This document shows positions 1-64,000 of a stretch of 64,000 nt of DNA, one piece after another; the stretch's first letter is position 1; the number at the start of each line of letters is the position of its first letter. The stretch comes from Bacteroidota bacterium (lineage in GTDB: Bacteria; Bacteroidota; Bacteroidia; UKL13-3). The notes under the pieces were generated by a model that made no database searches, was not told the DNA's origin, and was given only the letters and a program-made list of their open reading frames with translations. A program made the translations under genes and the position numbers. The stretch spans positions 186,001 through 250,000 of the forward strand of contig JAZKBU010000003.1 of assembly GCA_040388375.1 (NCBI GenBank), written 5' to 3'.

Positions 1-87
1 TATATGGATAAGCCCGAACACCAGTTAAAAGTTTACTACCAAAGACTAAAAGAAAAAATAAGCAAACGACTTTATGAGCACTTTTAA
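1..87 (+). CDS. C-terminal end of an ECF sigma factor (partial)
   Basis: An open frame runs in from the left edge and stops at 85-87. Its 28 residues include the run KPEHQLKVYYQRLKEKISK, which reads like the recognition helix and tail of sigma-70 region 4 (pattern xVKxxxxRxKEKL). The stop overlaps the next gene by 14 bases, so the two are probably translationally coupled. A sigma factor followed by a single-pass membrane protein is a common Bacteroidota arrangement. Only the tail is visible, so the family call is inference; any helix-turn-helix protein with a similar C-terminus could look the same. Confidence 0.5.
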   Translation, partial: YMDKPEHQLKVYYQRLKEKISKRLYEHF

Positions 88-1855
88 TATACCTATAACA
101 GACCAAGAGCTCCGAATGCTTCTAAAGAAAAATATTTTGGAAGGAAACATGGATGATGCTTTAATAAATGACCTTATAACTATGGAATCAAAAATGGTAT
201 TTGCAAATAGTTCCGTTATTGTTATACCCAATAACAAAGAACAAAACGTATTAAATAAATTAAACAAGAGCCTGACAAAAGGTGTTGGTTTCTGGTGGCC
301 CATTGCAACCATTGCAGTTGTTTTAGCTCTATCACTTTTAGTATGGTTTAAATTTACTACGAGCAATCAATCAGCAGCAATGGCTGCAAACCAACCAAAC
401 AATGCTTATGAAAAAGACTATACACCCAATACCATTATCAATACAAGCGATAGTACATTGGTTGAAAAGCCAGAAAACGAAACTTTAAGACCAAAAGAAA
501 TAGATACAAATACACAAGTTACCGGGGAGAGAATAATTCAAAACATACCCTTATGGCCCAACTCATTTACAGCACCCTTAGATAGTATAAAAAGTAACAA
601 TATCGTTGATTATAAATCCCTTGCAGGCATAATAGTAAGCGAAAACAAGTTTACTGTAGATACACTGTTTAATGGCATAAAAAGTTTGTATATAAAAAGT
701 AGTTATTGCAAAATAGATATTAAGCCAAACAATACAGAAACACTTTTATTAAAAGGCGAGATGGAATTTAAATCAAAAGGAATAGTTATAAATAAACCCC
801 AATACCAAATTATTATTAAAAAAACCGATACCCTTTTACAAGTAACAATTGAAGGCGGTAAATCAAGTATAGTTTTAGGCGGAATGGTAGATATAACAGG
901 TTTCTTAAATTTTGATGTGCCGCAAAACATTAACGTAAAAATAGACAATACCAGCTCAGATATACTGCTGACCAAATTAAAAGGACAAATGAAAATAAAT
1001 AACGATTATGGAAATGTACAAGCTACAGATATGCAATCAAACATGATACTTAAAGTACAGTCAGGCAATACCATTTTAAAAGCAATAGAAGGCAATATTA
1101 CTACCGACTGTAATTATGGCAATCAAACATTAACCAATATAAAAGGCCATGTAAGTATGAAAAACAATTCAAGCGATATTGCATTGGCTAATATAAAAGG
1201 TAACACCTTAATCAGTTCCAGCTATGGCAATATTCATATTGATAGTTTAACAGGAAAATTAAAAATAAAACTCGCATCAGGTAATATAACCACCAGTCAT
1301 ATAAATGGCGATTCAGTTGATATAAACAACAGCTATGGCAATATTGTATTAAGCCATGTAGAGGCGGCTGTTAAAGCCAATAATATTTCAGGCAATACTC
1401 ATTTTAACTATGTAAAAGGAAACGTAAAATTAAGTTCATCATATGGTAAACAAAAATTAGCAAACATAACAGGCAGTATTATCAGTAAAGGTGTTTCAAC
1501 CGAAGTAGAACTGGAGAAAATAGAAGGCGATTTAAACATAACTACCAGTTATGGTGATATAACAGCCAGTAACTGTAAAGGAGCAGTAGCCATGAATGTA
1601 ACAAGTGGCAACATTTCAGGAAAAAACATAACACTTACCAATAATATGTTATTGAATAACACCTATGGTAATATAAAAATGCAACTTACCAATACAGACA
1701 GTGACTTGAGTTACGATTTAGTAAATAGCTATGGTACTATAAAATTAGCCAAAGGTGATAATAATATTAAGAAAACAGATGGCTCATTAAAGATAACAAA
1801 AGGAGCTATACAAATAAAAGCAGTTACCACCTCAGGTAACCAATTGTTTGAATAA
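74..1855 (+). CDS. Membrane-anchored beta-helix protein (DUF4097-like), possible anti-sigma partner
   Basis: 593 residues. The first ~70 residues are polar and lack a signal peptide. One transmembrane helix follows at about 72-94 (GFWWPIATIAVVLALSLLVW). Residues ~95-200 are a low-complexity linker. From about 200 to the end the protein is rich in Asn, Gly, Ser and Ile and repeats short beta-strand rungs in which YGN-type turns alternate with SGN/SSD-type turns (about residues 310-553). This fits the DUF4097 putative-adhesin beta-helix family. The start at 74 overlaps the upstream sigma factor tail by 14 bases. The layout (cytoplasmic N-terminus, one helix, large periplasmic domain) suits a membrane-bound regulator of that sigma factor, but no canonical anti-sigma motif is visible. 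It ends 3 bases before the convergent punA stop. Confidence 0.75.
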   Translation: MSTFNIPITDQELRMLLKKNILEGNMDDALINDLITMESKMVFANSSVIVIPNNKEQNVLNKLNKSLTKGVGFWWPIATIAVVLALSLLVWFKFTTSNQSAAMAANQPNNAYEKDYTPNTIINTSDSTLVEKPENETLRPKEIDTNTQVTGERIIQNIPLWPNSFTAPLDSIKSNNIVDYKSLAGIIVSENKFTVDTLFNGIKSLYIKSSYCKIDIKPNNTETLLLKGEMEFKSKGIVINKPQYQIIIKKTDTLLQVTIEGGKSSIVLGGMVDITGFLNFDVPQNINVKIDNTSSDILLTKLKGQMKINNDYGNVQATDMQSNMILKVQSGNTILKAIEGNITTDCNYGNQTLTNIKGHVSMKNNSSDIALANIKGNTLISSSYGNIHIDSLTGKLKIKLASGNITTSHINGDSVDINNSYGNIVLSHVEAAVKANNISGNTHFNYVKGNVKLSSSYGKQKLANITGSIISKGVSTEVELEKIEGDLNITTSYGDITASNCKGAVAMNVTSGNISGKNITLTNNMLLNNTYGNIKMQLTNTDSDLSYDLVNSYGTIKLAKGDNNIKKTDGSLKITKGAIQIKAVTTSGNQLFE

Positions 1856-1858
1856 CTG

Positions 1859-2662
1859 TTATACCAGTTCAGTAAATAATTTACTTAATAAAGGTTCTGC
1901 TTTATTGGCCGCAGCAATAATTTTTTCTAAGCTAACAGGCTTTAAAGTTTCAGGAAATCCTAAGTCAGTTATAACCGAAATAGTACAAACAGGTATACGC
2001 ATTTGAACAGCAACCAATACCTCTGGTACTGTGCTCATACCAACAGCATCGGCACCCAGTATACTTAACATTTTATATTCCGCTTTGGTTTCCAATGCAG
2101 GCCCTTGCACTGCAGCATAACAGCCTTCGTGCAGTATAAAATTATTTTGTAGTGCAATGGCTTTTGCTTTTTCGCGCAATGCTATATTATAAGGTTCACA
2201 CATATCAGGAAACCTGTCGCCAAATTCTCTATAGTGTTTTCCTCTCAGTGGCGATTCCGGAAGCAAATTAATATGGTCGTTTAATACCATTAATTCACTC
2301 ACTTTAAAATTCCTGTTCAATCCTCCAGCAGCATTACTTATCAATAATTTTTCAATGCCTAAAAATTTTAAAACCCTTACCGGAAAAGTAACCTCTTGCA
2401 TGCTGTAACCTTCGTAGTAATGGAAACGACCCTGCATAATTACAACAGGTTGTTTATTTAAATAACCCAATATCAATTTACCCTTATGGCTTTCAACAGT
2501 GCTTACCGGAAAGTGCGGAATATCTTCGTAATTGATAGTATCTATTACTTCGCAATCATTTACCAAAGCACCCAAGCCCGTCCCCAGAATAATACCTGTT
2601 AAAGGTTTTATTTGCGTATGCTCAAGTATATAATTAGTAGCTTCTTTTATTTTGTTCAACAT
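1859..2662 (-). CDS. punA: Purine nucleoside phosphorylase (trimeric PNP family)
   Basis: 267 residues, the usual size for the trimeric PNP/MTAP superfamily. It phosphorolyses purine nucleosides to free base and (deoxy)ribose-1-phosphate in the cytoplasm. Visible signatures are GTGLG (27-31) for phosphate binding, GRFHYYEG (78-85), SNAAGG (109-114), GPALET (187-192) and VGMSTVPE (207-214). The purine-contact segment reads VITDLG (230-235), with Asp233 where the human enzyme has Asn243; family knowledge links that change to broader base specificity. The start lies inside the end of lpxK (29-base overlap), so the two genes are co-transcribed and probably translationally coupled although functionally unrelated. 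Confidence 0.9.
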   Translation of the reverse strand: MLNKIKEATNYILEHTQIKPLTGIILGTGLGALVNDCEVIDTINYEDIPHFPVSTVESHKGKLILGYLNKQPVVIMQGRFHYYEGYSMQEVTFPVRVLKFLGIEKLLISNAAGGLNRNFKVSELMVLNDHINLLPESPLRGKHYREFGDRFPDMCEPYNIALREKAKAIALQNNFILHEGCYAAVQGPALETKAEYKMLSILGADAVGMSTVPEVLVAVQMRIPVCTISVITDLGFPETLKPVSLEKIIAAANKAEPLLSKLFTELV

Positions 2663-3710
2663 AGTTTAAAATGTATTGATTAAATGCGCTTTTATCGCTT
2701 TCGAAAAAATCAACTTGTAAAGGCAAGTAGTAAATAGGGTATTGTTGCAGGAGCGTTTTAAATGCATCCGTTTGCAGTCGCATGGCATCCTTTTCAGTAC
2801 TGATAATTATTTTATTGGTTGAAGCACGTTTGTCAAATTCAGCTAATAGCTGTGTAATTTCTTCCGTTGTAAAATCATGGTGGTCGCCAAACTGCCATGC
2901 ATCCATTACCGAATGGGCATTTTTTTCTAAATAATCTTCAAAACTTTGTGCTTTGGCTATACCGCTAAAAAGCAATAAGTCCGTTTCTTTAAGTTCATCA
3001 ATGGTTTTAATAGAGCCATCAAAATAATGAACCAATGAATCATATTTTTGGTAAGAGAAAAATACCCGTTGTTTAGCCAATGGTTTTATTTGGGCAATAA
3101 TTTTTTCCTTTTCCAAAACGGTTAAATCAGCGGGACATTTAGTAACAACAATTAAATCAGCCCTTTTATAACCAGCCCTGTATTCACGCAAAGTGCCTGC
3201 GGGAGTAAGGTAATCGTTAAAAAATAAGTTGTTATAATCAGTCAGTAAAATATTAAGGCCTGCTTTTATAGCCCTGTGCTGAAATGCATCGTCCAATAAA
3301 ATAACATCCGTTTCAGGTGCATCAAACAATAAATTAGGCACACCAATTACCCTGTTTTCGCTAACCGCTAAATCAATTTCGGTTTTAAATTTTTGTTTTA
3401 TTTGAGTAGGTTCATCACCAATTTCAAAAGCAGTAGACTCATTGGTAGCAAAAAAATAGCCTGAAGTTTTACGTTTATAGCCCCGGCTAAGTATAGCTAC
3501 TTTGTATTGTTGTTTTAATAATCTAATTAAATATTCAATATGAGGTGTTTTGCCCGTTCCGCCAAAAGCTAAATTCCCAATATTAATAATAGGAAGCTCA
3601 AATGAAGTTTCACGTAGTAGATTTTTATCGTAACAAGTATTCCGCAAAAATAAAATACAAGCATATATAAAAGCAAAAGGCGCAGCTAAAATTCTAAAAA
3701 CTAAAATCAT
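2634..3710 (-). CDS. lpxK: Tetraacyldisaccharide 4'-kinase LpxK
   Basis: 358 residues. It phosphorylates the 4' position of the tetraacyldisaccharide-1-phosphate lipid A precursor at the inner face of the inner membrane. An N-terminal hydrophobic stretch (residues ~1-22) is the membrane anchor typical of the family. The P-loop GNLAFGGTGKTP at 45-56 is the characteristic LpxK Walker A. DDAFQHR, a conserved catalytic-region motif, follows later. Length is slightly above the E. coli protein. First gene of a two-gene minus-strand unit with punA, divergent from the dehydrogenase at 3859. It indicates that the organism makes lipid A. Confidence 0.93.
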   Translation of the reverse strand: MILVFRILAAPFAFIYACILFLRNTCYDKNLLRETSFELPIINIGNLAFGGTGKTPHIEYLIRLLKQQYKVAILSRGYKRKTSGYFFATNESTAFEIGDEPTQIKQKFKTEIDLAVSENRVIGVPNLLFDAPETDVILLDDAFQHRAIKAGLNILLTDYNNLFFNDYLTPAGTLREYRAGYKRADLIVVTKCPADLTVLEKEKIIAQIKPLAKQRVFFSYQKYDSLVHYFDGSIKTIDELKETDLLLFSGIAKAQSFEDYLEKNAHSVMDAWQFGDHHDFTTEEITQLLAEFDKRASTNKIIISTEKDAMRLQTDAFKTLLQQYPIYYLPLQVDFFESDKSAFNQYILNYVEQNKRSY

Positions 3711-3858
3711 ATTAGGTTTCGATATTAGTTAAAATTGATAATAGATAAAAATAAGATAGGGTTATCAATGTGACTAAGCACTTATTGCAAAATACAAGAT
3801 ACCCCTTTTAGCAAGAAGTTCTGTTTTCTAATCAGAATAAATTTCCTTTATTGCGCCC

Positions 3859-4785
3859 GTGAAAGTTTTAATAATTGATGATGTAGATAGCTTATTAATA
3901 GATGGTTTAGAAAAAATCGGGTATTCCGTAACTTACAATCCAACTATTACCAGAGCCGGAATAATTCAGTCAATAACACCATACCAAGTTTTAGTAGTAC
4001 GCACTAAAACCCAAATAGATAAAGAAATAATAGAGGCAGCTACCAGTTTAAAAGTAATTGCCAGGGCAGGTAGCGGACTCGATAATGTAGATGTAGATTT
4101 TGCGCAACAAAAAGGTATTCAGTGTTTTAATGCAGGCGAAGCCAATGCCGATGCTGTTGGTGAACATACTTTAGGTATGTTACTCAGCTTATTAAGGAAT
4201 TTAGCCAAGGCCGATTTTGAGGTAAGAAACAAAATTTGGGACAGAGAGGGTAACAGAGGGTTTGAGTTAAATGGAAAAACCATTGGCATAATAGGATTTG
4301 GAAATACTGGAAAAGCACTCGCTAAAAAATTAGCCGGATTTGATGTAAAAGTGCTCGCTTACGATAAATATTTGACCAATTATTCAAATAAATATGCCAA
4401 CGAAGCAACGTTAGCCCAAATTTTTGAAGAAGCAGATATTGTATCGCTACACATTCCACTGACTTTTGAGACCAAAAATTGGGTAAACGGCAAATTTTTA
4501 AAACAATTCAAAAAAAATATTTACCTTCTAAATATGTGCCGTGGAGAGGTGCTCAATATGCCCGAAACAATTGATTTAATGGGAAGTCGTAAGATACTGG
4601 GACTCTGCTTGGATGTTTTGGAAAATGAAAAATTGGCGACCCTAAGCAACCAGCAGCAAAAAGATTTTGACTACCTTATAAACAATAAAAAAGTACTTTT
4701 ATCACCGCATATTGCCGGTTGGACTTTTGAGAGCTATGTGAAAATTGCGCAAACCCTACTCTTAAAATTAACTAACTTAAAATAA
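3859..4785 (+). CDS. D-isomer specific 2-hydroxyacid dehydrogenase (phosphoglycerate dehydrogenase-like)
   Basis: 308 residues with a GTG start. NAD(P)-dependent family that oxidises or reduces D-2-hydroxyacids; the closest known role is 3-phosphoglycerate dehydrogenase (serine synthesis) without the C-terminal ACT domain. Visible elements: the substrate-domain motif ARAGSGLDNVD (69-79), the Rossmann motif GFGNTG (146-151), and the catalytic triad Arg228 (NMCRGE), Glu255 (LDVLE) and His284 (SPHIAGW). No ATG fits better than the GTG, which begins directly with MKVLIIDDVD. Substrate cannot be decided from sequence; short SerA-like forms are common in Bacteroidota. Confidence 0.85.
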   Translation: MKVLIIDDVDSLLIDGLEKIGYSVTYNPTITRAGIIQSITPYQVLVVRTKTQIDKEIIEAATSLKVIARAGSGLDNVDVDFAQQKGIQCFNAGEANADAVGEHTLGMLLSLLRNLAKADFEVRNKIWDREGNRGFELNGKTIGIIGFGNTGKALAKKLAGFDVKVLAYDKYLTNYSNKYANEATLAQIFEEADIVSLHIPLTFETKNWVNGKFLKQFKKNIYLLNMCRGEVLNMPETIDLMGSRKILGLCLDVLENEKLATLSNQQQKDFDYLINNKKVLLSPHIAGWTFESYVKIAQTLLLKLTNLK

Positions 4786-4901
4786 GCACTATAAAATTAC
4801 TTGAGTGGCTAAATGAGGTGATGTTTGATTTATTAAGGAAAACCCATTTAATTTACCGCTCTTAAAACTAATCCAATTACTAATTTGTAACAAACATTTA
4901 C

Positions 4902-7900
4902 ATGAAAAGGATATATTTATTATTAGTAGCCATATTTGGCTTGTCAGCCCTTGCTAGTGCTCAATCTAACTTGGGTGTGCTGGAAGGAAAAGTTATTGAT
5001 GAAACCACCAAAAAGCCAATAGAATATGCTGCCGTTACACTTGAAGGTGGGGGGGTAAAAAAACAAAAATACACCGATAAAGACGGAGAATTTGAGTTTA
5101 CAGCCATACCTGCAGGTTCTTATTCACTTACAGTTTCTTATACAGGATACGATAGAACTACAATTAATGGTATTTCTGTTAGGGGCGATAATAAAATTAC
5201 AACAACTAGTGTATCGTTAGGAAGTAAAATTGGACGTGCCGTAATTGTAGATAATAAAGGTCCATTAGTAGACAGAGATGATCCTCAACAAAGCTCTAGA
5301 AAGGATTTACAAAGAAATGCTACCCAAAGCATAAATGCGATTGCCGGTATTAGTAGAGGTGTTGACTCGCGTGGTGGTGGTGCTCCCAATATTCGTGGTG
5401 CTCGTGCTGATGGAACTGCTTATTATATTGATGGCGTGCGTGTTACTGGTATCAATATTCCAGCCAATGCTATTGAAAACTTAGAAGTTATTTCAGGAGG
5501 AACTCCGGCTTCATATGGAGATTTTACGGGAGGAGCTATTAGTGCAACAACGAAAGCACCGACCAAAGCTTGGTTCCGTTTTATAGAATACAGAACATCT
5601 TCCCCTTTTTATGGTTATTTAGATAACTCACACCATAATGAATTAACAACCTATTTTTCTGGTCCAATTTTATTTAAAGATAAAGATCGTGGTAAAAAAG
5701 AAAAAGTACTTTTAGGATTTACCAATTCAATAAGAGGTGTTTACACACTTGATGGTAGATTACCAGCCGTGGATATATACAAAGTAAAGGATGCTAAAAT
5801 GAAAGAAATTGAAGCAACTCCAGTGCGTCCAAATGCACAAGGAACATTGGTACCTGCAGCTGAATTTTTAACTAAAGGCGATTTAGAAAAGGCTGATTAC
5901 CGTCAAAATGCATCTGCATACAATATTGCAACTCAAGGAAATTTTAATTACCAACCTAATAATAATATAAATGTTAAATTAGGCTACACGGCTCAATTCT
6001 TTTCACAAAACAATTGGAATAGCTATTACTCATTACTAAATACGGCAAACAATTCAGTGTCAACTGGCTATAACACAGTTACTTATTTGCAATTTACACA
6101 AATGTTTAATAAGAAACGAGATGATGATGATACAACAAGAGAAAAAGTAGAAACATCAAAAACAGGAGTTGCTATTACCGATGCGTATTATACTGTGCGT
6201 GTAAGTTATGAACGTAACTTTTCTGAAACGTATGATGCTAACCACGGAAAGGACTTTTTTAAATATGGTTATGTAGGAACATTTAAAACATATAACGCAC
6301 CAGCATATACCACTGTAAGAAAATCAATGGGACAAAATGCTGATACTATTTATTATAGAACAGCTACTGATACCACTGTAAGAAAAATGTTATCAACTGG
6401 TTACGTGCGTCAAACGGGTTTTCAAGATACTGCCCTCAAATTTCAGAAAGCTGATTTTAATACGATAAGAGGAAACTATACGCAAGCTTTTTTTAATTAT
6501 TTTGGAGCTAATAGCTTTAACAATACAACTAATTTAAGAGGTGCAGGGGCAATTGTAAATGGATATGATCCATTAGCTATTTACTCTGGTATGTGGGGTA
6601 ACGCAGGTGATGTGCAAACAGGCTATTCTAAAAACTTATACGAAAACTATATTGTTTATTTAGAATCAAATGCTTCATTAGCACCACGTAGAAATTTAAA
6701 GGCCAAACACAATTTACAGTTTGGATTAACTTACGAGCAACGTTTCCAAAGAGGCTATAGCTTATCTGCTGGAGATTTATGGCAATTAATGCCATTATTA
6801 GCCAACAGTCAGTTTACTGGTCTAGACTCTATTGGACAAGCTAGATTTGATGCCAATGGCGTTTTTCAAGATACTATTACTTTTAACCGTAGAATTGTTG
6901 AAGCTTCACAATCAACATTTGATAAAAATTTACGCGAAAAATTAATTAGTAGTGGAGCTACTGATAATAACGGTAAACCAGTAGATGATCAAACTTTTAT
7001 TGATATCAACTCATATTCACCAGGGACTTATTCATTAAATATGTTTTCTGCCAACGAGTTATTAAACAATGGTAATTCATTTGTTTCTTACTTTGGATAT
7101 GACCATTTAGGTAATGAAGTATCAGGAAAACCAGGTATCAATGAGTTCTTTAAAAATCGAATTTTACCGGCATATCAACCAGTTTATGCGGCAGCTTGGA
7201 TTCAAGATAAATTTACATTCAAAGATTTAATTTTGCGTGTTGGAGTTCGTGTAGAAAGATTTGATGCAAACCAACCAGTATTACGCGATCCATATTCAAT
7301 GGTTCCTATTATTTCAGCAGGCGAAATCAGATCAGCAGCAGCAGGTGAATTAAAAATTGCTTCAGATGCTATACCAAGTGTAGTTGGCGATGGTTGGAAA
7401 GTATACATCAACACCGACAACTTCAATGGCGATAAATATGGTATTGCTGGATTTAGAGATGGTAATAAATGGTACGACAAAAATGGTAATCCTATTTCAG
7501 ATCCTGCAGCTATTCAGCGCGCAGCAGGAACTAACCAAAATATTCCATACGTAGTGGATGCTAAAAATCCTAAAGTGCCTACAGTACAATCATTTAAAGA
7601 TTACGAGCCAGATGTGAAAATTTTACCACGTGTTTGGTTCTCATTCCCTATTTCTACCTCATCACAATTTTATGGTACTTATGATATATTAACACAAAGA
7701 CCAGGTAGCAATGTGGCTCAAATAGATGACTATTACTTCTTATCAAACAGATTAACAGGAGTTATAGCTAATCCAGATTTGAAAATGACCCAAGTAACCG
7801 ATTACGAAATTGGTTTCCGTCAACAAATTGGCAAAAACTCAGCTTTAGGAATTATTGCTTCATACCGCGAGTACAGAAACATGACCCAATTATATAGCTA

Positions 7901-8681
7901 TATACAAGCTTGGCCAAATACATATAGTACTGTAGGTAATATTGATTTTTCTACAACTAAATCAATAGGATTAGACTATAAATTAATTGATATGGGTAAC
8001 GTTAATTTTGATGCAAATTACCAATTACAATTTGCTGATGGAACAGGTTCAAATGTTTCTTCAAGCAGTGCATTAATACAAGCAGGTTTACCTAATATCC
8101 GTACCGTATTTCCATTAGATTTTGATACACGTCACTCTTTTAAAGGTAATTTCGATTTCCATTATAAAGAAGATAAAAAATACAATGGCCCTGTTGTAAA
8201 CGGTAAAAAAATATTTGAAAATGCTGGATTCAATTTCCTTTTCACAGCTTATTCAGGACGTCCGTATACGCAAAATATGATTGCTACCGCAGACGGAGTT
8301 CAAAGTGGTGTTGCTGCAAGAAGCCCTATTAAAGGAACGCCTAATGGCTCTAATTTACCTGCACAGTTTAACGTTGATTTGAATATTGATAAAAACTTTA
8401 CCATTAAAAACGAAAAAGCTGGTGCTAGTATTAAAGAATACCGCATGCGTATTTTCTTAACAATAACCAATTTATTCAATGCAGTGAACGTTTCAAGTGT
8501 TTACCGTTACACAGGTAGTGCATACAATGATGGTTATTTAAATTCACCATATGCGGCAGATCAAATTCGTACTGCAACCAATGCACAATCATTTATTGAC
8601 CTATACAATACAAGGATGGTTAATCCTGATAGATTCTTATTACCAAGATTAACCCGTATTGGAGTTTCAGTTCAGTTTTAA
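4902..8681 (+). CDS. TonB-dependent receptor with carboxypeptidase-regulatory-like N-terminus
   Basis: 1259 residues. Signal peptide at 1-20 (cleavage in ALASA-Q). Residues ~26-110 form a CarboxypepD_reg-like beta-sandwich (GKVIDETTKKPIEYAAV start, typical of Bacteroidota receptors). A plug domain covers ~130-225, with NIRGARADGTAYYIDGVRV and the VISGGTPASYGDFTGG motif. The rest is a 22-strand-type outer-membrane barrel ending in the aromatic residue Phe (GVSVQF). No SusD-like partner is adjacent. It is followed after 17 bases by a large secreted protein and then a PorV-family protein, so the three probably act together at the outer membrane. The cargo is unknown. Confidence 0.88.
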   Translation: MKRIYLLLVAIFGLSALASAQSNLGVLEGKVIDETTKKPIEYAAVTLEGGGVKKQKYTDKDGEFEFTAIPAGSYSLTVSYTGYDRTTINGISVRGDNKITTTSVSLGSKIGRAVIVDNKGPLVDRDDPQQSSRKDLQRNATQSINAIAGISRGVDSRGGGAPNIRGARADGTAYYIDGVRVTGINIPANAIENLEVISGGTPASYGDFTGGAISATTKAPTKAWFRFIEYRTSSPFYGYLDNSHHNELTTYFSGPILFKDKDRGKKEKVLLGFTNSIRGVYTLDGRLPAVDIYKVKDAKMKEIEATPVRPNAQGTLVPAAEFLTKGDLEKADYRQNASAYNIATQGNFNYQPNNNINVKLGYTAQFFSQNNWNSYYSLLNTANNSVSTGYNTVTYLQFTQMFNKKRDDDDTTREKVETSKTGVAITDAYYTVRVSYERNFSETYDANHGKDFFKYGYVGTFKTYNAPAYTTVRKSMGQNADTIYYRTATDTTVRKMLSTGYVRQTGFQDTALKFQKADFNTIRGNYTQAFFNYFGANSFNNTTNLRGAGAIVNGYDPLAIYSGMWGNAGDVQTGYSKNLYENYIVYLESNASLAPRRNLKAKHNLQFGLTYEQRFQRGYSLSAGDLWQLMPLLANSQFTGLDSIGQARFDANGVFQDTITFNRRIVEASQSTFDKNLREKLISSGATDNNGKPVDDQTFIDINSYSPGTYSLNMFSANELLNNGNSFVSYFGYDHLGNEVSGKPGINEFFKNRILPAYQPVYAAAWIQDKFTFKDLILRVGVRVERFDANQPVLRDPYSMVPIISAGEIRSAAAGELKIASDAIPSVVGDGWKVYINTDNFNGDKYGIAGFRDGNKWYDKNGNPISDPAAIQRAAGTNQNIPYVVDAKNPKVPTVQSFKDYEPDVKILPRVWFSFPISTSSQFYGTYDILTQRPGSNVAQIDDYYFLSNRLTGVIANPDLKMTQVTDYEIGFRQQIGKNSALGIIASYREYRNMTQLYSYIQAWPNTYSTVGNIDFSTTKSIGLDYKLIDMGNVNFDANYQLQFADGTGSNVSSSSALIQAGLPNIRTVFPLDFDTRHSFKGNFDFHYKEDKKYNGPVVNGKKIFENAGFNFLFTAYSGRPYTQNMIATADGVQSGVAARSPIKGTPNGSNLPAQFNVDLNIDKNFTIKNEKAGASIKEYRMRIFLTITNLFNAVNVSSVYRYTGSAYNDGYLNSPYAADQIRTATNAQSFIDLYNTRMVNPDRFLLPRLTRIGVSVQF

Positions 8682-8698
8682 TTTAAAAAAATAATTTT

Positions 8699-11600
8699 AT
8701 GTTAAATTTAAAATATATCAAAAGCACACTTGTTACGGTTGCTGTTTTAACCGTACTAGGTAATACCCAAGCTCGTGAAAACATTGGTATGGGTAAAGCA
8801 GCAAACGCAAATACAGACCGTAAAGCCAATGCGTTAAGCAAAATGGGCGCAGGTTGTACAGCTGCTACAGCTCAAAAAGAGTTGGACATAAACAACGTAA
8901 GAACAACTATACTTACCGGGGGTGATATGTGGTGGAACTTAAGTAATGCCCGTTACGAAATACCTAAAGTACAAACCGGTCAGGTAGCTAAGCATTCATT
9001 GTTTTCTGGAGCATTATGGATTGGTGGTATTACACAAGGTAATTTACGTTTAGCAGCACAAACTTATCGTCAATCAGGAAACGATTTTTTTCCTGGTCCA
9101 CTTCAAATAGATGGTTCAGCAAGTATTACTGCTGATAGATGTAAACAATCTGATAAAATTTATAAAGTAACACGTTCTGAAATTATTAATCACATAGCTT
9201 TAGGTGATGGAGTAGATCCAGCTGCTATCAATATAAATATTAGTGAGTGGCCTGGTAATGGTGGTTCTGGAGAAGCTAAATTTTTAGCACCATTTTTTGA
9301 TGCAAATGGCAATGGGGTTTATGAACCAGGACAAAGCGAGTACCCAACATTTAATCAAGACGAGGCAAGCACTGCTGCAATTCCTGACCAAATGATGTTT
9401 GTTGTTTATAACGATAAAGGAAATATACATACAGAAACACAAGGTTTACCATTAAACTTAGAGTTTAGATTACAAGCATTTGGTTTTGCTACCAATGACG
9501 AAGTAAATAACATGACATTCTACCGTACCACTATTATAAACAGAGGTACAGAAACTATTGATAGCTGTATATTTGGTCAGTGGGTTGATCCGGATTTAGG
9601 AAATTACTCAGATGACTTTGTAGAATGTGATGTAAATAGAAACTTAGGTATTTGTTATAATGGTGATGATAACGATGAAGGTATTTTAGGTTATGGATTA
9701 AATCCACCGAGTGTTGGGGTTAATTTCTTTCAAGGTCCTTTAAATGAAAACGGAAAAGAAATTGGTTTAACAAAATTTGTTTACTACGATAACAATAGTT
9801 CAGTACAAGGAAATCCATTTAACCCGGCTCATTTTTGGAATTATTTGAATGGACGTTGGAAAGATGGACAAAACATTACTTATGGTGGAAATGGCCGTGG
9901 AGGTTCAGATACTGCAAGTTATATGTTCCCGGGTACAACCGACCCGGCTAAAAGAGCTGCATGGACAGAAAGAATTGCAGGTAATACACCGGCTGACAGA
10001 CGTTTTTTACAAACAGCAGGTCCTTTTAAATTAATACAGGGTGCTATTAATAAGGTTACTATTGGTGTAGTTTGGGCAAAAGCAACTACAGGTGGAGCAA
10101 CAGGTTCATTTAACTTATTAAAAGAAGCAAGTGATAAAGCATTGATTTTATTTAAAAACAATTTCAAAATCCTTCGTGGACCTGAATTTGAAGACAATGC
10201 AGTACAAATTACCGAATTAAACAGCGAGTTAATTATTAATTTAGTTAATACTGAAAAACCAGAAACATTTAAAGCAAAAGTAGCTGGTTTGTGTACAGAC
10301 TCTACAGAGTATAAATTCCAGGGGTATCAAATTTATCAATTAAAAGTACCATCAACACCTAGTGATTTTAGCGACCGTGAGCAAATAAGATTAGTTGCCC
10401 AATGCGATATATTAGATGGTAACGGTTTTATAGTAAACACAGTAAATGATGCTGATTTAGGAAGTGTTAAAAAAATAATGGTTAACGGAGAAGATAAAGG
10501 TCTTCGTCATTCATTCCAAATAACCAGAGATGCATTTTCAGTAGAGTCAGATCAAACTTTGGTTAATTACAAAAACTACCATTACCTAATTGTTCCTTAC
10601 GCAGCAGTAACCAACTGTGTAAAAGAAAATATTCAGTATTTATCAGGTTCAAAACCTATTATTATTACTGCCACTCCTCACTTATCATACGGTCATTCAC
10701 AAGGAACTCAAATTAATTCAGGGTTTACTACAGGACCACAAATTACACGTATTGAAGGAATAGGAAATGGAGGTAATTTCTTAAACTTAACAAAAGCAAC
10801 AATAGAAGAAGCATTAGCATCTCCATATTATGCAAGCAAACCAAAATATTTAGAAGGTGCAGGTCCGGTAAGTATTAAAGTAATTAATCCATTTAAAGTG
10901 CCTTTGGCTAACTTTATATTATATATTACTGATTCTTCAAAAACTAATGCACGTATTACCGATTCTTTAAATAGAGATTCAACTTATTGGATATTGAAAA
11001 ATACTACAACTAGCCAAACATATGTTGGAACCCGTAACTTGAAAAGTGGTAATGAGCAAATATTTGCAGAAATAGGTTTATCAGTTTCAATTAACCAAGC
11101 TTTTGCTCCTGGTGATCCTGATAATACCGAAGATGTAAGTAATGGATATATTGATGCATCAATTACTTTCTCTAATCCTTCAGAAAGATGGTTAGACGGA
11201 GTTGCTGATGGAGAAATTGCTTTACCTGCCTTTAACTGGATTAGATCAGGTAATACAGGAACACCGGAATTTACAAATACTACTGACCACGATTTCTATA
11301 GAGCAATTGGTACAAACAAATTAGCAGTTGATCCACGTAAACAGTATGGAAATATTTTAGGCGCAACTTGGGCTCCTTTCGGTTTAGCGGCAAAAGCAAC
11401 TAACCCTAAATCATATGGTCCTGGTATTAGTTTAACTCCAAACACCAATCAGGTTTCTGATGATAACAGATTAGTAGATTTACAAAGTGTTGATGTAGTG
11501 TTTACATCAGATAAATCAAAATGGACCCGTTGTATTGTATTAGAAATGGGTGAAAACAAAGACTTAAATATCGGTAATGTTTCAAAAGGAAATATCAGAG

Positions 11601-12547
11601 CATCTGCATCAGTAGATAAAAATGGTAATCCGGAAACAGGCAGTTACGGTATGAGCTGGTTCCCTGGCTATGCTATTAACGTAGAAACAGGCGAAAGATT
11701 GAATATTATATTTGGTGAAGACTCATCACTTCCGGGTGAAAACGGAGCAGATATGGTTTGGAATCCAACAAAAAATTTATTTGACCGTAATTCAAATGGT
11801 AACATTCCTGCTTTTGGAGGTAAACACCACCTTTATATTATGGCAGCTAAAGAATTAAGAGCTGGTACAAACGGACAAACACTACTTTACAAAGGTCCTC
11901 GTTACGATGAGTGTGCTAATTACAGACAATTATTAGCGGTAGCAAACCCATCAGATGAGCCGGCTACTTTACAAAAACGTTATTTCTTATCACAATTTAT
12001 GTGGGTTACTATTCCAATGTTAAGAAGCACAGGCTTTTTATACAGCATGGCTGATGGTATTGTTCCAAACGAAACTACTGTTAAGTTACGTGTAAAACGC
12101 CCTTATGCAAAATACACTGCCAATGTAGATACTCCTTTACAACACGGTGGCCAACCTATGTATGAGTTCTCAACACAAAGCATTGCTCCATTAACATTTA
12201 ATGCTGATGCAGGTAAAAAAGCAATGGATATGGTAAACGTATCACCAAATCCTTACTATGCTTATAGTGGTTATGAGGATCCGGGAAATGCATTAGATAA
12301 TAAAGTTAAAATTATCAATGTTCCTACAAAATGCGTTGTTTCAATTTACACACAAAGCGGATTCCTAGTAAGAAGAATTAGAAAAGACGATAATGCTAAA
12401 ACTTATATTGAGTGGGATTTACGCAATGATGCAAACGTTCCTATTTCAAGTGGTGTATATTTAATTCATATACAAGCAGACGGTTTAGGAGAAAGAATTA
12501 TTAAGTGGTTTGGTGTAATGCGCCCGGCTGATTTTGATTCGTTTTAG
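8699..12547 (+). CDS. Large secreted protein with FlgD-like C-terminal domain, function unknown
   Basis: 1282 residues starting with an N-terminal hydrophobic signal (SLVTVAVLTVLG-like, residues ~9-25). No enzymatic motif is recognised. The N-terminal ~500 residues are rich in aromatic and Gly/Asn residues. The last ~100 residues (from VSPNPYYAYS) are an FlgD-Ig-like/T9SS-tail-like fold: SPNP opening, IYTQSG turn, WDLRND strand, SSGVYLIHI, and KWFGVMRP close to the C-terminus. From memory, this tail type recurs in Bacteroidota proteins encoded beside PorV-type genes, which suggests export through or association with T9SS. It lies between the TonB receptor and the PorV-family gene and ends in front of a hairpin terminator. 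Confidence 0.7.
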   Translation: MLNLKYIKSTLVTVAVLTVLGNTQARENIGMGKAANANTDRKANALSKMGAGCTAATAQKELDINNVRTTILTGGDMWWNLSNARYEIPKVQTGQVAKHSLFSGALWIGGITQGNLRLAAQTYRQSGNDFFPGPLQIDGSASITADRCKQSDKIYKVTRSEIINHIALGDGVDPAAININISEWPGNGGSGEAKFLAPFFDANGNGVYEPGQSEYPTFNQDEASTAAIPDQMMFVVYNDKGNIHTETQGLPLNLEFRLQAFGFATNDEVNNMTFYRTTIINRGTETIDSCIFGQWVDPDLGNYSDDFVECDVNRNLGICYNGDDNDEGILGYGLNPPSVGVNFFQGPLNENGKEIGLTKFVYYDNNSSVQGNPFNPAHFWNYLNGRWKDGQNITYGGNGRGGSDTASYMFPGTTDPAKRAAWTERIAGNTPADRRFLQTAGPFKLIQGAINKVTIGVVWAKATTGGATGSFNLLKEASDKALILFKNNFKILRGPEFEDNAVQITELNSELIINLVNTEKPETFKAKVAGLCTDSTEYKFQGYQIYQLKVPSTPSDFSDREQIRLVAQCDILDGNGFIVNTVNDADLGSVKKIMVNGEDKGLRHSFQITRDAFSVESDQTLVNYKNYHYLIVPYAAVTNCVKENIQYLSGSKPIIITATPHLSYGHSQGTQINSGFTTGPQITRIEGIGNGGNFLNLTKATIEEALASPYYASKPKYLEGAGPVSIKVINPFKVPLANFILYITDSSKTNARITDSLNRDSTYWILKNTTTSQTYVGTRNLKSGNEQIFAEIGLSVSINQAFAPGDPDNTEDVSNGYIDASITFSNPSERWLDGVADGEIALPAFNWIRSGNTGTPEFTNTTDHDFYRAIGTNKLAVDPRKQYGNILGATWAPFGLAAKATNPKSYGPGISLTPNTNQVSDDNRLVDLQSVDVVFTSDKSKWTRCIVLEMGENKDLNIGNVSKGNIRASASVDKNGNPETGSYGMSWFPGYAINVETGERLNIIFGEDSSLPGENGADMVWNPTKNLFDRNSNGNIPAFGGKHHLYIMAAKELRAGTNGQTLLYKGPRYDECANYRQLLAVANPSDEPATLQKRYFLSQFMWVTIPMLRSTGFLYSMADGIVPNETTVKLRVKRPYAKYTANVDTPLQHGGQPMYEFSTQSIAPLTFNADAGKKAMDMVNVSPNPYYAYSGYEDPGNALDNKVKIINVPTKCVVSIYTQSGFLVRRIRKDDNAKTYIEWDLRNDANVPISSGVYLIHIQADGLGERIIKWFGVMRPADFDSF

Positions 12548-12564
12548 TTAATAATAAAAGTACC

Positions 12565-12598
12565 ATGTAACCAAGTTAAAAACTTAGCTTGGTTACAT
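12565..12598 (+). terminator. Hairpin terminator after the secreted-protein gene
   Basis: An 11-base perfect inverted repeat, ATGTAACCAAG (12565-12575) and CTTGGTTACAT (12588-12598), flanks a 12-base loop. It lies 17 bases after the stop at 12547 and 26 bases before the next start codon. The sequence after it is TT then A-rich, so termination may be partial, or it may stabilise the upstream mRNA. Confidence 0.55.
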
Positions 12599-12624
12599 TT
12601 AAAAAATATAAAAAATTTACTCAT

Positions 12625-13722
12625 ATGAAGAAGTATATTTTACAAAGTTTAATTGCTTGTCTGGGAATAATGGCAAGTGTACATGCTGGTAATCCTGATA
12701 GAGCAGGGGGAGCCGGAGCCACTCAGTTGTTAGTAAACCCTTATGCAAGAGGCGTAGGTTTAGCCGGAGCAAACACGGCATCAGCCAGAGGTTTAGAGTC
12801 ATATTACCTGAATATTGGTGGTTTGGCTTATGTAAAGAAAATGGAAATTCAGGCATCGCAAACCCGTTACTTGGTTGGTACCGATATTTATTTAAACAAC
12901 TTAGGTATTGCACAAGCTTTAGGTGAAAATGGTAGTGGTGGTGTTTTAGGTTTAGCAGTTACCTATTGGGATATTGGTAACATTCCTATTACTACTACAG
13001 AAAGTCCTAATATGACTTTGGGTACCTATACTACCCAAATTTTAAATGTAGGTTTAGCATATTCAAAAACGTTTTCAAACTCTATAACCGGAGGTTTAAT
13101 GATTAGATACGTGAGCGAAGGTATATCAAGTGTAAATGCAAGTGGCGTTACATTAGATGCAGGAGTTCAGTATCAAACATCTTTAAATCCGGCTAAAAAA
13201 ATTAAGAAACAAGATTTTAGATTTGGTATTGCTGTAAGAAATTTAGGTCCTGATTTTTCATATCAGGGTAATGGTTTAGCTACTAACACTTCGGTAGTAA
13301 GTACCGGAGCTACCAGAAAAACATTGTTTGGTTCTCAACCATTTAATATGCCGGCTTTAGCTAACATAGGTGTTGGGTACGATTTTAGATTAGACAAAGG
13401 TGAAGAAACCTATGACCACAGATTAACACTTTCAGGTAATTTTAACTACAATGCATTTTCATCAAACATTACTGCAGTAGGTATAGAGTATGCTATGAAA
13501 AACACATTTATGTTAAGAACAGGTTATGCGCATCAGGATGGGAACTTTAGCGATAGTGAATATAAAACACCTCAATATGGTTTAAGTTTTGGTGCCGGAT
13601 TTGCTTTACCAATAAGCGATGGTGGTACGGCTTTATCAATTGATTATGCTTACCAGCCAACAGTAATATTTAATGGAATTCACACAATTGGGTTTAAGTT
13701 AGCTTTAGGTAATAATAACTAA
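12625..13722 (+). CDS. PorV/PorQ-family outer-membrane protein
   Basis: 365 residues from the ATG at 12625; an in-frame TTG 36 bases upstream is unlikely because it lies in the terminator stem. Signal peptide MKKYILQSLIACLGIMASVHA. The mature start (GNPDRAGGAGATQLLVNPYARGV-like) followed by many alternating beta-strands (GLAVTYWDIGNI, GLMIRYVSEGI, GVQYQTS) matches PorV/UPF0164 FadL-like barrels. PorV is the T9SS shuttle protein that brings cargo to the attachment complex. Many Bacteroidota carry several paralogs next to individual secreted proteins, so this one may serve the protein encoded just upstream rather than be the general PorV. A strong terminator follows. Confidence 0.8.
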   Translation: MKKYILQSLIACLGIMASVHAGNPDRAGGAGATQLLVNPYARGVGLAGANTASARGLESYYLNIGGLAYVKKMEIQASQTRYLVGTDIYLNNLGIAQALGENGSGGVLGLAVTYWDIGNIPITTTESPNMTLGTYTTQILNVGLAYSKTFSNSITGGLMIRYVSEGISSVNASGVTLDAGVQYQTSLNPAKKIKKQDFRFGIAVRNLGPDFSYQGNGLATNTSVVSTGATRKTLFGSQPFNMPALANIGVGYDFRLDKGEETYDHRLTLSGNFNYNAFSSNITAVGIEYAMKNTFMLRTGYAHQDGNFSDSEYKTPQYGLSFGAGFALPISDGGTALSIDYAYQPTVIFNGIHTIGFKLALGNNN

Positions 13723-13749
13723 TTTTATATATTTGTAAGACATTGAAAG

Positions 13750-13780
13750 GAAACGTTCGGTTAATCATACCGAACGTTTC
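13750..13780 (+). terminator. Rho-independent terminator
   Basis: A 12-base perfect stem, GAAACGTTCGGT (13750-13761) with ACCGAACGTTTC (13769-13780), and a 7-base loop are followed by TTTTTGTTTT. It closes the PorV-family gene and separates it from greA. Confidence 0.9.
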
Positions 13781-13809
13781 TTTTTGTTTTAATTTAATAC
13801 AGAAATAGA

Positions 13810-14316
13810 ATGGCAAATAAAAAAAGTATCTCGCATCAAGCTGCCCCCATTAATTATTTATCAAAAGAAGGTTTTGAAAGACTACAAAAGGAATTACACG
13901 ACTTAAAATTTGTACAACGCCCTTTTATTTCAAAACAAATTGCTGATGCGCGCGATAAAGGAGATTTGAGTGAGAATGCAGAATACCATGCGGCTAAAGA
14001 AGACCAAGGCCATTTAGAAACCAAAATATCACAAGTGGAGTCGTTATTAGCTATTAGCAGAATAATAGATGAAACAAAGCTAGATACAAGTAAAGTAATG
14101 TTGCTAAGCCATGTAAAGGTGTTAAATCATAACGTGAAGAAAGAGTTTAACTATACTATTGTTTCTGAAAACGAAGCTGATTTTAAAATTGGCAAAATAT
14201 CTGTAAAATCGCCAATAGGAGCTGGATTAGTAGGTAAAAAACTAGGCGATATTGTAGAGATTATGGCACCTGCAGGCACCATAAAATTAGAGATATTAAG
14301 TATTTCTTTAACTTAA
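13810..14316 (+). CDS. greA: Transcription elongation factor GreA
   Basis: 168 residues, about ten longer at the N-terminus than the usual 158. GreA stimulates RNA cleavage by backtracked RNA polymerase. The N-terminal coiled coil contains the conserved RDKGDLSENAEYHAAKE segment (about 56-72) whose acidic tip residues reach the polymerase active site. The C-terminal FKBP-like domain includes SPIGAGLVGKKLGD. Next gene (HIT) begins 6 bases downstream, so they form an operon. Confidence 0.95.
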   Translation: MANKKSISHQAAPINYLSKEGFERLQKELHDLKFVQRPFISKQIADARDKGDLSENAEYHAAKEDQGHLETKISQVESLLAISRIIDETKLDTSKVMLLSHVKVLNHNVKKEFNYTIVSENEADFKIGKISVKSPIGAGLVGKKLGDIVEIMAPAGTIKLEILSISLT

Positions 14317-14322
14317 TAAAAT

Positions 14323-14718
14323 ATGGGTACCAGTATTTTTTCAAAAATTATACAAGGCGAAATTCCTTGTTATAAAGTAGCTGAAACCAATAATTGTCTG
14401 GCCTTTTTAGATATTAATCCGTTAACAAAAGGGCATGTATTGGTAATACCAAAAACAGAGGTTGATTATATATTTGATTTGGATGATACCTTGTATATGG
14501 AATTACAATTATTTGCCAAGCAAGTAGCTTTGGCTATTAAAAAAGTAATTGATTGCAATAGGGTAGGTGTTTGTGTAGTAGGTTTAGAAGTACCTCATGC
14601 CCATATTCATTTAATACCATTTAACAATATGGAGGAAATGAATTTTGCCAATAAGAAATTGAATTTACCCGTTGATGAAATGAAAGTAATAGCGAATAGC
14701 ATTGCCTCACAATTTTAA
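14323..14718 (+). CDS. HIT-family hydrolase (Hint-like)
   Basis: 131 residues. Histidine-triad proteins hydrolyse nucleoside phosphoramidates and similar nucleotides. The triad is H92-A-H94-I-H96 in the segment VPHAHIHLIPF; the start SIFSKIIQGEIPCYKV and the DINPLTKGHVLVIPK stretch are classic. The protein is co-transcribed with greA, a pairing often seen in Bacteroidota. It is followed by a bidirectional terminator shared with the convergent OmpA-family gene. Confidence 0.92.
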   Translation: MGTSIFSKIIQGEIPCYKVAETNNCLAFLDINPLTKGHVLVIPKTEVDYIFDLDDTLYMELQLFAKQVALAIKKVIDCNRVGVCVVGLEVPHAHIHLIPFNNMEEMNFANKKLNLPVDEMKVIANSIASQF

Positions 14719-14765
14719 CAATTATCTTCATATACTTAATTAACGAGAACGAAATTTAAGGACAT

Positions 14766-14799
14766 AAAAAAACCGATAACAATTGTTATCGGTTTTTTT
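14766..14799. terminator. Bidirectional terminator between HIT and OmpA-family genes
   Basis: The stem AACCGATAAC (14771-14780) with GTTATCGGTT (14785-14794) has an AATT loop and is flanked by A5 on the left and T5 on the right. It is a perfect 34-base palindrome and can terminate on both strands. Confidence 0.92.
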
Positions 14800-14812
14800 A
14801 TGTAACCAACTT

Positions 14813-16939
14813 TTATCTTCGAGGAGGAGTAGTTGGCGCTGTTCCTGGGCGAACTCTTTGTCCCGGTTTATTCGTATCTTTTGGATCTACCGGTTTAACT
14901 TTAACCGGTGGCACATAGTTTATATCAATTACTCGAACTGTTGTTCTTCTATTTTGCTGATGTCTTTCTTCACTACATCTTTGTCCTTCTATTCTTTCAT
15001 TAGGTCCTTCACAAGCACATTCTTTTAATTCTAACTCATTTTCACCATAACCTCTTGATACCAATCGGGCAGAATCAACACCATGGCTAATTAAGTAACC
15101 AACACAAGAGTCAGCACGTCTTTGCGATAATTTGATATTGTACAATGAATCTGCACGACAGTCAGTATGAGAACCTAACTCAAAACGCAACATCGGGTAT
15201 TTATTCATTACCAATATAAGTGAATCCAATATCTCTGCTGAACGAGGGCGGATATTAGCACTGTCCAAACCATAAAGAATTCCTCGTACTGTAAATGTTT
15301 CTAAATCTATTGGGTTTAACTCTAAGTCTTGTACCAAATCAGTTGAAACTTCTAAGCCTTTGGTTGTTTTTTCATAAAACTTACTATCGTAGTGAAGCGG
15401 TTTTGAACCAAAAAATTCATAATCAGTTCCTGCTTTTAAAGGAATTTTATATGAACCTAATTGGTCAGTAGTAATAACCAATTTACCGGTATCCGTACTG
15501 TTTGTAAAAGTAATAACTGCATTAGGTATAATGGCTCTTGTTTTAGCATTTCTTACCACACCGCTCAAAGTAAACACCAGAGGCGTTTTTGTAAACCTGT
15601 AAATATCATCTCCACCTTTTCCGTTTAATCTATTTGAAGAGAAAAAGCCACTTTCTTTATCTTTTGAAATAACAATACCAAAATCATCGGCTCCCGAGTT
15701 AATAGGATATTTCATATTGATAGGATCACTCCAATCAGTTCCTTCGCCTTTGGTATAGTATAAATCAAATCCACCCATGCCGCATTTTCCATTGGAAGCA
15801 TAGTATAATGTTCCATCTTCGTGTTGGTAAGGAAATCCTTCATCACCATCAGTATTAATGGTAGTACCTAAGTTTACCGGATCGCCCCAAGTATTACCCC
15901 TTTTGCTAAAACTTACCATCCAAATGTCTTTACTTAAAATAAGGCCTTCCGGGTTTTCAGCGCTACTTGTTGCTTTAGCTATACTACCAGGCATATTACT
16001 TGAGAAATAAAGAATAGTACCTTCTTTATTTAAATAAGGTTGTCCGCAATCAAAAGAATCTGTACTAAATGGAAGTGCGACTGGAACGCTCCATTCTGTG
16101 CCTGATAACTTTGTTTCGTATATGCGGCAGCTTGCTCCTTTGCCATCGTTCTTTTCGCCATAGTTACATTTTGTAAAGTACATGGTAGTAAACTTAGCAT
16201 CAAAACAAACGGTTCCGTCATTCCATTTTCCGTTTACATTTTTCTTATCAACTAAAACAGGGTTGCTGTAATTATCAACTTGTTCTTTTTTCTTTTTGTT
16301 GTATTTTAAAGTAGTGCTGTAAACATCACAATAGCCATTATTAAACCAACCATATTTATCTTTACCACTTACCCCCACTTCTAATCTATCACTTGAAAAG
16401 AATAACTGGTCTTTTTTGAAGAACATAGGAGCAAAGTCGCTCCACTTTGTATTTAAGCGGGCAACGTTTTCTATAACATAACGGGTTTTCTCATTTTTCC
16501 ATTTTTGAGCACTGGTACTTCCACAATCTTCCAAGTCAACTTTAGGGTCGCTGCCAACAGATTTTTTGTATTTATTGGCTTCGGTAATGGATTCAACGTA
16601 TTTTTCTGAGTATTTTAAAGCTTGTATTTGCCTGTATTTAGCTTCGGCATTTGTAGGGTCTTGTTGTGTGGCTTTTGTATACCAACTTTCAGCAGCTGTC
16701 CAGTTGTTTGAAAGGCGGTAACATTCAGCTGCATAAAAGGCAGCCTCTTTTTTTATATCCTTGTTTTTAGTAGTACCATACACTTTTTTATAGATATCAG
16801 CAGCTGCTGCATATTCAAGCATTTTAAATTTTTTACGCGCTGCGGCTATATCTCCACCTCCGCCTCCTTTACATGCTAATAAAAGAGCAGAAAATATTAA
16901 TACAAATCCTGTAAGTTTTACTATGTAATTTTGTTTCAT
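14813..16939 (-). CDS. PorE-like lipoprotein: TPR, PD40 repeats, carboxypeptidase-regulatory domain, OmpA domain
   Basis: 708 residues. A lipoprotein signal peptide ends in LLAC with lipidated Cys23, followed by a Gly run. Order of domains: TPR-like helices ~30-130, WD40/PD40 beta-propeller repeats ~150-440 (repeated FSSN/YFSSD motifs), a CarboxypepD_reg-type sandwich ~450-545, and a C-terminal OmpA peptidoglycan-binding domain ~560-680 (GSHTDCRADS and LSQRRADSC). This order matches the T9SS protein PorE, which is thought to tie the secretion machinery to peptidoglycan, although Bacteroidota encode several paralogs. The OmpA loop holds a Cys-rich insertion (ECACEGPNERIEGQRC). The tail is Pro/Arg/Thr-rich. 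Convergent with the HIT gene. Confidence 0.85.
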   Translation of the reverse strand: MKQNYIVKLTGFVLIFSALLLACKGGGGGDIAAARKKFKMLEYAAAADIYKKVYGTTKNKDIKKEAAFYAAECYRLSNNWTAAESWYTKATQQDPTNAEAKYRQIQALKYSEKYVESITEANKYKKSVGSDPKVDLEDCGSTSAQKWKNEKTRYVIENVARLNTKWSDFAPMFFKKDQLFFSSDRLEVGVSGKDKYGWFNNGYCDVYSTTLKYNKKKKEQVDNYSNPVLVDKKNVNGKWNDGTVCFDAKFTTMYFTKCNYGEKNDGKGASCRIYETKLSGTEWSVPVALPFSTDSFDCGQPYLNKEGTILYFSSNMPGSIAKATSSAENPEGLILSKDIWMVSFSKRGNTWGDPVNLGTTINTDGDEGFPYQHEDGTLYYASNGKCGMGGFDLYYTKGEGTDWSDPINMKYPINSGADDFGIVISKDKESGFFSSNRLNGKGGDDIYRFTKTPLVFTLSGVVRNAKTRAIIPNAVITFTNSTDTGKLVITTDQLGSYKIPLKAGTDYEFFGSKPLHYDSKFYEKTTKGLEVSTDLVQDLELNPIDLETFTVRGILYGLDSANIRPRSAEILDSLILVMNKYPMLRFELGSHTDCRADSLYNIKLSQRRADSCVGYLISHGVDSARLVSRGYGENELELKECACEGPNERIEGQRCSEERHQQNRRTTVRVIDINYVPPVKVKPVDPKDTNKPGQRVRPGTAPTTPPRR

Positions 16940-16973
16940 TTTTAAATACTTTACTATTTGATTAGGATAAACG

Positions 16974-17003
16974 CAATTTTATGCATTTTAATGTGTAAAA
17001 CAA
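16974..17003 (-). promoter_or_regulatory. Candidate promoter of the PorE-like gene
   Basis: On the minus strand TTG (17003-17001) is followed by a 19-base spacer and TAAAATTG (16981-16974). This differs at one base from the Bacteroidota consensus TTG-N19-TAnnTTTG. It would start transcription about 28 bases before the start codon at 16939. Confidence 0.4.
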
Positions 17004-17062
17004 TATTTTTTTTAACATTTGCATATTTTTAACAAGCTAATAACCTGTGTATTTAAATAAAA

Positions 17063-17091
17063 CAGCCATGTAATAGATAATTACATGGCTG
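17063..17091 (-). terminator. Terminator after glutamine synthetase III
   Basis: A 12-base perfect stem, CAGCCATGTAAT (17063-17074) and ATTACATGGCTG (17080-17091), has a 5-base loop. On the minus strand it is followed by TTTTATTTAAAT. It lies 27 bases after the end of the gene at 17118. Confidence 0.82.
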
Positions 17092-17117
17092 CTTTAAGTA
17101 TTAAAAATATTTTATGT

Positions 17118-19307
17118 TTATTTAATAAATAACATTTCGCGGTACTTAGGTAATTGCCACAATGTATCGTCAACCATAAACTCAAGTGAGTCACTTGCTT
17201 CACGTACATTATCAAACAAAGGTTTTACCTTATGGCAGAAAGCAACAGCTGCTTTGTGTGTATTTGCAGCATGGTGTGCTTTTTCTGTTTCAGCTAAAAT
17301 TTTAGTTACGTTATCGTTAATATTTTTTATATGTTTTGAAATAGTTTCAATAGTTTTTAACTGTGTTTCGTAACTTGCTTTTGCTAAGCCAGCCGATTTT
17401 AAAGCAGTAACATTTAAAGCCAATTTACTTTGGTATTCAACAGCTGCCGGTATTACATGCGAGGTGGCTAATTGCGATATTATTTTTGCTTCAATATCTA
17501 TTTTTTTTACATATAACTCTTGCATTATTTCATAACGGGCTTCTAATTCTATTTTGCTAAAAATATTGTTTTTAGTAAACAGCTCGCTTGATTGTTTTGA
17601 GATATAAGCATTCAATGCTTCAGGTGTGGTTTTTATATTTGATAAGCCTCTTTTTGCAGCTTCTTTAACCCATTCATCGCTATAACCGTTGCCTTCAAAC
17701 AAAATGTTTTTAGCCGCTTTATAGTATGCTTTTAAAGTAGTAAGAATGGCTTCTTCCTTATTTTTACCTTTTTTAATAAGTGTATCAACATCCACTTTAA
17801 ATTTGTTCAATTGGTCTGCCATTACGGTGTTTAACACAATCATTGAATTGGCACAATTGGCACTTGAACCAACTGCACGGAATTCAAATTTGTTTCCGGT
17901 AAATGCAAAAGGCGATGTTCTGTTTCTATCTGTATTGTCTAATAAAATATCAGGTATTTTTATAACATTAATAGCTTGTTTTGATTTGGTAGAAACTTTG
18001 GTATTTGATTTATCGTTTAAAATAGAATCCAATACGTTGGTCATTTGGCTACCAATAAAAATACTCATAATAGCTGGTGGAGCTTCGTTGGCTCCTAATC
18101 TGTGGTCGTTACTGGCAGTAGCTATTGAGGCACGTAATAAATCCGCATTATCACTTACTGCTTTAATTACATTCACAAAAAAAGTAAGGAACTGTAAGTT
18201 TGTTTCCGGGTTTTTGGTGGGAGCTAATAAGTTAACTCCTGTATTGGTTACTAAACTCCAGTTGTTGTGTTTTCCACTTCCGTTTACACCATCAAAAGGT
18301 TTTTCATGTAACAATACTTTTAAGCCGTGACGTAAGCTTACTTTTTCCATTAAATCCATTAACAATTGATTATGGTCAACGGCTAAATTGGCTTCTTCAA
18401 AATTGGGTGCACATTCAAACTGACCAGGTGCAACTTCGTTATGGCGTGTTTTTAATGGAATACCTAATTTGTATGATTCTGTTTCAAAGTCAACCATAAA
18501 GGCGTGAACTCTTGGCGGAATAGAACCAAAATAATGATCTTCTAACTGTTGTCCTTTTTCCGGAGCATGTCCAAGTAAAGTGCGGCCTGTTAACATTAAG
18601 TCAGGGCGTGCATAAAACATGGCTTCATCAATTAAAAAGTACTCTTGCTCAATACCTAAACTGGCTGATGCTTTGTTTACATTTTTATCGAAGTAACTGG
18701 CACAAACATTTACTACTGCATTTTCGACAGCATGTAAGGCTTTTAATAATGGGGCTTTAAAATCTAAGGCTTCGCCTGTGTACGAAACAAAAATGGTAGG
18801 AATACATAATGTTTTACCATTGCTTTCTTCCATAATAAAGGCTGGTGACGAAGGGTCCCAAGCGGTATATCCACGTGCTTCAAAGGTATTTCTGATACCT
18901 CCGTTTGGAAAACTACTTGCATCAGGTTCTTGTTGTACCAATGCTCCTCCAGAAAACTTTTCCATTGAACGACCGTCTTCGGTTGGTTCAAAAAAAGCAT
19001 CGTGTTTTTCGGCAGTGGCACCTGTTAATGGTTGAAACCAATGTGTATAATGTGTTACCCCACGGCTCATAGCCCAGTTTTTCATTCCTGAAGCTACTGC
19101 ATCGGCAATGTTACGGTCAATTTTTTCACCTGTTTTTACTGCTCTTGAAACGGCTTCATAAGCTTCTTTGCTTAAGAAATTTTTCATCGCACTGTCGTTA
19201 AATACATTGCTGTTGTAAAAATCAGAAACTTTATCTGAGGGTGATTTTGTTAAAACGGGATTTCTGCTAAGCGCAGTGTTTAAAGCATTAAAACGTAAAG
19301 TTGACAT
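17118..19307 (-). CDS. glnN: Glutamine synthetase, type III
   Basis: 729 residues, the size of GSIII and far longer than GSI (~470). It makes glutamine from glutamate, ammonia and ATP in the cytoplasm and forms dodecamers. Visible features: ASLGIEQEYFLID with the metal-binding Glu residues, RHNEVAPGQFECAP, the SGKHNNWSL nucleotide/substrate loop, ASNDHRLGANEAPPA, and NRTSPFAFTGNKFEFRAVGS near the active site. The C-terminal ~200 residues are helical, as usual for the type. It is a single-gene unit: 132 bases separate it from the SDR gene upstream, and it has its own terminator. Confidence 0.95.
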   Translation of the reverse strand: MSTLRFNALNTALSRNPVLTKSPSDKVSDFYNSNVFNDSAMKNFLSKEAYEAVSRAVKTGEKIDRNIADAVASGMKNWAMSRGVTHYTHWFQPLTGATAEKHDAFFEPTEDGRSMEKFSGGALVQQEPDASSFPNGGIRNTFEARGYTAWDPSSPAFIMEESNGKTLCIPTIFVSYTGEALDFKAPLLKALHAVENAVVNVCASYFDKNVNKASASLGIEQEYFLIDEAMFYARPDLMLTGRTLLGHAPEKGQQLEDHYFGSIPPRVHAFMVDFETESYKLGIPLKTRHNEVAPGQFECAPNFEEANLAVDHNQLLMDLMEKVSLRHGLKVLLHEKPFDGVNGSGKHNNWSLVTNTGVNLLAPTKNPETNLQFLTFFVNVIKAVSDNADLLRASIATASNDHRLGANEAPPAIMSIFIGSQMTNVLDSILNDKSNTKVSTKSKQAINVIKIPDILLDNTDRNRTSPFAFTGNKFEFRAVGSSANCANSMIVLNTVMADQLNKFKVDVDTLIKKGKNKEEAILTTLKAYYKAAKNILFEGNGYSDEWVKEAAKRGLSNIKTTPEALNAYISKQSSELFTKNNIFSKIELEARYEIMQELYVKKIDIEAKIISQLATSHVIPAAVEYQSKLALNVTALKSAGLAKASYETQLKTIETISKHIKNINDNVTKILAETEKAHHAANTHKAAVAFCHKVKPLFDNVREASDSLEFMVDDTLWQLPKYREMLFIK

Positions 19308-19414
19308 TATATATGGTATAATTTTTGGCGTAAAAATAAGCTATACAAAAAAAATAACTCCATTTAAATGCAATTTTTTGTTGCACATTTTATACAGATT
19401 GCCGCTAAGGGTTG

Positions 19415-19439
19415 TTATTGCTGAATATTAGCGCAATAA
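19415..19439 (-). terminator. Weak hairpin just after the SDR gene
   Basis: TTATTGC (19415-19421) pairs with GCAATAA (19433-19439), directly abutting the SDR stop codon at 19440. There is no T-run behind it on the minus strand, so it may only protect the mRNA end. Confidence 0.3.
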
Positions 19440-20138
19440 TTATTTTTTAGGCCCTTTTGGTTGAAGGGGTCTTATTTCTAAATTGACTGTATGGAAATTG
19501 GGAGGCATTTGTAATGCATAAATAATATTAGCTGCCACATCTTCCGGCATTAACATATAATCATGGGGTTGTATGTTGGGGCTGTTGCGAAAAAAATCGG
19601 TTTTTACGGAACCGGGATAAATGCAGGTTACTTTAATCTGGTGGTCACGTACTTCTCTGAACAATGATTCGCTAAACCCTTTAACGGCCCATTTGGTAGC
19701 ACAATAAGCTGCCACTTGGGGCATTCCTTCTAAGGCTGCTGTAGAGGCTATATTGATGATGTGACCGAATTGTTTTTCTTTCATATTGGGCAAGGCCATT
19801 CGGCAACAGTAAAAAACACCATTTACATTGGTTTCCTGCATTTCAATATACTGTTCAATGGGCATTTCTTCGGCCAGACCAAAATAGCCTAAACCGGCAT
19901 TATTTATAAGGATATCAATGCAGTTATTGGTTTTGCTATAAATTTGGTAAAAGGCTTTTTCTACCTCATTGAATTGGCGGACATTGCAATGGATGAATTG
20001 ATAATTTGGATGTTCAATATTGTTATTTCTGCCAAGCCCAAATACCGTGGCCCCATTTTCTAATAATTGCAGACATACTGCTTTACCAATGCCTTTGCTA
20101 ATACCTGTTACTACGGCTATTTTATTTTTCAATTCCAT
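19440..20138 (-). CDS. Short-chain dehydrogenase/reductase
   Basis: 232 residues, a classical SDR. Cofactor motif TGISKGIG (11-18), NNAG (79-82), catalytic Ser132, Tyr145 and Lys149 (YCATK). The GRNNN segment after the second strand suggests an NADP preference, which is inference. The C-terminus is short. Substrate unknown. The start is 20 bases downstream of the DUF486 gene on the same strand, so the two are probably one transcript. Confidence 0.88.
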   Translation of the reverse strand: MELKNKIAVVTGISKGIGKAVCLQLLENGATVFGLGRNNNIEHPNYQFIHCNVRQFNEVEKAFYQIYSKTNNCIDILINNAGLGYFGLAEEMPIEQYIEMQETNVNGVFYCCRMALPNMKEKQFGHIINIASTAALEGMPQVAAYCATKWAVKGFSESLFREVRDHQIKVTCIYPGSVKTDFFRNSPNIQPHDYMLMPEDVAANIIYALQMPPNFHTVNLEIRPLQPKGPKK

Positions 20139-20158
20139 TTTTTTTTAATCTCCAACTA

Positions 20159-20530
20159 TTACCATTTTTTAAATACTACAAATACGGCAAGTACAATGAG
20201 TGCAAAGCCTAATAAGTGATTCCAGGCTAATTTATCTTGTTTAAAAACAAAATAGTTTATAATAACAAACACGGTTAAAGAAATGGCTTCCTGAATTGTT
20301 TTAAGCTCAAACATGCTGAAAGGGCCCCCGTTTTTTTCAAAACCTAATTTGTTGGCAGGAACCATAAAGGCATATTCAGCTAAGGCAATGAACCAACTTA
20401 TTAATATAACGCCAAACATGCCCGTGTTTTTAAGCCATTCTATTTTGTTAAATTGTAAATGGCCATACCATGCAAAGGTCATAAAGGTGTTTGATATAGT
20501 TAGCAGCAGAATGGTATAAAAGCTTTTCAT
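20159..20530 (-). CDS. DUF486 / DMT-family small membrane protein
   Basis: 123 residues with four predicted membrane helices (about 4-22, 36-56, 78-97, 104-121). The motifs TFAWYGHL near the N-terminus, WFIALAEYAFMVPANKLG in the middle and the C-terminal LGFALIVLAVFVVF match the DUF486 family, a branch of the drug/metabolite transporter superfamily. Transport activity has not been shown for the family as far as I know. First gene of a two-gene unit with the SDR, divergent from 20665. Confidence 0.82.
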   Translation of the reverse strand: MKSFYTILLLTISNTFMTFAWYGHLQFNKIEWLKNTGMFGVILISWFIALAEYAFMVPANKLGFEKNGGPFSMFELKTIQEAISLTVFVIINYFVFKQDKLAWNHLLGFALIVLAVFVVFKKW

Positions 20531-20628
20531 AAATAATTTGGGGCAATATATAACAATTAAAAAAAAAGCTATTTAAGCCTTTATTAAACTTTGTGGTTTA
20601 AATTTTTATAACTTTTGAAACAAAAACG

Positions 20629-20636
20629 TATTTTCG
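20629..20636 (+). promoter_or_regulatory. Candidate -7 element (TAnnTTCG type)
   Basis: TATTTTCG lies 28 bases before the ATG at 20665. It differs in one base from the Bacteroidota -7 consensus TAnnTTTG, and no TTG sits at the proper distance upstream. Similar variants occur at 22966, 23068 and 61253 in this window. Confidence 0.3.
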
Positions 20637-20664
20637 CGCTCATTAAATTTATAATACACAAGCA

Positions 20665-21024
20665 ATGAAGCAATTGATTGATGCCATAAAACAAACTTTG
20701 GCGAAAGAGGGATTTGAAGCAGAGAAATTAGTAGCACAACTTAAAGAGTTGCGCCAGCATTTTATTGATAATTTAAACCAACCTGGCTACGTACGTATGA
20801 TTAGATTGGCTTATGAGAATATAGAAGAAAATGGTGATTATACCTTTGATTATACAGAGGATGATAGTAAAGCTAATTTAAGTTACTTGATGGATTTATT
20901 GGTAGACCATACTAATAAATACAATAAGGAAGAATTGGTTGAATACCGTAAAATGATGGAAGGTGAAGAGTGGACCAGTCCGGAACAAGAGTGGGAAGGC
21001 GAAGAAGATGACGAGGGGAGTTAG
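20665..21024 (+). CDS. Small acidic protein, unknown function
   Basis: 119 residues, not recognised. The first ~60 residues are predicted helical and amphipathic (MKQLIDAIKQTLAKEGFEAE start, then AQLKELRQHF). The middle contains NGDYTFDYTEDDSKANLSYL. The C-terminus is strongly acidic (GEEWTSPEQEWEGEEDDEGS). There is no signal peptide, so it is probably cytoplasmic. It lies 60 bases before the cyanophycinase start on the same strand, so the two may share a transcript; no functional link is visible. Confidence 0.7.
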   Translation: MKQLIDAIKQTLAKEGFEAEKLVAQLKELRQHFIDNLNQPGYVRMIRLAYENIEENGDYTFDYTEDDSKANLSYLMDLLVDHTNKYNKEELVEYRKMMEGEEWTSPEQEWEGEEDDEGS

Positions 21025-21084
21025 AGGCATAAAATTATAAAGGGGCGGGGGAAGTCTGCATTTTTTTCATTTAATTATAAAAAA

Positions 21085-21966
21085 TTGAATACACCTAAAG
21101 GAAAATTAATATCAATTGGAGGTGCCGAGGATAAAGGAACTGAGCCAGAAAATGGTTATGCTCACTCCAATAAAAGTTTAAATTTTTTTGAACTAGGCAT
21201 TTTAAAACGTTTTGTTGAAGAACTTGGTGGTTCTGATAAGAAAATAGAGGTAATTACCACTGCATCTTCAATACCAAAAGAAGTAGGTCAAAATTATATT
21301 GATGCTTTTGGTAAAATTGGTTGTACGCATGCCGGTGTAATGAATATTAAAAACCGCGAAGACGTTCAGAATGCGGAATATATTCAACGTGTAAGAGATT
21401 GTGATGGAATTATGTTTTCTGGTGGTGACCAATTGCGTTTAACCAGCATATTTGGTGGTACTGAAATATACCAGATATTACATGAAAGATACTGGAATGA
21501 ATCAACGTTTGTAATTGCAGGAACAAGTGCAGGGGCTATGGCTATGAGCAATACCATGATTTATAGTGGTAAAAGTGAATTGGCTCATTTAAAAGGGGAG
21601 GTAAAAATTACTACAGGTTTGGCTTTTATGGCTAATGTAATTATTGATTCGCATTTTGATAAGCGTGGCAGGTTTAACCGTTTGGCTCAGGCAGTAGCCA
21701 GTAACCCGCAATGCACCGGCATTGGTTTAGGTGAAGATACGGGAGTAATAGTGAGTGAAGGAAACTTTTTAGAAGTAATTGGGAGTGGTGCTGTTGTTAT
21801 AGTTGATGGACGTGATATTAAACATACCAATATTACTGATGTAGGGGAAAGTTCGCCTATTTGTATTGAAAACATTAAAGTAAATATTTTAGTAAAAGGA
21901 AATGGTTATTTGCTAAAGGAAAGAAAGTTTTTAACCAGTGCATCTGAACTAACAGCCGTTCAATAA
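21085..21966 (+). CDS. cphB: Cyanophycinase (peptidase family S51)
   Basis: 293 residues with a TTG start; no in-frame ATG fits the conserved N-terminus GKLISIGGAEDKG. It hydrolyses cyanophycin, the Arg-Asp storage polymer, to beta-Asp-Arg dipeptides. The nucleophile is Ser148 in GTSAGAMAMS (146-155), and FSGGDQLRL (111-119) is the other hallmark. IDSHFDKRGR and GLGEDTG continue the family pattern. There is no N-terminal signal peptide, so it acts in the cytoplasm. Cyanophycin synthetase is not in this window. A hairpin terminator follows. Confidence 0.9.
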   Translation: MNTPKGKLISIGGAEDKGTEPENGYAHSNKSLNFFELGILKRFVEELGGSDKKIEVITTASSIPKEVGQNYIDAFGKIGCTHAGVMNIKNREDVQNAEYIQRVRDCDGIMFSGGDQLRLTSIFGGTEIYQILHERYWNESTFVIAGTSAGAMAMSNTMIYSGKSELAHLKGEVKITTGLAFMANVIIDSHFDKRGRFNRLAQAVASNPQCTGIGLGEDTGVIVSEGNFLEVIGSGAVVIVDGRDIKHTNITDVGESSPICIENIKVNILVKGNGYLLKERKFLTSASELTAVQ

Positions 21967-21991
21967 TCATTTAGAATTATAATATTGATAT

Positions 21992-22027
21992 AAAAAAAGG
22001 CAATGAAATATTTTCATTGGCTTTTTT
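21992..22027. terminator. Bidirectional hairpin between cyanophycinase and the Wzz-like gene
   Basis: An A-run, then GGCAATGAAA and TTTCATTGGC around a short AT loop, then a T-run. There is one internal mismatch. It sits between two convergent genes. Confidence 0.75.
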
Positions 22028-22029
22028 GT

Positions 22030-22941
22030 TTAAGGTTGGTCAATAGCATCATCGGGCATTTGTTTTTTCCTTCGGTTTATTACTTCATAGAGGTTGTAAA
22101 ACAAACAAAAGAAAGAACCTAGTATGACTGAAGCAGGTAACAATATGGATAACCTAGGCCAATAACGTTTCTTGGTTTTAATACATTTTTTTACCAGCTC
22201 AAAACTGGCTATATAATTGGTTTGGTATTTTAGCGAAAGCAGTTCTTTATAAATTACAATTGCTTTTTCATATACATTCATTGGGTTGATAGGCTCACCA
22301 TAAACAAAACCTCCTGCATTACGTGGAACTGCATTGGAGGTCAATGCTTTCTTTAAACTGTCTATATCGCCCATATCCTTATTCAGTTTGGTTTCCATTT
22401 CTAGAATGTTTTCCGCTCTTAATTTTCTGCTTTTAGCATAGTAGTCGCTTGTTTCTAGGTAGGCATGAATGGACTGTTGAATGGTGTCAAACAAATTTCT
22501 GTCCGAAGTGTAAATGTCTATCACAACTGAATTAACGCTATCGGTATATTTATATATCTTATCTGATTTTATCAATTCAAAATCTATTTTATAAATTTTC
22601 TCACAAACGTCAGGGCTCAAGTGAAGTATTTCTGCCGCCTCTTCATAATCATCATTTTTTACCAAAACCTTTATATCGTTTAAAATACTGGCAAAGTTTA
22701 AATCGCCTTGGTTTGCCGGTTTAAGTATAAAATTTGATTTGTAAACAGCAGGTGTTGCAAAGCGAATAATAAGGGATACGGCAAACAATAGCCCAATTAC
22801 CAAAGCAAGTCGTTTGGGTTTTAGGAATACAAGTTTGAAAGGATATAAAAACCAGTTTAGTCCTTTTTTTAAAACAACGAGTAATTTGTATGCAAGGTAT
22901 TCAATATCAAATTCATCATCATTTAGTTCTCGTTTACTCAT
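22030..22941 (-). CDS. Wzz-like polysaccharide chain-length determinant
   Basis: 303 residues. Two membrane helices (about 44-62, RLALVIGLLFAVSLIIRF, and about 265-288) bracket a ~200-residue periplasmic segment that is mostly helical with coiled-coil tendency around 170-200. This is the layout of Wzz/PCP co-polymerases, which set polymer length in Wzy-dependent pathways. There is no cytoplasmic tyrosine kinase domain, so it resembles the PCP-1 type. The PxxP-containing motif near helix 2 typical of Enterobacteria is not obvious. It is transcribed away from the flippase gene and ends at a shared terminator. Confidence 0.7.
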   Translation of the reverse strand: MSKRELNDDEFDIEYLAYKLLVVLKKGLNWFLYPFKLVFLKPKRLALVIGLLFAVSLIIRFATPAVYKSNFILKPANQGDLNFASILNDIKVLVKNDDYEEAAEILHLSPDVCEKIYKIDFELIKSDKIYKYTDSVNSVVIDIYTSDRNLFDTIQQSIHAYLETSDYYAKSRKLRAENILEMETKLNKDMGDIDSLKKALTSNAVPRNAGGFVYGEPINPMNVYEKAIVIYKELLSLKYQTNYIASFELVKKCIKTKKRYWPRLSILLPASVILGSFFCLFYNLYEVINRRKKQMPDDAIDQP

Positions 22942-22965
22942 ATTGTGTTTTTGTTATAGGAGGAG

Positions 22966-22973
22966 CGAAAGTA
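22966..22973 (-). promoter_or_regulatory. Candidate -7 element for the Wzz-like gene
   Basis: On the minus strand this reads TACTTTCG (TAnnTTCG), ending 25 bases before the start codon at 22941. No TTG is seen at the expected distance. Confidence 0.3.
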
Positions 22974-22996
22974 TTATAAAAAAATAATTTTCAGGA

Positions 22997-23034
22997 ATGT
23001 TTATGTAATAATTTGAAAAACATGTTTACATAAT
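22997..23034. promoter_or_regulatory. Possible operator in the wzz/wzx divergent region
   Basis: ATGTTTATGTAAT (22997-23009) and ATGTTTACATAAT (23022-23034) are near-identical direct repeats. Their cores TTATGTAA (23001-23008) and TTACATAA (23026-23033) are also perfect inverted repeats. They lie midway between two divergent genes, where a shared regulator site would be expected. Confidence 0.35.
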
Positions 23035-23067
23035 TATATCAGGTAAATGAAGTATTTATTATTCCTT

Positions 23068-23075
23068 TATATTCG
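23068..23075 (+). promoter_or_regulatory. Candidate -7 element for the flippase gene
   Basis: TATATTCG lies 5 bases before the TTG start at 23081. If real, the message would be leaderless or nearly so. It has no upstream TTG at the correct spacing. Confidence 0.25.
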
Positions 23076-23080
23076 AGCGC

Positions 23081-24562
23081 TTGAAATCATTTTTGGTAAA
23101 CATATTCAAATCGCAGTTTTTTAAAAACTCAGCATGGACAACTGCTGATGTGATTTTGTATCCTTTGTTTATGATTGTGGCAACACCTTTTTTTATCAAT
23201 CATTTAGGGGCTGAACAATATGGCTTGTGGATGTTGATTAATGTGGTAGTACAGGTAATGAATGCCTTGAATTTTGGTTTGGGCGATAGTACTATTAAAG
23301 AAGTCTCAAAACACCATGCCACGCATGTTTATGAGCAATTAAACAAAAGCTTCAATCGTAATTTATCGTTGGCTATTGTATTGTTATTTTGTTGTTTGCT
23401 ATTGGGTTTTTGCACGTCAAAAATTATAGCACACCAGGGTTGGTTTAATATAAATCAGGTTGATATGTCCAAGGCCATGCTAACCCTTGTTTTGTTTTCT
23501 TGTTCTGCCGGTTTAAAATTTATTGAGCAGGTTTTCTTATCGGTTTTTAAAGGCTTGCAACGCTTTGATATTGCTGCCAGGCTTTCTATGTTATCGCGTT
23601 TATCGGTATTAGGTTCAGCGGTAGTAGTGGTGTATGGCGGTTTCGATATTTTGATGATAGTAAAAGTAACATTGCTTCTTAATATTATTAACTTAATAGT
23701 ACAGGCTACAGTAGTATTAAAGTATACTCCCATTAGTAGTTTAATACCCCGTTTTGCTATTACTGATTATCACGAAGTATTACAAAATAATGGCTGGTAT
23801 TGGTTACAATCGGTTATTGCTTTATTTGGTTTTTTAAGCGACCGAATAATTATTGGTCAGTTGTCTGATCTAAAAACGGTTGGTTATTATTCCATAGCAG
23901 CTTTGGTGGGCAGCCAGATACATAATGTGTTGCTTACTTTCGGGTCGTTTATTTTTCCTAAGGTTTCGGCTAATAATGCTTTAAAGAAAGGTTCTTCGCA
24001 AATATATTTTGTATCGCGTTTTTTAATTGCTGGCTTAGGTTGGAGTGTTATTGTTTTTTTGCTACTGTTTGGTGATGTTATTTTTAAATGGTGGTTGGGC
24101 GAAGCAGTATTTATGGCATCGTATCATTACATTAAACTGTACCTTGCTTTTGTTGCGGTTATAATTCTTATAATAGTTCCGTACTACTTTATTAATGGCA
24201 GCAGGTTTGTAAAAATAAACTCGTTGTTTGAAATGGTTTTAAGAGTTACACATGTATTGGCCATGTATTTTTCTTATCGTTATTATGGTATGGATGGATT
24301 GCTTTGGTCTTTAATTATTGTAACCATTATAAACATACCGTTTCAGTATTTTTTGTTCAACAAATTAATTTTGAAGGAGTTTAATATCAGGGAATCACTT
24401 TACCCTTTATTGCCTGCACTGGCTATTGTGTTTCTGGTCTTGTCAACTAGTGTTTGGTTAAATATGGTGTTGTTAGCTGGCATTGTTATGCTGTTTAAAT
24501 GGATTTACTATAACAAGGTAAAGTATATTATTAAAAATTTTATGCCTAAAGGAAATGCCTAA
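23081..24562 (+). CDS. Oligosaccharide flippase (Wzx-like, MOP superfamily)
   Basis: 493 residues with TTG start and about 12-14 predicted membrane helices. It would flip undecaprenyl-linked repeat units across the inner membrane. The N-terminal segment FFKNSAWTTADVILYPLFMIVATPFF, the GAEQYGLWMLI motif and GLGDSTIKEV are typical of the polysaccharide-export MOP family. It overlaps the next gene, an O-antigen ligase-like protein, by 8 bases. No ATG lies near the N-terminus. This is the first of two flippases in the locus. Confidence 0.85.
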   Translation: MKSFLVNIFKSQFFKNSAWTTADVILYPLFMIVATPFFINHLGAEQYGLWMLINVVVQVMNALNFGLGDSTIKEVSKHHATHVYEQLNKSFNRNLSLAIVLLFCCLLLGFCTSKIIAHQGWFNINQVDMSKAMLTLVLFSCSAGLKFIEQVFLSVFKGLQRFDIAARLSMLSRLSVLGSAVVVVYGGFDILMIVKVTLLLNIINLIVQATVVLKYTPISSLIPRFAITDYHEVLQNNGWYWLQSVIALFGFLSDRIIIGQLSDLKTVGYYSIAALVGSQIHNVLLTFGSFIFPKVSANNALKKGSSQIYFVSRFLIAGLGWSVIVFLLLFGDVIFKWWLGEAVFMASYHYIKLYLAFVAVIILIIVPYYFINGSRFVKINSLFEMVLRVTHVLAMYFSYRYYGMDGLLWSLIIVTIINIPFQYFLFNKLILKEFNIRESLYPLLPALAIVFLVLSTSVWLNMVLLAGIVMLFKWIYYNKVKYIIKNFMPKGNA

Positions 24563-25778
24563 GATTAGAGTAAATAAATACCAGTTATGGGCTCACCTCT
24601 ATTTTTTCTTTAATAGTGTTGGTCTTGCAGGTGGTTTGTTGTACACCAATTTGCTAACACCTTTTTTATACATATGGCTGGTACTTAAAAAAAGAGAACC
24701 TGTTTTGGTGCCTGTTTTATGTGTATTGATTCCTTTTGATATAATACATATTGTAAATGGTATAGAATGGAAATCATTTTTGCTATCCAATATGTTGTTT
24801 TTAAGTACTTATATTTTTGTAGCCTGCTTTAACTATTTTGTAAATCACTATAAGGATATAGAGGATATTTATAAAAGGTTGTTACTGGTTAATCTTGTTT
24901 TTGTTATAATAGCATGTGTACTTTATTTTACGCCTTTTAAAGATTTGTTATGGTACCGTAATAAGTTTACAAAATCAGTCGATGGTTTTTATCGCTTATC
25001 CTTATTAACTTTTGAAGCTTCATACTATGCTTTGTTGTTTACACCCATTGCTATGTTTTATTTACTGAAATTGTTTTTTGGATTGAATAAACAACCGGCT
25101 GGCTATATTTTATTGTTCACAGGTATTCCTTTGCTGTTGTCGTTGTCGCTTGGTGTATTGGGCTCTATGGCTATCAGCTTTTTAGTATTGTATATACTAA
25201 ACTGGAAAAAGATTTTTTATAAAAAGCGGTATTTCAATGTGCTTTTCATTGGCTTAAGTTTATTGTTTTGTATCGGCCTTATTATGGTGCTTTTTTTTCC
25301 TGCCAACGCACTAATGGTACGTATCAATAATATTATCATGGGTGTAGATACTTCTACCAAAGGACGTACCAGCGATTCTTTTATGATGGCATGGATGATA
25401 GCCAATGAAAGAAGCATGTGGTTTGGTTCAGGCCTTGGACAGATTAAAGTGCTGGCATACGATATAGTAAAAAAATATTTTAGCTATTGGGGCGAGTTAG
25501 AAGTGGTACGCATACCAAATGCCGTAGCTGAAACCATGGCTATATTCGGCATATTTGGCTTGTTGTTTCGCTTTGCTCTTATCTTTATGCTATTTATTAA
25601 AACCAAAGTATTAAGCAACCATTACCGGACAGCTTTGTTTGTATTTGTATTTGTTTACCAGTTTACAGGCAGCTATATTACCAATATAGTTGAGTACGTT
25701 ATTTGGGCTATAGTTTTTTCAAGTGCCTTTAAACAGTTTGATACGAATAAGGATAAAACTATTGAGCCTTTGAAATAA
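24555..25778 (+). CDS. O-antigen polymerase/ligase-like membrane protein
   Basis: 407 residues, about 10-12 membrane helices and a larger extracytoplasmic loop after the middle (around residues 245-310, with VDTSTKGRTSDSF and the motif GSGLGQIK). This resembles Wzy/WaaL-type proteins, which polymerise repeat units or ligate them to an acceptor. It overlaps the flippase by 8 bases, so the pair is coupled. The 3' end overlaps the convergent GT39 gene by 20 bases tail to tail. Family members are too divergent to separate polymerase from ligase. Confidence 0.65.
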   Translation: MPKIRVNKYQLWAHLYFFFNSVGLAGGLLYTNLLTPFLYIWLVLKKREPVLVPVLCVLIPFDIIHIVNGIEWKSFLLSNMLFLSTYIFVACFNYFVNHYKDIEDIYKRLLLVNLVFVIIACVLYFTPFKDLLWYRNKFTKSVDGFYRLSLLTFEASYYALLFTPIAMFYLLKLFFGLNKQPAGYILLFTGIPLLLSLSLGVLGSMAISFLVLYILNWKKIFYKKRYFNVLFIGLSLLFCIGLIMVLFFPANALMVRINNIIMGVDTSTKGRTSDSFMMAWMIANERSMWFGSGLGQIKVLAYDIVKKYFSYWGELEVVRIPNAVAETMAIFGIFGLLFRFALIFMLFIKTKVLSNHYRTALFVFVFVYQFTGSYITNIVEYVIWAIVFSSAFKQFDTNKDKTIEPLK

Positions 25779-27558
25779 GAGCTTTGGTTATAAATAAATT
25801 CCTGTCTTCTTTAGTAACAGGGTCGGTAAAGTCGTTTGTTATTTCAAATAGTATGGTGACTGCATTTTCGGTATTATCAAAAGTAATATCAGTTTGTTGT
25901 GTTGTCTCACTGGCTATGTATTCACCAATTTTTTTGTTATTCAATAAAACATTAACCTTAGGATATTCATTAGCGGCTTTTGTTCCCCTCGATATAATTT
26001 TTAAATTATATTTTCCTTTAGTAAGCGCAGTTGTATTAGCATTTAGTTTGTCGCCCCATAAAGCCACCACCTTTTCATTGTTTACTGTAAAATAAAGCGA
26101 CTCATGAAACGCTAAAGGCGTATAACCTGTTAGCACAGCGTTAACCGGTAAATACAATTGAAGCCATGCATTGTAAAAATCAATATTTTCAGTTAGAACA
26201 TAATTGGCTGAAATCATTTTGAGTTTTTCTTCGGAAAGTTTAGGTGTGTTGTGTGCACCTGCTAACCAAAATCCGGAACCATTTTTTAACTGAGCAATAG
26301 AATCAATGATTGGGTCCGTATTTTCACTCATCAGGTTTTTGTATACATCAAATTTTTTGGCATAGTATTGAAAATGCCAGGCCGTTTGCGGATTTATAAT
26401 TGGTAGGTTCCTGTTGCTGCTTTCTGCTATGTGTCCGGTCAATTCTCTAAACTGTGTTTTATTAACTGCGGTATAGAATTTTTTTACAAATACAATGTCA
26501 ACCAATGAAATGAGTATGAATAATGTAAGTAAAGTGTTACGTACAAATTGATTTGGGATAAGGTTTATACCAAACGATAGCATAATGATAATAGCAGGTA
26601 ATATAACAATGGTATAACGTGGAAACAACATAGGTACTACAAAAATGGAGCGTAGGTAGGGGATTAAATAGATAACAAATATCCAGATGGAACAAATTAA
26701 AAAGCTAAGTATTACAGGGGCGTTTTTAATGTTCTCCTTTTCAATAAACAGCTTTATAAAATAGGCAACTAAGAATAAAAGTAAAAAGGGCTTTAATAGA
26801 TCGCTGTTGCCAAAGTATTCGTAAAAATAGTCGATAGCAAAACTGTTTGGAATAGGAGTAATCCAAAATGATTTTATGTTTGACATCGTTAATAAGTTGG
26901 GTATCCAGGCTGCATAACCAATACAAATACCTACGGTTGCAAGAGCATAGTGTTTAAAGAATTTTGTTTTATTATCTGCTATAGTTAACCAATAAACAAG
27001 CGCTATTGTTCCCTGGGCAACAAATACAAAAAGGCCGTAATAATGTGTGTACATTAACAATAAGGTAAACACGATGTACTTGATAATGGTTTTAGTTTCA
27101 GCTCGTTTTAGTAACTGAATAAAATAAAGCAATGAAAAGGTGGCAAATAAAAAGGCCAAAATGTATCCTCTTGCTTCTTGTGAGTATTGTATGTTGTAAT
27201 AATTTACAGTGGTTAACAATGCGGCAATAATGCCCAGTTGGGTATTGTATAGTTCTTTGCCAACTAAAAACATAGCCCAAACACTCACTGTTCCGGCAGT
27301 TGCAGTTAATGCCCGTGCTGTCCATTCAGAGTGGCCGAAAATGCTGAACAGGAATTTTTCTAAAAAGAAAAACAAAGGTGGGTGCTGGTCACAACATTTT
27401 AAATAGTTGAATAGTTCGCTTAATCTTAAACGAGGGTCCGCTTCTATCATGGTGTGTAGTTCATCTAACCACAGGCTTTGAAAAGTAAGGTGATAAAAAC
27501 GCAGTATAAAAGCTGCAAATAATATAATGGAAAGAATAATTTTTTCTGTTTTGTTCAT
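25759..27558 (-). CDS. GT39-family membrane glycosyltransferase (ArnT/PMT-like)
   Basis: 599 residues. The N-terminal part has about 11 membrane helices with the catalytic acidic pair Asp32-Glu33 in SLWLDELHT and the QEARGY motif, both hallmarks of the PMT_2/GT39 superfamily that use polyprenyl-phosphate sugars. The HPPLFF segment follows the first loop. A soluble ~150-200-residue C-terminal domain follows, predicted beta-rich (residues ~440-599, periplasmic). It is preceded 2 bases upstream by a GT2 enzyme that probably makes its polyprenyl-linked donor. Confidence 0.85.
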   Translation of the reverse strand: MNKTEKIILSIILFAAFILRFYHLTFQSLWLDELHTMIEADPRLRLSELFNYLKCCDQHPPLFFFLEKFLFSIFGHSEWTARALTATAGTVSVWAMFLVGKELYNTQLGIIAALLTTVNYYNIQYSQEARGYILAFLFATFSLLYFIQLLKRAETKTIIKYIVFTLLLMYTHYYGLFVFVAQGTIALVYWLTIADNKTKFFKHYALATVGICIGYAAWIPNLLTMSNIKSFWITPIPNSFAIDYFYEYFGNSDLLKPFLLLFLVAYFIKLFIEKENIKNAPVILSFLICSIWIFVIYLIPYLRSIFVVPMLFPRYTIVILPAIIIMLSFGINLIPNQFVRNTLLTLFILISLVDIVFVKKFYTAVNKTQFRELTGHIAESSNRNLPIINPQTAWHFQYYAKKFDVYKNLMSENTDPIIDSIAQLKNGSGFWLAGAHNTPKLSEEKLKMISANYVLTENIDFYNAWLQLYLPVNAVLTGYTPLAFHESLYFTVNNEKVVALWGDKLNANTTALTKGKYNLKIISRGTKAANEYPKVNVLLNNKKIGEYIASETTQQTDITFDNTENAVTILFEITNDFTDPVTKEDRNLFITKALISKAQ

Positions 27559-27560
27559 AG

Positions 27561-28502
27561 TTATAGTGGTTTCTTTATAACAGTATAAATGCTTTGCAGG
27601 TCTTTACTACGGTTATGAATAAGATTTAACAATAATATACCCATAATAAAAAACCCTAAACAAAGTATGGCAAGATTGATTAGCCCGAGCGATAATGTAC
27701 TAAACCAGCCAAGAATAGCTGTTTGCGAAATAAACTTTTGGTAAATTAAATTAGCAGAGGTAAGTACAAGTAGTATAAATACCAATGAAAATATGCGCAA
27801 AAACCAAAGCAGCAAATCGTCACCAAACTCTATAAACGATTTGAAAGCATGCAGCAATAAATTTTTATAACCCATTTTCGACTGGCCCATTATTCTTTTA
27901 TTTCTATCATACAGCACGTTTGTTCTGTGCGCTTTTTGTTTAAGCAAGTAAGCAGGTAAATGTATAAATGAGGTTAGCTGTATGCGTTCAACTATATTGT
28001 ATTTTATCATACAAAAGTTACCAAAGTCCATTTGCTTGCCTGTAATAATTTTGAATAGTTTCTTATAAAAAAAATAAAGAATGTTAAACCGTAAGCCTTC
28101 ATTACGCTTGCCTCTTTTTACTTCCGTTATTTCGTAATCAAGCTTGTTTACCAATAATTCAATAGCGTTGGGGTCGTCTTCTCCATCAGAGTCCATTATA
28201 ATGGTATGTGATTGACTCAGGTTTTTTAAATACAACAAGCCTTGAAATATAGCTTGCTGGTGTCCGGCATTGTATTTTAAAGTAATAACATGAAAGTTTA
28301 TATTGGAAGTTACTGTTTCATATTGTTTTAGCTTGTCAATGGTATTATCGTACGAGCAATCATCAACAACCACTATATTGAAAAGAAAAGGCAGTGCGCC
28401 AAGCTTTAATGTTAATTGTTCAAGAAATGATAATATAGAGTCGCTCTCGTTAAAACAAGGTGTTACAATGCTTATAGTTGGTTTATCGGGGTTGTTTAAC
28501 AT
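27561..28502 (-). CDS. GT2-family polyprenyl-phosphate glycosyltransferase
   Basis: 313 residues from the ATG at 28502; a TTG eleven codons upstream is possible but would add a non-conserved extension. GT-A fold start PTISIVTPCFNE, VVVDDCSYDNT, then DSDGEDDP (the DxD-type metal site). The C-terminal quarter has two membrane helices (about 223-245 and 258-285). This is the layout of DPM1/ArnC/GtrB-like enzymes that load a sugar on undecaprenyl phosphate. It abuts the GT39 gene downstream, and the two form a donor-synthase plus transferase pair. TATAATTG with a TTG 18 bases before it, near 28540-28570 on the minus strand, could be the promoter. Confidence 0.85.
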   Translation of the reverse strand: MLNNPDKPTISIVTPCFNESDSILSFLEQLTLKLGALPFLFNIVVVDDCSYDNTIDKLKQYETVTSNINFHVITLKYNAGHQQAIFQGLLYLKNLSQSHTIIMDSDGEDDPNAIELLVNKLDYEITEVKRGKRNEGLRFNILYFFYKKLFKIITGKQMDFGNFCMIKYNIVERIQLTSFIHLPAYLLKQKAHRTNVLYDRNKRIMGQSKMGYKNLLLHAFKSFIEFGDDLLLWFLRIFSLVFILLVLTSANLIYQKFISQTAILGWFSTLSLGLINLAILCLGFFIMGILLLNLIHNRSKDLQSIYTVIKKPL

Positions 28503-28642
28503 TAGGCTTAGAGCGTCTTTTATAAAACGCAACAATTTGCAATTATAGGGGTATTATTCAAAAAGCAAATTGTCATATTATTTCAAATGTTTGCAATACT
28601 AAAAGTTCAATTTATATTGCATTTTGTAATATACGGACTAAA

Positions 28643-29722
28643 ATGAAGGTGCTGTTTTTAGCAAGGCATGACTTATATATAAATATTGGTGGAGACACAA
28701 TTCAAGTAGATGCTACAGCGAAATACCTGAGACTTTTGGGCGTAACAATTGATATAAAATTAAGCACTGATGTAATTGATTACGCAGCGTACCGGTTAAT
28801 ACATTTTTTTAATATAATAGATCCGGAAGATATACTGGGTCATGTTTTAAAAAGCAATAAACCGTATGTGGTTTCAACCATATACGTTGATTACAGCGAG
28901 TATGATAAAAACCACAGGCAAGGCTTAGTGGGCTTGTTGGCTAAATGGATACCCACGGCTAGTATTGAATATTTAAAAACGCTGGCTAAATATATATTGA
29001 AAGGGGAAAAGGTAAGCACGCCTTATTTCTTTGTAAAAGGGCATAAAAATTCTATTCAATACATTTTAAAGCATGCAAAGTGTTTGTTGCCTAATTCGTT
29101 AAGCGAGTATAAAAGACTGGCACGTGATTTTGGTAGTGAATACCCATTTGAGGTAATACCCAATGCCATTGATAAAAGCATTTTTGTTGCGGATAATAAC
29201 ACAGAAAGAGAAAACCTGGTTTTGTGTGTAGCACGTTTGGAAGGCAGAAAAAATCAGTTGAATTTAATTAAGGCATTATCCAATACCAATATTCAGTTGT
29301 TATTAATAGGCAAAGAATCAACCAACCAGAAAGGATACGTAAACCAATGCAGGTTGATTGCAGGTAATAATGTTACTTTTTTACCTTTTGTTTCTCAGTC
29401 CGAATTACTTAAATATTATAAAAAGGCAAAGGTGCATGTATTGCCAAGCTGGTTTGAAACCACGGGACTTTCCAGTTTAGAAGCGGCTGCTATGGGCTGC
29501 AATATTGTGGTGGCCGATAAAGGGGATGTGCGAGAATATTTTGGAGATTTAGCTTATTATTGTGAGCCTGATAAACCGGAGTCAATTGCTGCTGCAGTAA
29601 ATGCTGCACTCAATAACCCGGTTAGTAAACAATTACAAGAAAAAGTTTGTACAGCATATACTTGGGAAAAAGCTGCTGAGCAAACATTGAAAGCCTATAA
29701 AAGAGTAATAGAAAATGATTGA
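28643..29722 (+). CDS. GT4-family glycosyltransferase
   Basis: 359 residues, GT-B fold. The C-terminal donor domain shows VARLEGRKNQLNLIKAL, then HVLPSWFETTGLSSLEAAAMGC, which holds the family E-x7-E sequence (Glu in FETTGLSSLEAA). The N-terminal domain begins MKVLFLARHDLYINIGGDTI. It transfers a sugar from a nucleotide donor to a lipid-linked or glycan acceptor in the cytoplasm. First gene of an overlapping plus-strand run (8 bases with the next gene) within the polysaccharide locus. Specificity unknown. Confidence 0.88.
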   Translation: MKVLFLARHDLYINIGGDTIQVDATAKYLRLLGVTIDIKLSTDVIDYAAYRLIHFFNIIDPEDILGHVLKSNKPYVVSTIYVDYSEYDKNHRQGLVGLLAKWIPTASIEYLKTLAKYILKGEKVSTPYFFVKGHKNSIQYILKHAKCLLPNSLSEYKRLARDFGSEYPFEVIPNAIDKSIFVADNNTERENLVLCVARLEGRKNQLNLIKALSNTNIQLLLIGKESTNQKGYVNQCRLIAGNNVTFLPFVSQSELLKYYKKAKVHVLPSWFETTGLSSLEAAAMGCNIVVADKGDVREYFGDLAYYCEPDKPESIAAAVNAALNNPVSKQLQEKVCTAYTWEKAAEQTLKAYKRVIEND

Positions 29723-30485
29723 TTTTGAAAGAATAGAAAATGATAAAGCAGCATTACGCTTGGAGTATTTATTGGCCAAACCCTTTCCGCATTTATGTAT
29801 TGATGAGTTTTGTGAAAAGGATAAAATAGAAGAACTATATAGTCAAATACCCGATATACAAACAAAAAGCCGGGATTATGTATTTGCGGCCAACAAATTT
29901 GAGAAATCTAAAATTAAAGATATATCACCTCTGTTCCAAGAATTACATGATGATTTAACTTCAGAGCAATTTGGTAGCTTTTTACGTTTTATAACCAATG
30001 AAGATGTTTTTGTAGATGAGGCCATGCATGGTGGAGGCATTCACCAGGGAAAACAAAATAGTTTTTTAGATATGCATGTTGATTTTAATTACCACCCATT
30101 GCATAAAAACTGGTTCAGGAATTTAAACCTGTTATTATATTTAAATAAGGATTGGAAACAAGAATACGGAGGCCATTTAAAGATAGAGGATTTACGTACA
30201 GGTGAAAAAAAAGCAATTGATGTACCTTTTAACCGAATGGTTATTCAACAAACACGTAAGTATACTTTACATGGTTACGACTTGACTCATTTTCCTTCAG
30301 GTGTTTACCGTACCTCTATTGCATCATACGCTTATACGGTTCACAAAGTACATATTGAAAAACCTCGTACTACTGATTGGCATCCAAAAGATGATGAACC
30401 ATTCAAGAAATTTTTAGCACGCATTTATGACCCGGCTGTAAAAGTTAAAAACAAGTTATTTGGAAGTTCTACGGCTAAAAATTAA
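29715..30485 (+). CDS. 2-oxoglutarate/Fe(II)-dependent oxygenase (prolyl-hydroxylase-like)
   Basis: 256 residues. The iron facial triad is visible as His121-x-Asp123 (MHVDFNYHP) and His186 (LHGYD), with Arg199 (GVYRTSIA) as the 2-oxoglutarate carboxylate ligand. LLLYLNKDWKQEYGGHLKI (139-157) is the usual core strand of the P4Hc/2OG-FeII_Oxy family. It sits between two glycosyltransferases, overlapping both by 8 bases and 1 base, so it is part of the same operon and may hydroxylate a sugar, lipid or peptide in that pathway; the substrate is not predictable. Confidence 0.85.
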   Translation: MIDFERIENDKAALRLEYLLAKPFPHLCIDEFCEKDKIEELYSQIPDIQTKSRDYVFAANKFEKSKIKDISPLFQELHDDLTSEQFGSFLRFITNEDVFVDEAMHGGGIHQGKQNSFLDMHVDFNYHPLHKNWFRNLNLLLYLNKDWKQEYGGHLKIEDLRTGEKKAIDVPFNRMVIQQTRKYTLHGYDLTHFPSGVYRTSIASYAYTVHKVHIEKPRTTDWHPKDDEPFKKFLARIYDPAVKVKNKLFGSSTAKN

Positions 30486-31573
30486 TGAGGATTGCAATAT
30501 TAGGTACGAGAGGCATACCCAATAATTACGGTGGGTTTGAGCAATTGGCAGAATATCTTTCTGTTGCATTGGTTAAACGTAACCATGAGGTTTTTGTATA
30601 CAACTCGTCATTGCACCCCTATACAGACAAACAGTTTAAAGGCGTAAATATTATTACCTGTGATGACCCTGAAGGAAAAATGGGAACTTTTGGCCAATTT
30701 GTTTACGACCTTAATTGTATACTGGATGCAAGGAAAAGGAATTATGATGCCATTATTCAATTAGGTTATACCAGTAGTTCTATATGGTGGTTTGCATTAC
30801 CTTCAAAACCACTTGTTATAACCAATATGGATGGCTTGGAGTGGAAGCGTGCCAAGTATATAAAACTCGTAAAACTATTTTTAAAATTAGCGGAATGGCT
30901 CGCTGTAAAAACAAGCAATTTGTTAGTGGCTGATTCCATAGGGATTCAAAACTATTTAACAAAAAAGTATAAAGTAAAATCTACCTATATACCTTATGGA
31001 GCTAATGCTTTTGTATCGACAGATTTTAATAGCCTTATTTCGTTTAACTTAAATCCTAAATCATATTTTATAGTTATAGCCAGGTTTGAACCGGAGAATA
31101 ATATTGAAACCATTATTAAAGGTTATTTATTAAGCGAAGCAACAGAATCGTTGGTAATTATTGGCGCTACACATTCTAAGTATGCAACTTATTTAATGCA
31201 TCAGTATAAGTCGCCACGTATTATATTTACGGGAGCTATATACAATATTAATGTATTAAACAACTTACGCTATTATGCCAAAATGTATTTTCATGGGCAT
31301 ACAGTTGGTGGTACCAATCCTTCGTTGTTAGAAGCCATGGCATCGCAGGTTTTTATCTGTGCCCATAACAACGAGTTTAATAAATCGGTATTGGAAGAGG
31401 ATGCCATGTATTTTAACGATGAAAGAGAAATAGCGGCTATTATTCAGTCAGATAAAAGTGTGGAATACATTGATAAAGCCATCAATAATAATTTAAAGAA
31501 AATACAGGAGTTTTATACCTGGAACAATATTATAGATGCCTATGAGCAATTAATAATAAATGCCGGTAAATGA
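30485..31573 (+). CDS. Glycosyltransferase with DUF1972 N-terminal domain
   Basis: 362 residues. The N-terminus MRIAILGTRGIPNNYGGFEQ is diagnostic of DUF1972, the N-terminal half of a set of GT4-like rhamnosyl/other hexosyltransferases. The C-terminal half contains VIARFEPENNIETIIKG and HGHTVGGTNPSLLEAMAS (GT-B donor site). Overlaps neighbours by 1 base (upstream) and 4 bases (downstream). Acts in assembly of the polysaccharide repeat unit; the sugar is not predictable. Confidence 0.88.
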   Translation: MRIAILGTRGIPNNYGGFEQLAEYLSVALVKRNHEVFVYNSSLHPYTDKQFKGVNIITCDDPEGKMGTFGQFVYDLNCILDARKRNYDAIIQLGYTSSSIWWFALPSKPLVITNMDGLEWKRAKYIKLVKLFLKLAEWLAVKTSNLLVADSIGIQNYLTKKYKVKSTYIPYGANAFVSTDFNSLISFNLNPKSYFIVIARFEPENNIETIIKGYLLSEATESLVIIGATHSKYATYLMHQYKSPRIIFTGAIYNINVLNNLRYYAKMYFHGHTVGGTNPSLLEAMASQVFICAHNNEFNKSVLEEDAMYFNDEREIAAIIQSDKSVEYIDKAINNNLKKIQEFYTWNNIIDAYEQLIINAGK

Positions 31574-32835
31574 AAATTGGGCTAAGCAATATTAAAAACA
31601 AACTGGATGAGCTTTTTATAACAGCCATTTCTGTAAGTGTTTTTTTGCCCATTAAATTCAGTAGTATTATTATTATACTGGCATTGTCCCATACTTTTTA
31701 TAAAGGCCATTTGCTTACCAGACTTAAACAGTTACGGGCAAACAAGTTTGCTGTTATTGTTTTAGGTTTTTTTGTTCTGCAAATAATTTCAGCTTTAACC
31801 AGCACTAATTTAACCGAAGGATTGGCCGTGTTGGAAAGAAGGTTAGCCTTTGTTTTGTTTCCTTTTCTATTAGTACAAAATTGGCCTGTAGAATCTGTTA
31901 AACGTATATGCTTAAGTTTTGTGGTAGTTTGTAATATAGCTTTGCTTTATTGTGTAAGCTTTGCACTTATTAGTTTTTACCATACCAAAAATAGCAGCGT
32001 TTTTTTTTACCACAATTTATCACAAGCTATTCAACTTAATGCTATTTACTTTTCCATTTATTGTGTTTTTAGCTTGTTTGTACTGCTGGTTTATTTTAAC
32101 CATATACCAGGCAAATACAAATACGTAGTATATGCAGCTTGCACCTTTTTGGTAACAGGTGTTTTATTGTTGAGCTCTAAAAATTTACTCTTTGTTTTGT
32201 TGATGGGAACGGTTGCTATTATTATGCAACAATCCGTTAATCAATACAGAAAAAAAGGGGTACTGGCTTGTATACTGTTGGTGCTACTAGCGGGCTTTTT
32301 TATTAAGCCAGTAAGAAACAGGTTTATGTTGGAAGTGAATGCCAATATGCAAGTAGTAAATATGCAACAATTCCGCTACGATACACCTTTTACCGGTCTA
32401 ACCCTACGTTTGGTCATATGGAAAAATTGTATTGAAATACTGAACGAGAAAAAAGCATGGATACAAGGCGTTGGTATTGGCGATTTTCAAGATTTAATCA
32501 ATGAAAAGTATAGAGCCAAAGGTATTTATAGTGGTAATAAAGAATTAGGCGATACAGGTTATATTGGTTACGGGCCACATAATCAATGGGTGGAAATGCT
32601 TTTATCTACAGGAATAATTGGGCTTTTGACTTTTGTTTTAGCGATAATTATTTTAATTAAAAAAGCATTAAACGACAAAACTATTTTACCCCTGTTATTC
32701 CTTTTTATTTTTATATCCGTTTCGTTTACAGAGTGCATATTGAGCACAAACAAAGGCATTATATATTTTATGTTTTTTATGTTTTTGTTTAGCATGCAAA
32801 ATTGTAAAATTTTAGAGAAGCCAACTGAAAATTGA
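31570..32835 (+). CDS. O-antigen ligase/polymerase (Wzy_C superfamily)
   Basis: 421 residues with about 11 membrane helices. The Wzy_C signature appears around residues 270-345: RLVIWKNCIEIL, GVGIGDFQDL and the short periplasmic loop with GPHNQWVEML, the conserved H-N motif of WaaL-type ligases. A second, more divergent O-antigen-type protein is at 24555; the presence of both suggests one polymerises and one ligates. ATGA overlap with the upstream glycosyltransferase. Confidence 0.83.
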   Translation: MKIGLSNIKNKLDELFITAISVSVFLPIKFSSIIIILALSHTFYKGHLLTRLKQLRANKFAVIVLGFFVLQIISALTSTNLTEGLAVLERRLAFVLFPFLLVQNWPVESVKRICLSFVVVCNIALLYCVSFALISFYHTKNSSVFFYHNLSQAIQLNAIYFSIYCVFSLFVLLVYFNHIPGKYKYVVYAACTFLVTGVLLLSSKNLLFVLLMGTVAIIMQQSVNQYRKKGVLACILLVLLAGFFIKPVRNRFMLEVNANMQVVNMQQFRYDTPFTGLTLRLVIWKNCIEILNEKKAWIQGVGIGDFQDLINEKYRAKGIYSGNKELGDTGYIGYGPHNQWVEMLLSTGIIGLLTFVLAIIILIKKALNDKTILPLLFLFIFISVSFTECILSTNKGIIYFMFFMFLFSMQNCKILEKPTEN

Positions 32836-32871
32836 CTGAATTGATTATGTTTGACTCATAAATAATTTATT

Positions 32872-33603
32872 TTGACAGGAAACATTACTCATTCAACAAG
32901 TCAATTTATACAACCAGCCAATGAAGAGATATTAATAGAAACATTTGATGATGTTGATGTGCTTGTTCGACCTGTGTTGTTTGATGAGTATTGCCCGCTT
33001 GATGGGCAGTTTGCCAAAATTTTAAAACGAACTTTTGATTTAACATTTACACTTCTTGCTTTTGTTTTTGTGTTGTGGTGGTTAATTCCATTGTTTGCGC
33101 TTTTGGTTAAATTAAGCTCAAAGGGACCTGTGTTTTTTATACAAACAAGAACAGGTATGCATAACGAACCGTTCTTATGTATTAAGTTTCGTTCCATGTA
33201 TGTAAATGAGCATGCCCATTTAAAACATGCTACTCGAAACGATACCCGCGTAACGCCTATAGGTTATTTTTTACGTAAATTTAGTTTAGATGAACTGCCC
33301 CAGTTTATCAATGTTTTTTTAGGCCAAATGTCTATTGTGGGTCCACGCCCATTAATGTTAAAACATACAGAACAATATGCTCAGCAAATGGATAGCTTTA
33401 TGGTGCGCCATAGAGTTAAGCCGGGCATAACAGGCCTTTCCCAAATAAAAGGATACAGAGGAGAAATGCATGACAATAGGATGCTGAGAAATAGATTGAA
33501 ATTTGATTTGTTTTATTTAGCGAAATGGAATTTGTTCTTAGATACAGTTATCATAATAAAGAGCTTAAAACTAATGTTGTTTGGTGATGATAACGCCTAT
33601 TAA
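32872..33603 (+). CDS. Initiating sugar-phosphate transferase (bacterial sugar transferase, PglC/WcaJ-like)
   Basis: 243 residues with a TTG start, the only option after an in-frame TAA at 32863. It transfers a sugar-1-phosphate to undecaprenyl phosphate to start the repeat unit. Elements: a single hydrophobic (re-entrant/TM) segment at ~55-78, KRTFDLTFTLLAFVFV, then IQTRTGMHNEPFLCIKFRSMY, DELPQFINVFLGQMSIVGPRP and VKPGITGLSQIKGYRG. It is the small monotopic core without the N-terminal multi-helix domain of WcaJ. A 23-base overlap with the following gene (20 bases if the latter starts earlier). Confidence 0.92.
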   Translation: MTGNITHSTSQFIQPANEEILIETFDDVDVLVRPVLFDEYCPLDGQFAKILKRTFDLTFTLLAFVFVLWWLIPLFALLVKLSSKGPVFFIQTRTGMHNEPFLCIKFRSMYVNEHAHLKHATRNDTRVTPIGYFLRKFSLDELPQFINVFLGQMSIVGPRPLMLKHTEQYAQQMDSFMVRHRVKPGITGLSQIKGYRGEMHDNRMLRNRLKFDLFYLAKWNLFLDTVIIIKSLKLMLFGDDNAY

Positions 33604-35131
33604 AGATAAAAAGCCCTTCATTTATTTAATACCTACACTGCTACTAGGTATTTTTTTTATTATAAAATATTACACGGCTCCTGTTGGCGATTTTGGAAAT
33701 TACTATTATGCTTCCCATTTTTTAAAACAAGGTAATTGGGGTCTTTGGATATACGAGCCCTATCAATTTAATTTAGCTATATACGATTTAGGGCAACGCA
33801 ACTTCTTTTTAAATTATACACCCGTTCCGCCTTTAAGTGCTGTATTGTATTTACCATTTACTTTTTTCTCCATTACAAAAGCTAAATTGATATGGAACAG
33901 CGTAATGTTATTGCTTTTTGTATGGAGTTTATTGCGTTTATATAATTATTCCAAAGTCGATGTTAAGCTATTGCTCTTAATTCCATTATTTGTTTTTGTT
34001 CCCTTACAAAACAATATAATGGAAGGGCAGTCCTATTTTCTTTTGTTTTTTTTATTGTTAGAAGGATTTATTCAGTACGCAAAAAAAAATGTTGGTTTAA
34101 TGGCCCTATGCTGGGGATTGAGCATTCATTTAAAGATCAGTCCTGCATTCCTTTTGTTTTTTCTGTTCTTCCAAAAAGATATCAAATCATTAAGTCTGGT
34201 TATATTCAATATTGTTTTGCTTACGCTTATATCATTACCATTAATTGGTTTCGATGTTTGGCAAAACTATATTTTTAAAATACTACCTCGTTTATACAAT
34301 GGCGAAATAAACAATACCTACGCTTACAATTACCAAAGTTTTCAGGTAATGCTTAAAACCATTTTTGTGCCTGATTTATTGCACAATGGCAATGCTCAGT
34401 TTGATAACAGTTTATTGTATAGCCAGTTGTTAGCCTGTTTTAAAATAGCCGTTTACGGATTAGGTATTGTGTTCTCCAGGTCAGCCAATAGCACCGTGCA
34501 AAAATTCAGTATCTGGTTAATTATTTCATTGCTCGTAAGTGGTTATGGCAATAGCTTTAGCTTAATATTGTTGCTTATTCCATTGTTTAGCTTTTCAGGC
34601 AAATGGAACTTAATAGATTATAGGTTTATAATAATAATGGGCTTAGGGGCTTTGATTGTCAATATACCCATTGCATGGTTTTATCATTTAAATGTATTTT
34701 TAAAGTTTCCTCGTTTTTTTGCTTTGCTGGTGTTTTTTGCTTGTTTATTATACTACAGTAAAATAAAAATAAGGCTCTGGTTTTTAAGTGTGCTGGTGCT
34801 TCCATTTTTGTTGATACACAAAGTTAACGCCAATATCCAAAACTATTTATTTGCCAAAGAAGAAGCCATTTTGGTATACGATTTTAAAGTAAAAGCAGGC
34901 AGAGTTACATTTAACTATTTCAATATAAACGGGCCGCAGCAAAGAGAAGTAAAGCTTGCTAATAAAGATGTCATATTAAAAGAAGAATGCAGGCAGGAAC
35001 CAATTTATAACAAAGACGAAAAAGTTTTAAAAAGCTGTTCCATTAATGATAGTCTGGTGTTTTATTTGTCAGATAAAAACAGGGGCGTTGGTTTTTATAC
35101 CATACGTATAGCAAACGCGGGCAATGAATAA
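33587..35131 (+). CDS. GT87/DUF2029-family membrane glycosyltransferase
   Basis: 514 residues from the ATG at 33587 (TTG and GTG codons lie 6 and 3 bases before). About 10-12 membrane helices. The DFGNYYYASHFLKQGNWGLW segment near residues 30-55 and the NYTPVPPLSAVLYLPF motif (loop with conserved Pro) match the DUF2029/GT87 mannosyltransferase-like family that uses polyprenyl-phosphate sugars. The last ~110 residues are a hydrophilic beta-rich tail (KAGRVTFNYFNINGPQQ). It overlaps the sugar transferase upstream by 17 bases and the acyltransferase downstream by 8. Confidence 0.7.
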   Translation: MITPIKDKKPFIYLIPTLLLGIFFIIKYYTAPVGDFGNYYYASHFLKQGNWGLWIYEPYQFNLAIYDLGQRNFFLNYTPVPPLSAVLYLPFTFFSITKAKLIWNSVMLLLFVWSLLRLYNYSKVDVKLLLLIPLFVFVPLQNNIMEGQSYFLLFFLLLEGFIQYAKKNVGLMALCWGLSIHLKISPAFLLFFLFFQKDIKSLSLVIFNIVLLTLISLPLIGFDVWQNYIFKILPRLYNGEINNTYAYNYQSFQVMLKTIFVPDLLHNGNAQFDNSLLYSQLLACFKIAVYGLGIVFSRSANSTVQKFSIWLIISLLVSGYGNSFSLILLLIPLFSFSGKWNLIDYRFIIIMGLGALIVNIPIAWFYHLNVFLKFPRFFALLVFFACLLYYSKIKIRLWFLSVLVLPFLLIHKVNANIQNYLFAKEEAILVYDFKVKAGRVTFNYFNINGPQQREVKLANKDVILKEECRQEPIYNKDEKVLKSCSINDSLVFYLSDKNRGVGFYTIRIANAGNE

Positions 35132-36224
35132 ACTAGTACAATTATTTACCATTGAAACCAATATAGCAAACAGGAATGTTGGTTTAGATATAATGCGAAG
35201 TGCAGGTGTGCTGATGGTGTTTTTTGTACATAGTTTATATTTATTTACTCCACATATTCCGCAGTTATATAAATTGTCATATGTTTTAAAAAATGGGGTT
35301 GAAGTGTTCTTTGGTTTGAGTGGATTTTTAATAGGTAATATTTTAATAAAACTATTTGTTGTCAATAAAGATTACTCATATCAGGGTATATTCAATTTTT
35401 ATAAGCGCAGGTGGTACAGAACAATGCCATTATATTTTTTAGGTATACTTCTCAATTTACTGGTTGGCTATTTTATAACAGGAAATTATAAAGATTTTAA
35501 CTGGCACTTTTTGGTTTTTATTCAGAATATTTCAGAGGCTAGTTTTTGGTTTTTCCCGGCTTCTTACTCTTTAAGTATTGAAGAGTGGTTTTACTTTTTG
35601 TTTCCGATTGGTTTTTTAATAGGAACTCTCGTATTGAAAAATAGCCCGCGCTTAAATATATTATTGGTGTGTATTGTTTTCATATTAATGTTTACTGCTA
35701 TCAGATGGAGTAAATTTGATAACCAAATACCTCATTGGGATGCAAATATCCGAAAATCCATTATTACCAGACTCGACTGCAGTATATATGGTATACTGAT
35801 GTCTTTGTTTTTATATAGCTATAAAGATGCGTTTAAGCAATGGAAAGCAATATTATTATTCATAGGCTTATTTATACAGGGTTTAACCATATACATGCAT
35901 ATAACCATGCCTGGTAGTTTAGGTAACTTTGTGTTTTATTTTAATCTGATACCCATTTCATTTGTACTCATGATTCCATGGTTGTATCACCTTCAAATCA
36001 ATAACCAATTTACAAAGCGTATGTTTACTTGGCTGGGTCTTATTTCATTTTCAGTTTATATTATTCATTTAAGTCCTTTACTGGAATTGCTGAATTTGAT
36101 AAAATTCACCAATGGCATCCAGGCTTTTTTTTACTTTATGGCCTATGCAGTGTGTGTATTTACATTTTCTACCTTGCTGTATAAGTATTTTGAAAAACCT
36201 TTAACCAATTTAAGAGATAAATAA
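35124..36224 (+). CDS. Acyltransferase family 3 membrane protein
   Basis: 366 residues with about ten membrane helices. The N-terminal GLDIMRSAGVLMVFFVHSLY contains the essential His of the family; SGFLIGNILIK follows in helix 2, and RRWYRTMPLYF contains the R/K-rich loop. Acyltransferase-3 proteins O-acetylate or otherwise acylate extracellular polysaccharides. Overlaps the previous gene by 8 bases. Start ATG at 35124. Confidence 0.88.
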   Translation: MNKLVQLFTIETNIANRNVGLDIMRSAGVLMVFFVHSLYLFTPHIPQLYKLSYVLKNGVEVFFGLSGFLIGNILIKLFVVNKDYSYQGIFNFYKRRWYRTMPLYFLGILLNLLVGYFITGNYKDFNWHFLVFIQNISEASFWFFPASYSLSIEEWFYFLFPIGFLIGTLVLKNSPRLNILLVCIVFILMFTAIRWSKFDNQIPHWDANIRKSIITRLDCSIYGILMSLFLYSYKDAFKQWKAILLFIGLFIQGLTIYMHITMPGSLGNFVFYFNLIPISFVLMIPWLYHLQINNQFTKRMFTWLGLISFSVYIIHLSPLLELLNLIKFTNGIQAFFYFMAYAVCVFTFSTLLYKYFEKPLTNLRDK

Positions 36225-36226
36225 AA

Positions 36227-38089
36227 TTGGTATTATTTAAATACATAAAACGGTTACAGCCCATTATAAGCAATGCAGTATTTATGTTATTGCCGAGTTT
36301 TGCCAATTTATTATTGTCAGTTATTGTTATTAATAAAAGTAGTAGCAATTTGTGGGGCGAAATTGTTTCTGTTCAAATTTATTTTTATATGATTACTGCT
36401 ATAACCATGTGGGGCAATAAAGAAAGTTTATTGCTTCAGTTTAGCAGACAGTCGCAAATAGTAACAGCCATCTGGCAACAATCATTCATCAGCAGGAGTT
36501 TATATTTACTTATTCCCTTGCTGCTTTTAACAGGCTTTTTGTACCCAAACTTTATTGGTGTTAATATTTGCATCTGGATTATAAGCCGCTTTTTTACCCA
36601 GTCAATGGAGAGTGTTTTTACCTTTAACAAAAAATACAACGCCACACTCGTTGCTGAAATTATTGCTTTGTTTCCACTCGTTGTTTTATTTATAGATAGA
36701 GTTGATTTGAATGTACCCAATATCATGTCTGTACTTTCCATTTCATATATGTTAAGGTTTTTAGTACAACTGGTTAACTTCAATTATCTGTTTAAAAATA
36801 TAACACTCGCAAAACCTGACTGGCAACTGTTAAAGCAAACCACTCCATTTATGCTGTTGGCATTATGTGGTTTTTTACAAACCAAATCCGACTTGTATTG
36901 TATCAGCTTTTTTAGTCATAAAGCAATGGTTGGCGATTATCAGGTACTAACCAGTTATACCAATTTGTTTTTATTAGTACCCGGTTTTTTAATGATTCCC
37001 TATACCAAAAATATTTACAGAATGGGCACGCATAGCTTACAAAAGTTCAAAAGCAAAGTGTTGAAAATTGGGTTGTTGCTTGGGTCTTTACATATAGTAG
37101 TCACCTATATTATTATTGAATTTATTTATGGGTTGTCATTCTCCATATTTAGCTATGCTATGGTATTTGTTTATATTGTTTTACCATTTTTCTATATAAT
37201 CAATATTTACAAACTGTATAAGCAGAATGCTCAACGTTATGTTATGCAAATCAGTTACCTCTGTATAGGTATCAATTTATTAGTATGTGTTTTATTAATT
37301 CCTGTATGGGGTATCAATGGCGCACTAATAGCCAATTTAGTCTCCCAATTAGTGCTATTTATATTTTATCACTTCAATATTAAGTTGGGTATAAAGACAT
37401 GTTTTAATGATAGGCGGGTAATACGTTTTTATAATACTTTAATTCCCACAGGTGCACTTTGTTTTGATGGCGGGGCAAATATTGGGAAAAGAACCAAAGT
37501 GTTATTAGAAGCGGGTTATAAAGTAATAGCCATAGAGCCACAACCGGAATGCATCAACACATTACAAAAGCTACAAACCCAATACAAGGGGTTAACAGTA
37601 ATGCAAAACGTATTGTCGACACAAAACGAAACATTTACTATGTTTGTAAGCAATGTGAACGAAGTATCAACCCTTTCCAAAGAATTTATAGAAGTGTACA
37701 GTTACCAAAAATATATTAATTGGAATCAAACCTTAATCGTTAAAGCCATTACGCTTGATTCATTGATTGCTGATAAAGGAATGCCTTTCTTTTGCAAGCT
37801 TGATTTAGAAAACCATGAGCTAGCAGCATTAAAAGGATTAACCCAATGCATACCTTTAATTTCGTTTGAGTTTAATAAACCTTTGATGCATAATTCTATA
37901 CTTTGTATTGATTATTTATCAGCCTTAGGTAATTATGAATTCAACGTATCGTACAAAGAGAATTTTATATTGGCAAGTAAAAATTGGCTTAACAAAAGCG
38001 ATATGATTGTTTGGTGCAATGCAATGCCTGCCGATATATTGACAGGCGAAATTTTTGCAAGATTAGTAGTAGAAAACAGCACTAAATGA
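36227..38089 (+). CDS. Fusion protein: MOP flippase plus FkbM-type methyltransferase
   Basis: 620 residues with a TTG start two bases after the upstream stop. Residues ~1-390 contain about 12 membrane helices (PSFANLLLSVIVINKSSSNL near the start) and resemble a polysaccharide flippase. From ~400 the protein is soluble: CFDGGANIGKRTKVLLEAGY is the SAM-binding motif I, AIEPQPECINTLQKLQ the acidic strand, and SFEFNKPLMHNSIL, with FCKLDLENHE (the FkbM-type D-x-E region), completes the fold. Codons run in one open frame with no stop or start codon between domains. FkbM enzymes O-methylate sugars or other hydroxyls. It overlaps the next gene by 4 bases. Confidence 0.82.
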   Translation: MVLFKYIKRLQPIISNAVFMLLPSFANLLLSVIVINKSSSNLWGEIVSVQIYFYMITAITMWGNKESLLLQFSRQSQIVTAIWQQSFISRSLYLLIPLLLLTGFLYPNFIGVNICIWIISRFFTQSMESVFTFNKKYNATLVAEIIALFPLVVLFIDRVDLNVPNIMSVLSISYMLRFLVQLVNFNYLFKNITLAKPDWQLLKQTTPFMLLALCGFLQTKSDLYCISFFSHKAMVGDYQVLTSYTNLFLLVPGFLMIPYTKNIYRMGTHSLQKFKSKVLKIGLLLGSLHIVVTYIIIEFIYGLSFSIFSYAMVFVYIVLPFFYIINIYKLYKQNAQRYVMQISYLCIGINLLVCVLLIPVWGINGALIANLVSQLVLFIFYHFNIKLGIKTCFNDRRVIRFYNTLIPTGALCFDGGANIGKRTKVLLEAGYKVIAIEPQPECINTLQKLQTQYKGLTVMQNVLSTQNETFTMFVSNVNEVSTLSKEFIEVYSYQKYINWNQTLIVKAITLDSLIADKGMPFFCKLDLENHELAALKGLTQCIPLISFEFNKPLMHNSILCIDYLSALGNYEFNVSYKENFILASKNWLNKSDMIVWCNAMPADILTGEIFARLVVENSTK

Positions 38090-39249
38090 ACAGAAAATTA
38101 ATAGCCTATTTATTTATTTGCTTTGCCATGGTCATTGTTTTTAATGCCTGCGTTAAAGACAAAGAAATAATATGGAACAGCAATCCCGATTTGCAAATTC
38201 AGTTGCGTTGGAACAAAGCCTATGATTTGGAAACAAAAGAAAAAGTAGAAGTAGGTTTACAGTGGAGCTTATCGTTTTTAGGAGCTACATTGCCCACCAA
38301 TACATACAGCAACGCACTTGTTTGGCAAGCCGATAATAAGGTACAACTCAATATAACAGAATTAGGTTTTAGCTTACCTGCACAAAAGGCATTGGCACAA
38401 TTGATCAAGGCTATTAAACAATCAGAGGAATATAGCCTATACCAATCCGTTGACATAGGCCGCTGGATAATGCTTACTGTAAATTCATCAAACCATTATT
38501 ATAAAATTACAGGGGCACTTAATAACTACACACAGTTTAAAGAGCAGTTCTTGTTCAGCGATTCATTGGGGGCAATTGTAGAATCAGCCGTATCAAAAGG
38601 CGAACGCAAAATTTATTTAAGTAATACCAACCAAGCCAATCAAATGGCATTTATAGCTGACGAAGGACAAGGTTCTATACCCAACCATACCTTTACTGAG
38701 GATAAACACGAAGTGTTAAATATTATGGATAACGGCCAATTGCGATTTGCCATTTACGATAATGCAGGCCAATTGATACCGACCTCCGACTCTATGTATA
38801 CCTTTGCCGGTAAACCTGCCAAATGTTTGTGGTGTCATGAAATAGTTATACAAGAACCTTTTAGTGCTGTTACCGATGTAGATGGTTATAGAACGATTGA
38901 AAATTTCAAATCATTCATCTCATCAAAAATGAATTTGTTGCAAAGCTACCGCAACACACTTCAATCGGTAGTTAATTTTAACCATCGGCAAGACCATACT
39001 TTTGCCGAGTTACTGTATATAAGCTTTATGGAAACATCAGCTGAAAGATTAGCACAGGAGTGGAATATGAGCGTGGCACAGGTGAGGCAGCGTTTAGTGG
39101 GTATACCTACACACAGGCATATAGAGTTTGATTTTTTAGGCGATTTATACAATAGAAAAGATATAGACGAATTGGGCCCGTATGGATACATAAAAGTGCC
39201 TGATTCAGCCAGAGAAAAATCAACGTATGAACCCGATTTGATTAAATAA
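38086..39249 (+). CDS. Lipoprotein with a single CxxCH heme-binding motif, function unknown
   Basis: 387 residues. Lipoprotein signal peptide with lipobox FNAC (Cys22). Middle portion is beta-rich and not recognised. C247-L-W-C250-H251 is a canonical heme-attachment motif, suggesting a c-type cytochrome-like site facing the periplasm; a second heme motif is absent. The C-terminal third is helical (SYRNTLQSVVNFNHRQDH and AERLAQEWNMSVAQVRQRL). It overlaps the fusion gene by 4 bases and is the last gene of the plus-strand operon. Convergent, 14 bases, with the arylsulfotransferase-like gene. The CxxCH could also bind zinc; spectroscopic proof is lacking. Confidence 0.65.
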   Translation: MNRKLIAYLFICFAMVIVFNACVKDKEIIWNSNPDLQIQLRWNKAYDLETKEKVEVGLQWSLSFLGATLPTNTYSNALVWQADNKVQLNITELGFSLPAQKALAQLIKAIKQSEEYSLYQSVDIGRWIMLTVNSSNHYYKITGALNNYTQFKEQFLFSDSLGAIVESAVSKGERKIYLSNTNQANQMAFIADEGQGSIPNHTFTEDKHEVLNIMDNGQLRFAIYDNAGQLIPTSDSMYTFAGKPAKCLWCHEIVIQEPFSAVTDVDGYRTIENFKSFISSKMNLLQSYRNTLQSVVNFNHRQDHTFAELLYISFMETSAERLAQEWNMSVAQVRQRLVGIPTHRHIEFDFLGDLYNRKDIDELGPYGYIKVPDSAREKSTYEPDLIK

Positions 39250-39263
39250 GCTTCATTATCTAT

Positions 39264-40604
39264 TTAATGGTCAAACTGAGTAATGTTAATTATTTCAGAG
39301 CGGGTAAAAGCATTGTTATCATTTGAGGTGTACACACAGTATTGTCCATTCTTTGTTATTTTAATACGTGCCTTTTTTTTACCATTGCTCCATTCATAGT
39401 GTCTGAATTTTTTCTTCGTTTGTAAAAAGTATTCATTTTTTATTTTTACCAGTTCAACAGGAGCATGATTAATTTCAGCAGGAATAGTTGGGTAGAAAAA
39501 AGCCCTGTAAGTACCTACCGTATCCGTAAAACCCAGCTCAAATACACTTTCGTTTTTTTCATTCACTACCTCAAAAGTTATATTGGGTGTTCCCTTTTCA
39601 ATTTTACCATAATTAATCAGCGTGTAGTTGTTTGGCAAGCGTTGCGTATTACCGGTTGCTTCACTTATTAATTTGTTCTTGCGGCTATAATTCCAGACCA
39701 ATTTTGCGGTTTTGTTTTGATCATCAACATAGTATTCTAGAGCCCTCACATTGTTTCTTTGTTCATTAAGAGTATAGCTGTTGTCAAACAAGGTAAACTG
39801 TTTGTTTTTGGTAAAGCGAGCATCATGTTGTCCATAAAAAGGTATGGTATCGTTCATCACTTTTATTTCATTTCTTTTTCCGCCCATCCGCCAAATAATG
39901 CTACTATCAGCTCGTTTAACTTTTACTACTTCATTAAAATATCGGATGGAAACAATTATATCACCCTCCTTATTCATATCTACAGAATTAAAATGTGTTA
40001 AATCAACATTTAAAGTATCATTTAAATAAAAGGGGTCAGCATCTTCAGGTTTATAAATACCCTTAGTAGTCCATTGAAATACAACCTTTTTATTTTGATC
40101 AATTTCCTGAATAACCCCATATTTAACTTTAGCATTTCTACTACCAAGTATTTGTTTTTGTAAAAACAATGGTTTTGCACTATAATCTTCTATTTGAGTT
40201 TCAGTACCCATTATCAAGTAATGTCCATTAGGTAAAATAATAAAGTCATGTGTATCTGTTTCAATATTGCCAATACAACTAACAGAATCAATCAACGTAA
40301 AATTCTTATCCATCAAAAAGTATTTACGGTCATGGTAGTAAGACATCAAACCATTTGACTGTATTTTAAAATCACTAATTTTGTCAATGTACTGGTATCG
40401 TATTATTTGGCCTTGCCCGTTAAGTATAAGCAACATGCCGTTAATTATTGGAGCCTCTTTCCTCATTTTAAAAGGAGCCATAAAATAATACCCTTTTGCA
40501 GGCGTGTTTTGTTTGTAGTTTACAATGGTATGTAATGGTTGAGCAATGATAGTATTTGCAAATAGTACTAAGCATAGCGTTAACATTTTTAGTTGGTCAA
40601 TCAT
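39264..40604 (-). CDS. Arylsulfotransferase-like secreted protein (Arylsulfotran_2 type)
   Basis: 446 residues with signal peptide LTLCLVLFANTIIAQ. It forms a beta-propeller-like fold. The conserved segments THFNSVDMNKEGDIIVSIRY and SSIIWRMGGKRNE followed by YGQHDARFTKNKQFTLFDNS match the Arylsulfotran_2 group of PAPS-independent sulfotransferase-related proteins, in which the two His residues of THFN and GQHD line the active site. Tail residues ~385-440 look like a short Ig-like/T9SS-associated strand pair (YEWSNGKKKARIKITKNGQY). It may act on phenolic compounds or polysaccharide; no direct evidence. Convergent with the lipoprotein gene, divergent from the radical SAM operon. Confidence 0.75.
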   Translation of the reverse strand: MIDQLKMLTLCLVLFANTIIAQPLHTIVNYKQNTPAKGYYFMAPFKMRKEAPIINGMLLILNGQGQIIRYQYIDKISDFKIQSNGLMSYYHDRKYFLMDKNFTLIDSVSCIGNIETDTHDFIILPNGHYLIMGTETQIEDYSAKPLFLQKQILGSRNAKVKYGVIQEIDQNKKVVFQWTTKGIYKPEDADPFYLNDTLNVDLTHFNSVDMNKEGDIIVSIRYFNEVVKVKRADSSIIWRMGGKRNEIKVMNDTIPFYGQHDARFTKNKQFTLFDNSYTLNEQRNNVRALEYYVDDQNKTAKLVWNYSRKNKLISEATGNTQRLPNNYTLINYGKIEKGTPNITFEVVNEKNESVFELGFTDTVGTYRAFFYPTIPAEINHAPVELVKIKNEYFLQTKKKFRHYEWSNGKKKARIKITKNGQYCVYTSNDNNAFTRSEIINITQFDH

Positions 40605-40675
40605 TGTTTATTTATAGTATTTAAATAAAATTAAAGCGGCTAATGTAATAAAAAATGAAATGACAATTTAATGCA

Positions 40676-40705
40676 TTGAATGAACCCTAAGCTTTGTTAC
40701 CTTTG
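40676..40705 (+). promoter_or_regulatory. Bacteroidota-type promoter of the radical SAM operon
   Basis: TTG (40676-40678), a 19-base spacer and TACCTTTG (40698-40705) match the -33/-7 consensus TTG-N19-TAnnTTTG exactly. The start codon ATG is at 40711, five bases past the element, so transcription would start about at the start codon, making a leaderless message. Confidence 0.65.
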
Positions 40706-40710
40706 CTAAA

Positions 40711-42204
40711 ATGGAGGTAATTCTTTTTAATCCGCGCAGTGCTACCTATAAATACCGTGTTCCTAATTCGGTGTTACAAATAGCAGGTGCTATTCACGAT
40801 AAATACTCTTGGATAATAGTTGATGGGAATCGTGAAAACGACCCGTATAAAAAAATAGTTGATAGCATCACTTCAGCCACCAAGTATGTTGGCTTTTCAG
40901 TAATGCCTGGCCCACAGTTACGCCAAGCCATTCCCTTTGCCAAACAAATTAAACAGCAGTTTCCGCATATAGTTATTATCTGGGGAGGTTACTTTGCTTC
41001 CAATCAGCACAAAAGTGTCTTAGAATCAGGCTTTGTTGATTATGTAATTAATGGTCCTGGCGATTATTCATTTCCATTGCTTTTAAATGCCCTAGACAAT
41101 AATTCAGCAATTGATGAAATTGAAAATTTAATTTATGTAAAAGAAGGAAAGATAACTAAAACCAAAAAGGCCGAGCTGGTTAATTACGATGACTTAAAGC
41201 CTTTGCCTTACAAAGAATTAGATAAATATTATTCTATTGAAAAATATTTAGGCAAAACCTATTTAGGCAATAAAACATTGGCTTACCACAGCAGTTTTGG
41301 CTGCCCTTTTACCTGTTCGTTTTGTGCAGTAGTACCTATTTATAATGCTAAGTGGAAAGCCAAATCAGCACAAGGTGTTTACAACGATATTAAGTATATA
41401 AAAGATACTTGGGGGGCTGATTCAGTTGAGTTTCACGACAACAATTTTTTTGTGTCAGAAAAACGGGTAATCGAATTTTCGAAACTGATTAAAGATGAAG
41501 GCATCATTTGGTGGGGTGAAGGACGTATAGATACCATTCACAAATACAAAGACGAAACATTGGCTTTGATGCGTGAAGCTGGTTGCAAAATGATTTTTTT
41601 TGGTGCAGAAACAGGTAATGATGAAGTACTGAAAAAAATGGATAAAGGCGGTACACAAACAGGCGAACAGATTGCCGCATTTGCTGCACGCATGAAAAAG
41701 TTTGATATAGTACCCGAATACTCCTTTGTATTAGGCACGCCTGCCGATACTCCCGAAGAAGTAATGCGCCAGATAGACAATGATATTGCTTTTATTAAAA
41801 GAGTAAAAAGCATTAACCCCGAAACCGAAATTATTATTTATGTATACAGCCCCGTACCAACTGAAGGTTCTGATATGTATGATAAAGTGCTGGCAAGCGG
41901 TTTTAGGTTTCCGCAGAAATTAGAAGATTGGTTACATGGCGACTGGGAAAATTTTGATTTACGCAAAAACCCCTTAACCCCTTGGTTAACTCCGGAAATG
42001 ATAGATAAAATTAAAAACTTTGAAACCGTTTTAAACGCATACTATCCAACCGTAACCGATATAAGAATGCAGCCATACCAACGTAAAGTAATAAAAGCAC
42101 TGTCAGGTATCAGGTATAAAAACAGTATATACCATTACCCTTATGAGCTAAAAGCTTTACAAAAATTATGGCAATACAGGCAACCAGAAATTCAGGGATT
42201 TTAA
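40711..42204 (+). CDS. B12-binding-type radical SAM protein 1
   Basis: 497 residues. N-terminal cobalamin-binding-like Rossmann domain (~1-150; IIWGGYFASNQHKSVL, INGPGDYSFPLLLNAL) and radical SAM core with Cys198-x3-Cys202-x2-Cys205 (CPFTCSFC) for the 4Fe-4S cluster. The cobalamin DxHxxG motif is not seen, so B12 may bind without the lower His ligand or not at all. BchE/HpnJ-like enzymes of this type do C-methylation, cyclisation or ring contraction. C-terminal ~90 residues are helical. First gene of a six-gene run; the stop overlaps the next start by one base (TAATG). Confidence 0.85.
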   Translation: MEVILFNPRSATYKYRVPNSVLQIAGAIHDKYSWIIVDGNRENDPYKKIVDSITSATKYVGFSVMPGPQLRQAIPFAKQIKQQFPHIVIIWGGYFASNQHKSVLESGFVDYVINGPGDYSFPLLLNALDNNSAIDEIENLIYVKEGKITKTKKAELVNYDDLKPLPYKELDKYYSIEKYLGKTYLGNKTLAYHSSFGCPFTCSFCAVVPIYNAKWKAKSAQGVYNDIKYIKDTWGADSVEFHDNNFFVSEKRVIEFSKLIKDEGIIWWGEGRIDTIHKYKDETLALMREAGCKMIFFGAETGNDEVLKKMDKGGTQTGEQIAAFAARMKKFDIVPEYSFVLGTPADTPEEVMRQIDNDIAFIKRVKSINPETEIIIYVYSPVPTEGSDMYDKVLASGFRFPQKLEDWLHGDWENFDLRKNPLTPWLTPEMIDKIKNFETVLNAYYPTVTDIRMQPYQRKVIKALSGIRYKNSIYHYPYELKALQKLWQYRQPEIQGF

Positions 42205-42872
42205 TGAAACGGATACTAAAGAAATTGATTGAATGGTTTTATGCTCCTTTTGTTCTACAGTATTTAAAGCAAGATAGATTTTATACATATCAGGGAATAA
42301 AAATAAAAGTTAAAAAAGATGTTTTTCATCCCGGTTTTTTCTTTAGTACCAAGCACCTTATTTCATTTTTAAGTCAATTAGATATTAAAGATAAAAAAGT
42401 ATTAGAGTTAGGTGCGGGTAGCGGCTTAATATCATTTTATTGCTATACCAAAGGCGCACATGTAACAGCTACCGATATTAATTCAATAGCTATTGAAGCA
42501 TTGAAAGAAAATAGCAATAGGCTGCAAATGCTTGTTCATATACTGGAAAGTAATTTGTTTGATTCCATACCCAAACAAACTTTTGATTACATTCTTATCA
42601 ATCCACCGTACTATCCTAAAACACCAATAAACATAGCCGAGCATGCCTGGTATTGCGGAGCCAATTTCGAATACTATGTAAAATTATTTACGCAGCTAAA
42701 ATCTTACATAGACAGCAATTCAAGTGTATTAATGACGTTGTCAGAAGATTGTAACATAGATAAAATAACAGTGCTCGCTAATGAAGGAGGCTTTGATTTG
42801 ATTTTACAAAAAAAACAGCGTTTATTGTGGGAGATGAATTTTATTTATAAAATACAGCCAATTAAGAAGTGA
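42204..42872 (+). CDS. SAM-dependent methyltransferase with NPPY motif
   Basis: 222 residues from the ATG at 42204, which overlaps the upstream stop by one base; an earlier in-frame ATG at 42168 is unlikely. Motif I is ELGAGSG (68-74) and the acidic strand TATDIN follows; NPPYYP (133-138) is the D/N-PPY motif of enzymes that methylate planar amino groups (RNA, glutamine or adenine). No RNA-binding domain is attached. Within this operon the likely substrate is a small molecule or pathway intermediate; housekeeping rRNA methylation is a weaker alternative. GTGA overlap with the next gene. Confidence 0.83.
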   Translation: MKRILKKLIEWFYAPFVLQYLKQDRFYTYQGIKIKVKKDVFHPGFFFSTKHLISFLSQLDIKDKKVLELGAGSGLISFYCYTKGAHVTATDINSIAIEALKENSNRLQMLVHILESNLFDSIPKQTFDYILINPPYYPKTPINIAEHAWYCGANFEYYVKLFTQLKSYIDSNSSVLMTLSEDCNIDKITVLANEGGFDLILQKKQRLLWEMNFIYKIQPIKK

Positions 42873-43825
42873 ACGCAGCAACCCTAAATACAAGTGAAAT
42901 AGCATTAGAGAAAACGAGTATTGCAATTGTTAAAACACTGCTGTATTTCAATATATTTAATCATCCATTATTAGCCAGCGAAATAGTGGAGTTCAGCACT
43001 ATTGAGCCTGATGAAATAGGCAACGTAGAACAATACTTAAACGAGTTGGTTGAAAAAGAACTTATTTATAAAATAGGTAAGTTCTATAGCATCAGTAATA
43101 AAGTACTTTATATAGACCGAAGAATTAAAGGCAATGAACAAGCCGCTATTTATTTAAAAAGGGCTAAAATAGTTTCCAGGGTTATTTCATGGTTTCCTTT
43201 TGTAAGAGGTGTAATGATTTCAGGCTCATTATCCAAAGGTTATATGGATAAAGGTTCCGATATAGATTATTTTATAGTAACCGAACAAAGCCGTTTGTGG
43301 GTTTGCCGAAGCATATTGGCCCTGTTCAGAAAAGTAATGGTGGGCTCTTTGCGCAAGTACTTTTGTATAAACTATTTTGTAAGTACAGCTACCCTGAATA
43401 TTCCCGATAAAAATTTATTTACAGCTACCGAAATAGTGAGTGTTTATCCAACATACGGGCAATTGGCCTATTATAAATTGCAGCAGGAAAACAGTTGGGT
43501 AAAAGAGTATTTTCCCAACAAAAAAACAAACGAAATAACCATCAATAATTCAACCTATCCGTTTAGCATAAAAGCCACTATAGAGTTTTTACTGAATGGA
43601 AGCATGGGCGAAAAACTAGATGCATATCTGTTTAGCTTAATGCTGAAGCGTTGGAAAAAACGATATGCAGATTTTGATGAAACGCAATTCGACTTAAATA
43701 TAAGAACCAAAAAGAATGTTTCAAAACAACATGAAAAGGGACATCAGTTTGTAATTTTACATAAGTTTATGGAACAGATTGATAACTTTGAAAAGTTACA
43801 CAAGGTAAAGTTAGTGCATGGCTGA
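42869..43825 (+). CDS. Winged-helix plus nucleotidyltransferase-domain protein
   Basis: 318 residues with a GTG start (GTGA overlap). Residues ~15-75 look like a winged-helix domain (IAIVKTLLYFNIFNHPLLASEI). Residues 119-133 give GSLSKGYMDKGSDID, the GS-x-S/G-K/R-G-x8-GSD-x-D signature of Pol-beta-type nucleotidyltransferases with Asp131 and Asp133. It may transfer a nucleotide to a small molecule or protein. Its C-terminus is helical and basic. Same operon as radical SAM genes, overlapping both neighbours (4 and 8 bases). It does not look like the MntA/HEPN antitoxin type, since the N-terminal fusion is different. Function not known. Confidence 0.75.
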   Translation: MNAATLNTSEIALEKTSIAIVKTLLYFNIFNHPLLASEIVEFSTIEPDEIGNVEQYLNELVEKELIYKIGKFYSISNKVLYIDRRIKGNEQAAIYLKRAKIVSRVISWFPFVRGVMISGSLSKGYMDKGSDIDYFIVTEQSRLWVCRSILALFRKVMVGSLRKYFCINYFVSTATLNIPDKNLFTATEIVSVYPTYGQLAYYKLQQENSWVKEYFPNKKTNEITINNSTYPFSIKATIEFLLNGSMGEKLDAYLFSLMLKRWKKRYADFDETQFDLNIRTKKNVSKQHEKGHQFVILHKFMEQIDNFEKLHKVKLVHG

Positions 43826-45248
43826 TATTTTAATTACTCACTCTTATTTTTTACGTTTTGATGCTAAGCAATGGACCAACCAACAGCCTTATGCTCCCTT
43901 AGCAACACTTTATGTAGCTTCAGTATTACGTAATGCAGCCTGTAATATTTCATTTTACGATGTAATGTTTAATGAAACCGTAGCCGAAATGGAAGTGGCA
44001 TTTATAAAAGAAAAGCCCCAAGTTTTTATTATATGCGATGATGGTTTTAACTATTTAACCAAAATGTGTTTAACCAACATGAGAGATGCAGCATTTGAAA
44101 TGATTGCACTGGCGAAAAAATATGGCTGTAAAGTAATTATTTCAAGTTCCGACTCAACCGACCATTCAGATGAATATATAAAACGTGGTGCTGATTTTAT
44201 AGTAGTAGGCGAAGCCGAGCAAACTATGCTGGAGTTAGTAAACGCCCTAACCAATAATGAAACAAATTTTACCCATATAAACGGGTTACGTTTTTTAACT
44301 AACCAAGAGTTAGTGAAAACAGCTAAAAGAGAAAACTTAAAAGACCTTGATACCTTACCAATGCCGGCTTGGGATTTGGTAAATATAGAAAACTATAAAA
44401 GCCGTTGGTTAGCTAAAAAAGGCTATTTTTCTATCAACATGGGCACTACCCGGGGTTGCCCTTTTAAATGCAATTGGTGTGCAAAACCCATTTACGGGCA
44501 AAGGTATAACTCACGTTCACCACAAAATGTAGTGAACGAAATTAAATACCTGCAACAACAATTTGGCATAAACCATATTTGGTTTTGCGATGATATATTT
44601 GGTCTAAAACCCAATTGGGCCAATGAATTTGCCCGGGTTTTACAACAAGAAAATGTATCCATTAAATTTAAGATACAATCGCGTGTTGATTTATTATTAG
44701 AAGAAGATAACATAGCTGCACTGGCACAAGCCGGATGCGATGAAGCATGGGTGGGAGCAGAAAGCGGCTCACAAAAAATATTAGATGCCATGGATAAAGG
44801 CACACAGGTAGAACAAATTTACGAAGCCACTTTATTGATGAAAAGCAAAGGAATTAAACCCTGTTTCTTTTTACAATTTGGGTATTTAAACGAAACCTAT
44901 GCCGATATAGAATTAACCCTTAAAATGGTATTTGATTTAATGCCACACGATGTAGGTATTTCCGTTTCCTATCCATTACCGGGCACTAAGTTTTACGATA
45001 AAGTAAAAAACCAATTAAAAGAAAAAACCAACTGGACCGATTCCGATGAATTAGCCATGATGTTTAAAAGCACATTTCCGGGCGAATTTTATAAAAAACT
45101 ACAACGTTACGTGCATAGCGAATACCGTAAGCGCATGGCATTACAGGCATGGAAACAACATAAAAATTTCAAGAAAGCAATATCCCTAGTATACAGGTAT
45201 CCGCAAACATTCATTTCAAAAGCAGTGCTGAATAAATATGTACACTAA
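43818..45248 (+). CDS. B12-binding-type radical SAM protein 2
   Basis: 476 residues. N-terminal B12-binding-like domain (start DILITHSYFLRFD, with PYAPLATLYVASVLR; later GADFIVVGEAEQTMLELV). Cluster motif Cys214-x3-Cys218-x2-Cys221 (GCPFKCNWC) and SINMGTTRG before it; then IWFCDDIFGL, which is a typical SAM-binding strand. It resembles protein 3 downstream more than protein 1, with shared GQRYNSRS/GQSYRRRS stretches, so these are probably tandem paralogs. Overlaps neighbours by 8 and 11 bases. No DxHxxG. Confidence 0.86.
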   Translation: MADILITHSYFLRFDAKQWTNQQPYAPLATLYVASVLRNAACNISFYDVMFNETVAEMEVAFIKEKPQVFIICDDGFNYLTKMCLTNMRDAAFEMIALAKKYGCKVIISSSDSTDHSDEYIKRGADFIVVGEAEQTMLELVNALTNNETNFTHINGLRFLTNQELVKTAKRENLKDLDTLPMPAWDLVNIENYKSRWLAKKGYFSINMGTTRGCPFKCNWCAKPIYGQRYNSRSPQNVVNEIKYLQQQFGINHIWFCDDIFGLKPNWANEFARVLQQENVSIKFKIQSRVDLLLEEDNIAALAQAGCDEAWVGAESGSQKILDAMDKGTQVEQIYEATLLMKSKGIKPCFFLQFGYLNETYADIELTLKMVFDLMPHDVGISVSYPLPGTKFYDKVKNQLKEKTNWTDSDELAMMFKSTFPGEFYKKLQRYVHSEYRKRMALQAWKQHKNFKKAISLVYRYPQTFISKAVLNKYVH

Positions 45249-46026
45249 AACAACTTTTGATGTTATTGCCGATACCTATGATAAAGATTTTACAAAAAGT
45301 ATTATAGGTTCCTTACAGCGTAAAAAAGTTTGGCATTATTTAACAAAATACCTGCCTCAAAAAAACAATTTACAAGTATTGGAAATAAACTGTGGTACCG
45401 GTGAAGATGCTGTGTGGCTTGCACAGCTAGGTCACCATGTTACAGCTACAGACTTGTCAAGTCAAATGATAACGATAGCTAAGAATAAAGCTATACAAAC
45501 CAATAACATACAGTTTGAAGTAAATGGTTTCGATACATTAATAACAAGCTATAAGCAACAACAATTTGATGTAGTGTTTTCCAATTTTGCAGGTTTAAAC
45601 TGTATCAATAAAGATGCATTAACACAGCTCAATAAAGATTTAGCAGCTTTGTTAAAACCAAACGGACAGCTAATAATAGTTTTGTTAGGCAAGTATTGTT
45701 TACTGGAACGCTTGTATTTTTTGTTTCGTTCTGAGTTTAAAAAAATAAACAGGCGCAAACAAAAAGCAACGGCCTACTTAAGTGATAATAATTACCAGGA
45801 TACATGGTGTTATTCATATAAGGAACTACAAACCATTTTCTCCGCGTTTAAATTAAAGCGGAAACGACCAATAGGGCTTTTTATTCCACCTTCCTATTTA
45901 GAAGAAACAGTTAAAAAGCACAGAACAATACTATATTTACTCAAATTTTTCGATTCCCTGTTTGGCAACATTTCCTTATTGTCAAACTATGGCGATCATA
46001 TAATTTTGCAATTAGAAAAAAAATAA
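45238..46026 (+). CDS. Class I SAM-dependent methyltransferase
   Basis: 262 residues. UbiE/COQ5-like fold: LEINCGTGEDAVWLAQLGHH (48-67) holds motif I, VTATDLSSQMITIA the acidic loop, and SNFAGLNCI the later strand. The N-terminus FDVIADTYDKDF is the usual substrate-cap start. It probably methylates an O or N atom of an operon intermediate. It overlaps radical SAM 2 by 11 bases and radical SAM 3 by one base, so it is tightly coupled. Substrate unknown. Confidence 0.85.
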   Translation: MYTKTTFDVIADTYDKDFTKSIIGSLQRKKVWHYLTKYLPQKNNLQVLEINCGTGEDAVWLAQLGHHVTATDLSSQMITIAKNKAIQTNNIQFEVNGFDTLITSYKQQQFDVVFSNFAGLNCINKDALTQLNKDLAALLKPNGQLIIVLLGKYCLLERLYFLFRSEFKKINRRKQKATAYLSDNNYQDTWCYSYKELQTIFSAFKLKRKRPIGLFIPPSYLEETVKKHRTILYLLKFFDSLFGNISLLSNYGDHIILQLEKK

Positions 46027-47411
46027 TGAAGGTACTACTTACACACGGATACTTTATACATGAAGACCCAAAAGAGCAAGAGATAATGCGTCCTTATGTA
46101 CCTTTGGGTATATTATATATTTCAGCCTATCTGGAAAAATATAATTATACAAACGAAATTTTTGATTCAACCTTTGCATCATTCGAAAAACTAAAAGCAT
46201 ACCTACTAGATTTTAAACCCGATGCCATTGGTATATATACCAATCTAATGACCAAGTTAAATGTATTGAAAATAATAGAATACATTAAAACAACCGAAGA
46301 AATAAAACATTGCAAAGTAATATTAGGCGGCCCCGAGGTTAGTAACCATATTCCTAACTTTTTAAAATACGGAGCCGATTATATAGTAATAGGCGAAGGA
46401 GAGCAAACCATGCTTGAGTTAGTCACGTTAATTGATAAGCAAAATATAGCTCTTGATACCATACAAGGCATAGCCTATTTAAATAATGGTGAAGTATGTA
46501 AAACAGAAGCAAGGGTTAAGATGAAAGATTTAGAAGACTTACCTTTCCCTAATCGCAAGAAAGTAAATCTGCAATTATACTTTGATGCATGGAAACAAAA
46601 ACATGGTACCAGTGCCATATCAATTAATACACAACGAGGCTGTCCTTACTCATGCAAGTGGTGCAGCAGGGCTGTTTACGGGCAAAGCTACAGGCGTAGA
46701 AGCGCCAAATCAGTTGCCGATGAAATAGCATGGATACAAGAAAACTATCAGGTAGATTCCGTTTGGTTTGTTGATGATGTATTTACCGTAAGCCATAAAT
46801 GGTTAGAAGAGTTTACCGAAGAAATAACAAGTAGAAACATAACCATGCCCTTTGAGTGCATTACCAGGGCAGATAGAATGAGCGAAGCCGTTATTTTAAA
46901 CTTAAAGAAAAGCGGTTGCTTCAGGGTTTGGATTGGTGCAGAAAGCGGTTCACAAAAAATAATAGATTTAATGGACAGGCGGGTAGAAGTGGGACAAGTA
47001 CGCACCATGATACAACTAGCACAATCACACGGCATACAGGCAGGCACCTTTATAATGGTGGGTTATCCGGGCGAAACCGAAGAAGATATTTACGAAACAG
47101 TACACCATTTAAAAGTATCAAACCCCGATATTTTTACCATAACAGTAGCCTACCCGATAAAAGGCACACCACTTTATACCGAAGTGGAGAATAATTTTAT
47201 AGCCGATTTACCATGGGAAACATCAACCGATAGAGACATTGATTTTAAACGCACCTATAAGCGTAAGTATTACGATTACGCAGTAAGTATGATTATAAAC
47301 GATGTAAACGCATTTAAAGCAAGGAAAAATGGCTTGTTAATGCGTTTCTCCAAGCTGAAGCTAAAGTCAGTGGCAGCCAAAGGAGCCATGTGGGCTTATA
47401 AGTTCGCTTAG
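46026..47411 (+). CDS. B12-binding-type radical SAM protein 3
   Basis: 461 residues, last gene of the operon. N-terminal B12-binding-like domain (VLLTHGYFIHEDPKEQE and MRPYVPLGILYISAYLE, ILGGPEVSNH, GADYIVIGEGEQTMLELV). Cluster motif Cys206-x3-Cys210-x2-Cys213 (GCPYSCKWC) follows SINTQR. Later IGAESGSQKI and FIMVGYPGETEEDI (a GxxGE-type helix). The C-terminal ~80 residues are basic. It is a paralog of radical SAM 2. Followed by ~350 bases with no gene and a weak AT-rich hairpin at 47472-47503. Confidence 0.86.
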   Translation: MKVLLTHGYFIHEDPKEQEIMRPYVPLGILYISAYLEKYNYTNEIFDSTFASFEKLKAYLLDFKPDAIGIYTNLMTKLNVLKIIEYIKTTEEIKHCKVILGGPEVSNHIPNFLKYGADYIVIGEGEQTMLELVTLIDKQNIALDTIQGIAYLNNGEVCKTEARVKMKDLEDLPFPNRKKVNLQLYFDAWKQKHGTSAISINTQRGCPYSCKWCSRAVYGQSYRRRSAKSVADEIAWIQENYQVDSVWFVDDVFTVSHKWLEEFTEEITSRNITMPFECITRADRMSEAVILNLKKSGCFRVWIGAESGSQKIIDLMDRRVEVGQVRTMIQLAQSHGIQAGTFIMVGYPGETEEDIYETVHHLKVSNPDIFTITVAYPIKGTPLYTEVENNFIADLPWETSTDRDIDFKRTYKRKYYDYAVSMIINDVNAFKARKNGLLMRFSKLKLKSVAAKGAMWAYKFA

Positions 47412-47760
47412 CATTACATAAAAGTAATATCTTCTACACCTTACGCTTTTTTCTTCTCACTAACATTTTATAGCTAAATAATATCGCTTGTATTATTTAA
47501 GCTTGTTTATGCTATACTCTTTTTAGCAAGGTTTAAAACTTTAAAGAAGTTAAAGAAAATTAATAAACATTTACTTTAGGAGAAATCGCAGGGAAGTTGA
47601 AACTTACCTTTTGGAGCTTGGAAACCACCTTTCGGGAACTAACAGCCCAAGTATTATGAAGAGAATAGTTAAACATATAGTTTTGGTATTGTATTAGGCC
47701 AACATACAAGCAGAAACCGAAAAGCTTTGATAGAGTAGGTAAACTAAAACAAAAACTAAT
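47412..47760 (+). other. Gene-free stretch with possible terminator and structured leader
   Basis: 349 bases without a credible ORF. The first part (47472-47503) forms an AT-rich stem. The second part, about 47580-47660, is GC-richer than its surroundings and contains the short hairpin AAGTTGAAACTT and stretches such as GGAAACCACC and TTTCGGGAAC; it may be an untranslated leader for the 47761 gene. TAGTTTTG (47678-47685) matches the -7 consensus but has no TTG at the right distance. Confidence 0.4.
47472..47503 (+). terminator. Weak AT-rich hairpin after the radical SAM operon
   Basis: AGCTAAATAATA (47472-47483) pairs with TATTATTTAAGCT (47491-47503) with one bulged base and a 7-base loop. 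It lies 60 bases after the last operon stop. No strong T-run follows, so the terminator call is uncertain. Confidence 0.4.
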
Positions 47761-49476
47761 ATGAAAAAGTTATTCAATTCTAAAACAAATTCAAAACTAA
47801 ACCACAAAGTTTGGGCAGCCCTGGCATTAATGCTTGCAGGTTCATCAGTAATGGCGCAAAACAGTTCTTTTGATAATGATGCTATTCCCATTGGAGGTAA
47901 TCAGAGTTGCGCTTTCGGGCGTCAGTCTCTTTTTAATAACAATGGAACTGATAATACAGCTAGTGGTTTTATGTCGCTTTGGACCAATAATATTGGTAGC
48001 AATAATGTAGGCTTTGGATCAAACGCATCGTATAATAATAAGAACGGAAACGACAATACTGCCATAGGTACATTTGCATTGTATAACAATGTAGATGACG
48101 ATAATACCGCTGTCGGTTCGTTTGCTGCTTATAATAACACTTCTGCCAATAGAATCACAGCCATAGGAAAAGAAGCCTTGTTTACGAATACTACTGTGTC
48201 AGGGCTTACTGCTGTTGGTTACCATTCACTTTATTCCAATACAACAGGGTCTGAAAACACCGCTCTTGGTTACAATAGTTTAAGTGCTAACACTATTGGA
48301 TGGCGGAACACCGCTATTGGTCACTTGGCAATGAATGCCAATACCAGTGGTTTTGAGAATACTGCAGTAGGTGAGTGGGCTTTACTAAGCAATACCAGTG
48401 GAAATGATAATACCGCTATTGGGTCTTGGTCTTTATTTTCTAACACAACAGGTTTATACAATGTATCGGTTGGTAATGCAGCTATGGGCTACAATACCAC
48501 AGGATATTATAGTGCGGCCGTGGGAACTTTTGCTATGTTAAATAATACAACTGGATTTTATAATACTGCCATGGGCATAAGTGCCATGTTTAACAACACA
48601 ACTGGTTATTGTAATTCAACTTTTGGTTATGGTTCAGATGTAAGTAATAATAATTTAAACAATGCTACCGCAATTGGATATGGTACTGTTGTAAATGCAA
48701 GTGATAAAGTAAGACTTGGGAATGCTGCAGTAACGGTAATTGAAGGCCAGGTAGCTTTCACCAATCCTTCTGATGGTCGTTTTAAAACCAATGTTAAAGA
48801 AGAAGTAAGAGGACTTGATTTTATTACCAAACTTCGCCCGGTGGTTTACAATTTTGAGTGTAAAAAATTCGAAGAATTTTTAACCAAAGATATGCCTGAT
48901 AGTATTAAGCAAAACCACATGAAAGTAGATTTTGGTCCTGGCACAGCTGTTCGACAAAGTGGTTTTATTGCACAAGAAGTAGAGCAGGCAGCTAAAGCAG
49001 CGGGTTACGATTTTAATGGTGTGCATAAACCAACTACTGATAACGATAACTATAGCTTAGCTTACGGACAATTTGTAGTGCCTTTGGTAAAAGCAGTACA
49101 AGAACAACAAGCACAAATTGAAGAGTTAAAAGCTTTAGTTGCAGCTTTATCAGGTAAAGAAATAGGTAAAGCTGCCGTTACTGGTACTACATCAAACGTT
49201 TCTTTAAGCGATAAAAATGCAATTGTTTTGAACCAAAATGTACCAAATCCATTTGCTGAAAGCACTGTTATTACTTATAATGTGCCTAACACATTCCAAA
49301 AAGCACAAATCGTTTTCACAACTGCCGAAGGAAAAGTAATCAGAACACATGATATAACAGAAAAAGGAAAAGGTCAGTTAAACATTTTTGCTGACGATTT
49401 AACTTCAGGTATCTATGTATATACTTTGGTAGTTGATGGTAAATCAGTAGAAACTAAAAAAATGGTAAAACAATAA
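47761..49476 (+). CDS. Secreted adhesin: 17-residue head repeats, S74 chaperone domain, T9SS sorting domain
   Basis: 571 residues with signal peptide (LALMLAGSSVMAQ). Residues ~65-300 hold about 14 repeats of 17 residues of the form NTAxGxxxLxxNTTGxx, like the YadA/hep-Hag head. The Ser337-Asp338 site (SDGRFK, 337-342) opens an S74 intramolecular chaperone domain (LRPVVYNFECKKFE, then RQSGFIAQEVEQAAK), found in phage tail fibres; a coiled coil follows (QEQQAQIEELKALVAAL). Residues ~490-571 are a T9SS type A sorting domain (LNQNVPNPFAESTVITYNV, with SGIYVYTLVVDGKSVETKKM at the end). It is probably trimeric and cell-surface-attached. A good terminator follows. Confidence 0.9.
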   Translation: MKKLFNSKTNSKLNHKVWAALALMLAGSSVMAQNSSFDNDAIPIGGNQSCAFGRQSLFNNNGTDNTASGFMSLWTNNIGSNNVGFGSNASYNNKNGNDNTAIGTFALYNNVDDDNTAVGSFAAYNNTSANRITAIGKEALFTNTTVSGLTAVGYHSLYSNTTGSENTALGYNSLSANTIGWRNTAIGHLAMNANTSGFENTAVGEWALLSNTSGNDNTAIGSWSLFSNTTGLYNVSVGNAAMGYNTTGYYSAAVGTFAMLNNTTGFYNTAMGISAMFNNTTGYCNSTFGYGSDVSNNNLNNATAIGYGTVVNASDKVRLGNAAVTVIEGQVAFTNPSDGRFKTNVKEEVRGLDFITKLRPVVYNFECKKFEEFLTKDMPDSIKQNHMKVDFGPGTAVRQSGFIAQEVEQAAKAAGYDFNGVHKPTTDNDNYSLAYGQFVVPLVKAVQEQQAQIEELKALVAALSGKEIGKAAVTGTTSNVSLSDKNAIVLNQNVPNPFAESTVITYNVPNTFQKAQIVFTTAEGKVIRTHDITEKGKGQLNIFADDLTSGIYVYTLVVDGKSVETKKMVKQ

Positions 49477-49521
49477 AAAATAACTCAGGATTATTTTTTT
49501 AGTATATAAAGTTTAGTGCAT

Positions 49522-49550
49522 AAAAAAGCCCGACTAGTTCGGGCTTTTTT
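49522..49550. terminator. Bidirectional terminator after the adhesin gene
   Basis: GCCCGA (49528-49533) pairs with TCGGGC (49539-49544) with loop CTAGT, flanked by A6 and T6. It also serves the convergent aldehyde dehydrogenase gene ending at 49580. Confidence 0.9.
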
Positions 49551-49579
49551 ATTGTGTTATATTTATTCGTTACACTCAA

Positions 49580-51127
49580 CTATAAATCAAATTTAATACC
49601 TTGTGCCAATGGTAATTCTTTACCATAGTTAATGGTATTCGTTTGTCTGCGCATATAAGCTTTCCAGCTATCGCTTCCACTTTCGCGGCCACCACCCGTT
49701 TCCTTTTCACCTCCAAAAGCACCACCAATTTCAGCACCACTTGTTCCAATGTTTACATTGGCTATACCACAGTCGCTACCCCAATGTGCTAAAAACGCTT
49801 CCGCTTCCTGTAAGTTATCAGTAAATACACTTGAGCTTAAACCTTGTTTTACGCCATTTTGCATATCAACAGCTTCATCAAAGTCAGCATATTTCATAAT
49901 GTAAAGAATAGGAGCAAATGTTTCGTGTTGTACTATTTTAAAGCTGTTTTTAGCTTCGCAAATAGTTGGTTTTACATAGCAGCCACTTTCGTAACCTTCG
50001 CCTTGCATTACTTCAGCACCACAAAGTATATTGCCGCCTTCCGCTTTTACTTGCTCTATAGCATGTAAATAAGCATCAACAGCCGCTTTGTCAATCAATG
50101 GTCCAACAAGGTTACCCGTTAATGGATTACCAATGGTTAATTGCTTGTAAGCATTTACCAATTTATCTTTTACTTTTTCGTAAATACTTTCATGTATAAT
50201 CAATCTGCGTGTAGTAGTACAACGTTGTCCTGCTGTTCCTACCGCACCAAATACCACACCCACCATAGCTAAATCTAAATTAGCATTAGGTGTTAATATA
50301 ATAGCATTGTTGCCACCTAACTCCAATAAAGCTTTTCCAAAACGTTGTGCTACGGTAGCTCCAACTATACGACCCATGCGTGTTGAACCTGTTGCAGAAA
50401 CCAAAGGAACACGTTCGTCTTTACTCATCAATTCACCTACTTTATAATCACCATTAATCAAACAGAAAATTCCTTCAGGTAAATTGTTTTCTTTTAAAAC
50501 TTTAGCCATTAATAACTGGCAGGCAATAGCAGAAAGAGGTGTTTTTTCAGATGGTTTCCATACACAAACATCGCCACACACAGCAGCCAACATACTATTC
50601 CAACTCCAAACCGCTACAGGGAAATTAAAAGCCGAAATAATACCAACTACACCAAGTGGATGGTATTGCTCATACATTCTGTGATTTGGGCGCTCACTAT
50701 GCATAGTTGAACCCGTTAACTGACGGCTTAAACCTACAGCAAAGTCACATATGTCAATCATTTCCTGTACCTCACCTAAACCTTCTTGCAAACTTTTACC
50801 CATTTCGTAGCTTACCAATTCGCCAAGCGGTTGTTTAAACTCACGTAATAAGTTTCCGTATTGACGCACAATTTCGCCACGTTTAGGAGCAGGCATTTTA
50901 CGCCATGTTTTAAAAGCTTCTTCAGCAGTGCCAATAACTTTGTTGTATTCAGCTTCCGTAGTTAATTTTACTTTTCCAATTAATTTACCATCAACCGGTG
51001 AGTATATCTCTTTTACTTCAGCCTTAGCGTCAGCAAAATGGTTTTGACCTGTTGAGGTTCCCTCATTTATTTCTTTTAAGTTTAACTCTTTTAAAAAATC
51101 AAGAGAAAATGTTTGTGTTGCGCTCAT
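49580..51127 (-). CDS. Aldehyde dehydrogenase, ALDH7 type (2-aminoadipic semialdehyde dehydrogenase-like)
   Basis: 515 residues. NAD(P)-dependent oxidation of aldehydes. The nucleophile is Cys303 in [10 protein letters not shown], the general-base motif is LELGGNNAI, and the N-terminus has the family signature [13 protein letters not shown]. The C-terminal [20 protein letters not shown] is diagnostic of the ALDH7 (antiquitin) group, which acts in lysine catabolism. No other lysine-degradation gene is adjacent. It is a single gene: its promoter region lies in the 72 bases before the M1 peptidase stop. Confidence 0.92.
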
Positions 51128-51178
51128 TATTGTATTTAAAAATTGTTTGAATTGCGGCTGTTTTTAAAATAGCCACGG

Positions 51179-51186
51179 CAAATGTA
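51179..51186 (-). promoter_or_regulatory. Candidate -7 element of the ALDH7 gene
   Basis: On the minus strand this reads TACATTTG, an exact match to TAnnTTTG, ending 51 bases before the start codon at 51127. A TTG lies only 16 bases upstream, shorter than the usual 19-21. Confidence 0.4.
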
Positions 51187-51199
51187 TTACTTAGTTTGT

Positions 51200-54100
51200 T
51201 TACAACTTAAAATTTTTAATAATTTTTACTGGATTCATAGCATTTAAATTCAATAAGAAACTAACCCTTTCAAACGGATGCTCTAAGCCACCATTGTTTT
51301 TCCAACTGTCTGTTACATTTTGCGAGGCAAAAAGAGGTATATAAATTTCGAAAATGTTTTTAGCTAAACTAATATAAACACCACCTACCATTGAAAACTG
51401 AGTTTGGTAAGTAGTAGTACCTGTTTGCGGAGCAAAAGCAAATACCTCGCCATATGAACAATCGGCATACACACCAATAGGTAATTTATAAGGGAAAGGA
51501 AGCGTAATATTAGCCGCAGTTAACCATGTTTTGCTGTTACCTAAACTTACAAAGTTCCTGAAACCGGCATCCCTGCCAATAATCTGACGAGCCAAAACAC
51601 TCTGTTGCTGGTTTTGCTCCGCTCTGCCAAACATAGCTTCATCATAAAAATAATCATTAGCACCATTTGTGCCACCTAGTTGAAAATAAGTACGGGTTAA
51701 GTTCCAATCCGTTTTAGAGGTACTTTCTGCATTTAAAAAAGTTCCTGCAAAAAGGCGTATGTATGCTTTTTTCTTACCCGTATTATATGCAATACCTTGA
51801 TTAATTTCCGCTGTTACACGGCTATAAGTATAATCATCAGTTCCCACCTGCAAAATGGCTTTAATAGCAGTTGGGTAAGTAGCCAGCTTATGGTTCAATT
51901 TATAGGTTGCATCAAAAGCCGAAATGCTTTGGTTATCCCAATTGCTAAAGTAACCGCTGCCTCTTTTGTTTTCTAAAACACTTACATGGCGAACACTTAC
52001 TGAGTTCTCAAATAAACTTCTGGCATTAGCCTGTTTAAAATCTATTTCAATACCCGGTGCAAATTTCTCATAAGTAGTTTCTACATAACCATCAGTAGGT
52101 AATAACCCTTGCGTAGCAAAGCGCGAAGCGTTAAGACCTATTTTTATTTTTCTGAATAAAGCACTGCTTGGGTAAATGTTTTTAGCTATGCTGAAATAAC
52201 CATTAATATCATTACTGGTAAAGCTGTACAAAGGAGTTATGTTCCATTCTACTTTTTGTGCCGGGAAAATATCATTGTTAATAAACAAGCCTAACATGTT
52301 GCCATTGTAATTATTCCAAGCATAAAGCGGAATACAGAAAATCTGACGTTTATTATTGCTTTCCAATGCAGGTAAAAACCGTACAGTATACTTGTTTTTC
52401 CAACCATTGTTTTTTCTATACAGTTCAATGGATGATTGGTTATTGTCCAACACCAAATTATGCATAATACTGTCTTTAGCTAATAAGGGAGTTAAATCAA
52501 AAATTTTCTTACCAGTAAAACCTTCATACTGCATAGTCCTGATAGGTTTATTATGGTAGTTAAGCGATGTTAAGCTAAAAGGAACATTCAAGCCGCTTAC
52601 ATTTTTTACCACTACCTGGTTATTTTTAACCTGGCTTATTTTATAATCCATTTTTTTATCAGTAGCCATTATTTCATTAAAAAACCAGCTTAAATCCTTA
52701 CCCGTAAAACTTTCAGCATGGTTTTTAAAATCGTTAGGCAGCGGATGTTTAAATTTCCATTTTTGATAGTAAGCACGCATCATGTCATCAAACAATTTAT
52801 CGCCCAGGTAATTTTGAAGCATATAAAAAGTGATAGGGTTTTTAGAATAAATAATGGCACCATAATTCAAGTCAGTGTACTGCACAGAGTTCAAATTACC
52901 CGGCTGGTCTTGGTTACTCCTGGCTGAATAGTTATAAAGTAATCTTAGCTGTCCGAAATCTTCAAAGTCAGCATTAAAAACATCTTTCAATATATTTTTT
53001 TGAGGAATAGGTGATAAGGCTGCGTCTTTATCATTTTTCTCTTTGCTGCACCTGCTTTCATAATAAGTGTTTATACTTTCGTCCATCCATGGGTAAGCGC
53101 GTTCATTGCTACCTAAAATACCATAAAACCAATTATGCCCCACTTCATGAATAATAGTAGTTCTGTCAATGTTTCCGCAATTAGTAATGGTTGGGTATTC
53201 CATACCTCCTCCGGCTTTAAGAGGCGTAATAACAACCTGTACCAAACTATATGGGTATTCACCCACATGTTCCGAGTAATATTTTATGGCTTCGTTGGTG
53301 TATTCAATGCCTTTATCATTTGCCTTTTTTGCAAACAACCAAGTATCAACTTTTCTACCGCTGGCTAGCGTTACCGAACCTTTTTTTACATTGAATTTTT
53401 TACTGCAAAACCAGGCAAAATCATGTACGCTATCCTGTAAATAACGCAAGGTTTTGGTTTCAGTGCTTGTAATGATGTTTTCAGTTGAAATTTCCTCTTT
53501 ACTACGTGCCAGTAAAAAAGCCTTTTCATCCTCATTTTGTAAGTTACCCGTAGCAGCCACTATATAGTTTTTAGGAACCGTAATACTTACATCAAAGCTG
53601 CCAAATTCACTGTAAAACTCACCTTGGTCCAAATAAGGAATAGGGTTCCATCCGTTAACATCATATACCGCTGGTTTAGGAAACCATTGCGTAATACAAT
53701 ACAATTGGTCCTCGTGCCCCATACGGCTGTATACATTAGGTAACAGCACATAGAACGGAGTGCTGATGGTAATTTTTTCACCCGGTTTTAAAACGTTATT
53801 TAACGTTAATAAAGCAATATCAACCTCGTTGGTTAATTTCCAGCTGACAGCCGTATTATTAACAGCAAAATTTAAACTGTCAATACGGCCTTGCTCTTCA
53901 GGTTTAGCAAAATAAAAATCCGTTTTACCATTTTCTAAATGTTGTTTGGCAAAAGCCGTATTACGGCCGCTATAAGCATTAGGCCAAACGTGCATATAAA
54001 TTTCTTTTATTTCATCAGGCGAATTGTTCGTGTATACCATGCTTATGTTGCCTTGCAATGCATTGGTATTGTCGTTTAATTTAACTGAAATGGTGTAGGC

Positions 54101-54205
54101 TACATGTTGTTGCCAGTTACTTTGGTTTAACTGCAACGACTTGTTTTGAGCGCTTAAAAGTTGCCATGTGAATAGCAGGGATACAAATAAAAAAAATCTT
54201 TTCAT
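51200..54205 (-). CDS. M1-family metallopeptidase (aminopeptidase-like), secreted
   Basis: 1001 residues with signal peptide RFFLFVSLLFTWQLLSAQ. The zinc motif is His353-Glu354-x-x-His357 (HEVGHNW) with Glu376 18 residues later (WMDES), and the GGMEYPT segment about 25 residues before is the exopeptidase GxMEN-like motif in a variant form. N-terminal ~250 residues form the M1 saddle domain. The C-terminal ~450 residues look like a beta-barrel outer-membrane domain (repeated aromatic strands, ending MNPVKIIKNFKL), so the protein may be anchored in the outer membrane. Substrate unknown. Confidence 0.88.
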   Translation of the reverse strand: MKRFFLFVSLLFTWQLLSAQNKSLQLNQSNWQQHVAYTISVKLNDNTNALQGNISMVYTNNSPDEIKEIYMHVWPNAYSGRNTAFAKQHLENGKTDFYFAKPEEQGRIDSLNFAVNNTAVSWKLTNEVDIALLTLNNVLKPGEKITISTPFYVLLPNVYSRMGHEDQLYCITQWFPKPAVYDVNGWNPIPYLDQGEFYSEFGSFDVSITVPKNYIVAATGNLQNEDEKAFLLARSKEEISTENIITSTETKTLRYLQDSVHDFAWFCSKKFNVKKGSVTLASGRKVDTWLFAKKANDKGIEYTNEAIKYYSEHVGEYPYSLVQVVITPLKAGGGMEYPTITNCGNIDRTTIIHEVGHNWFYGILGSNERAYPWMDESINTYYESRCSKEKNDKDAALSPIPQKNILKDVFNADFEDFGQLRLLYNYSARSNQDQPGNLNSVQYTDLNYGAIIYSKNPITFYMLQNYLGDKLFDDMMRAYYQKWKFKHPLPNDFKNHAESFTGKDLSWFFNEIMATDKKMDYKISQVKNNQVVVKNVSGLNVPFSLTSLNYHNKPIRTMQYEGFTGKKIFDLTPLLAKDSIMHNLVLDNNQSSIELYRKNNGWKNKYTVRFLPALESNNKRQIFCIPLYAWNNYNGNMLGLFINNDIFPAQKVEWNITPLYSFTSNDINGYFSIAKNIYPSSALFRKIKIGLNASRFATQGLLPTDGYVETTYEKFAPGIEIDFKQANARSLFENSVSVRHVSVLENKRGSGYFSNWDNQSISAFDATYKLNHKLATYPTAIKAILQVGTDDYTYSRVTAEINQGIAYNTGKKKAYIRLFAGTFLNAESTSKTDWNLTRTYFQLGGTNGANDYFYDEAMFGRAEQNQQQSVLARQIIGRDAGFRNFVSLGNSKTWLTAANITLPFPYKLPIGVYADCSYGEVFAFAPQTGTTTYQTQFSMVGGVYISLAKNIFEIYIPLFASQNVTDSWKNNGGLEHPFERVSFLLNLNAMNPVKIIKNFKL

Positions 54206-54222
54206 TAATCAATATTGTTTGT

Positions 54223-54240
54223 TTTGAACAAGTGTTCAAA
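54223..54240. promoter_or_regulatory. Perfect inverted repeat, possible operator
   Basis: TTTGAACA (54223-54230) and TGTTCAAA (54233-54240) are separated by two bases. The site lies in the 117-base divergent region between the M1 peptidase and the TPR gene and 18-35 bases before the M1 start. The symmetry fits a dimeric repressor site; no regulator gene is next to it. Confidence 0.4.
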
Positions 54241-54291
54241 TATTTATAAAATATCTGACCTTAAAAAGACCATTTAAATAATATATGAACT

Positions 54292-54299
54292 TATATTTG
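54292..54299 (+). promoter_or_regulatory. Candidate -7 element of the TPR gene
   Basis: TATATTTG, an exact TAnnTTTG match, lies 23 bases before the ATG at 54323. No TTG at the expected distance. Confidence 0.35.
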
Positions 54300-54322
54300 T
54301 GGAACCAATTTAGAATAGGCGT

Positions 54323-55726
54323 ATGATGGATGGTGATGATTTTTTAAGTGAAGATGTTAGCAGTGATGTGCAACGATATGAAAAAATGCTTCGCAATAAG
54401 ACCAATGAGTATTTTGATACAGAAGCATTAGAGGAAATAATAGACTACTATATTCAACGAAATAAGTTAAAAAAGGCTTTTGCAGCCGTTGCTTTTGCCC
54501 AAAATTTATATGAAACCCACAGCGAGTTTATATTGCAAAAAGCAGAAATTTACATGTTGGGCGAAAAATTTGAGAAAGCAATAGACCAACTGGAAAAAGT
54601 AGAAAGCTACGAACCTTTCAATGCTGAACTACATTTGCTCAAAGGCGAAGCGTATTTGAATTTAGGCCAGTTTGATGACGCCAGCAATAGCTTTTACAAG
54701 GCATTGCAGCATACCGATGAAAGATTGGATATGTTGTTTGAGATAGCCTACGTTTACGAGGATTCAGACATGTATGGCAAAGCGATTGAGTACTTTTCCA
54801 TTTTAATTGATGAGTTTCCCGAAATAGAGCAATCATATTACGAAATAGGTCATTGTTTTGATCAGTTAGGCGATTATGATAAAGCCGCTTATTACTACAA
54901 TATACTGATAGATAGTGATCCTTACAATACAACAGCCTGGTACAATTTGGGCATCGTATATTATAAACAGGAAAACTATATTAAAGCCTTAGAAGCATAC
55001 GAGTTTTGTTTAGCTATTGACGAAGATTTTTTAGCAGCAAAATTCAATAAAGCCAATGTGTTGGTAGAGTTAGAGCGTTACGAAGAAGCCATAGTAGAAT
55101 ACAAAAGTGCCATTGAAGAAGATGGAGCCGATAGTGTAACCTACTGCAATTTAGGTGGCTGTTATGAGCGCATGGATAAAAACGAAGAAGCACGTGAAAA
55201 CTACAAAAGAGCTACCCAGTTAAACCCCAATATAGCTGAGGCTTGGTTTGGTATGGGCTTAACCTACGAAAAAGAAAATAAGTACAAAGAGTCATTACCT
55301 TTTTACCAACGAGCAGTATTGTTAGAGCCGGATAATACAGAGTATTTATTGGTGTTGGGCGAAATGCAATATCGCCTGAACCAGATAGAAGAATGCGAAG
55401 AAACTTATGCTAAATTAGTAGAGTTAGATGCTACCATGATAGAAGCCTGGTTAGACTGGAGTTTTGTAAAATACAGCAAAGGTTTATTACAAGAGGCGGT
55501 AGATATGATGATGGAAGCCTTGAAAATAAATTACGATTGCCATCAATACCATTACCGTTTAGTATGTTATTTATACGATTTAGGCCAAATAGAAGAAGCC
55601 AAAAAACACTTAGAAATAGGCTTGCTTTTAAACTTTGACGATTATTTTTTAATTTACGAAATAACACCACGTTTGGCCAATGCCGCTGCTTTAACCGAAA
55701 TTATAGAAAGCTACAGAAATAGCTAA
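54323..55726 (+). CDS. Tetratricopeptide repeat protein
   Basis: 467 residues made almost entirely of TPR units (about twelve), for example YYEIGHCFDQLGDYDKAAYY, WYNLGIVYYKQENYIKALEA and YCNLGGCYERMDKNEEAREN. No signal peptide and no membrane helix, so it is cytoplasmic. TPRs mediate protein-protein contacts; no enzymatic domain is attached. Start at the first of two consecutive ATGs (MMDGDD). It is a single-gene unit, divergent from the M1 peptidase and followed by a strong terminator. Confidence 0.9.
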   Translation: MMDGDDFLSEDVSSDVQRYEKMLRNKTNEYFDTEALEEIIDYYIQRNKLKKAFAAVAFAQNLYETHSEFILQKAEIYMLGEKFEKAIDQLEKVESYEPFNAELHLLKGEAYLNLGQFDDASNSFYKALQHTDERLDMLFEIAYVYEDSDMYGKAIEYFSILIDEFPEIEQSYYEIGHCFDQLGDYDKAAYYYNILIDSDPYNTTAWYNLGIVYYKQENYIKALEAYEFCLAIDEDFLAAKFNKANVLVELERYEEAIVEYKSAIEEDGADSVTYCNLGGCYERMDKNEEARENYKRATQLNPNIAEAWFGMGLTYEKENKYKESLPFYQRAVLLEPDNTEYLLVLGEMQYRLNQIEECEETYAKLVELDATMIEAWLDWSFVKYSKGLLQEAVDMMMEALKINYDCHQYHYRLVCYLYDLGQIEEAKKHLEIGLLLNFDDYFLIYEITPRLANAAALTEIIESYRNS

Positions 55727-55735
55727 TTCGATTCA

Positions 55736-55766
55736 TAAAAAAGGCCATCATGTGATGGCCTTTTTA
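55736..55766. terminator. Bidirectional terminator
   Basis: AAGGCCATCA (55741-55750) pairs with TGATGGCC (55753-55760) with TG in the loop, preceded by an A-run and followed by TTTTT. Separates the TPR gene and the convergent DUF2452 gene. Confidence 0.9.
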
Positions 55767-55784
55767 TTTATCCATTAAACATTA

Positions 55785-56213
55785 TTATTCCGATTTACTG
55801 ATTACGTCCCAGCTATGGTCGCCCAATAGTTTTACACTGGCTACATATTTACCGGCCGTTCTGCTATTTCCCCATTCAGCAGGGCTAATAAGTGAAAGGT
55901 TGTAATAATTATCCCTTTCATACAAATGATATACCTGACCAATAACAGGCACAAACTTTAAATTGCTTTCATAAATACGTTCCGAAATTTTAAGTCTGGC
56001 TTCAATTTCACGCACCTGACTCATAATTAAATCAGCTTGTTTTTTCAATAAGGCTATTTCCTGGTTGGCATAATGGTGCATAGCCTCTACGGCATTGGCC
56101 TTTATTTTATTTTTATCTTCAGGTCTTATAACAGGCGAGCCAATACTCAATGGTATTGGCGACAGGCTTGCAGGGCCCGAATAATATTCTTCCGAAGGAG
56201 TTTCTGTGGTCAT
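55785..56213 (-). CDS. DUF2452-family protein (C1orf50-like)
   Basis: 142 residues. The pattern of an N-terminal low-complexity region, a helical middle (ALLKKQADLIMSQVREIEAR) and the C-terminal FVPVIGQVYHLYERDN, SLISPAEWG motif matches DUF2452, a family with a human homolog (C1orf50). Its function is not known. Cytoplasmic; no metal or catalytic motif is evident. Divergent from ispH. Start at 56213 (MTTETPSEE). Confidence 0.82.
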   Translation of the reverse strand: MTTETPSEEYYSGPASLSPIPLSIGSPVIRPEDKNKIKANAVEAMHHYANQEIALLKKQADLIMSQVREIEARLKISERIYESNLKFVPVIGQVYHLYERDNYYNLSLISPAEWGNSRTAGKYVASVKLLGDHSWDVISKSE

Positions 56214-56329
56214 ATAACTAGTGTTAAATAGTACAAAGTAAAAAAAACAAATTTTGTTTTATAACAGCACATAAAAATTGCAATTACAAAACTAAATCAC
56301 AATATAATAGTTTAATATTGTAGCGTTTT

Positions 56330-57172
56330 ATGAATGTACAAGTAACTATTGACGATAATTCTGGTTTTTGCTTTGGAGTAGTATTTGCTATTTCCATGGC
56401 AGAAGAAATATTAGATACCGAAGGCAAATTATACTGCCTTGGCGATATCGTTCATAACGATGAAGAAGTGGCTCGACTAAAAGCAAAGGGATTGCAAATT
56501 ATTGACCACGAACAACTCAAAAAAATTACCCACGAAAAAGTATTGATAAGGGCACATGGCGAACCACCGGAAACGTATAAGTTAGCTATGGATAACCACA
56601 TTGAATTAATAGATGCAAGTTGCCCCGTAGTGCTAAAGCTACAAAACAGGGTACGCGAAGCCTATAACGATAAAGAGCCTATACTTATTTACGGTAAACA
56701 CGGTCATGCAGAAGTAAAAGGCTTAGTAGGGCAAACCAATGGAGAAGCCATAGTAGTAGAAACCTTTGACGAACTAGAAAAACACGATTTGCCAAAAAAA
56801 CTACAGTTGTTTAGCCAAACAACCAAACGGACTAAAAACCTGTATAAGCTAAAAGCTACATTAGAAGAAAAAGGCATTGAAGTTGATTTTAATGATACCC
56901 TTTGCCGTCAGGTAAGTAACCGCGATGTGCAATTACCAACCTTTGTAAAAAAATTCGATAAAGTAGTTTTTGTAGCCGGTTTAAAATCATCAAACGGAAA
57001 AGTGCTGTACGATGTGTGTAAAGAAAACAATCCTAATACCTATTTTGTAAGTAGTAGAACCGAAGTAAAACCCGAGTGGTTTGCCGAAGGCGATTCTATT
57101 GGCATTTGTGGGGCAACCTCAACTCCACAATGGCAAATGGAAGAAGTAAAAGAAACCATATTATCATTTTAG
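56330..57172 (+). CDS. ispH: 4-hydroxy-3-methylbut-2-enyl diphosphate reductase
   Basis: 280 residues. Last enzyme of the MEP isoprenoid pathway; reduces HMBPP to IPP and DMAPP with a 4Fe-4S cluster. The three cluster Cys are Cys14 (GFCFGV), Cys98 (ASCPVV) and Cys192 (TLCRQV). HGEPP around residue 83 and IYGKHGHAEVKGLVGQ further support it. It shows the organism uses the MEP rather than the mevalonate route. A short gap of 11 bases leads to the glutathione peroxidase start. Confidence 0.97.
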   Translation: MNVQVTIDDNSGFCFGVVFAISMAEEILDTEGKLYCLGDIVHNDEEVARLKAKGLQIIDHEQLKKITHEKVLIRAHGEPPETYKLAMDNHIELIDASCPVVLKLQNRVREAYNDKEPILIYGKHGHAEVKGLVGQTNGEAIVVETFDELEKHDLPKKLQLFSQTTKRTKNLYKLKATLEEKGIEVDFNDTLCRQVSNRDVQLPTFVKKFDKVVFVAGLKSSNGKVLYDVCKENNPNTYFVSSRTEVKPEWFAEGDSIGICGATSTPQWQMEEVKETILSF

Positions 57173-57183
57173 AAAATAAATTA

Positions 57184-57753
57184 ATGAAAGCAATAATTAT
57201 TACCTCAGCCTTATTATTAGTAGGTGCATTTGTGTTTTATAGTTTCAGAAACCGCAAAGCAGAAAACACAGTAAAAGGAAAAAGTTTTTACGACCTTAAA
57301 ATTCAATCGCTTGATGGTAAAACAACCATTGACTTAAGCCAGTTTAAAGGTAAAAAAGTATTGTGCGTAAACGTGGCCAGCAAATGTGGTTATACCCCGC
57401 AATACGAAGGCTTACAAAAGCTATACGATGCCCATAAAGATAAACTGGTTATTATAGGTTTTCCCTGCAACCAGTTTATGGCACAAGAGTCTGGAACAAC
57501 AGAGGAGATAGCTACATTTTGTAAAAAGAACTATGGTGTTACTTTTCCTTTAACTGAAAAAATAGATGTAAAAGGTCCAACCCAACATCCCGTTTACCAA
57601 TGGTTAACCAATAAAGAAACCAATGGAGCAAGAGACGTAGAAGTGAAATGGAACTTTGGTAAGTTTTTAATTGATGAAAACGGCAAATTTGTAGCGTATT
57701 TCCCTAGTAAAACAGAACCGTTAAGCGAAGAAATAGCACAATATTTAAAATAA
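57184..57753 (+). CDS. Glutathione peroxidase family (Cys type)
   Basis: 189 residues from the ATG at 57184; a longer open frame upstream overlaps ispH in another frame and is not coding. An N-terminal hydrophobic segment (~3-21) may anchor it to the membrane or serve as signal. Peroxidatic Cys68 in VASKCGYTPQYEG replaces selenocysteine; GFPCNQF and KWNFGKFLID complete the Cys/Gln/Trp/Asn tetrad. Without glutathione in most Bacteroidota it probably uses thioredoxin. It follows ispH by 11 bases, and a terminator follows. Confidence 0.92.
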   Translation: MKAIIITSALLLVGAFVFYSFRNRKAENTVKGKSFYDLKIQSLDGKTTIDLSQFKGKKVLCVNVASKCGYTPQYEGLQKLYDAHKDKLVIIGFPCNQFMAQESGTTEEIATFCKKNYGVTFPLTEKIDVKGPTQHPVYQWLTNKETNGARDVEVKWNFGKFLIDENGKFVAYFPSKTEPLSEEIAQYLK

Positions 57754-57765
57754 TTGTAACATATT

Positions 57766-57809
57766 GAAAAAAGCCAAAATCAAATTTATATTTGGTTTTG
57801 GCTTTTTTT
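57766..57809 (+). terminator. Terminator after the glutathione peroxidase gene
   Basis: GCCAAAATCAAAT (57773-57785) pairs with ATTTGGTTTTGGC (57790-57802), with one T-G wobble and a 4-base loop, then TTTTTTT. The T-run ends at the ATG of the ComF gene (57810). Confidence 0.85.
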
Positions 57810-58499
57810 ATGCTCAAATACTTAGTCCAATTAATCTATCCCAATTTATGTATTTGTTGCCAAAATCATTTGGTAGCCAGTGAGCAGTTTGTATGTACTA
57901 CCTGCCTGTTAGAATTACCTGAAACCAATTTTCATTTAGTTAGTAATAATCAGGTAGAAAAAACCTTTTGGGGTAGGGTAAAAATAGAAAGAGGCATGTC
58001 ATTGTTGTTTTATAAAAAAGGAGGTAAAACAGCTAAATTATTGTTTGCCTTAAAATACCACGACAACCCCGAAATAGCTACTTTCTTAGGAAGGTATTAT
58101 GGCACAAAAATTAAAAATTTTTGCAAAGAAAACAATATAACAGCAGTAGCTGCCATTCCATTGCATAAAGCAAAATTGCGTATGCGTGGTTATAACCAAA
58201 GTGCCATGTTAGCCAAAGGCTTGGCCGAAACATTACAAATAGCAGATCTGAGCCCTTGGTTAGTGCGTAATAAATTCACCGAAACACAAACAAAAAAATC
58301 GAGAATAGAACGCAGCGATAATGTAAGCAACGTATTTGAGGTAGCCGATGAAAAAGCATTTGAAGGCAAACATATTTTATTGATAGACGATGTAATAACT
58401 ACCGGAGCTACCATTGAAAGTTGCGCCAATGAGCTACTGCAAATTAAAGGTTTACAAATAAGTGTGGCAGGCCTGGCCTTTGCCCATCATGGCGTATAG
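57810..58499 (+). CDS. ComF-family phosphoribosyltransferase
   Basis: 229 residues from the ATG at 57810; an earlier TTG at 57792 lies in the terminator stem and is rejected. N-terminal zinc ribbon with Cys14/Cys17 and Cys29/Cys32 (CICC, CTTC). The C-terminal type I PRTase motif is LLIDDVITTGATIE. ComF takes part in DNA uptake in naturally transformable bacteria; other ComF proteins have unknown roles. In this genome the gene stands alone. Confidence 0.9.
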   Translation: MLKYLVQLIYPNLCICCQNHLVASEQFVCTTCLLELPETNFHLVSNNQVEKTFWGRVKIERGMSLLFYKKGGKTAKLLFALKYHDNPEIATFLGRYYGTKIKNFCKENNITAVAAIPLHKAKLRMRGYNQSAMLAKGLAETLQIADLSPWLVRNKFTETQTKKSRIERSDNVSNVFEVADEKAFEGKHILLIDDVITTGATIESCANELLQIKGLQISVAGLAFAHHGV

Positions 58500-58683
58500 T
58501 ATTATTTCAGTAATTAAATTAGTATGTTCGCTCCGAATAATCAAATATACCTTACTCAATATACCTGCTTTGAAACAAAAACTATGCACATTTAATTTAA
58601 CGCATTGAATGAAACAAGCATATTAAGAAACTAGAACTTTTACTCATTATCAAAAAAAATATTCATTATTTAATTAAACTAAA

Positions 58684-59940
58684 ATGATAAAACCTAAAAC
58701 CATTAAAACACCTCTAATCGGTAATTTAACAGTTCAGATCATTATCGCTATGATATTGGGGGCAATCTTGGGCATTGTTATTCATACTCATTATGACATT
58801 GATTTTGCCAAAACCTTTAGTGGTTATATAAAAATGTTAGCAACCGTTTTTATAAGATTAGTGCAAATGATTATTTCACCCTTGGTATTTACCACATTGG
58901 TAGTTGGCATTGCAAAATTTGGTGATATAAAAGCAGTAGGAAGAATAGGAGCCAAGGCGATGGGATGGTTTTTTACAGCATCTTTTATCTCCCTATTAAT
59001 TGGTATGTTTTGGGTAAATATTTTACAACCCGGAAATGGATTAAACCTTTCCAATATTGATATAACTAGTGCGAAGGATGTAACAGAAAAAACCCATAGT
59101 TTCTCCGCTCAAAATTTTATCGAACACATTATTCCAAAAAGTATCGTAGAAGCAATGGCATACAATGAAATTCTTCAAATTGTAATTTTTGCCATATTCT
59201 TTGGTCTTGCAGCAGCGTCAATTGGCGAACATGCGAAACCAGTAATCAACGCTTTAGATAAAACATCGCATATAATTTTGAAAATGGTTAATTATGTAAT
59301 GTATTTTGCACCCATTGGCGTATTTGGTGCTATTGCAGGTGTTTTTGCTATACGTGATTTGAATGAATTATTGTTGACATATGCCAAATTTTTTGGGTCG
59401 TTTCTTGTGGGAATTTCTACACTATGGATTTTCTTACTATTAATCGGTTTTGTTTTTCTACGTTATAAAATGAAAACATTACTGAAACATATATTTTCAC
59501 CAATAATGATTGCATTTGGAACCACCAGTTCTGAAGCTGTTTTTCCTAAATTGACAGAAGAATTAGAACGATTTGGCATAAAAGACAAAGTAGTTTCATT
59601 TATGTTGCCATTAGGCTACTCATTTAACCTTGATGGAAGTATGATGTATATGACATTTGCCAGTATATTTATAGCACAAGCTTATGGAATACCACTCGAT
59701 TTACCAACTCAACTAACCATGCTTTTTGTATTGATGCTGACAAGTAAAGGCATAGCAGGTGTTCCAAGGGCAAGTTTGGTGGTAGTGGCAGCCACTTGTG
59801 GTATGTTTAATATTCCTATTGAAGGTATTGCGCTTATTTTACCCATTGATCATTTTTGTGATATGTTTAGAAGTGCCACCAATGTTTTGGGAAATGCATT
59901 GGCAACGAGTGTAGTAGCTAAGTGGGAAAATGAAGTATAA
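58684..59940 (+). CDS. Dicarboxylate/amino acid:cation symporter (DAACS family)
   Basis: 418 residues with eight predicted membrane helices and two re-entrant loops. The family signatures TTSSEAVFPKLTEE (HP1 serine-rich loop) and LGYSFNLDGSMMYMTFASIF (TM7 NMDGT-like), SKGIAGVPRASLVVVAAT (HP2), are clear. The transporter takes up glutamate, aspartate or C4-dicarboxylates with Na+ or H+. Which substrate is used cannot be decided. It stands alone after a 184-base gap and 22 bases before the LOG gene. Confidence 0.93.
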   Translation: MIKPKTIKTPLIGNLTVQIIIAMILGAILGIVIHTHYDIDFAKTFSGYIKMLATVFIRLVQMIISPLVFTTLVVGIAKFGDIKAVGRIGAKAMGWFFTASFISLLIGMFWVNILQPGNGLNLSNIDITSAKDVTEKTHSFSAQNFIEHIIPKSIVEAMAYNEILQIVIFAIFFGLAAASIGEHAKPVINALDKTSHIILKMVNYVMYFAPIGVFGAIAGVFAIRDLNELLLTYAKFFGSFLVGISTLWIFLLLIGFVFLRYKMKTLLKHIFSPIMIAFGTTSSEAVFPKLTEELERFGIKDKVVSFMLPLGYSFNLDGSMMYMTFASIFIAQAYGIPLDLPTQLTMLFVLMLTSKGIAGVPRASLVVVAATCGMFNIPIEGIALILPIDHFCDMFRSATNVLGNALATSVVAKWENEV

Positions 59941-59962
59941 AGAAGATTAGAAAGAATCACAT

Positions 59963-60739
59963 ATGTCGACAGAAAAATTTTATTCATTAAGAGAGAAATA
60001 TGCCAATAGTGAACGAAGGTTTTTGGCAGGAAAGCGTAACAGAAGACGCGATTTTTTATTCAGCTTAAAAGTATTGTGGGAGTTTTGGAAAGGGTTCCAT
60101 GGATTTAGAAAAATAGGCCCATGTATTACCGTTTTCGGGAGTGCTCGTTTTGATGAAAACAACAAGTGGTATAAAAAAACAGTAGAGATTGGTGGCCGCA
60201 TTTCAGAATTAGGTTTAACCGTACTGTCAGGTGGAGGACCGGGTATAATGGAAGCCTCTAACAGAGGTGCTTTTGAAAAAAGAGGAAGAAGCGTAGGTTG
60301 TAATATTGTATTGCCTTTCGAGCAACATTTAAATCCTTATGTAGACTACTCCGTAACCATCCGTTACTTTTTTGTACGTAAAGTGTTTTTAATTAAATAC
60401 AGCTACGGGTTTGTGGTAATGCCCGGTGGTATGGGTACTTTAGACGAATTGTTTGAAGCACTTACTTTAATACAAACAGGCAAAATAGAAGGATTTCCCG
60501 TAGTGCTTTTTGGTACAGAATATTGGAAAAAAATGATTGAATTTTTGGATGTAATGGTAACTGAAAAAACCATTTCGCCTAACGATTTAAACTTGTTATT
60601 GGTAACAGATTCCGTTGACGAAACCATTGAGCATTTAAAGAAACATACCATTCAAAAATTCCATTTAAAAAAGGAAAGACGCAAAAAACCACGTGGCTGG
60701 GCAAGCGATCTTATATTTGGACACAAACTAGTTCCTTAA
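59963..60739 (+). CDS. LOG-family protein (TIGR00730 Rossmann fold)
   Basis: 258 residues. The core GGGPGIMEASNRGA and PGGMGTLDELFEAL motifs are the LOG family hallmarks. Homologs are cytokinin phosphoribohydrolases or nucleotide 5'-monophosphate nucleosidases that release the base from AMP-like nucleotides. An extra ~50-residue N-terminus (SLREKYANSERRFLAG) and a basic C-terminus (KKERRKKPRGW) flank the core. It follows the symporter by 22 bases on the same strand. Confidence 0.88.
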   Translation: MSTEKFYSLREKYANSERRFLAGKRNRRRDFLFSLKVLWEFWKGFHGFRKIGPCITVFGSARFDENNKWYKKTVEIGGRISELGLTVLSGGGPGIMEASNRGAFEKRGRSVGCNIVLPFEQHLNPYVDYSVTIRYFFVRKVFLIKYSYGFVVMPGGMGTLDELFEALTLIQTGKIEGFPVVLFGTEYWKKMIEFLDVMVTEKTISPNDLNLLLVTDSVDETIEHLKKHTIQKFHLKKERRKKPRGWASDLIFGHKLVP

Positions 60740-60751
60740 ACTTTTGTTTTT

Positions 60752-60781
60752 AGTTTGGGCACAGTCATATGTGCCCAAACT
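60752..60781. terminator. Long palindromic hairpin after the LOG gene
   Basis: AGTTTGGGCACA (60752-60763) pairs with TGTGCCCAAACT (60770-60781), 12 bases with a 6-base loop, extended by T-run and A-run into a longer palindrome. It lies 12 bases after the stop. The 3' side on the plus strand is A-rich, so plus-strand termination is less certain than the stem itself. Confidence 0.65.
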
Positions 60782-60852
60782 AAAAATAGCATACCTTTTA
60801 TTATTTTATGAATGAACACATTTACTGCATTCATAAACGAGCATACATTTAT

Positions 60853-60993
60853 TTACTGAGGTACTTTACCGTAGATAGTCTTTGTAGTTTTTAAATTACA
60901 ATGGAACGTAAGAAAGGTAAAGGAAAGAAAGGATAACCTTTTCATGGTTTTGTTTTGAACAGATACAACTGTTTTCGAGATAAGATTTTTCAT
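60853..60993 (-). CDS. Doubtful small ORF
   Basis: 46 codons on the minus strand starting at an internal ATG at 60993 (MKNLISKTVVSVQNK). The hydrophobic middle reads RLSFLSFTFLTFHCNL. No homolog is known to me, and neither a promoter nor codon evidence supports it. It may be spurious; listed because the stretch is otherwise empty. Confidence 0.2.
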   Translation of the reverse strand: MKNLISKTVVSVQNKTMKRLSFLSFTFLTFHCNLKTTKTIYGKVPQ

Positions 60994-61107
60994 TTTTGTT
61001 TGTTTAAAATAATGTGAAAGTAATTTTGAAAAGTGCTTGATTTTGTAGCTACTAAAATTTTTGCAACGCAAAAAAATATATTTATTTATATATTTTCAAT
61101 AGGAAAA

Positions 61108-61152
61108 CTACTCTTTTTTAGTAGGGTAAACACTCTTTTTTAATGAAAGAGT
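61108..61152 (+). promoter_or_regulatory. Tandem stems and direct repeat upstream of ettA
   Basis: The 11-mer ACTCTTTTTTA occurs at 61110-61120 and 61132-61142, offset by 22 bases (two helical turns). Each copy also lies in a small stem: CTACT/AGTAG (61108-61112, 61120-61124) and ACTCTTT/AAAGAGT (61132-61138, 61146-61152). A regulator site or a leader RNA structure is possible. Confidence 0.35.
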
Positions 61153-61252
61153 ATAAAAGAATGCTGAATGTCTGGTATAAACCCTTGCTTATACTTCATG
61201 AACTACCCATGCTATTCTACAAAAAAAACAAGCAATCAAAAAATCATTCACT

Positions 61253-61260
61253 TATATTCG
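61253..61260 (+). promoter_or_regulatory. Candidate -7 element of ettA
   Basis: TATATTCG, a one-base variant of TAnnTTTG, lies 21 bases before the ATG at 61282. No TTG at the usual distance. Confidence 0.3.
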
Positions 61261-61281
61261 CCCTCCCTTTAAAAAAGTACT

Positions 61282-62955
61282 ATGTCAGATAATAAAATTA
61301 TATTCTCTATGGCAGGTGTGAGTAAAACCCACCCACCACAAAAACAAGTTTTAAAAAACATTTACCTGTCGTTTTTCTATGGCGCTAAAATTGGCGTATT
61401 AGGTTTAAACGGTTCAGGTAAATCAAGCTTACTAAAAATTATAGCCGGTATTGATAAAAGTTTTCAAGGCGAAGTAGTTTTTGATAAGGATTATAAAATT
61501 GGCTTTTTAGAACAAGAGCCTAATTTAGACGATACCAAAACAGTATTGGAATGTGTGAAAGAAGGCGTTAAACACATTACCGATTTATTAGAAGAGTTTG
61601 AAGAAATTAACAACAAACTAGCCGACCCTAATTTGGATAGCGATGAGATGATGAAAATTTTGGATAGACAAGCCGTAGTAATGGAATTGTTAGACCAAAA
61701 CGATGCATGGGAGTTAGATACTAAATTAGATAAAGCAATGGATGCATTGCGTTGCCCTGAGCCTGACCAAATGGTAAATGTACTTTCAGGTGGTGAACGC
61801 AGGCGTGTGGCTTTATGCCGTTTGTTGTTAAGTAACCCCGATATTTTATTATTAGATGAGCCAACCAATCACTTAGATGCGGAGAGTGTTGACTGGTTAG
61901 AACAATATTTGAAAAATTTCCCCGGTACCGTTATAGCAGTAACGCATGACAGGTACTTCTTAGATAACGTAGCCGGTTGGATTTTAGAGTTAGACAGGGG
62001 AGAAGGTATTCCGTGGAAAGGAAATTACAGCAGTTGGTTAGAGCAAAAAGCCAATCGTTTAAAAGCAGAAGAGAAAGCAGAAGGCAAACGTGCCAAAGCA
62101 TTAGAGCGTGAGTTAGATTGGGTACGTCAGGGAGCTAAAGGTCGTCAAACAAAACAAAAAGCACGTTTGAATGCCTACGACAGAATGTTAAGCGAAGACC
62201 AAAGAGAAAAAGAACAAACATTGGAATTGTTTATTCCTCCCGGTCCGCGTTTGGGCGATGTGGTTATTGAAGCGCAAGGCGTAAGTAAATCTTATGGCAA
62301 TAAGTTATTATACGAAAACTTAAACTTTAGTTTACCTAAAGGAGGTATAGTAGGTATTATAGGTCCGAATGGAGTTGGTAAAACTACCTTGTTCCGTATG
62401 ATGATGGGCTTGGAACAACCTGATAGCGGTACCTTTAAAGTAGGTGAAACAGTTAAAACAGCTTATGTTGACCAAAGCCATAAAGATTTATTACCAGACA
62501 AAACAGTATTTGAAGTAATTAGCGGTGGAACAGAAACCATAGTAGTAGGTACACAGCAAGTAAATGCAAGAGCTTACGTATCCAAATTTAATTTTGGTGG
62601 CAGCGACCAGGGTAAAAAGGTAAGCGTACTTTCAGGTGGAGAACGTAACCGTGTGCATTTAGCTATTACATTAAAGGAAGGTGGTAACGTATTGTTATTA
62701 GATGAGCCTACCAATGATATAGACGTAAATACTTTACGTGCTTTAGAAGAAGCCATTGAAAACTTTGCAGGTTGCGTGGTTGTTATTTCCCATGACAGGT
62801 GGTTTATTAACCGTATTGCTACCCATATTTTAGCATTTGAAGGAAACTCGCAGGTATATTTCTTTGAGGGTGATTACAGCGCTTACGAAGAAAACAAAAA
62901 ACAACGTTTAGGTGATTCAGCACCACATAGAGTAAGATTTAAAAATATCAATTAA
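61282..62955 (+). CDS. ettA: Energy-dependent translational throttle protein EttA (ABC-F)
   Basis: 557 residues. Two ABC ATPase domains without membrane helices. Walker A motifs are GLNGSGKSS (41-49) and GPNGVGKTT; signature motifs LSGGERRRVALC and LSGGERNRVHLA; Walker B regions DILLLDEPTNHLDAES and VLLLDEPTNDIDVNT. The linker between the domains is basic (DWVRQGAKGRQTKQKARLNA), as in ribosome-binding ABC-F proteins. EttA binds the ribosomal E site and gates translation with the ADP/ATP ratio. The closest subfamily by length and motifs is EttA rather than an antibiotic-resistance ABC-F. Confidence 0.93.
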   Translation: MSDNKIIFSMAGVSKTHPPQKQVLKNIYLSFFYGAKIGVLGLNGSGKSSLLKIIAGIDKSFQGEVVFDKDYKIGFLEQEPNLDDTKTVLECVKEGVKHITDLLEEFEEINNKLADPNLDSDEMMKILDRQAVVMELLDQNDAWELDTKLDKAMDALRCPEPDQMVNVLSGGERRRVALCRLLLSNPDILLLDEPTNHLDAESVDWLEQYLKNFPGTVIAVTHDRYFLDNVAGWILELDRGEGIPWKGNYSSWLEQKANRLKAEEKAEGKRAKALERELDWVRQGAKGRQTKQKARLNAYDRMLSEDQREKEQTLELFIPPGPRLGDVVIEAQGVSKSYGNKLLYENLNFSLPKGGIVGIIGPNGVGKTTLFRMMMGLEQPDSGTFKVGETVKTAYVDQSHKDLLPDKTVFEVISGGTETIVVGTQQVNARAYVSKFNFGGSDQGKKVSVLSGGERNRVHLAITLKEGGNVLLLDEPTNDIDVNTLRALEEAIENFAGCVVVISHDRWFINRIATHILAFEGNSQVYFFEGDYSAYEENKKQRLGDSAPHRVRFKNIN

Positions 62956-62965
62956 TAGTAGTCCG

Positions 62966-62983
62966 TCCCGATAGTTATCGGGA
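62966..62983. repeat. Short palindromic repeat, dispersed-repeat candidate
   Basis: TCCCGATA (62966-62973) and TATCGGGA (62976-62983) form a perfect 8-base stem. The sequence resembles a small palindrome that I recall as frequent in intergenic regions of Bacteroidota. Only one copy is in this window. Confidence 0.4.
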
Positions 62984-63016
62984 GCTATCAGACGAGAATA
63001 ACCTATCAATAAAAAA

Positions 63017-63036
63017 GAGGCTGTTTTAACAGCCTC
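63017..63036. terminator. Bidirectional terminator after ettA
   Basis: GAGGCTGTT (63017-63025) pairs with AACAGCCTC (63028-63036) with a TT loop, flanked by A6 and T7. Serves ettA and the convergent gene that ends at 63087. Confidence 0.92.
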
Positions 63037-63056
63037 TTTTTTTATGTGTTAATGTA

Positions 63057-63079
63057 TGTTGAGCGGAGTCGAAACATGC
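63057..63079. repeat. Short repeat element with GAGCGGAGTCGAA core
   Basis: TATGTTGAGCGGAGTCGAAA includes the core GAGCGGAGTCGAA (63060-63072), which I recall as a common dispersed intergenic repeat in Bacteroidota. ATGTT and AACAT form short stem ends. Only one copy is in this window. Confidence 0.45.
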
Positions 63080-63086
63080 ACTTGCA

Positions 63087-64000
63087 TTAATGTATAATAA
63101 CTAGTTTTTGAGGTAATAAACCATTTGCATTTTGAGTCATGATGCTATACACACCGGCAGGCAAATCACCTGTATACACAGTATTGGTTTCATGCGCATG
63201 TATTTCAAAAGTATGTACTGTTTGCCCTATTTGATTAACGATATAATAGATGCCACTTGTATTGCTGCTGATTTCAAATTGTCCTTTGTTAGGATTTGGA
63301 AATAAGTGTAGATATTGACCTTTTATTTCGTTTACACCATTGTTTACAAAAGGAATAGAATCAGTATAGTTTTTACAGTTGTTACTGTCAATAGCAATGG
63401 CATAATAAGTCCCATTAGCCGTTGCATAAATAGAGGCTGTATTTACACCATTCAATAGCACACCATTGTTATACCATTGATAGCTTTTACCAATAGCCGG
63501 TTGCACAGCAAGTGTATTGCCATTTTGAGTTAGTGTAACAGGTTTTAAAGCAAATACTTTAACTACTACTTTTACTGGCTTACTGATAGCCGGGCCCGAG
63601 CTTTGGGTTACATAAACTACAGTATCTGCTGTTAGGTTAAGAGTTATAGTATTGCCGCCTTGTTGTATAATATTATTGGTCAATGAATCGCTATACCAAG
63701 TTATGTTATTTCCAATTGCACTGATAATTTTGGGCGTATTGTCGTTACAAAAGTTTGTACTGTTTATCGATGGAGCAGCAATGGCAAAGTTTTTCAATAC
63801 ATATGCATCAGCTTCGCCTACTACAGCAACATTGTTCCCGTCTATTTGATTGGTGGTAGTGGCTTGGAAATTACCGCCAAGGTACCAGTTGCCTTTTTTA
63901 TCTATAGCTAAATCTACCGCATAGGTCCAATCTTTTTGACCCAGTGTTTTAATCCAATCAGTATTTCCGTCTTTATCTAAACCCATCATTAAGGAGTAGC
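63087..64000 (-). CDS. C-terminal part of a T9SS-secreted protein (partial)
   Basis: The frame is open to the right edge, so the N-terminus lies outside. The visible ~304 residues begin with a beta-propeller-type (SBBP-like) segment (DWTYAVDLAIDKKGNWYLGG), then two or three Ig-like domains with a run of short repeats (QWYNNGVLLNGVNTASIYAT), and end with a T9SS type A sorting domain (LFPNPNKGQFEISSNTSG, DLPAGVYSIMTQNANG and the last residues KLVIIH). Probably secreted and attached to the cell surface. No catalytic motif in the part seen. Convergent with ettA across a terminator. Confidence 0.88.
   Translation of the reverse strand, partial: YSLMMGLDKDGNTDWIKTLGQKDWTYAVDLAIDKKGNWYLGGNFQATTTNQIDGNNVAVVGEADAYVLKNFAIAAPSINSTNFCNDNTPKIISAIGNNITWYSDSLTNNIIQQGGNTITLNLTADTVVYVTQSSGPAISKPVKVVVKVFALKPVTLTQNGNTLAVQPAIGKSYQWYNNGVLLNGVNTASIYATANGTYYAIAIDSNNCKNYTDSIPFVNNGVNEIKGQYLHLFPNPNKGQFEISSNTSGIYYIVNQIGQTVHTFEIHAHETNTVYTGDLPAGVYSIMTQNANGLLPQKLVIIH

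Follow-up and report, generated by a model that had tools for sequence, protein, structure and literature searches.

The fused gene and its neighborhood

The window, the whole 64,000-nucleotide stretch of Bacteroidota DNA that was analyzed, contains a single open reading frame at 36227-38089 on the forward strand that has 620 codons, codes for 620 amino acids, and has no stop inside. It begins with a TTG codon that lies two bases from the stop of the acyltransferase gene upstream, and the following gene on the same strand (38086-39249) begins 4 bases inside its end. The host assembly is 3.97 Mb in 34 contigs, and the fused gene is intact on contig C3 (G000:C3:222227-224086, open frame 622, zero stops). 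An earlier note on this DNA had described a flippase and a full methyltransferase domain that share one frame with no internal start or stop between them. The shared frame, the completeness of both halves, and the lack of a stop were borne out; the lack of a start is not strictly right, as an in-frame TTG occurs near the joint. The features of the locus are as follows.

30485-31573, +, glycosyltransferase gene (DUF1972/Glycos_transf_1 by Pfam), in the same run of genes as the fused gene
31570-32835, +, Wzy_C/O-antigen ligase-type gene, same run (PF04932, 3.2e-12)
32872-33603, +, initiating sugar-phosphate transferase (Bac_transf), same run (PF02397, 4.1e-60)
33581-35131, +, GT87 glycosyltransferase gene, same run (PF09594, 3.6e-18)
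35124-36224, +, acyltransferase 3 family gene directly upstream of the fusion (PF01757, 4.3e-20)
36227-38089, +, fused gene in one open frame, putative Wzx-type flippase and predicted FkbM methyltransferase, 620 aa, TTG start
36227-37387, +, flippase half (residues 1-387), with twelve transmembrane helices as read from the model (most separate homologs are 376-419 aa long; Z 30.7 to WzxE)
37373-37408, +, junction or linker, residues 383-394 (placed by homolog ends and starts; pLDDT below 50 at 390-394)
37385-37387, +, in-frame TTG (L387), a possible internal start that would yield a 234-aa methyltransferase
37409-38089, +, FkbM methyltransferase half, residues 395-620 and the stop (PF05050 and TIGR01444 above cut-off; PF05050 match at 37466-37882)
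38086-39249, +, 387-aa protein with no Pfam family in the Pfam scan, overlapping the stop of the fused gene by 4 bases

The genes around the fusion form a Wzx/Wzy-type glycan cluster, with Bac_transf, GT87, DUF1972/GT4, Wzy_C, and acyltransferase genes, and no ABC exporter was identified among the 20 window proteins scanned with Pfam. A 2OG-Fe(II) oxygenase gene (PF13640; 29715-30485, +) lies amid the glycosyltransferase genes. The protein encoded downstream of the fusion at 38086-39249 has an N-terminus like that of a lipoprotein, and its CLWCH stretch resembles a c-type haem site. A second, ordinary flippase gene is found at 23081-24562 (+; PF01943, 4.4e-17), and a Wzy_C gene of its own comes next (24555-25778). 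BLASTP between the two flippases of the window returned only short, weak pieces (best E value 0.014), and two adjacent systems for glycan assembly may be present in the window.

Further along the window, an arylsulfotransferase-like (ASST) gene on the reverse strand (39264-40604, -) separates the run of genes that contains the fusion from three B12-binding radical SAM genes (starting at 40711, 43818, and 46026 in 40711-47411, +). The radical SAM genes are interleaved with two class I methyltransferase genes and a nucleotidyltransferase-like gene. Genes for B12 radical SAM proteins are also found near an FkbM gene in two other loci (L101 and L011).

A complete flippase fold in the first half

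Stand-alone flippase homologs, mostly 376-419 aa in length, cover most of residues 1-391 of the fused protein at 23-38% identity and stop at about residues 380-396. Those named in a scan with two short patterns belong to Bacteroidota records or to two Chloroflexi MAGs. An AlphaFold model of the fusion, built from 38 sequences, has a mean pLDDT of 91.8 and a pTM of 0.76; it contains two ordered domains, with only residues 390-394 and 618-620 below a pLDDT of 50. Twelve membrane helices were read in the model over residues 2-382, counting the long helix at 336-382 as two, while hydropathy alone gave nine stretches. Model residues 12-387 aligned with inward-facing WzxE (PDB 9g9p) at a Z score of 30.7 (373 residues aligned, rmsd 3.5), and the half matched the MurJ fold at a Z score of 28.7. 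From the homolog alignments, the twelve modeled helices, and the match to the WzxE and MurJ folds, this half is predicted to be a complete flippase and not a truncated one.

Scans of the flippase half returned no flippase model in Pfam at an E value of ≤0.01 and no flippase family in NCBIfam. NCBIfam likewise assigned no family to three stand-alone flippase relatives or to the second flippase of the window, and the close stand-alone relatives L003 and L030 matched no Pfam family at an E value of ≤0.1. Profile comparison with a PF01943 member was weak (probability 3.3, E value 0.013). A PDB sequence search produced no match at an E value of ≤1, and the top named matches in a BFVD fold search were methyltransferases, corresponding to the fold of the second half. 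The identity of the first half as a putative flippase thus comes from its homologs and predicted fold, and its membership in the MOP superfamily as a Wzx-type protein is claimed by fold only, a Pfam sequence match being absent.

An alignment of the fusion and 15 homologs (16 sequences) identified invariant residues at W43 G44, G63 N64, R90, P258, and N262, with K65, K261, and R265 nearly invariant. W62, the first residue of a W62 G63 N64 K65 stretch, is invariant or nearly so. The P258-x-x-K-N stretch is similar to a conserved motif in TM8 of TacF (PMC13385700), to which it may be equivalent.

A divergent FkbM domain in the second half

Residues 395-617 contain the sole Pfam family found in the fused protein, a PF05050 match at residues 414-552 (37.4 bits, cut-off 22.7), and a TIGR01444 match at residues 412-548 (60 bits, cut-off 37.7). 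Nineteen stand-alone methyltransferase homologs of 227-290 aa either start at positions corresponding to about residues 378-396 of the fusion or have a longer N-terminus. As a separate gene the domain is common, with PF05050 present in 60 of the 62 genomes of the family. A tree of 35 methyltransferases did not place the fusion, and no donor lineage is named.

Forty-eight columns are conserved in at least 80% of the 19 homologs. The fusion keeps 40, including D414, G416, G420, E437, P438, K524, D526, E528, and E531. The remaining eight differ, six of them with residues that are absent from all 19 homologs, and these unique substitutions include L527, N529, and A534, which lie around the D-V-E-G motif. 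Motif I reads D-G-G in the fusion and D-I-G or D-V-G in every one of the 19 homologs. The unseen residues near D-V-E-G, together with the D-G-G motif I, mean that methyltransferase activity is not assured.

We considered whether the second half is degenerate or non-catalytic, serving the flippase as a cytoplasmic substrate-reading or scaffolding domain. Divergence at positions 415, 431, 436, 464, 527, 529, and 534 is in keeping with such a role, as are profile scores lower than those of relatives (37.4 bits with PF05050 vs 56.6-77.1 in six other FkbM proteins; 60 bits with TIGR01444 vs 70.1 and 84.1). Both scores nevertheless exceed the curated cut-offs, the acidic and glycine positions of the SAM-binding motifs are kept along with D526, E528, and E531, and a full methyltransferase domain is predicted at high confidence. 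We regard this reading as very unlikely, and predict that the methyltransferase half is probably active but divergent.

The junction and the integrity of the frame

The position of the fusion at which flippase homologs stop is also where methyltransferase homologs start. No linker sequence is inserted at the joint, which is marked only by the short low-confidence stretch at residues 390-394. Two potential start codons occur in this region. The in-frame TTG at 37385 would give a product as long as stand-alone methyltransferases usually are. The other, an ATG at 37399 that is out of frame and next to a run of four T's, coincides with the start position of the stand-alone homolog L042. Several single-base changes at the junction would yield two well-formed separate genes.

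These features could indicate a sequencing or assembly artefact, in which a single-base length error near the junction joined two overlapping operon genes, and the homologs found are indeed separate genes. We examined the ATG as a sign of an indel and dropped it after a control with codon-shuffled junctions, since a separate out-of-frame ATG was also available in 391 of 1,000 shuffles and the codon carries little weight. A four-base homopolymer run is also not a typical site of sequencing error.

Frameshifts were searched for in 444 kb of the same genome, including the window, using a scan that recovered 53 of 88 planted indels and replaced a first, poorly sensitive one (3 of 48). It identified six native events. 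Four are boundaries between two frames, each with its own start, and the other two are ≤45 bases from a gene end where the listing shows a single frame; there was no clear mid-gene frameshift among the six. A looser setting gave 26 native events, and the three of the further 20 that fall within the window are gene boundaries according to the gene list. Should none of these events be real, frameshifts would have a 95% upper bound of ~1 per 90 kb (3/(0.6 × 444 kb)), which makes an error within one junction of ~60 bases unlikely. An artefact at this joint is accordingly an improbable source of the single frame. The earlier note had offered either a true fusion or a recent loss of a stop, to be abandoned if all homologs were two separate genes and the frame here held a frameshift or read error. 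The homologs found are separate genes, and among the genomes examined the fused frame occurs once; nothing pointed to a read error, and the frameshift scan and shuffle control make a single-base artefact unlikely.

Searches for the same fusion in other genomes

The search of other genomes that the earlier note had proposed was run, and the matches listed were separate halves, leaving the fusion a single instance. Genome sets for these searches overlap (genome handles run to G809), and the counts given here exclude the fusion itself. A whole-protein search of 64 genomes, which are also the order-level set, produced no second fusion among 22 matches (19 to the flippase half and 3 to the methyltransferase half, one of which is a second place in the fusion's own genome). 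No second fusion was found in a search of 395 genomes (46 matches listed, 16 flippase and 30 methyltransferase), in a further search of 395 genomes (9 matches, 2 and 7), or in 46 genomes of another order (24 matches, 4 and 20). E-value limits were 1e-10 to 1e-20, and both 395-genome searches scored at most three candidate places per genome and are not exhaustive. Where alignments do cross the joint (L013, L044, and L057 among them), they pass through stop codons, and the frames read there are separate. Open-frame length was the sole criterion for L232-L247 and for matches without a fetched locus.

No other match in the 64-, 395-, and 46-genome searches was in an open frame longer than 433 aa. 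A search of 58 genomes identified one longer frame, an FkbM frame of 624 aa (L020), which was rejected as a flippase fusion: its N-terminal part has no Pfam match, and just one stretch there is hydrophobic, marginally so. When 62 genomes of the family were searched with PF05050, one frame among the matches listed exceeded 400 aa. This 562-aa FkbM protein from the same genus (G009:C68) is soluble-type and was likewise rejected, having no strong membrane helix and a weak GNT-I-like N-terminal part below cut-off. In contigs from a viral collection, GT25-like or DUF268 domains share a protein with FkbM domains (L106:392-1813, L112:2197-3606, and L132:2974-4434).

Broader scans gave a similar outcome. 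A scan of 84,980 species genomes with the two short patterns, which is not exhaustive, identified 17 flippase loci, none of them fused. An earlier whole-protein scan of species genome contigs returned 71 stretches with no relative among them. Searching plasmids by tblastn gave seven places, all matching the methyltransferase half and none covering 80% of the query. A profile built from a mixed alignment (A4) has 425 positions with many flippase columns lost and is a weak test for fusions; against 395 genomes it returned 22 matches besides the fusion, in frames of 345-461 aa. Searches of the open-licence literature brought up no flippase-methyltransferase fusion among the titles and abstract openings listed. 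The joining of FkbM to a flippase appears new, as a single instance made of two parts of already known kinds.

The two gene types do sit together elsewhere. Polaribacter porphyrae (L101) has consecutive genes for a flippase, a class I methyltransferase, and an FkbM methyltransferase, and Flavobacteriaceae S0862 (L100) has the flippase and FkbM as separate genes of one cluster in the same order, with one gene between them. The types are 3.5 kb apart in G035:C71, and in L017 an FkbM gene is directly upstream of a PF01943 flippase. Nine stretches surrounding methyltransferases (L070-L075, L082, L084, and L085) included one with such a flippase, that of G035, and none of seven surrounding flippases (L076-L081 and L083) contained such a methyltransferase. 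Fifteen of the 17 flippase loci from the pattern scan were also without such a methyltransferase in the flanks examined. Linkage of flippase and FkbM genes recurs, yet is not general.

These patterns bear on whether the fusion is recent and near-neutral, with the halves working as they do when separate, no coupling between them, and the internal TTG perhaps making free methyltransferase. A single instance among the genomes examined, a joint with no added linker, a TTG placed to yield a 234-aa enzyme, and the occurrence of both gene types in common clusters in a few other genomes all fit this explanation. Recency is not proven, as neither the 58- nor the 64-genome search identified a close relative in which the unfused genes are neighbors, and the TTG is a poor discriminator because 532 of 1,000 shuffled junctions also carry an in-frame start-like codon. 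We consider such a recent, near-neutral joining unlikely.

Proposed function and comparison with known systems

We favor, with moderate confidence, a real and lineage-restricted fusion in which a Wzx-type flippase carries a predicted FkbM O-methyltransferase on its cytoplasmic C-terminus. This reading is based on the single frame, the fold and completeness of the halves, the largely kept methyltransferase core, the glycan-gene context, and the clustering of separate homologs in two other genomes. A flexible segment of about ten residues past the last helix would connect the flippase to the methyltransferase. Glycosyltransferases of the operon would assemble a repeat unit on undecaprenyl-phosphate, the tethered SAM-dependent enzyme would O-methylate a sugar of the lipid-linked unit where the flippase opens to the cytoplasm, and the flippase would then turn the methylated unit to the periplasm. 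We infer the catalytic activity, the acceptor sugar, the order of methylation before flipping, and any gain from tethering.

The C-terminus of the O157 Wzx after its last helix is described as cytoplasmic (PMC11706664), so the methyltransferase should sit with SAM and the undecaprenyl-linked unit. The cytoplasmic placement claimed in the earlier note is supported in this way by homology, from the WzxE fold and the O157 C-terminus. In the Wzx/Wzy pathway, methyl groups usually decorate the repeat unit. The capping role suggested in the same note is not supported: capping by WbdD belongs to chains of the ABC-transporter pathway, whereas the fused gene has neighbors of the Wzx/Wzy type. A methyl group at the site of extension by Wzy could still terminate the chain.

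A stronger version of the favored reading is a hard-wired machine, in which only the methylated unit is delivered to or licensed for the flippase cavity, in one processive step. We hold this to be possible but doubtful. On how Wzx flippases select their units, Liu and colleagues describe a preference for cognate units and propose triggering by preferred structural elements (PMC6436433). A flippase bearing a glycan-modifying enzyme suggests that a methyl group may be one triggering element here, and the fused enzyme would ensure that this element is on the unit. Methylation and export may be physically linked in the fusion, whereas the relatives examined have separate genes, and in this single protein a point mutation could uncouple modification from translocation.

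The fusion shares features with several known systems and differs from each. Like known Wzx flippases such as WzxE (PMC11706664), it has a MOP fold over residues 12-387 and a glycan context with an initiating transferase, glycosyltransferases, and Wzy_C, but it has no PF01943 match and carries a C-terminal enzymatic domain. Its full domain scores above the PF05050 and TIGR01444 cut-offs, as in the FkbM family, but its partner is a membrane flippase; partners in the remaining long FkbM frames that were tested are soluble-type, being GT25-like, weakly GNT-I-like, or DUF268 domains or, in L020, the N-terminal part without a Pfam match. In WbdD and related terminators, a lipid-linked glycan is likewise methylated before export (PMC3482155, PMC11231755). 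WbdD, as described, uses a kinase domain in capping methylation that ends chains exported by an ABC transporter (PMC3482155). It differs from the fusion as a kinase-methyltransferase that acts on the chain end of an ABC pathway and is separate from the exporter polypeptide. The fused protein has no kinase domain, PF05050 being its only Pfam family and the model containing no further domain. TacF is a MOP flippase described as monitoring prior phosphocholine modification of its unit (PMC13385700). In that description the modification is read by the flippase's own cavity and the modifying enzyme is not carried, unlike in the fusion, so that a methylate-to-flip machine would have gatekeeping built in where TacF relies on recognition.
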